This document shows positions 1 through 24,779 of a DNA stretch of 24,779 nucleotides, in pieces. Made by a program: the position numbers and the translations under genes. Source of the DNA: Chrysophaeum taylorii (Eukaryota; Sar; Pelagophyceae; Pelagomonadales; Pelagomonadaceae); the NCBI GenBank assembly GCA_029834535.1, contig JAQMWT010000169.1:1-24779 (forward strand), written 5' to 3'. Within the stretch, counting starts at the first letter, position 1. Each line of letters begins with the position of its first letter. The notes under the pieces were generated by a model that saw only the letters and a program-made list of their open reading frames with translations, was not told where the DNA came from and ran no database searches.

Positions 1-453
1 ATCTCCGAACCTGCAACCGCAAACCAAGCGTTGGTAACAGCACAAGCACCGCCGGTAGTTGCCGCGGGGATTGATCACCCCCGAAGCTCTTCAAGGCGCT
101 CGAGAGAAGACTAGCACACGTAACGTGCTCCGTACGATCGTCGACGAGATCGTACGCCCGCGTGAAGACGCGCACAACAACAAGAGGGTACCCAGCCGAG
201 ACAACATCTCTCGGTATCACCACCAGTTTGGGAACTGAGTGGCAAAGAAGCTTCCCGACGTGGTCCTGAGCGGAGCGTCGAACGCGGCATACGTGTGAAA
301 AACGTATATTTGCGCGAAATCCGGAGACGAGCATCGACTCGCCCGACAAGCCCGAGGACAAACAAATCGCCGACCACCGGAAAGGAGTGAGCGGAGTCCG
401 AAAAGACGGGCCAAGCCAGAACAGAGGCACTGAAAGAGACAGCGTCAGCAACA
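1..453 (+). other. Retrotransposon leader / 5' untranslated region
   Basis: No coherent coding sequence is visible between the window start and the gag ATG at 454. Small ORFs overlapping it on either strand are low-complexity and look like shadows. The position just before gag suggests the transcribed leader of the element, which would hold the primer-binding site near its start and packaging signals further on. The LTR itself would lie mostly before position 1. Confidence 0.45.
32..46 (+). promoter_or_regulatory. Candidate tRNA primer-binding site
   Basis: The stretch TGGTAACAGCACAAG begins with TGG, the complement of the universal CCA tRNA end. It resembles the methionine-tRNA-type primer sites (TGGTATCAGAGC) used by many LTR elements, with mismatches. 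Its place at the very start of the leader fits. Without the host tRNA set and the LTR end this remains a guess. Confidence 0.3.
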
Positions 454-2646
454 ATGCCGAAGCGACGCATCATACGAGAGGAAGACGTCCCCCCCGACGC
501 CGGGAGAGAAGGGGCGGAAGAAAAAGAGACCCCGCCGACGCAGCCACCCGCGCCGGCGCCGGCCGCCGCACACGAGCCAGGCCGAGAAAACGAAAGACCG
601 GCAGAAGCCGAAGAGAGAAAAGACGAAGAGCCGACGGGCGAGCAGCCGAGCGCCCCGACCACGACTCGAACCGAAACCGCCGATGAGCGCACCGCCGAAA
701 GCTCCCGAGCAGTTCGCGAGCTGCAGGAGATGGTATCGCTGCTCCAAGACCAGCTGCAGCAGCGCAACCGGCAAGATGAAGAGGTGCGAAGCCTGCTGCA
801 AGAGCGGATCCGAATACAAGACGAGGAGATACAGAAGCAGGCACAAGAGCGCGACGAAGAGCGCAGCTTGATCGCCCAAGAAATCGCGGCGCAGATCGAA
901 CAGACGGCGGCGGCTCAACTCGAAACCGCAACCCGTGAGGAGAAGGAAGCCCTTCAGAACGAGCTCCGACGCGCTCGCGAAGACGCGGAGCGCGCTCGCG
1001 AAGACGCGGAGCGCGCTCGCGAAGACGCGGAGCACGCCCGCAAAGACGCGGAGCACGCTCGCGAAGCGGCAGCGGCCGAAATCCAAGATCTTCGGGAGGA
1101 AATGCGCTCGCTAAAGACGCGTCGAGAGCAGCGAGCACAACCACCGCGACCCGAATCGCCTCGAGACTCGAACCACGACGAATCCGACTCCGAGCCGCCG
1201 AGCAGCGAACCGCCGGTCCGACGCGCGGAGCGAGCGAATCGTCCGCGAGCCCACGAGGAGGAGAAGGAACCCACGGAAGCCGACAAGATCATCGCCGCAC
1301 TGGTGAGAGCCGCCACGGGCCAAGGGCCCTCCGCCGCCCTGGCCTCCCGAAGATACGAGGACGCGGCTGCCCCGAGGCACCGACGTCTCAAGCTGGAGAT
1401 GATCAAGCTGGACATCGAGGGCAAAGATCAGCGGCAGTTCGATCACGAGGCCGCCCTCATCGTCGGAGAGTTATCGAAGGACCACTATTCTATTAGCTCG
1501 CTGTCGTTTGGCCTCGCGGACGACGTGCGACAGGCCGTGCTACCAACGTTGGAGGAAGGGCGATTAGCGGCCGAGGCGCTGTGTACCTCGTTCGGCCACC
1601 CCGAGTCGTTCTATCTGCAATTCCACGCCGACAGCCAAACGCCGTACAAGGAACAGATCCGACAGCTTCGCGACGTGAACCTCTCCCACGTCCAGCGGAT
1701 CCTCCAGCAGCTCCGCCAAGCCTGCCGACCTGCGCCTCGACCGGAGGAAGCCTTCCACAAGGTCCGGAACATCACGCAGGCCACCACGCCGAGGAAGGAG
1801 GGCGAATCTTGGGTCCTGACCTACCTCAAGTCGCTGCAGAAGGAGGCTACGGCCTATACCGCGTTGACGGGAACGTCGATGGATAGCATCGAGATGATTC
1901 ACCAAATGATCGCCGGTTTGGCATCGACAAAGCTGCAACAAAAGATTCATATGGCGCGGTGCGACCAACCTAGTCAGTACAACACCTTCTCCGATGTACA
2001 AAGTCTAATCCTCCGGCACGAGATCCAGTTCAACGCGTGGCAGAAGGCGCACCCCGGTAAAACCACCGACCCGCCGCCACGCAACCCGCGCGACCGCAAG
2101 AAACCCGGCGCATACGCGACGCAACAGGAAGAGCCAGAGGTAGACGATGATCCGAGGCCCAGTATGCGAAACAAGGACGCATGGATGCGGAAGATGTGCG
2201 ACTGCGGAAACTACAAGATCGACCATACGCGAAACGCGGATGGTTCCCTCCGATGCCCGCGCCCGAACGCGTACAAGCAAGCGATGAAAGCGCGGCGACG
2301 GCAGGGACAAGAAACCATCCCTTACGGAGCCTGGAAGAGAGACCAGAAAGCATCACGACCCTACGGCGACAGACGACCGCCCGCGAATGCGAACGCCACC
2401 TCCTCGACTCTGGCGTGGTGCAGGTCAACCAGGTCGAAGCGATCGTCGAGCGCATGTTCGCAGCGCGAAACTCCTCGAGCTCGAGCACACAATCCTCGAT
2501 GGACTACGCGGGGTCTTTCTTTGGGCCTCAATCGAGGGACGGAACCGCCGGATGCTCCTTCACCGACGCCACGTCCCTCGGGTCGGCCAGCAGCACCGAC
2601 GGAGAGTTTTTTTAAGTACCGCAGCCGGTTTTCGTGCCCCCAGTGA
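454..2646 (+). CDS. gag: Gag-like protein with N-terminal coiled coil and Cys/His motif
   Basis: The structural Gag protein would assemble the virus-like particle and bind the element RNA in the cytoplasm. The start is the ATG at 454, after which the frame reads 730 codons. Residues 1-90 are charged and Pro/Ala-rich. Residues about 85-225 are a long Glu/Arg/Gln coiled coil, including tandem REDAERA heptads encoded by 21-bp DNA repeats. Residues about 275-560 look like a helical capsid region. A noncanonical zinc-knuckle-like motif follows, with Cys582, Cys584, His591 and Cys601. From about nucleotide 2380 the frame turns basic and Ser/Pro-rich. A coherent continuation lies in the next frame, so the last 85 or so residues are probably out of frame. 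The family call rests on position and composition, not on a recognised signature. Confidence 0.72.
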   Translation: MPKRRIIREEDVPPDAGREGAEEKETPPTQPPAPAPAAAHEPGRENERPAEAEERKDEEPTGEQPSAPTTTRTETADERTAESSRAVRELQEMVSLLQDQLQQRNRQDEEVRSLLQERIRIQDEEIQKQAQERDEERSLIAQEIAAQIEQTAAAQLETATREEKEALQNELRRAREDAERAREDAERAREDAEHARKDAEHAREAAAAEIQDLREEMRSLKTRREQRAQPPRPESPRDSNHDESDSEPPSSEPPVRRAERANRPRAHEEEKEPTEADKIIAALVRAATGQGPSAALASRRYEDAAAPRHRRLKLEMIKLDIEGKDQRQFDHEAALIVGELSKDHYSISSLSFGLADDVRQAVLPTLEEGRLAAEALCTSFGHPESFYLQFHADSQTPYKEQIRQLRDVNLSHVQRILQQLRQACRPAPRPEEAFHKVRNITQATTPRKEGESWVLTYLKSLQKEATAYTALTGTSMDSIEMIHQMIAGLASTKLQQKIHMARCDQPSQYNTFSDVQSLILRHEIQFNAWQKAHPGKTTDPPPRNPRDRKKPGAYATQQEEPEVDDDPRPSMRNKDAWMRKMCDCGNYKIDHTRNADGSLRCPRPNAYKQAMKARRRQGQETIPYGAWKRDQKASRPYGDRRPPANANATSSTLAWCRSTRSKRSSSACSQRETPRARAHNPRWTTRGLSLGLNRGTEPPDAPSPTPRPSGRPAAPTESFFKYRSRFSCPQ
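970..1074 (+). repeat. 21-bp tandem repeats encoding coiled-coil heptads in gag
   Basis: Five consecutive 21-bp units start at 970, 991, 1012, 1033 and 1054. The first three are identical and the last two diverge. Each encodes seven residues of the type ARED-AE-R, exactly one coiled-coil heptad per unit. This suggests the coiled coil was lengthened by slippage or unequal exchange without breaking the frame. Confidence 0.85.
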
Positions 2647-3045
2647 CACCACCGAGCGAACCACCGCCGAAGCCAAGCGTGATGACCGCCCCGGCCGACT
2701 CGACGTTCGCCTCTCCAACTGCTCTCGACGTGGTCCCGGAGGATGAGCTCGACAAAATGCAAGCAGAGATCGCAATCGCACAGGCCAAGCTCACCTCGCT
2801 AGGAGCTCCGCTCGTGCACGAGGAAAATGCCGGACCCCCCGAAGCGGACGTCGATTCGGAGCGAACGGTCAACCCGCGGTCGCTCACCTCCCAGGTGCCC
2901 AATGCCGATCGGCCAGATCCCGGGGAGAACGCGCTATCGCTTTTAGTTGAGTCGAACCTCCGAAACGCCGCCGACCTCGAGCAGAGACGGTACGAGTCGG
3001 ACGCAACATCCTCGGTCGCCAGCGACACCTCCGAAACTTCAAGTT
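2385..3045 (+). pseudogene. Gag-protease linker segment in a shifted frame with an in-frame stop
   Basis: The frame with codons starting at multiples of three reads coherently here. It gives an acidic, partly helical segment (ECERHLLDSGVVQVNQVEA at the start), then Ser-rich and Pro-rich parts such as VPPVTPPSEPPPKPSV. A TAA at 2613-2615, next to a run of seven T, interrupts it; the same style of sequence resumes at once in the same frame. It therefore looks like one polyprotein segment broken by a stop. It joins gag upstream by one frame change (about 2380) and the protease frame downstream by another (about 3035-3065). No enzymatic domain is visible. Confidence 0.55.
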
Positions 3046-3088
3046 CGCACGCCCAGAGGATGTTGCCAGTCGAATCAGCGCCGCCACC

Positions 3089-4603
3089 ATGCACGTCCCG
3101 CACGAGTCGGACACGGATGTCTCCGACCTCGTCGAGAACGTGTCCGACAGCGACGACGACTCCGACACCGACGCTAACCGAACGGGATCACCGGAGGTAA
3201 ATCCGCAAGCCGCCGTCAATGACGAACTCACCGCCCTCATCGACGATGACACCGATTCGGACGGCGGCAGTTCGGACGAACGGGAAAGTCAACCCGGAGA
3301 ACTGTTCCCTGCCCTATTCAGTCATCCGCGCGGACCCGCAACCGCCACAGCAATAACAGATGCCCTTCTCCAAGCATTCGCGGACCCGCACCGACAAAAC
3401 CCGACGGATGCGGACGACGACGCGTCCGACAGAAACGACCATGACGACGACGGCAGCACGCCCGAGAAAGATATCAACCCCGGTTCAATGTCGAGGCCGA
3501 CGCCGCACTCTCCCCAAGGGGGTACCCGCCGCGGACCCGGCCGCGATATCGGCAGCGGAAACAGCGAGTCGCCTCCAGTCGAGGGACCCGCCCAGGAACC
3601 GAACACGCCGGAACCGGAAGGATCGGAACAAACAGCCGAAACCGACAAGGAACCCCCGCGCAAAGGATCGGAACAAACAGCCGAAACCGACAGGGGACCC
3701 CCGCGCAAAGCTCGGGAAGAGAGAAGCCTCGAGGAGGAAGTTCACGGATCGAAAGCGTCCCGCACGCGCTTAAGAAGCGCCAGGTTAAGACCTCCGCGCC
3801 GAAGGTCGAGGAGGGGGACGAGAGTCAAGCGGCTCTGGAACAAGAAGAGTCCCGAGCGAACCGACCCCCCGGCACGAAACCGAAATAAGACCCCAGACGG
3901 TGGCAGAGTCCTCCCTCTTCAAAACGAAGATAAGGCAATCGACAAGGAGCCCGAGCCACCCGAAGAACGAAAGGAGCCTCGGAAAGACGAGGAACGAAGA
4001 TTTCCCGACCTTCCGGTCCGAGAGCGCGAAGAAAGAGGCCGTCGGTTACAACGGAGAATCCAAGAGCTACCCGCCGATCCGCGAGCGAGCCGACAGAGCC
4101 GGTGGTCGATAGCCCACCGATTCTTCGCGGGACGCGCGCACGTATCGATGCCGATGGCAGGAACGGAGGACGAAGCCATGCGCATGCACTCCTCTTTTGC
4201 CCCCATCAACACCGAAACGATCGGCAGAGACCTGCGCATCCTTCATTGCTGGGAAGCCGGTAGCCAGACGTTCATGCCCATCCACGTGTTCAATAAGCCA
4301 GGCGACTCATCGTATGCCGCGGTGATCGGTGTGGACGGAATGGCCGACGTCACCTACATCTGTCGCGACCTCGCTCGCCTAATGCGAAGGCGAGGGATGT
4401 TGCTGGACAGCGGCAAGCTGCCTTTCGAGCGAACGCTCTTCGGATCGGGAAAGAATACGACCTCGATTTCAGAGTGGATCGCCCTGCGAGTATCCGTTTC
4501 GGACGAAATGGCCGTGCCGGTAGTCGCAATCGTGGCAGACACCAATAAACAGTTTCTGCTGGGAGCCCGCGACATTCGAGCCTTGGGCGCTATCGTGGAT
4601 TAA
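3089..4603 (+). CDS. Acidic linker plus retropepsin-like aspartic protease
   Basis: This would be the protease part of the polyprotein, which matures Gag and Pol inside the particle. Residues 1-330 are a very acidic then very charged, repeat-bearing linker. Residues about 365-504 look like a retropepsin. The segment AVIGVDGMADVTYI lines up with the family's first active-site strand (Asp-Ser/Thr-Gly-Ala, then hydrophobics), placing the putative catalytic Asp at residue 416. FLLGARDIRALGAIVD, near the end, fits the conserved flap-side strand and helix. The usual DSG/DTG triad reads DGM here. ATG 3089 has a strong Kozak context, but the frame stays coherent upstream (ARPEDVASRISAAT), so it need not be the start. 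A TAA ends it at 4601, although similar sequence continues. Confidence 0.6.
   Translation: MHVPHESDTDVSDLVENVSDSDDDSDTDANRTGSPEVNPQAAVNDELTALIDDDTDSDGGSSDERESQPGELFPALFSHPRGPATATAITDALLQAFADPHRQNPTDADDDASDRNDHDDDGSTPEKDINPGSMSRPTPHSPQGGTRRGPGRDIGSGNSESPPVEGPAQEPNTPEPEGSEQTAETDKEPPRKGSEQTAETDRGPPRKAREERSLEEEVHGSKASRTRLRSARLRPPRRRSRRGTRVKRLWNKKSPERTDPPARNRNKTPDGGRVLPLQNEDKAIDKEPEPPEERKEPRKDEERRFPDLPVREREERGRRLQRRIQELPADPRASRQSRWSIAHRFFAGRAHVSMPMAGTEDEAMRMHSSFAPINTETIGRDLRILHCWEAGSQTFMPIHVFNKPGDSSYAAVIGVDGMADVTYICRDLARLMRRRGMLLDSGKLPFERTLFGSGKNTTSISEWIALRVSVSDEMAVPVVAIVADTNKQFLLGARDIRALGAIVD
3620..3709 (+). repeat. 45-bp direct tandem duplication
   Basis: Two adjacent 45-bp copies (3620-3664 and 3665-3709) encode GSEQTAETDKEPPRK and GSEQTAETDRGPPRK. 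The unit is a multiple of three and keeps the frame. The near identity points to a recent duplication in the disordered linker ahead of the protease. Confidence 0.9.
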
Positions 4604-4993
4604 CCCCCAGACCGAATTTCCTTCTCGCGAACCCAAACAGTCTTCCAGATGAAGGAGCTCCCGTACGCGGGGGAGATCGTTCGGTCACCCGCCATTCTCT
4701 ATCGGGCAGCCTAGGAAACACACCCCATCGTAGCGCCAATTTGCGGTTTCCGGGGGCAAGCGCTGGCGCAGAGTCGGAGTCAAAGTGGCAAGAGAGCTCT
4801 GCCACCGCTGCTCGCTGAAGAGGATCTCCTCTCGCCGCCTCCTCAGCGAGCTTCGGCAGCCGTAACCTTGGCCGAGGACCCATCTATGCCGAGCAACGAC
4901 ACGAAAACGTCCGCGCCCGAGATCCGAGCGTTCGCGACCGGCTCCCAGCGCATCGACCCCGGTCGAACCCACAACATCCCGGTCAAGCGCTGA
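4604..4993 (+). pseudogene. Protease-to-Pol linker, same frame as the protease but past two stops
   Basis: Directly after the TAA at 4601-4603 the protease frame goes on coherently (RISFSRTQTVFQMKELPYAG) to a TAG at 4712-4714. It then runs open to a TGA at 4991-4993, ending in a segment (QRIDPGRTHNIPVK) that resembles the beta-rich connector found between protease and reverse transcriptase in Gypsy polyproteins. The Pol frame is open from 4819 and continues this connector (ALSQALKPGEAFVATAP) from about 4985. A frame change is therefore needed close to the short direct repeat CAAGCGCTGA at 4984 and 4996. Confidence 0.5.
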
Positions 4994-5040
4994 GCCAAGC
5001 GCTGAAGCCCGGAGAAGCCTTCGTCGCCACCGCGCCTAGC

Positions 5041-8000
5041 GTGGAGCACCTCGGTGTCGTCGCCGGAACCTGCTCGACGTGTGACCGCTCCAACCCAACC
5101 GCGGCCGCAGTGGCCGTGTCGTCGAGGGACGACACGCCGATGTCGATCATCCCAGGTCAAGAGCTCGCGCGGGGGGAAATCGTCAACTGCCAAGAAGAAG
5201 ATCAGGTGACAGCCCCATTGCCAAGCGCCGACCTCGGAAACCCGCACAGAAGCGAGCACGAGGGCACGGCCTCCTTTACGGTCTCGATCACCAGCTACCC
5301 AACTCCAGACCCCGGAGAAACAGACGGTCAAGCACTTCGAACATCATCAATCAAGCCGCGACTGCAAGCCCCACAGACGCAAGAAGCGCTGAAGTCTCGA
5401 ACCGCTGAACAAGCGATCATCGACAAGCACCAGGCGCTCTCCTGGATCCCGGAGAACGTGACGCCCGTAGTAATGTTCTTCGGCGGGATTGGAGGAGGCA
5501 CCCAGGGTATATACCGGAGCAACGAATGGTTCGGAACCGCGTACAAGGTCGTGCTCGTCATCGACGCATCCGACACCGCCAAAGAAATCCATGAGAGAAA
5601 TTTTCCAGGAATACCTGTCGTCCAGCACACCCTCGGCGGTCGGTATGACAGGGTCCTTTCATTGGTCAAGGGTTACTTGCATGAAAGCCTATGGCCCACG
5701 GCCCTTTTCGTTGGCACACCACCATGCGTCGATTCCTCCCTGTGCAACCTTACGGCCCGCGACGCTGGGAAAGGAGTCTCCGCAACCAATTGGACCATCA
5801 AGCTCTTTCAGCTCTCCGGAGTAGGACGCTGGATCATCGAGCAGGAACCTTCCATTCGCTCGAGAATCACGCTGAGGCAAGGGTTCATCACCGTCGTCGA
5901 CCTGTGGACGACGACGCCGGACCTCATGAGCACCCGTCGACGCATGATCATCACGAGCTGGCCTCTCGAGCTCATTCGACGTCCCAAAACGTGCGGCACT
6001 ATTCAAGATACCTTCGCCGCCAAACTCGGACTCGACCCTGCGCAGCCTCTCATCCAGCGCAACAACTTTGGATGCATCCGAGAGGCCACAGCACCGATAC
6101 ACACCATCACGCGGAACGGAGTGCGAACAGGACCCACGCCATCGGACACCAAAGCACTCAAAATAGAGATGCTCGCGGAGGCTCTCACAATGCCGAGCGA
6201 TCTCGCATGGGGTCACCTCACAGTCACGGACCGAATGAAGCATCTAGCGGCCGTGATACCCCCGTCTTCCATGGCATACATCGCCCTTCACGCACACAAC
6301 GCACTCCCGCCCCCGCTCCGCAACGTTGGAATCGCGCGCCCGAACGTAGTCGTACCCACCGACAGACCCTCTGAAACATACATCATCGAGCGCGTCCCCT
6401 CCGCCCCCGTCCGCGTGGGAACCACCGCACCCGAGCCCCGAAGCGCCCTCGTGAACGTCTCAACTCGCGCAATTCACTGGGTGCCGAACCGCGACCTCCA
6501 GAAATGGCAACCACCGGACCTTTCGTTGACCGCTCCGAAACCCGCTGCATCAGGGACGATGCACTCATCTTACCAAGGGGGTACCCGCGCGAGCAAAAAC
6601 GATGCAACCTCGAAGGGCAAACCAAGGGAGGGAAAACCAACCAAGGAACCGACGAGCGACAAAACCAAAGAGCTCGCCCGGTTCAAGTACGAGGAATGGT
6701 TTGACGTGCCATGGAAAAACGTACTCCGGGACGAAGACGGAGCACCGCTACCGCAACAGCCCAACCATCTGAAAGGGAACGCGGCCATGGTCGTCAAGAA
6801 CCCCACGAAAGAAGAAGTAGACAAAGCCGTCGAGGAGCTAGGCATCCCGAATAACCCTCATCTGGACGAAGACGCCAAACTCATGTTGGCACATTGCGTT
6901 CGATACTCCTGGGCGTTCTTCGACCCCATCATGAGACCCGTGGACTCTCGGCCGGTATCCCTCCGATTCAAAGACGCGGACCCAAAGCCCATCAAGATGT
7001 CGCCGTACCGCTTGACTCCCGCCAAGATCGAATGTCTCCGACAGCAGATCGCCGAATGGTGCAGAGACGGAGTCATCAGACCGGCCGAATCCCCCTGGGG
7101 ATTCCCGGTCCTGATGCTCCCGAAGAAAGGTGCAGAGCTCGGAACATCTAACGCCTTCCGCGCGGCTGTCGACTTACGCCAGCTCAACGAACAGTTGGTC
7201 GACAACAGCTGGCCGAATGTACCGCAGGAGGACGCCCTAGCGTTCCTGGCCGGCCGAAGGTTCCGGACATCGATCGACATTCGGTGGGGGTACCACAACC
7301 TTCGACTGGACCCGCAGGCACAGGACGCCGTGACAATGGTCAGCCCGCTCGGAGCCCACAGCTTTCTCCGACTGCCCCTGGGAGTGAAGACCGCAGGCGC
7401 CCTCTTCTGCAAGCAGATGACAGCCGACCTCGCTAAATGGATGTACCGAGATCTGGTCAGCTTCATCGACGACATCATCATGGGAACGGACAACGTCCAC
7501 GATCATTTGCAGTGCCTAGTCGAAGTCCTCTCCCACTTGGCCGCCAAAGGATACAGTGGCCGGACAGCCAAATTCCACTTGCTCCAAGACGAAATCGAGT
7601 TCCTGGGTCATATCTCGACCCCCGACGGATTAAAGCCTAACCCCAAAACGTCGGAGGCACTACGAAAGATGCCGATTCCTGGGACTCTGCCGAAAACCTC
7701 CCCGAAGACGCAAATCCGCTCATTCATCGGGATGAGCAACTACTGCCGGAGATACATCAAGGACTACTCCAAGATCGCGGAGCCCTTGCGACGCCTGACG
7801 TTAGAGGAAGTGCCGTTCAAATGGACGTCAGAGTGCCAAAAGGCATGGGACACCATCATCGACGCACTAGCGGACTCCCGGGGAGTGTACCATCCAGATT
7901 ACGACCTCCCCTTCCACATCCGAACCGATGCCTCCAAAGATGGTCTCGGAGCTTATCTCTTCCGAATCGTCCAAGTTCAGGACGGCAAGGGTCACACCGG

Positions 8001-10389
8001 TCGTGAGGAACGAGTCATCGAGTACTGGAGCCGAGCGGTGCCCAAAGAGATGCGTAATTATGAGCCGCGCCGTCTGGAGCTCCTGGGGGTGATCCTGTCT
8101 CTCGAACACTTCCGCCCATTCATCGAAGGCCACCGAACCGTCCTCGAAACCGACCACCGGAATCTGACCTTCCTCCGGAACACAACCCACTCCACCGGGC
8201 AGCTCGCCCGATGGGCAATGCGGCTGGCCAATTTCGACCCCGAACTCGGTTACAAGCCTGGCAAGTCCACGGGGATGAGCATCCCCGACTGCCTATCGAG
8301 GAATCCGATCGACCACGTCATCGAGACCGACGAATTCGGAGAGCCGCTCAATCACGCGTACTTGGTCGTGCAAGAGCTGCCGCTCCCCGCCGGCGAAGCC
8401 GGATGTCACGTCATTCTCAACTTGGCGCAGACAGAGATACCCGAGGACCTCGAGGACCCTCCGGACGATCCGATGGGTTACGCCGCCTCCCACGCCACGC
8501 AACATCGCAAGAAAGTGGCCCTGAGGTCGCGCAAGCCGCCGTTGCAAACCGACGTCGGGCTACAAAAGGAATTCGTCGACAAAATTCCTGACAACATCTC
8601 CCTGGAAGAGGTTGCTGAGGCCCAAAAGGATGACCCTCTATGCGATAGTATCCGCACCGGGATGAACCAGAGCGATGCTCGCCGCCGATTCGGAGCCAAC
8701 GTCCGATATGACGTATGGAAGGGAGTTTTGTACCGATATGAAATCGACCTCCGACCGGTGATCGTAGCACCCTCGGCGTTGCGAGAGAGGATCATGCGCA
8801 TCTACCACAGTTCGCCCCTGGGAGGACATCTCGGACGCGATAGCACCGTCAACGCGATCGCCGAACGGTTCTGGTGGCCGCGCATGTCCCACCAGGTTGG
8901 AGTCTTCGTCAACGCCTGCCTGGTTTGTCAAAAATCGCGAACCCCGGAGCCAAAGCGAAAAGGGATGCTCCAGCAGCCGATATACGACGGAGACGGCGCC
9001 GTTCTGTGCATGGACCTTTTCGGACCTCTGCCGAGCGCCGGCAAGTCCACGTACATCCTCGTGATGTTCGACTCGTTCTCGCACTATCTGGTCTTGGACG
9101 TCATAAACACCAAGCACGCCGACGCCATCTTAGAATCCTTCGTGCGAAACATCCTCCTTCAAGGATTCCTCCCGCGGATGATCCTCACCGACAATGGTCG
9201 CGAGTTCGTCAACCGGTTGCTACGGGCCTTCCTCGTGGAATTCGACGTCCGGTACAGGAAAACGATTCCGTACCACGCCCAAGCGAACCCCGCGGAGCGA
9301 GTCAATCGGTTCCTCAAGGCGTTCCTCCGAGCCTGCCTCGAAGGTCGCAGCGTCACCGACTGGCCGGCCTTCGTCCGGTACGTGTCGTTCTGCTACAACC
9401 GAAAGTTCATTCCCGGCACGCAAATCTCCCCATTCGTGTTGCGTCTGAACCGGCAGCCGATGTTGCCCACAGACTACACCTTGTTAGTTCAACCGGATCC
9501 TGTTCTGCCGCGACCCCGATCATACGCGCTCCTGGAGATCAAGCAAAACCTCCAGTACTACTCAAAGGTCGTCGCAAAAGCACATGAGCAGGCCAAGAAA
9601 TCGCAGAAGCTGGCGTACGACGCCGAGCACGTCGACGTCGAATACAACGTCAACTCACATGTGCTGCTGTACATTCCGCAGTCCCAAAACAAGTTGCGAC
9701 CGGAATGGCGTGGCCCTTTCCTCATCACCGAGCGCCTATCACCCGTCTCGTACAAGATCCGGTCGGTTTACGGAGCCCCCGAAGAGCGAATCGTATCGGT
9801 CCAACAGATCGCCCCGGTATCTATGCCTCCCGCGCTCGACGCCACGATCCGTCGTCCGAGCCCCGGGTTCCGCGACGATTACGAGCGCGGCAAGCTCGTC
9901 ATTTTCCGCATCCCGTCGGCCCGGGACCCCGATTGGCGCAAGAAGCTTTATGTCGCCGAGGTTTTCGAGGATTATGATGATCTTCAAGACAGAGTCGCGC
10001 TCCATTTTTACTCCGACTTGGGCCCGCGCGACGACCCATCGTATTTCGACCCGACCTCGCCACTTGAAGGTCGCACGCTGAGCCCGGAATTCAAGACGGC
10101 ACTCGGTCGCAGCTTCACTCGCCCCGAGAAGCTGACGCCTCAGTGCACCCCTTGCGTAACCGACTTCGCCCCGGACGAGATCGACGTCCTGGTTCCCCGA
10201 TTCAAGCTTCAGGGTAAATCGATTCCTCCCCCGGTCGTCCAGCGAGTCAAAGATATCCTCGCGCATCGCGCGCGCCAAGAACAAGAACAAATACAAGCTC
10301 AACAACGCGCTCACCAGACGCACACTCAAGTCCCGTCCCCCGACGGTCCGCATCGAAGCTCGCTTCAATCGCGCCCCCGCCGTCGCTGA
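5041..10389 (+). CDS. pol: Pol polyprotein: C5 methyltransferase, reverse transcriptase, RNase H, integrase
   Basis: This copies the element RNA into DNA and inserts it into host chromatin; uniquely it also carries a DNA methyltransferase. The listed start is a GTG. The frame is open from 4819 and is probably entered by frameshift; the first in-frame ATG is near 5143. Domains in residue order: methyltransferase about 138-430; reverse transcriptase about 650-900, with FIDD at 808-811 as the YxDD box; RNase H with Asp963, Glu1013, Asp1038 and Asp1083; integrase zinc site His1256, His1263, Cys1293 and Cys1296; integrase catalytic Asp1325, Asp1384 and Glu1419; a GPY/F-type motif (GPF 1558-1560). 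An extra module spans about 1610-1700, followed by a Gln/Arg-rich tail. All visible catalytic residues of the RT, RNase H and integrase are present. At 1782 codons it is far longer than a usual Gypsy Pol, because of the added domains. Confidence 0.93.
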   Translation: MEHLGVVAGTCSTCDRSNPTAAAVAVSSRDDTPMSIIPGQELARGEIVNCQEEDQVTAPLPSADLGNPHRSEHEGTASFTVSITSYPTPDPGETDGQALRTSSIKPRLQAPQTQEALKSRTAEQAIIDKHQALSWIPENVTPVVMFFGGIGGGTQGIYRSNEWFGTAYKVVLVIDASDTAKEIHERNFPGIPVVQHTLGGRYDRVLSLVKGYLHESLWPTALFVGTPPCVDSSLCNLTARDAGKGVSATNWTIKLFQLSGVGRWIIEQEPSIRSRITLRQGFITVVDLWTTTPDLMSTRRRMIITSWPLELIRRPKTCGTIQDTFAAKLGLDPAQPLIQRNNFGCIREATAPIHTITRNGVRTGPTPSDTKALKIEMLAEALTMPSDLAWGHLTVTDRMKHLAAVIPPSSMAYIALHAHNALPPPLRNVGIARPNVVVPTDRPSETYIIERVPSAPVRVGTTAPEPRSALVNVSTRAIHWVPNRDLQKWQPPDLSLTAPKPAASGTMHSSYQGGTRASKNDATSKGKPREGKPTKEPTSDKTKELARFKYEEWFDVPWKNVLRDEDGAPLPQQPNHLKGNAAMVVKNPTKEEVDKAVEELGIPNNPHLDEDAKLMLAHCVRYSWAFFDPIMRPVDSRPVSLRFKDADPKPIKMSPYRLTPAKIECLRQQIAEWCRDGVIRPAESPWGFPVLMLPKKGAELGTSNAFRAAVDLRQLNEQLVDNSWPNVPQEDALAFLAGRRFRTSIDIRWGYHNLRLDPQAQDAVTMVSPLGAHSFLRLPLGVKTAGALFCKQMTADLAKWMYRDLVSFIDDIIMGTDNVHDHLQCLVEVLSHLAAKGYSGRTAKFHLLQDEIEFLGHISTPDGLKPNPKTSEALRKMPIPGTLPKTSPKTQIRSFIGMSNYCRRYIKDYSKIAEPLRRLTLEEVPFKWTSECQKAWDTIIDALADSRGVYHPDYDLPFHIRTDASKDGLGAYLFRIVQVQDGKGHTGREERVIEYWSRAVPKEMRNYEPRRLELLGVILSLEHFRPFIEGHRTVLETDHRNLTFLRNTTHSTGQLARWAMRLANFDPELGYKPGKSTGMSIPDCLSRNPIDHVIETDEFGEPLNHAYLVVQELPLPAGEAGCHVILNLAQTEIPEDLEDPPDDPMGYAASHATQHRKKVALRSRKPPLQTDVGLQKEFVDKIPDNISLEEVAEAQKDDPLCDSIRTGMNQSDARRRFGANVRYDVWKGVLYRYEIDLRPVIVAPSALRERIMRIYHSSPLGGHLGRDSTVNAIAERFWWPRMSHQVGVFVNACLVCQKSRTPEPKRKGMLQQPIYDGDGAVLCMDLFGPLPSAGKSTYILVMFDSFSHYLVLDVINTKHADAILESFVRNILLQGFLPRMILTDNGREFVNRLLRAFLVEFDVRYRKTIPYHAQANPAERVNRFLKAFLRACLEGRSVTDWPAFVRYVSFCYNRKFIPGTQISPFVLRLNRQPMLPTDYTLLVQPDPVLPRPRSYALLEIKQNLQYYSKVVAKAHEQAKKSQKLAYDAEHVDVEYNVNSHVLLYIPQSQNKLRPEWRGPFLITERLSPVSYKIRSVYGAPEERIVSVQQIAPVSMPPALDATIRRPSPGFRDDYERGKLVIFRIPSARDPDWRKKLYVAEVFEDYDDLQDRVALHFYSDLGPRDDPSYFDPTSPLEGRTLSPEFKTALGRSFTRPEKLTPQCTPCVTDFAPDEIDVLVPRFKLQGKSIPPPVVQRVKDILAHRARQEQEQIQAQQRAHQTHTQVPSPDGPHRSSLQSRPRRR
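5452..6330 (+). other. C5-cytosine DNA methyltransferase domain inside Pol
   Basis: This domain would transfer a methyl group from S-adenosylmethionine to carbon 5 of cytosine. Visible motifs, in family order: I (FFGGIGG, residues 146-152); an acidic residue after the next strand (Asp175, motif II); IV (GTPPCVDSS, catalytic Cys229); a motif VI position reading EQE (267-269) instead of ENV; VIII (STRRRMII, 297-304, replacing QxRxR); a target-recognition-like segment ending APIHTIT (351-357); a motif X-like end reading HNAL (419-422) where GNAV is usual. Order and spacing fit a complete single-domain enzyme of about 290 residues, between the protease connector and the reverse transcriptase. The changes in VI and X leave activity uncertain. 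Confidence 0.8.
9868..10140 (+). other. Post-integrase module of Pol, possibly Tudor/chromo-like
   Basis: After the GPF motif a separate compact segment (residues about 1610-1700) begins with GKLVIFRIPS and continues with LYVAEVFEDYDD and RVALHFYSDLG. This is a pattern of short beta strands with aromatics. Gypsy integrases often end in a chromodomain that directs insertion to marked chromatin. This segment is in that position but lacks an obvious chromodomain signature and looks more like a Tudor/Agenet-type barrel. Function is inferred from position only. Confidence 0.4.
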
Positions 10390-10403
10390 GGACAGCTCCT
10401 ATC

Positions 10404-10415
10404 AAAGCAGGGGAG
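10404..10415 (+). promoter_or_regulatory. Candidate polypurine tract
   Basis: AAAGCAGGGGAG lies 15 bp after the Pol stop and just before a TG dinucleotide that would start the 3' LTR. This is where plus-strand DNA priming occurs in LTR elements. One C interrupts the purines. Confidence 0.45.
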
Positions 10416-10418
10416 TCC

Positions 10419-10529
10419 TGTGGCGGTAACCCTCACACCGCCATCCTTACCCCTTAGTTCTATCGAGTTCTCTACCCCACTTCCCGTCTACTGGACTTTT
10501 TACTGGACTCTACTTCAACCCCTATCTAA
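10419..10529 (+). repeat. Candidate truncated 3' LTR
   Basis: The stretch starts TGTGGCGGTAAC and contains a 7-bp stem (TGGCGGT at 10421 with ACCGCCA at 10437). It then gives way to the minisatellite at about 10530. Only about 110 bp remain, and the 5' LTR is not in the window, so the assignment rests on the TG start, the preceding purine tract and the position after Pol. Confidence 0.4.
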
Positions 10530-10530
10530 C

Positions 10531-10690
10531 AAGTGCAGGCCAGTAAGTTCACCTACTCCCAATCTCTAACCCCAGTAAGTTCACCTGGTCCCAGTAAGTT
10601 CACCTGGTCCCAATCTCTAACCCCAGCAAATTCGGCGTAAACCCAATCTCTAACCCCAGTAAGTTGTCGTAAACCCACACCCACTCTTCT
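10531..10690. repeat. Two-monomer minisatellite, left edge of the Helitron-derived field
   Basis: The array begins AAGTGCAGGCCAGTAAG. It repeats a 19-bp monomer (CCAGTAAGTTCACCTGGTC-type) and a 32-bp monomer that adds CCAATCTCTAACC, together with variants containing GGCGTAAACCC. The same monomers flank every helicase remnant in this window. No coding potential is seen. Confidence 0.8.
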
Positions 10691-10723
10691 TGGAGATCGT
10701 CGCTCTCACCCCTGCCAATCTAC

Positions 10724-11300
10724 GTCTACGGCGACCTCGCAGACTATTTCCACGACCCGCGGCGGCTCTTTCATCGCGCCATTCTCACGCCCCGTCGAAA
10801 CCATATTGTCGATGCTGACAACGCGCGCATGACCGCGGCCTTTTTTTCCCGGAGACGAGGCGTCGGAGTTCTTTTCGGCCGACTAGGTTGGGTCGGAAGA
10901 CGACGCCTCGCTCTCAAGAGTCGAGTTTTGAACTCCCTGACAACCAACGGCATGCTGACTTTGATCGCGAGCTTAAAGTCTTCGCAACCTCGACCCGTCG
11001 CACGGCCACTGCAACGGTACCAGATACATGATCGATCGTGTCGTTGTCACCGAGGCTCCTCCAACCTGTATCCCTTAAGGCCCGCCGACGCCAAACGATC
11101 ACCAAGAGCCAGGGCCAGACGCCCCGCGAGGTCGGCATCCTCTTGGCGAAGCCCGTCTTCTGCCACGTCCAGCTCTACGTGGCTCTCTGTCGATCGGCAA
11201 CCTCGAGGATATCCTCTTCTTGGTCGACGACTCCACCCTACTCCACACGTGCTGCGCAATACCGATAAGCCCCCTCCCGGCGTCTACACGCGCACTATAG
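10724..11300 (+). pseudogene. Helitron helicase C-terminal remnant, copy 1
   Basis: Reading through frame changes recovers the C-terminal end of a Helitron Pif1-type helicase. The pieces are YGDLADYFHDP and AILTPR, an SAD segment before a TAG, EFLNSLTTNG in a shifted frame, NLDPSHGHCNGTRYMIDRVV, then KSQGQT (11104-11121) and PVFCHVQLYVALCRS, the last two being helicase motifs V/VI. At least four frameshifts and one stop make it noncoding. Homology is to the part of RepHel that closes the helicase core; the Rep nuclease and Walker motifs are absent. Its left edge is sharp at GTCTACGG, where copies 2, 4 and 5 continue further upstream. Confidence 0.78.
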
Positions 11301-11665
11301 GTTAACTTACTGGGACCAGGTGAACTTACTGGAACCAGGTGAACTTACTGGGGTTAGAGATTGGGACTAGGTAAATTTAGTGACCAGGTGAACTTACTGA
11401 GACCAATTGTGAACTTACTGGGGCTTTTAGAGTAAACTCAAAGTTTAGCGGCGTGTGCGGATCAAAGCAGCTTAGATTGGCGGGGGTGAGAGCGACGAGC
11501 TCGAAGGAGAGTGGGGTGAGTGGGTGTGGGTTTACGCCGAACTAAAGAGATTGGGTTTACGCCGAATTTACTGGGGTTAGAGATTGGGACTAGGTGAACT
11601 TAACGGGGTGAAAATGCTGGGGTTAGAGATTGGGACTAGGTGAACTTACTGGCCAGCACTTATCG
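11301..11665. repeat. Minisatellite block downstream of helicase remnant 1
   Basis: This holds alternating 19-bp (GGTGAACTTACTGGGACCA) and 32-bp (adding GGGTTAGAGATTGGGACTA) monomers. A non-repetitive stretch at about 11420-11545 (including ATCAAAGCAGCTTAGATTGG) recurs beside copies 2 to 5. The end reads ACTTACTGGCCAGCACTT, a variant of the border seen elsewhere as ACTGGCCTGCACTTGT. No gene is seen. Confidence 0.8.
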
Positions 11666-11987
11666 ACATTTAAAGACAAACAGACAAACAGACAGACAAA
11701 CATCTGTCGATTAGTAGTAAGGACGCACGTATTGCAACGCCACCAGGCGTTCCCCTTCTTCAGATCGACTAATCTCGACCATAAATCATTTCACGAGTCT
11801 TCGGATTGAAGCTCGTGGACAGTTTGAAGGTTGCTCGACAGGAAGGAAGCGCTCCTCAACCCGCTCGGCACCCTCGAGACGTTGAGGGCACCGTCGAAGC
11901 AGGGTAAGAAGTCGGCGCGCATAATCCTTTCCTGCCGCAATGCTCCCCACACACACCCCCCTCTTAGCAGTCGACATTTACAGACAG

Positions 11988-12018
<31 letters not shown>

Positions 12019-12068
12019 GATCCCCACACACACCCCCTCTTAGCAGTCGACATTTATTAGTAGTTAGG
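11666..12068. repeat. CAGA microsatellites and CTTAGCAGTCGACATTTA repeats
   Basis: A CAGA/CAAA tract (about 11674-11700) and a longer CAGA tract (about 11985-12018) flank an otherwise unique stretch. The motif CCCCTCTTAGCAGTCGACAT appears twice (near 11957 and 12036). Short ORFs here exist on both strands only because the microsatellite lacks stops. I find no supported gene. Confidence 0.7.
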
Positions 12069-12389
12069 AACAAGTGCAGGCCAGTAAGTTCACCTAGTCC
12101 CAATCTCTAACCCCAGTAAGTTCACCTGGTCCCAGTAAGTTTCGTATAAGTTCACCTGGTCAGTAAGTTCACCTAGCTCACACCAACTCCTTTGAGCTCG
12201 TCGCTCTCGCCTCCGCCAATCTAAGCTGCTTTGATCCGCACGCGCCGCCAGCCTTTGAGTTTACTCTAAAAACCCTTTACTCTAAAAACCCCAGCATGTT
12301 CACCTGGTCCCAGTTTCACCTGGTCACTCTGTTCACCTAGTCCCAATCTCAAACCCCAGTAAGTTCACGTGGTCCCAGTAAGTTCACTT
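12069..12389. repeat. Minisatellite block between the border and helicase remnant 2
   Basis: The block starts with ACAAGTGCAGGCCAGTAAG and holds 19- and 32-bp monomers in the opposite orientation to those at 11301-11665. It also holds the GATCCGCACGCGCCGCCAG stretch and TTTACTCTAAAAACCCC. It mirrors 13878-14196 in the right arm. Confidence 0.75.
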
Positions 12390-12979
12390 ATAGTGCGCGT
12401 GTAGACACCGGGAGGGGGCTTATCGGTATTGCGCAGCACGTGTGGGGTAGGGTGGAGTCGTCGACCCAGATGAGTATATCCTCGGGGATGCCGATCGACA
12501 GAGAGCCACGTAGAGCTGGACGTGGCAGAAGACGGGCTTCGCCAAGAGGATGCCGACCTCGCGGGGCGTCTGGCCCTGGCTCTTGGTGATCGTTTGGCGT
12601 CGGCGGGCCTTAAGGGATACAGGTTGGAGGAGCCTCGGTGACAACGACACGATCGATCATGTATCTGGTACCGTTGCAGTGGCCGTGCGACGGGTCGAGG
12701 TTGCGAAGACTTTAAGCTCGCGATCAAAGTCAGCATGCCGTTGGTTGTCAGGGAGTTCAAAACTCGACTCTTGAGAGCGAGGCGTCGTCTTCCGACCCAA
12801 CCTAGTCGGCCGAAAAGAACTCCGACGCCTCGTCTCCGGGAAAAAAAGGCCGCGGTCATGCGCGCGTTGTCAGCATCGACAACATGGTTTCGACGGGGCG
12901 TGAGAATGGCGCGATGAAAGAGCCGCCGCGGGTCGTGGAAATAGTCTGCGAGGTCGCCGTAGACGGCTTGGAGGATCAC
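12390..12979 (-). pseudogene. Helitron helicase C-terminal remnant, copy 2
   Basis: This has the same helicase end as copy 1, on the minus strand. It extends further upstream (ILQAVYGDLADYFHDPRR) and is preceded by a conserved flank with CTCGCGCCTACCTGA repeats. KSQGQT and PVFCHVQLYVALCRS are retained, with the same internal frameshifts. A 204-codon minus-strand ORF across it joins several wrong frames and is not a functional protein. Confidence 0.78.
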
Positions 12980-13300
12980 TGTCTGGCTCTCGCGCCTACC
13001 TGACCCTTACTCTCGCGCCTACCCGATACTTACCCTAAATCGAGGGACAAACAGACAAACAGACAAACAAACATCTGTCGATTAGTAGTTAAGACAAGTG
13101 CAGGCCAGTAAGTTCGCCAGTAAGTTCACCTGGTCCCAATCTCTAACCCCAGTAAGTTCACCTGGTCCCAGTAAGTTCACCTGGTCCCAATCTCTAACCC
13201 CAGCAAATTCGGCGTAAACCCAATCTCTAACCCCAGTAAGTTGTCGTAAACCCACACCCACTCTTCTTGGAGATCGTCGCTCTCACCCCTGCCAATCTAC
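12965..13300. repeat. Spacer between the inverted-repeat arms
   Basis: This is 336 bp with no counterpart on the other side of the symmetry axis (13132.5). Its left half carries the copy-2 upstream flank and a CAAA/CAGA tract (about 13041-13072) followed by ATCTGTCGATTAGTAGTT. Its right half is minisatellite monomers of the kind found before copy 1. It may therefore be the junction of two neighbouring repeat units. Confidence 0.75.
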
Positions 13301-13878
13301 GTCTACGGCGACCTCGCAGACTATTTCCACGACCCGCGGCGGCTCTTTCATCGCGCCATTCTCACGCCCCGTCGAAACCATATTGTCGATGCTGACAACG
13401 CGCGCATGACCGCGGCCTTTTTTTCCCGGAGACGAGGCGTCGGAGTTCTTTTCGGCCGACTAGGTTGGGTCGGAAGACGACGCCTCGCTCTCAAGAGTCG
13501 AGTTTTGAACTCCCTGACAACCAACGGCATGCTGACTTTGATCGCGAGCTTAAAGTCTTCGCAACCTCGACCCGTCGCACGGCCACTGCAACGGTACCAG
13601 ATACATGATCGATCGTGTCGTTGTCACCGAGGCTCCTCCAACCTGTATCGCTTAAGGCCCGCCTACGCCAAACGATCAACAAGAGCCAGGGCCAGACGCC
13701 CCGCGAGGTCGGCGTCCTCTTTCCCAAGCCCGTCTTCTGCCACGTCCAGCTCTACGTGGCTCTCTGTCGATCGGCATCCCCGAGGATATACTCATCTGGG
13801 TCGACGACTCCACCCTACCCCACACGTGCTGCGCAATACCGATAAGCCCCCTCCCGGTGTCTACACGCGCACTATAAG
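13301..13878 (+). pseudogene. Helitron helicase C-terminal remnant, copy 3
   Basis: A plus-strand copy, truncated at the same GTCTACGG edge as copy 1. It matches copy 2 closely, including the CATCCCCGAGGATATACTCA segment that differs from copies 1, 4 and 5. A short interval (about 13650-13730) reads differently: INKSQGQT and a VGVLF-PKPVFC segment instead of ITKSQGQT and VGILLAKPVFC. This variant partly matches copy 5. It is frameshifted like the other copies. Confidence 0.78.
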
Positions 13879-14246
13879 TGAACTTACTGGGACCACGTGA
13901 ACTTACTGGGGTTTGAGATTGGGACTAGGTGAACAGAGTGACCAGGTGAAACTGGGACCAGGTGAACATGCTGGGGTTTTTAGAGTAAAGGGTTTTTAGA
14001 GTAAACTCAAAGGCTGGCGGCGCGTGCGGATCAAAGCAGCTTAGATTGGCGGAGGCGAGAGCGACGAGCTCAAAGGAGTTGGTGTGAGCTAGGTGAACTT
14101 ACTGACCAGGTGAACTTATACGAAACTTACTGGGACCAGGTGAACTTACTGGGGTTAGAGATTGGGACTAGGTGAACTTACTGGCCTGCACTTGTTCCTA
14201 ACTACTAATAAATGTCGACTGCTAAGAGGGGGTGTGTGTGGGGATC

Positions 14247-14277
<31 letters not shown>

Positions 14278-14965
14278 CTGTCTGTAAATGTCGACTGCTA
14301 AGAGGGGGGTGTGTGTGGGGAGCATTGCGGCAGGAAAGGATTATGCGCGCCGACTTCTTACCCTGCTTCGACGGTGCCCTCAACGTCTCGAGGGTGCCGA
14401 GCGGGTTGAGGAGCGCTTCCTTCCTGTCGAGCAACCTTCAAACTGTCCACGAGCTTCAATCCGAAGACTCGTGAAATGATTTATGGTCGAGATTAGTCGA
14501 TCTGAAGAAGGGGAACGCCTGGTGGCGTTGCAATACGTGCGTCCTTACTACTAATCGACAGATGTTTGTCTGTCTGTTTGTCTGTTTGTCTTTAAATGTC
14601 GATAAGTGCTGGCCAGTAAGTTCACCTAGTCCCAATCTCTAACCCCAGCATTTTCACCCCGTTAAGTTCACCTAGTCCCAATCTCTAACCCCAGTAAATT
14701 CGGCGTAAACCCAATCTCTTTAGTTCGGCGTAAACCCACACCCACTCACCCCACTCTCCTTCGAGCTCGTCGCTCTCACCCCCGCCAATCTAAGCTGCTT
14801 TGATCCGCACACGCCGCTAAACTTTGAGTTTACTCTAAAAGCCCCAGTAAGTTCACAATTGGTCTCAGTAAGTTCACCTGGTCACTAAATTTACCTAGTC
14901 CCAATCTCTAACCCCAGTAAGTTCACCTGGTTCCAGTAAGTTCACCTGGTCCCAGTAAGTTAACC
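13879..14965. repeat. Repeat interior of the right arm
   Basis: This is the mirror image of 11300-12386. It carries minisatellite blocks at about 13879-13985, 14090-14196, 14605-14740 and 14845-14965, CAGA/TCTG tracts at about 14247-14281 and 14562-14592, and two GTCGACTGCTAAGAGGGG motifs (14214 and 14290). ORFs on both strands are microsatellite artefacts. No gene is seen. Confidence 0.75.
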
Positions 14966-15556
14966 TATAGTGCGCGTGTAGACGCCGGGAGGGGGCTTAT
15001 CGGTATTGCGAAGCACGTGTGGAGTAGGGTGGAGTCGTCGACCAAGAAGAGGATATCCTCGAGGTTGCCGATCGACAGAGAGCCACGTAGAGCTGGACGT
15101 GGCAGAAGACGGGCTTCGCCAAGAGGATGCCGACCTCGCGGGGCGTCTGGCCCTGGCTCTTGGTGATCGTTTGGCGTCGGCGGGCCTTAAGGGATACAGG
15201 TTGGAGGAGCCTCGGTGACAACGACACGATCGATCATGTATCTGGTACCGTTGCAGTGGCCGTGCGACGGGTCGAGGTTGCGAAGACTTTAAGCTCGCGA
15301 TCAAAGTCAGCATGCCGTTGGTTGTCAGGGAGTTCAAAACTCGACTCTTGAGAGCGAGGCGTCGTCTTCCGACCCAACCTAGTCGGCCGAAAAGAACTCC
15401 GACGCCTCGTCTCCGGGAAAAAAAGGCCGCGGTCATGCGCGCGTTGTCAGCATCGACAACATCGTTTCGACGGGGCGTGAGAATGGCGCGCTGAAAGAGC
15501 CGCCGCGGGTCGTGGAAATAGTCTGCGAGGTCGCCGTAGACGGCTTGGAGGATCAC
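14966..15556 (-). pseudogene. Helitron helicase C-terminal remnant, copy 4
   Basis: A minus-strand copy with the longer upstream end (ILQAVYGDLADYFHDPRR). It is followed outward by the CTCGCGCCTACCTGA repeats (15568-15601) and a CAGA tract. The KSQGQT and QLYVALCRS motifs are visible. It is almost identical to copy 1 where the arms overlap, and has the same frameshifts. Confidence 0.78.
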
Positions 15557-15625
15557 TTTCTGGCTCTCGCGCCTACCTGATGCTTACTCTCGCGCCTACA
15601 TGATCCTTACCCTAAATCGAGGGAC

Positions 15626-15627
15626 AA

Positions 15628-15658
<31 letters not shown>

Positions 15659-15680
15659 AACATCTGTCGATTAGTAGTTA
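15626..15680. repeat. CAGA microsatellite with ATCTGTCGATTAGTAGTT tail
   Basis: A CAAA/CAGA tract ends in ATCTGTCGATTAGTAGTT. The same tract-plus-tail pair occurs near 11700, 13072, 14545 (reversed) and 16855 (reversed), so it is part of the dispersed repeat and not a chance microsatellite. Confidence 0.75.
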
Positions 15681-15705
15681 AAGATAAAGAAAGAAAAGCA
15701 CAACG

Positions 15706-16551
15706 ATGATGATGATTTGGCTGGTATTGTTGTGTCCCCCAAGGACGGAGGGTTTGAGCGAGGCGTTGTCGTCGTACGCGCGGAAACGCAAGCTCGCCGA
15801 GGTCCGCGAGGCCACGGACGATGCGGTTCTCCAAGCGATTCATCGCGCCCATATGTCCCCAAAGAAAGCGACGCCGCGTATTGCAAAAATTTTAGAACAG
15901 AAGACGACCGGTGTTATCGCCGAATATAGCCGGAAATGCCCCCTCGATATCCAAGCGTTTTCAGGGGAAGTGCGGCGCGGAAATGCGGCCGCTTTGGCTG
16001 TTCCGAAGGAATTGCTTGAAGCTGCGAAAGCGGAACAAGATACCGCCGCCAACTGTTATCCCGGTCCAGTTCCGCTGGTGTGGCACGATCTGATCGTCGA
16101 CGAAGCCCAGCTCGCGATGGCATCCGCGGCGGGGGCGGCGGCCGTCTCTCTTCGCGCGGAAATTTCGGGAAAAGAATTGGAAGACCTGGCGTTAGACGTG
16201 TACGGACTGGAGGTCTTTACTCTCGTGCCGGAAAAAACGGAAACCCGCGGAATCCTGGTCATCGAGAATCCGACAGAACGACCGGTTTCAAACACCCCCG
16301 TCGTCGCCAGACTCGATTCCAAAATCGAAGACGCATGGAAGTTTAGAGAATTGGGCTTGGACGGATTATGGGTCTCGAACATGCTGTATCCACAACCCTT
16401 CTCCGGCCGACTTTATTCGCCCAACCCACATACCATCTCCTCCATCCTCAGAGCCCTCCGCGCCAAGGCCTACGCCGAATACGCCGCCGCCTCCCTTTTC
16501 TCACAAAACCCCGAGGGCTCCAAAGAATACCTCGGCGACATCTTTATATAA
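15706..16551 (+). CDS. Indole-3-glycerol-phosphate-synthase-like TIM-barrel protein, divergent
   Basis: The protein has 281 codons. Segments match the IGPS fold in order: GVIAEYSRKCP (residues 69-79) to the first active-site strand; PLVWHDLIVDEAQLAMASAAG (about 123-143) to the RKDFI-type strand and helix; GLEVFTLV (167-174); ILVIEN (183-188); GLDGLWVSNML (217-227) to the last strand and phosphate-binding region. Genuine IGPS closes the indole ring in tryptophan synthesis. Here only the first active-site Glu (Glu73) seems kept; the two expected lysines read Ser75 and His127. Different chemistry or a non-catalytic role is therefore likely. The N-terminal 30 residues look unlike the family and overlap the repeat edge (three ATGs at 15706), so the true start or a first exon is uncertain. 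Confidence 0.6.
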   Translation: MMMIWLVLLCPPRTEGLSEALSSYARKRKLAEVREATDDAVLQAIHRAHMSPKKATPRIAKILEQKTTGVIAEYSRKCPLDIQAFSGEVRRGNAAALAVPKELLEAAKAEQDTAANCYPGPVPLVWHDLIVDEAQLAMASAAGAAAVSLRAEISGKELEDLALDVYGLEVFTLVPEKTETRGILVIENPTERPVSNTPVVARLDSKIEDAWKFRELGLDGLWVSNMLYPQPFSGRLYSPNPHTISSILRALRAKAYAEYAAASLFSQNPEGSKEYLGDIFI

Positions 16552-16860
16552 CTCGTCTTTTGCATGCAGAGAAGAAATGGTGAGACTGACTGACCTTGGG
16601 ACATACGGATCGACTCGCACCTGGGATCACTCTTCTGGGATCGACTCGCACCTGGGATCACTCTTCTGGGCTTGCTGGCTCTGATTTTGTGGCACGACTT
16701 CTAGAAATTTTATTAGAAAGGGGGGCCCTTTTTTGTACTCAGACCTGTAAAGGCACCTAACTCGAGCGCTGATTGGTCGTTAGGTGGATATGACACGTCA
16801 CGACACGTCGCAGCGACAATGAGAGGCCGAGTTAGGTGGATATCCTAACTACTAATCGAC
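16552..16860. other. Downstream region of the IGPS-like gene, no gene seen
   Basis: After the TAA at 16549 there is a 31-bp duplication, a GGGGGGCCCTTTTTT stretch and two copies of GTTAGGTGGATAT (16772 and 16831). An adjacent CGACACGTCGCAGCGACAAT stretch carries small inverted motifs. No coding signal is visible. Confidence 0.5.
16608..16669. repeat. 31-bp direct tandem duplication
   Basis: Two perfect adjacent copies lie at 16608-16638 and 16639-16669, beginning GATCGACTCGCACCTGGG. They sit about 57 bp after the IGPS-like stop codon. Confidence 0.9.
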
Positions 16861-17471
16861 AGATGCTGTCTGTCTGTTTGTCTGTTTGTTTGTCTTTAAA
16901 TGTCGACTGCTAAGAGGGGGGTGTTTGTTTGTCTTTAAATGTCGACTGCTAAGAGGGGGGTGTGTGGGGGGGGCATGAAGCCATTGAAGGATGTGGGTGG
17001 GTTTGTGGGGTAGGAGGGATGTGCCTGACGGGCGGAGACAAGGTCGCGGGACCTAGTTGTCTTTAAATGTCGACTGCTAAGAGGGGGGTGTGTGTGGGGA
17101 GCATGAAGGATGTGGGTGGGTTTGTGGGGTATGAGGGATGTGCCTGACGGGCGGAGATAAGTACGCGGGACCTAGTCGGGGTCATCGCCGAGGCGTGGGG
17201 CAGGCGAAGAGGGGACGGGCCCCGCCCGTACGTCGTACGCATGCTGCCGCCGGACGTATGTGCGACGAAGGGTGACGTCCTGCTGGGATCGGGCGGCCTG
17301 GGTGGGGTTCCCCGAGGCGGCGAAATGGGTGAGGGCGGTGAGGGCACAGCGAGCCCGACCTAATTGTCTTTGAATGTCGACTGCTAAGAGGGGGGTGTGT
17401 GTGGGGAGCATGAAGGACCTAATTTTCCCCTGATTCAGGGTAAGGATCAGGTAAGCCCGCGAGCCAGGCAT
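16861..17471. repeat. GTCGACTGCTAAGAGGGG dispersed repeats with a 128-bp tandem repeat
   Basis: The motif TTTAAATGTCGACTGCTAAG followed by a G run occurs at about 16895, 16933, 17061 and (variant) 17368. Two roughly 128-bp units (about 16931-17058 and 17059-17175) share GGATGTGGGTGGGTTTGTGG and TGTGCCTGACGGGCGGAG. Between 17175 and 17360 lies GC-rich unique sequence. The minus-strand ORFs here are Pro/Thr/Ser-rich with no recognisable domain, so I do not call them. Confidence 0.7.
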
Positions 17472-17472
17472 T

Positions 17473-18069
17473 GATCCTCCAATCCTCCAAGCCGTCTACG
17501 GCGACCTCGCAGACTATTTCCACGACCCGCGGCGGCTCTTTCAGCGCGCCATTCTCACGCCCCGTCGAAACGATGTTGTCGATGCTGACAACGCGCGCAT
17601 GACCGCGGCCTTTTTTTCCCGGAGACGAGGCGTCGGAGTTCTTTTCGGCCGACTAGGTTGGGTCGGAAGACGACGCCTCGCTCTCAAGAGTCGAGTTTTC
17701 GACTCCCTGACAACCAACAGCATGCTGACTTTGATCGCGAGCTTAAAGTCTTCGCAACCTCGACCCGTCGTACGGCCACTGCAACGGTACCAGATACATG
17801 ATCGATCGTGTCGTGTCACCGAGGCTCCTCCAACCTGTATCCCTTAAGCCCCACCGACGCCAAACGATCAACAAGAGCCAGGGCCAGACGCCCCGCGAGG
17901 TCGGCGTCCTCTTGGCGAAGCCCATCTTCTGCCACGTCCAGCTCTACGTGGCTCTCTGTCGATCGGCAACCCCGAGGATATCCTCTTCTTGGTCGACGAC
18001 TCCACCCTACTCCACACGTGCTGCGCAATACCGATAAGCCCCCTCCCAGCGTCTACACGCGCACTATAG
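17473..18069 (+). pseudogene. Helitron helicase C-terminal remnant, copy 5
   Basis: The outlying plus-strand copy, with the longer start (LQAVYGDLADYFHDPRRLFQ). It has its own changes (SYGHCNGTRYMIDR, a one-base loss near 17815, INKSQGQT, VGVLLAKPIFC). It carries the same early frameshift at the T run and the same TAG after the SAD segment. Copies 1 to 5 therefore descend from one already broken ancestor. Confidence 0.78.
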
Positions 18070-18261
18070 GTTAACTTACTGAGACCAGGTGAACTTACTG
18101 GGGTTAGAGATTGGGACTAGGTGAACTTAGTGACCAGGTGAGCTTACTGAGACCAAGTGTGAACTTACTGGGGCTTTTAGAGTAAACTCAAAGCTTAGCG
18201 TGTGCGGATCAAAGCAGCTTAGATTGGCGGGGGTAAGAGCGACGAGCTCAAAGGAGAGTGG
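18070..18261. repeat. Minisatellite downstream of helicase remnant 5, left part
   Basis: This contains 19- and 32-bp monomers and the ATCAAAGCAGCTTAGATTGG stretch, as next to copies 1 and 4. The array is interrupted at 18262-18269 by the DNA transposon and resumes at 22942. Confidence 0.8.
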
Positions 18262-18269
18262 GTTTGGGT
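18262..18269. repeat. Target-site duplication, left copy
   Basis: GTTTGGGT lies immediately left of the transposon end and is repeated at 22934-22941 on the right. The boundary is ambiguous by one base, so the duplication is 7 or 8 bp. Confidence 0.75.
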
Positions 18270-18355
18270 AGGGTCGGATAAGAAAGCTCAAAACTAGGCC
18301 CTAGCCTACATTTCGAACACCAAACGAGAAACCCTCATTCAAAAGTGGATTGTCT

Positions 18356-18380
18356 CAGGCTATGTTTCAAACATAGCCTG
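18356..18380. promoter_or_regulatory. Perfect 12-bp inverted repeat upstream of the transposase gene
   Basis: CAGGCTATGTTT, one base, AAACATAGCCTG. It lies about 90 bp inside the transposon end and 28 bp before the ATG at 18408. A second small palindrome (CTAGGCCCTAG) lies at 18294-18304. Both could be transposase-binding or promoter elements; only the symmetry is observed. Confidence 0.5.
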
Positions 18381-18407
18381 CAAAATCACAAAATCGGCGT
18401 TCCGCCC

Positions 18408-21400
18408 ATGGAATCGGCCGAAACGAGCAAAGAGTCGGCCCCGGGTCCTTCTGTAACCCCTGTGGACCCTTCGGTCCCGGCTGAGTTGACGAAAGTGTCG
18501 AAAAAACCCGCTGCCAAACGTCAACGGCGAAAAAACCTCTTGAGGGGAGAGTGCGTGTGGTGCGTAGCGAGGCTCGACGCCGACGAGACGGCCAGGTGCC
18601 AGCCGCTCGACCTGGAGCGACTCCTGAATATCGAGGGCGAGCTGCCCGACAAGTTCTACGTGTGCTCGAAAATGTGCCGGGACGACTTCACCCCGAGCAA
18701 GCTACACACGACGAAGGGCGCGAAGGCCGTTCTCGCCCGGATCTCCGCGTCGCTAACTAGGACTCTCAAGACAACCATCCGCAGCGGGGACGAGATCCTC
18801 ATCGAGCACGACTTCTCGGCGGGGCACAACATCCAGGGCGGCAACGGCGTTGTCCTGGGCCTAATCTACAACAACGCTGTGTGTCGGGTCGAGTCATACG
18901 ACGTGAAAACGATTCAGCAGGGAGAGATCCGCGTCCCGTTCTCCCACGTCAAGGCCAAGCCCGACAAGGAGAACGACACCCCCCCGATTCGGCGACTACC
19001 ACCCGGACGGCCAGCGCGTCCGACGCTTGGATCGAGTGGGTCATCGGTTATCTCCACACTGTCGTCGTCGTCGGACTCGAATGTGCGGATCTCAGAGCTC
19101 GAGAAGGAGGTGTCGAAACTCCGGAGCACGGTCGACAAGCTCACGGCGGCCAAGACGGCTCAGCACTCTCGCTCTGTCACCGCCGAACGCGAGACGAAAG
19201 AAGCCCACGCCGACGCCTTCGCCGCGGAAATGGCGGCCGCCAAGGCAGACGCGGCGCGTCTCGAGGCCAAGTGGAAGTACGAGGACGAGGTCCGGGATGC
19301 CGCACGTCGGGAGGCACGGCTCCAGGTCCGCATCGAACGCCACCAGGCCTCCTATGAGAAGCACCGCGACCGCGAGGCTGCAGCGAGCCATCGACGAGCT
19401 CAACGCGACCAAGGCCCAGTCGAACGAGGCGGCGAGACAGGCTGCGGCGGCGGCCGAGTTTCGGGAGAGGAACCGACTGAAGAAATCGGACCCTCGGGCC
19501 ATGCGACAACTCAAGAACAATTACGCCGCCCTCAACCAGGAAGCGAAGCAAATGGAGATAAAGCTCGCGGCTGCCGAGGACCGCGTCCAGGCCCGGGAGG
19601 AGGAGATCGAGCGGCTGCGGGAGCGGGTCGCGGTCCTCGAGAAGCAGAACGCCGAAGTGTGGGTACCGCGGAAGCCGTCCGGCAAGGGATCCGGCAAGGG
19701 CACTCCGTGGGACTCGAAGCTCAGGGTGCTGTGTATGAAACTGCTCGCCTCGCGGGTTGCGCCTGCGGAAATCCCCGAGGTCCTGGTCTCGGTCGTCGAG
19801 GCGTTCGTTGGCCCGGAGCGAGTGCGCGACATGGAGCTCCCGTCCGCACGCTTCATTCGCGACCTGCGCTCCGAGATGGGTGTCCTTCACGAGGCCGCCG
19901 TCGCCCTCGCCGTGGGATACGGTGACGTCGTCGACGCGGCGACGGACGCGTCGCCGCTCGACGGCAAGGAGATCGCGACTACCCAACTTCGCGTCACACG
20001 CGGCGGCGTGACGGAGAACTGGACGCTGGGCGCGAGCGAGATCTCCGACCAGAGCGCGCCTGGGGAGGCCAAGGCGATCAACGATCGGTTTGGTGACCTG
20101 AATCGAGCGCTCCAGCTCGTTAATCAAGTTTACCAGGAGCTCTACGGAGCCGACGCTGCTGCGGAGGCGCTCCCGGCCGCCGGCAGTGCCGGCGTGCAGA
20201 ATCTCGCCGGCCGGGCCAACGTTACCGACAACGCCTCCGCCGCCATCGCATCGGTCCGCGAGCTCCAGGAGCATGTCCTCGCGGCGGTGCAGAAGGTGAT
20301 CGGGGAAGAGCTGTGGAATTTGATGACGCAAGACGAGCGCGACGCGAAGACTCGTGTCTTTCACGGGAACTGCCAGCGACATCTCGGTACGTCGTGCCGT
20401 CCCACCAGCAATTTGTTGAGCAGGCAACACATGGCTCGACGGCGGCGCCGCCGAGGAGGCCAAGATGCTCGACACGCTGCTGAAGGATAGCATCGAGAGC
20501 TCGGAGGCGAAGCACCTGCGCCTCACCGGCGAGTTGAACAAGGTCATTCATGCCTTGTCCAAGTGTATCGGCGAGGGCGTGGATCGCTACGGGAAGGGCT
20601 TCGGGACCCCTCTCCGGGCATTCCTCGAGGAGAAGCACCCGTCGGAGCTCTACCTCACGCTCGGCCGCACGGACAAGGGGACGCGGCAGGACGCGTGCAC
20701 CAACGCGGCCTGGGTCATCTTCCACAACCTCCCGTTTCTCGTCGAGTTCCTCGAGAACGCGAGCTACGCGCCGCAGAACATCCTCAGGAACAACCTCTTC
20801 TCGACCTTGTCCTCGCAGGAGGTCGCCGGAGCCATTCGAGCCCGAGCGATCATCGACGACAAGCTCACGGTGCCTTTCCGATTTTTCGCCGCATCGGACG
20901 CCCTCGAGGGTTGGTCGGTTCTCGACATGGCGGGCGTTCTCGAGCGAGTGCATGCCTTCTTCCAAGTCTGCCAGGATAATCCACAACTCGTTGCGACCGC
21001 CGGTTACGAGGCCCTCGACACTGAGATCGCCACCTACGCCCATTTCCTCGAGACGCGGGCCGGGTCGGCGAAGCTGTCCGTCGACGGCCAGTCCACGATC
21101 CGCGACGTCGCGGCCGTTCGGGCGCGGCTCTACGCTCCGACTGACACCAATGATCCAGAGGCCAAGACCATGCTCGACGCGCTCCGGGCCTGGGGCCGCG
21201 GCATGCGCCGCACGTTCGAGGGGGGGCAGTCTATGCGCTACGTCGGCGACGGCGACCTCGCGGCGGTCAACCAGACGTCGGAGCTCCGGAGGGCCTTCGA
21301 CGGCGCGCGGCGGAACTCGAACGAGGTCGAAGGCGAGTTTGGCGTATTGAAGTATTACAACGCCTCCTACGTCAACATGAGCGTCGTGAACTGCGTCGGG

Positions 21401-22555
21401 GTCGTCGCGTGCCAACGGGACCACATGTTCGACCGGGCCGCCACGAGTTTTACGACCAAGCGCCGGCGACGCGTCGCCGACGAGGTCGCTGGTCGAACGA
21501 CGACGAAGGCTCGAATGCGCGATCGAGTTGGTGGAGGACGTCTCGCCACGCTCGGCGACGACTTTCGAGGAGTGTTGATGGAGGCGGCTCGTCGTGGTCG
21601 GCAGAACCACAAGGAGCAGGCTGCCGCGCGCGCGGAGGCGGCGAAGGAGCACCATCGCCGTCGCGCCGCCGCGTTCGTCGAGAAGGCCCTCGAGCGCCAG
21701 GTGAACGACTACGCCAAGGCCCAGGAGGCCATGAAAGTCAAGCCTGTCGTCGACGAGCAGGCCCTCGTCGGGAGGACCCTGCTCTCGACGGTCAAGAAGC
21801 GACTTGATGCGGCACTTAAGCAGATCTCGAGCGACGCTGCGCGGTCGAAGGTCCTCAAGGAGAACATCGACAGGTACGTCGTCGGCATGGGCATGGGCGA
21901 CCTCAAACCCAAGTCCTACACCTCGGGCAAGGACCCGACGATCGGCTCGGCCGGTTCCAAGGCCAACATCGAATTCCTCACCGCGCACCTCGAGTACGTC
22001 TACGAGCAGATCAAGACCAACTCCCGCGAGTTGGTCGCCGAGGCGGTAGTCCCGGGCGAGAGCCGACGGCAGCTGCCAGTGCTCGGGACCGCGACGGCCC
22101 AGCGTCTCGAACTCGACGCGAGGCGGCACTTGAGCGTTGACGAGCTCAAGGCCAAGGTTGAGGAGTGCCGCGCCTTTCGCCATCCGAGGAAGCGGACGCG
22201 GACAACGAGTGGCCGCTCGAAGCTACCGACGATTGACGTGGCGTTGGTCGGGTCACGCGTCGAGGTTCTCTGGGAGTTGTCGGGGCACCCGGGCTGCTAC
22301 TGGATGCCCGGCACCATCGAGGCGGTATCCGACGAGAACTCCAAGGACGGTCGCAAGAAACTCGGGCTGGGTTGGATCTTCGTTTCCTATGACGACGGTT
22401 TCAGCGGGTGGCTCCTCGCGAACCGCCCCACCTTCTTCAACGGCTCCAAGCCGGCTTCCTGGCGCTTCGTGTCCGAGGACAACGAATACGACGACGACGA
22501 CGACGAGGAGGAGGAGGAGGACGCGATGGACGTCGACGACGACGACTACGCATAG
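18408..22555 (+). CDS. Transposase-like protein with Cys-rich head, coiled coil, DDE-like core and Tudor-like tail
   Basis: It would cut out and reinsert the element in the nucleus. I chose the ATG at 18408 (CGCCCATGG, good context); the frame is open to 18345. Residues 32-42 are a basic KKPAAKRQRRK signal, and Cys49, Cys52, Cys64, Cys86 and Cys90 form a possible zinc module. An SH3-like stretch and a long coiled coil (about 19075-19660) follow. The core has an acidic strand, TDASPLDGKE (Asp at 19945), a HGNCQRHLGN motif spanning the intron at 20387, and NEVEGEFGVLKYY (about 21320-21358) as the likely third catalytic region. Near 22235-22475 a Tudor/PWWP-like barrel (SRVEVLWELSG, GWIFVSYDDGFSGWL) precedes an Asp/Glu tail. 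Reading it as one protein needs the 37-bp intron and either a 58-bp intron or a one-base correction near 19375. Confidence 0.7.
19326..19383 (+). other. Candidate 58-bp intron (or single frameshift) in the transposase gene
   Basis: The coiled-coil frame changes here by one. CAG|GTCCGC to CTGCAG|CGAGCC removes 58 bp, keeps phase 0 and gives ARLQ-RAIDELNA, a smooth coiled coil. The donor is weak, and the segment itself reads as coiled coil without stops. A one-base insertion near 19375 is an equal alternative. Confidence 0.35.
20387..20423 (+). other. 37-bp intron in the transposase gene
   Basis: The donor is GTACGT and the acceptor TTGAGCAG, with a T-rich stretch before the AG. Removal joins CTC-G to GC-AAC, giving RHLGNTWLDGG, and moves the frame exactly to the 20465-22555 ORF. 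Without it the protein turns into Arg-rich nonsense and stops at 20490. The length is at the low end known for spliceosomal introns. Confidence 0.7.
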
Positions 22556-22933
22556 CTGCGTTCGCGGGCCCCGATGCCGGTCTCCCGAGGACGCCCGGAA
22601 AGACGAGGACACTAGAACTGGCCCCAGCGAACAAAAGGCGCCGTCTAAACGCCCACACGACCCTCATTGGGCCTACGGACATTCCCGATGCGCCGGTTGT
22701 TGTATTTGGAGCCGATGGCGTCGTGCAGAGTAGAGCCACCTAGGCCCCCGCCTCCACCGAGGCGCCAAAATACCTCACTCCCAAGTAGATTCGCCAAATC
22801 GGCAGCTACGGACTTCGTTCCAAGATAAAATCGGCACCATTTTGGGTCAACTTGGCGACGGACAAAAAAGCCCGCCAATCCTTCGGGATTTTCAGCCCCG
22901 GCGCGGGACCCCCGAGTTCCTTATCCGACCCTA
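22556..22933 (+). other. 3' untranslated end of the DNA transposon
   Basis: From the TAG at 22553 to the right inverted end there is no coherent coding sequence. ORFs crossing it on both strands are shadows. It contains the 3' gene end and subterminal sequence of the element. Confidence 0.6.
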
Positions 22934-22941
22934 GTTTGGGT
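22934..22941. repeat. Target-site duplication, right copy
   Basis: GTTTGGGT follows the right transposon end and matches 18262-18269. It leads straight into TTACGCCGAAC, the sequence that follows GTGGG in the uninterrupted sister repeat. Confidence 0.75.
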
Positions 22942-23087
22942 TTACGCCGAACTTACTGGGGTTAGAGATTGGGTTTACACCGAATTTGCTGGGGTTAGAG
23001 ATTGGGACTAGGTGAACTTAACGGGAACAGGTGAACTTGCTGGGGTTAGAGATTGGGACTAGGTGAACTTACTGGCCTGCACTTGTT
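22942..23087. repeat. Minisatellite downstream of helicase remnant 5, right part
   Basis: TTACGCCGAACTTACTGG begins further monomers (32-bp type, plus GGTTTACACCGAATTTGCT). The array ends at ACTGGCCTGCACTTGT, the same border seen reversed at 10530, 12069 and 13093. Confidence 0.8.
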
Positions 23088-23088
23088 T

Positions 23089-23329
23089 TGTTACGAATGG
23101 TATGAGGCGTTAGACTAGCGATAAGAGAAAGACGTAAGGATACGTGGTGCAGGGGTAAGTGTCATAGCTTCTTCACACAGGTGCTGGAAAAGAAGGAAAA
23201 GGAAAAAGGGGTAAGTGAGGTCATCACACAGGTGCTGGAAAAGAAGGAAAAGGGAAAAAAAAGGGGTAAGTGAGACGCTCACAGAGGAGAAGCTTTGAGG
23301 AAGACGTCACATTTGAGGAAGACGTCACA
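23089..23329 (-). repeat. Candidate LTR of the Copia remnant
   Basis: On the minus strand this begins TGTGACGTCTTCC and ends CATTCGTAACA, so it has TG...CA ends. It lies just beyond the end of the RNase H region, where a 3' LTR belongs. An alternative inner edge is at 23311. The second LTR is outside the window, so it cannot be tested here. Confidence 0.3.
23173..23275. repeat. 51-bp tandem repeat
   Basis: Two units start at 23173 and 23224, each with CACACAGGTGCTGGAAAAG, a purine run and GGGGTAAGTGAG. They lie inside the candidate LTR. Confidence 0.8.
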
Positions 23330-23375
23330 GAGGCATTGTGGCAAGAAAAAGAGACAACAGAGATCAGGGCGAAGA

Positions 23376-24779
23376 TCACGAAGTGAGGTAACGAGCACGA
23401 AGCCGGAGGAAGGAAGGAGTTTCCGTACTGGGGGTGAAAATGTCGCTAAGATTGTTAAGGCGGGGTATGTGCTTGAGATCGATGATGTGGTTGCGATGGT
23501 ACTCGGCGGTACTGTAAAAGCGAATGTCAATATGGCGGGTGCGCCGTGTGAGACATTGGAGACGAACTTGGGTGACGGTGGTGCTATTATCAACATACAT
23601 TGGGACCGTGTGACGAGGGAGATCAAAGTCATCAAAAAGTTTGAGAAGCCAAGAGAGCTCAGCAGTAGCAGCGTAAAGAGCAAGCAATTCAGCTTCGAAA
23701 GAAGAACGAGCAAGTAAGGTACTGCGAGCGGGAGCAGTAGGCGATCATAGAGCCAGCAGAGAAAAAACAAAGAAAAACAGTTGTGGAGTGGTGGTCATCA
23801 GGGTCGTCGGCCAGCGGGAGTCGGAATAACCACAGAGACGAAGGGTAGAATCGCGACCAAGAACAAGGGCAAGGATCTGAGAGAGACGTTGAGATACCAG
23901 CAGAGTGTGGGATAAAGCGTGCCAAGCGTGCCAGTGGGGTTTACCAGGATTGTGGGGAAAACGCGCACACTGATTGACGGACCAAGTGATATCAGGGCGA
24001 GTCATGATGGAGATGAAGAGGACACAGCCAACAATACGGCGAAAAGGGACACGCGTAATGCGAAGACCAACGTAAGAGGTGAGATCGAGTTCATTTACGT
24101 CAGTGAAAGCGCGGAAACGGAGGAAAAAGGCTGGTAATGGCCAATGCAATGACGAGGGTGCGCCACAAGAAGATCATCAACGACTAAAACAAGACGTAGA
24201 ACGACGGTAGAATTGAGCACGAGCTTGTAATGGCAAGTGTCACCAGATCCGCGGACGAAGCCACAGTCATTGACGAGAAGCGTGCCAAATAAAGCCACCA
24301 ATTGCGACAAGCTTGTTTGCAACCATACCAAGAGCGACGGAGCTTGTAAACGATTTTGGAACCATCGGTGGGTTGGCGAGGAGCATAGCCTTCGGGTGGC
24401 CAGACATAGATGTCCGTCATTGGGAGCTGAATAAAAGCGGAGCTGACATCCAACTTGTGCAAATCCAAGTCATGAACAGCGACAAAGGTCAGAAAGAAAC
24501 GGTAGGTGACGATGTTTTGGCAACCGGTGAGTAGGTGTCATGATAATCAATGCCGTGAACATGGGTGTAACCGCGGACGACAAGGCGAGCCTTGTACGAT
24601 TTGAAGCGGCCAGAGTCATACTTCTTACGGAGATCCACTCTGAGGGTACAAATGTTGCCAGAAACGGTCGAGGAGGACCGGCATAACATCCAGCAACCAG
24701 ACTGGCCCAAGAGACTGTTATTCTTTAGCGATGGTTTGTGCAACGTCAGGGGGTTAGGACTGACTTCACGGATTGGTCC
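23376..24779 (-). pseudogene. Ty1/Copia Pol remnant (reverse transcriptase and RNase H)
   Basis: The gene reads right to left and runs off the window edge, so the N-terminal Pol domains are missing. Pieces in order: YKARLVVRGYTHVHGIDYHD (fingers, about 24600-24540); LDVSSAF, then YKLRRSWYGCKQACRNWW (palm, 24468-24184); VVDDLLVA (the YVDD box with Val for Tyr, about 24200); TRPDITWSVNQCARF (about 24000-23950); LCGYSDSRW (RNase H start); YVDNSTTV, RTRHIDIRFY and IIDLKHIPRLNNLSDIFT (RNase H end). At least four frame changes separate them, so it is inactive. It is flanked on the left by the Helitron-derived minisatellite. Confidence 0.85.

Follow-up and report, generated by a model that had tools for sequence, protein, structure and literature searches.

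A C5-methyltransferase-like domain carried by a Gypsy retrotransposon lineage of the pelagophyte Chrysophaeum taylorii

The Gypsy element in the window

The stretch of DNA analysed here (the window, 24,779 bases) is the complete 24.8-kb contig C169 of the 70.8-Mb genome assembly of Chrysophaeum taylorii, a pelagophyte and as such a stramenopile. The genome was published as 71 Mbp in 702 contigs, and within the main text of that paper the words 'retrotransposon' and 'transposable' are absent (PMC10366177). The following features of a Gypsy element were located in the window, with LTR and element boundaries set by blastn against sister copies:

1..11939, + strand: Gypsy element as held by the contig, with a foreign insertion at 10524-11721 (compared with sister copies C405 and C104, which have both LTRs)
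391..2646, + strand: Gag-like open frame with no Pfam match, labelled from the open frame and its position in the element
2951..4603, + strand: frame with a terminal protease-like stretch (LLGARDIRALGAIVD) and a stop at its end; no protease family of Pfam matches
4819..10389, + strand: Pol open frame of 1856 codons, in the order methyltransferase, linker, reverse transcriptase (RT), RNase H, integrase
7120..7614, + strand: RVT_1 reverse transcriptase (Pfam E 3.3e-12)
7897..8235, + strand: RT_RNaseH, RNase H (Pfam E 2.4e-24)
8770..9276, + strand: integrase zinc finger H2C2 and core rve (Pfam E 5.9e-19 and 8.3e-11)
10419..10523, + strand: 3′ LTR, part one, beginning TGTGGCGG
11722..11939, + strand: 3′ LTR, part two, beyond the insertion, ending CCTGCCGCA

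The RVT_1, RNase H, H2C2 and rve domains each exceed their own Pfam cut-off, and the RT-RNase H-integrase order of Ty3/Gypsy Pol is present in the window frame. The 5′ LTR lies off the contig, ∼37 bases upstream of where the window starts, and the end of the 3′ LTR is included. In three sister copies (C405, C104 and C5) the direct LTRs measure ∼324-341 bases, are 97.6-98.2% identical, and begin with TGTGG and end with CCGCA or CCACA (TG...CA); a 5-base target repeat, GTAAG, flanks one of the three (C405), with none at C104 or C5.

The preliminary description had read the methyltransferase as lying in one uninterrupted frame with RT, RNase H and integrase. This stands from the methyltransferase through the integrase, while the protease-like frame is separate. 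Since stops and a frame change split the protease-side frame from the methyltransferase-RT frame, the window copy is probably no longer intact. A sister copy (L016) reads through where the 2951..4603 frame of the window stops, and in the copy on contig C5 the methyltransferase, RT, RNase H and integrase share a single frame, at least 2806 codons long. The protease label itself is our assumption from a motif.

Several further features accompany the element. Within the Gag-like frame, 21-base tandem repeats at 949-1074 code for a charged EDAERAR-type repeat. A palindrome (10723-12965 and 13300-15542; 2243 bases, 99% complementary, 334-base spacer) carries an inverted duplicate of the second half of the 3′ LTR (11722-11939) at 14326-14543, and is either a true inverted duplication or an assembly fold-back. 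A second high-copy element at 18282-22555 holds an open reading frame of 711 aa (20420-22555) with no Pfam match; this frame has at least 73 genome matches (63 of 626 candidates scored), and since many of these are 97-100% identical, the element has probably spread recently. The inverted repeats at 10528-10665 and 22950-23087 may belong to the same element or to its non-autonomous kin. Finally, a frame of 287 codons at 15688-16551 has a weak, below-cut-off likeness to indole-3-glycerol phosphate synthase (E 0.0097).

Identity of the methyltransferase domain

To describe the domain, we counted residues across 39 copies, comprising 13 of the window's own subfamily (subfamily 1, window included) and 26 of a second subfamily (subfamily 2), some of them with stops. 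The motif names in the window follow the general C5-methyltransferase scheme:

5461..6300, + strand: domain assigned with high confidence to the C5-cytosine methyltransferases, from motifs in 39 copies, PF00145 matches of sister copies and profile comparison
5476..5496, + strand: motif I (AdoMet binding), FFGGIGG; two glycines checked, each kept in 39/39
5719..5727, + strand: motif IV, PPC, with the catalytic Cys (38/39) and each Pro in 37/39
5839..5847, + strand: motif VI-like EQE, replacing ENV; both Glu in 39/39
5929..5943, + strand: motif VIII-like STRRR (R-x-R); both Arg in 39/39
6103..6114, + strand: motif IX-like TITR; first T and R in 39/39
6256..6264, + strand: motif X-like IPP; last Pro in 39/39

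The central claim of the preliminary description, that a C5-methyltransferase is built into a Gypsy Pol frame, is borne out: the motifs lie in order, sister copies match PF00145, and the catalytic residues are kept in 38 or 39 of the 39 copies. The Pfam search that it proposed gave a divided result. Taken alone, the window domain matched no Pfam family at E ≤ 1, PF00145 included, and no NCBIfam family, and against the PDB it found no methyltransferase, just two unrelated chains (E 0.28 and 0.62). For this copy by itself, that is the outcome which the preliminary description had named as refuting; the domain is established through its sister copies. When 20 copies were aligned (7 of the window's subfamily and 13 of the second), PF00145 matched 13 of them with a best E of 1e-6, and one copy that is 48% identical to the window (L037) scored 27.1 bits, where the cut-off is 22. 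The dcm family TIGR00675 weakly matched 14 of the 20 (best 4.9e-4), its curated cut-off of 100.65 bits being unreached among the genome matches listed.

Profile comparison with 79 Dnmt2-type proteins gave E 2.6e-10 for subfamily 2 and E 3.7e-6 for the window's subfamily, in both cases over motifs I-IV only, and reversed-profile controls gave E 0.05-0.07. The assignment of motifs VI-X is a reading of conserved columns that lie beyond this span of significant profile similarity. The closest PDB structures by profile were Dnmt2-type tRNA methyltransferases at E 0.1-0.2, which is not significant; among the PDB profile matches listed, these were the only methyltransferases, weakly matched, and there was no Dnmt3 chain. 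A single-sequence structure model of the domain reached a pLDDT of 33, too low to show a fold. The target-recognition region is small: the motif VIII Arg and the motif IX Thr are separated by ∼50 residues.

LTR elements use tRNA as a primer, and the domain could be a Dnmt2-like m5C enzyme acting on that primer tRNA or on packaged genomic RNA. Such an RNA methyltransferase would fit the Dnmt2-type tRNA enzymes at the top of the profile neighbours, the small target-recognition region and the tRNA priming of LTR elements. However, Dnmt2 was the sole deep family compared and the PDB E-values are 0.1-0.2, and we consider this reading improbable.

A chance motif match was ruled out by the sister copies together with the selection described below. 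From the sequence evidence, the domain is almost certainly a divergent C5-methyltransferase, and probably an active enzyme. Two protein-database searches returned no relative: with the window Pol region no candidate out of 2016 reached E ≤ 0.001, and with the 20-copy alignment no sequence out of 7997 scored reached E ≤ 1. Repeats are commonly masked in annotation and length filters were applied, so these negatives are weak evidence of absence. A recent viral origin is unsupported, with no IMG/VR relative in two scans using few peptide patterns.

Distribution, selection and deleted copies

The methyltransferase domain has at least 119 matches in the genome, partial ones included (119 scored of 929 candidates), and among those listed the window's subfamily is 73-97% identical to the window and the second subfamily 44-48%. 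The preliminary description had weighed that this copy might be an isolated chimera or a misassembly, and the window does span an entire 24.8-kb contig whose right side carries palindromic repeats. Because the domain occurs at least 119 times across the host genome, an isolated chimera is excluded; the LTR-flanked methyltransferase copies and the frame of at least 2806 codons on contig C5 also argue against an assembly chimera or isolated fusion, which is left with a negligible probability. In a search with RT, at least 139 matches were found (139 scored of 1073 candidates), none listed below 79% identity. We then took eight RT copies chosen for having no listed methyltransferase nearby, and all eight carry the methyltransferase upstream, whole or in part (one full-length match, one remnant of 134 residues, one rearranged and five in two pieces). 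The methyltransferase is a regular component of this Gypsy lineage. Two pairs of contigs (C25/C521 and C10/C297) have matches at near-equal coordinates and scores, which suggests uncollapsed haplotypes, so the copy counts may be slightly inflated.

Between the two subfamilies, identity is 82-83% for RT, 82-86% for RNase H and 63-71% for the integrase core, versus 48-51% for the methyltransferase and 33% for the linker, and between two branches of the second subfamily it is 95% for RT versus 82% for the methyltransferase. By these sequence comparisons, the methyltransferase is the faster-evolving domain relative to the adjoining enzymes, with its catalytic residues kept. This is one of the points that would speak for an anti-silencing role, in which the element would remain expressed because the domain misdirects the host's methylation machinery or competes with it: divergence ahead of RT is conflict-like, the linker diverging faster still, and the copies are without a clear methylation footprint. 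Yet a plain competitor needs no full catalytic set and the catalytic residues are kept, and we regard anti-silencing as decidedly unlikely.

The methyltransferase is under purifying selection. Across eight RT-intact copies its pN/pS is 0.23 (0.17-0.31), equal to that of the N-terminal part of RT at 0.23 (0.16-0.33), and median dN/dS is 0.07 in subfamily 2 (248 of 325 pairs, those with dS >0.1) and 0.30 in subfamily 1 (78 pairs). These values bear on whether the domain is an idle spacer or a nucleic-acid-binding domain that performs no catalysis, as might be read from the divergence of its motif X and its motif VI (EQE, not ENV) and from the window copy's want of an individual Pfam match. Low dN/dS, with the Cys kept in 38 of 39 copies and the Glu and two Arg in all 39, argues against an idle domain, which we hold to be very doubtful.

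Close relatives of the window copy include a deleted form that lacks most of Pol downstream of the methyltransferase:

7259..9253, + strand: RT core-to-integrase core block, absent in 12 of 23 further close loci carrying the methyltransferase

These 23 loci all belong to the window's subfamily. RT is retained in 8 of them, including two on near-duplicate contigs; 12 lack the integrase core together with RNase H and the RT core, and 3 could not be judged. A 14-base junction string is identical in 7 of the 12 deleted copies, and in a tree of the RT remnant the 12 deleted and 8 intact sequences fall on opposite sides of a split with a support of 1.000. The deleted copies have moved, as C405 and C104 retain near-identical LTR pairs (97.8% and 97.6%), presumably with enzymes supplied by intact copies.

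Over all 12 deleted copies the pN/pS of the methyltransferase is 0.26 (0.21-0.35) versus 0.68 (0.51-0.97) for the RT remnant. In a five-copy, deleted-only old group (split support 0.999 in the methyltransferase tree), the values are 0.41 (0.29-0.59) versus 0.82 (0.55-1.23), with 95% ranges that overlap slightly, and in three young deleted copies the ranges overlap widely (methyltransferase 0.18-0.57, RT remnant 0.24-3.04). The integrase remnant is also constrained (its pN/pS is 0.30 when all deleted copies are taken and 0.52 for the old group), and this tempers the contrast drawn for the methyltransferase. Trees by region show that methyltransferase segments of deleted and intact copies intermingle, which indicates recombination. 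Because the segment recombines between the two kinds of copy, the argument for a cis role from retention in the lineage deleted for RT, RNase H and integrase core is weakened. Given this recombination and the smaller contrast in the deleted-only group, we no longer read the deleted copies as unambiguous proof of selection in cis.

A second set of methyltransferases lies in a Ty1/Copia family of the same genome. A PF00145 genome search gave at least 57 matches (123 of 474 candidates scored), comprising one Dnmt2, one DNMT5-like gene and 55 that were assigned to the Copia family by position, compared by eye, and the family as a whole has at least 152 matches in the genome, some of them partial (150 of 494 candidates scored). 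Its fullest copy (L071, C96:62000-68500) is one frame of 1801 codons that reads, in order, a protease-like IDGGAS, PF00145 (E 9.8e-8), an integrase core that stays under its cut-off (E 0.0055) and RVT_2 (E 1.3e-17), which places the methyltransferase between the protease-like motif and the integrase. IDGGAS has no Pfam match, and we take it to be protease-like. The Gypsy and Copia methyltransferase profiles did not detect one another (E 0.11-0.55), and the Copia profile reached E 0.002 at most against the Dnmt2 profile. A detectable common origin is rejected on these values and a distant one is possible; since the two profiles miss each other, two separate captures seem likelier than a single one.

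The host also has its own C5-methyltransferase family members, to which the retroelement domain likewise belongs. Its Dnmt2 gene on C634 is CTAYLR_008533 (100% identity over the 326 residues searched), and a DNMT5-like gene on C621 matches PDB 7r76, deposited as Rad8, which is presumably the fungal DNMT5, at E 6.3e-137. Unlike the retroelement domain, both match PF00145 near full length, and both lie outside retroelement frames as far as these were read; neither is evident as its direct source.

The role of the domain and its relation to known systems

Lasting CpG methylation might be expected to leave a deamination footprint on the copies, and we counted private mutations in three copy sets, each of 13. 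At CpG sites, private transitions numbered 27/322, 17/303 and 36/340 (0.084, 0.056 and 0.106), versus 68/884, 86/915 and 61/569 at A/T sites (0.077, 0.094 and 0.107), and no clear transition excess was seen at CpG, CHG or CHH sites. In one copy set CpG exceeds CHH by 1.3x (0.084 versus 0.063), which is small. CpG is over-represented in the copies (1.17-1.27); a value of 1.24 is also found in the window's right part, so this is not special to the element.

The preliminary description had proposed that the element methylates its own new copies, among other purposes for self-silencing, and it is this purpose that the counts weaken, as private CpG transitions are not clearly commoner than those at other sites. 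Its other suggestion, that methylation makes the copies look like host DNA, comes close to the mechanism preferred here. With no clear CpG-deamination footprint, a lasting self-silencing mark is not favoured. Self-silencing or copy-number control would consist of heritable CG methylation laid on the copies and maintained by host DNMT5, and a DNMT5-like gene that could maintain methylation is present in the host. In the 2018 study, a dinoflagellate DIRS Dnmt3 is reported to methylate CG de novo in yeast (PMC5890265). DNMT5-type methylomes may leave scant deamination footprint, and the neighbouring DNA also has a CpG observed/expected of 1.24. However, in all three copy sets private CpG transitions are near or below the A/T rates, and we judge self-silencing unlikely, if the most plausible of the alternatives.

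LTR elements package their enzymes with Gag-Pol. The methyltransferase domain would be made within Gag-Pol and packaged into the virus-like particle, where it would act in cis to methylate nucleic acid of the element itself, the new cDNA being the likeliest target. The mark would be transient, protecting or licensing the cDNA before integration and not serving lasting silencing. That the domain works inside the particle, on nucleic acid of its own element, is suggested by the position in Pol, by Gag-Pol packaging and by retention in the polymerase-less derivatives, and a transient mark is favoured because the copies have no clear CpG transition excess. As an overall explanation, we tentatively prefer a Gypsy-borne C5-methyltransferase that may transiently mark its own cDNA in cis; the transient cis-marking taken by itself we offer with slightly more reserve.

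The genome has, in two LTR superfamilies, mutually undetected C5-methyltransferases that occupy the same slot just 3′ of a protease-like stretch. That two superfamilies carry such a domain, and that it is kept after loss of the polymerase and integrase core, argues for a selectable benefit to the element itself. What this benefit consists of is the question left by the 2018 study (PMC5890265). Because Chrysophaeum was grown in the laboratory and its genome read by long-read sequencing, the methylation of both cDNA and integrated copies is directly measurable.

A farther-reaching idea is that the retroelement methyltransferases (Gypsy and Copia together, >250 matches, partial ones included) could be the host's only de novo cytosine methyltransferases. 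If so, retrotransposons would seed the methylome and the host, whose own detected genes are a Dnmt2 and a DNMT5-like, maintenance-type enzyme, would do no more than copy it. This is very improbable: one paper reports DNMT6 in Pelagophyceae (PMC9998398), and our host gene searches scored part of the candidates and ignored introns.

Retrotransposons that bear DNA methyltransferases are already known, and the 2018 study of de Mendoza et al. describes a retrotransposon DNMT with de novo CG activity in yeast and proposes cDNA methylation (PMC5890265). Among the closest counterparts, KnitGypsy-Dnmt3 of Klebsormidium nitens resembles the present element in having a Gypsy-type Pol with a C5-methyltransferase, conserved catalytic residues, purifying selection and multiple copies (PMC5890265). 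It differs in that its methyltransferase is a Dnmt3 relative and its repeat arrangement DIRS-like (PMC5890265), whereas no Dnmt3 chain was among our PDB profile matches and the C. taylorii copies C405, C104 and C5 have ordinary direct LTRs; the C. taylorii host, moreover, is a stramenopile, and deleted derivatives there keep the methyltransferase. SymbioDIRS-Dnmt3 and SymbioLINE-Dnmt of Symbiodinium are likewise retrotransposon C5-methyltransferases at high copy number, the SymbioLINE enzyme being described as an orphan lineage, but they belong to DIRS and LINE elements, not LTR/Gypsy, in a dinoflagellate host (PMC5890265). A 2025 paper also refers to LTR Copia and DIRS elements that bear a DNMT3, and to LINEs with orphan DNMTs (PMC12344493). 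A C5-methyltransferase in a Copia-type element is thus shared with C. taylorii; the published Copia/DIRS enzymes are described as DNMT3 members, with streptophytes and dinoflagellates named (PMC12344493), whereas the Copia family described here is in a pelagophyte.

Among titles and abstract beginnings, with subscription journals mostly outside this scope, there was no report of the C. taylorii case. The suggestion of the preliminary description that the phenomenon might extend to another lineage holds for a pelagophyte stramenopile, and its alternative of an independent capture in that lineage is likely, because the host lineages are far apart. As far as the literature was searched, the kind of element is known, and what C. 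taylorii adds to it is the lineage, the presence of two methyltransferase-bearing LTR superfamilies in one host, and a deleted lineage that keeps its methyltransferase.
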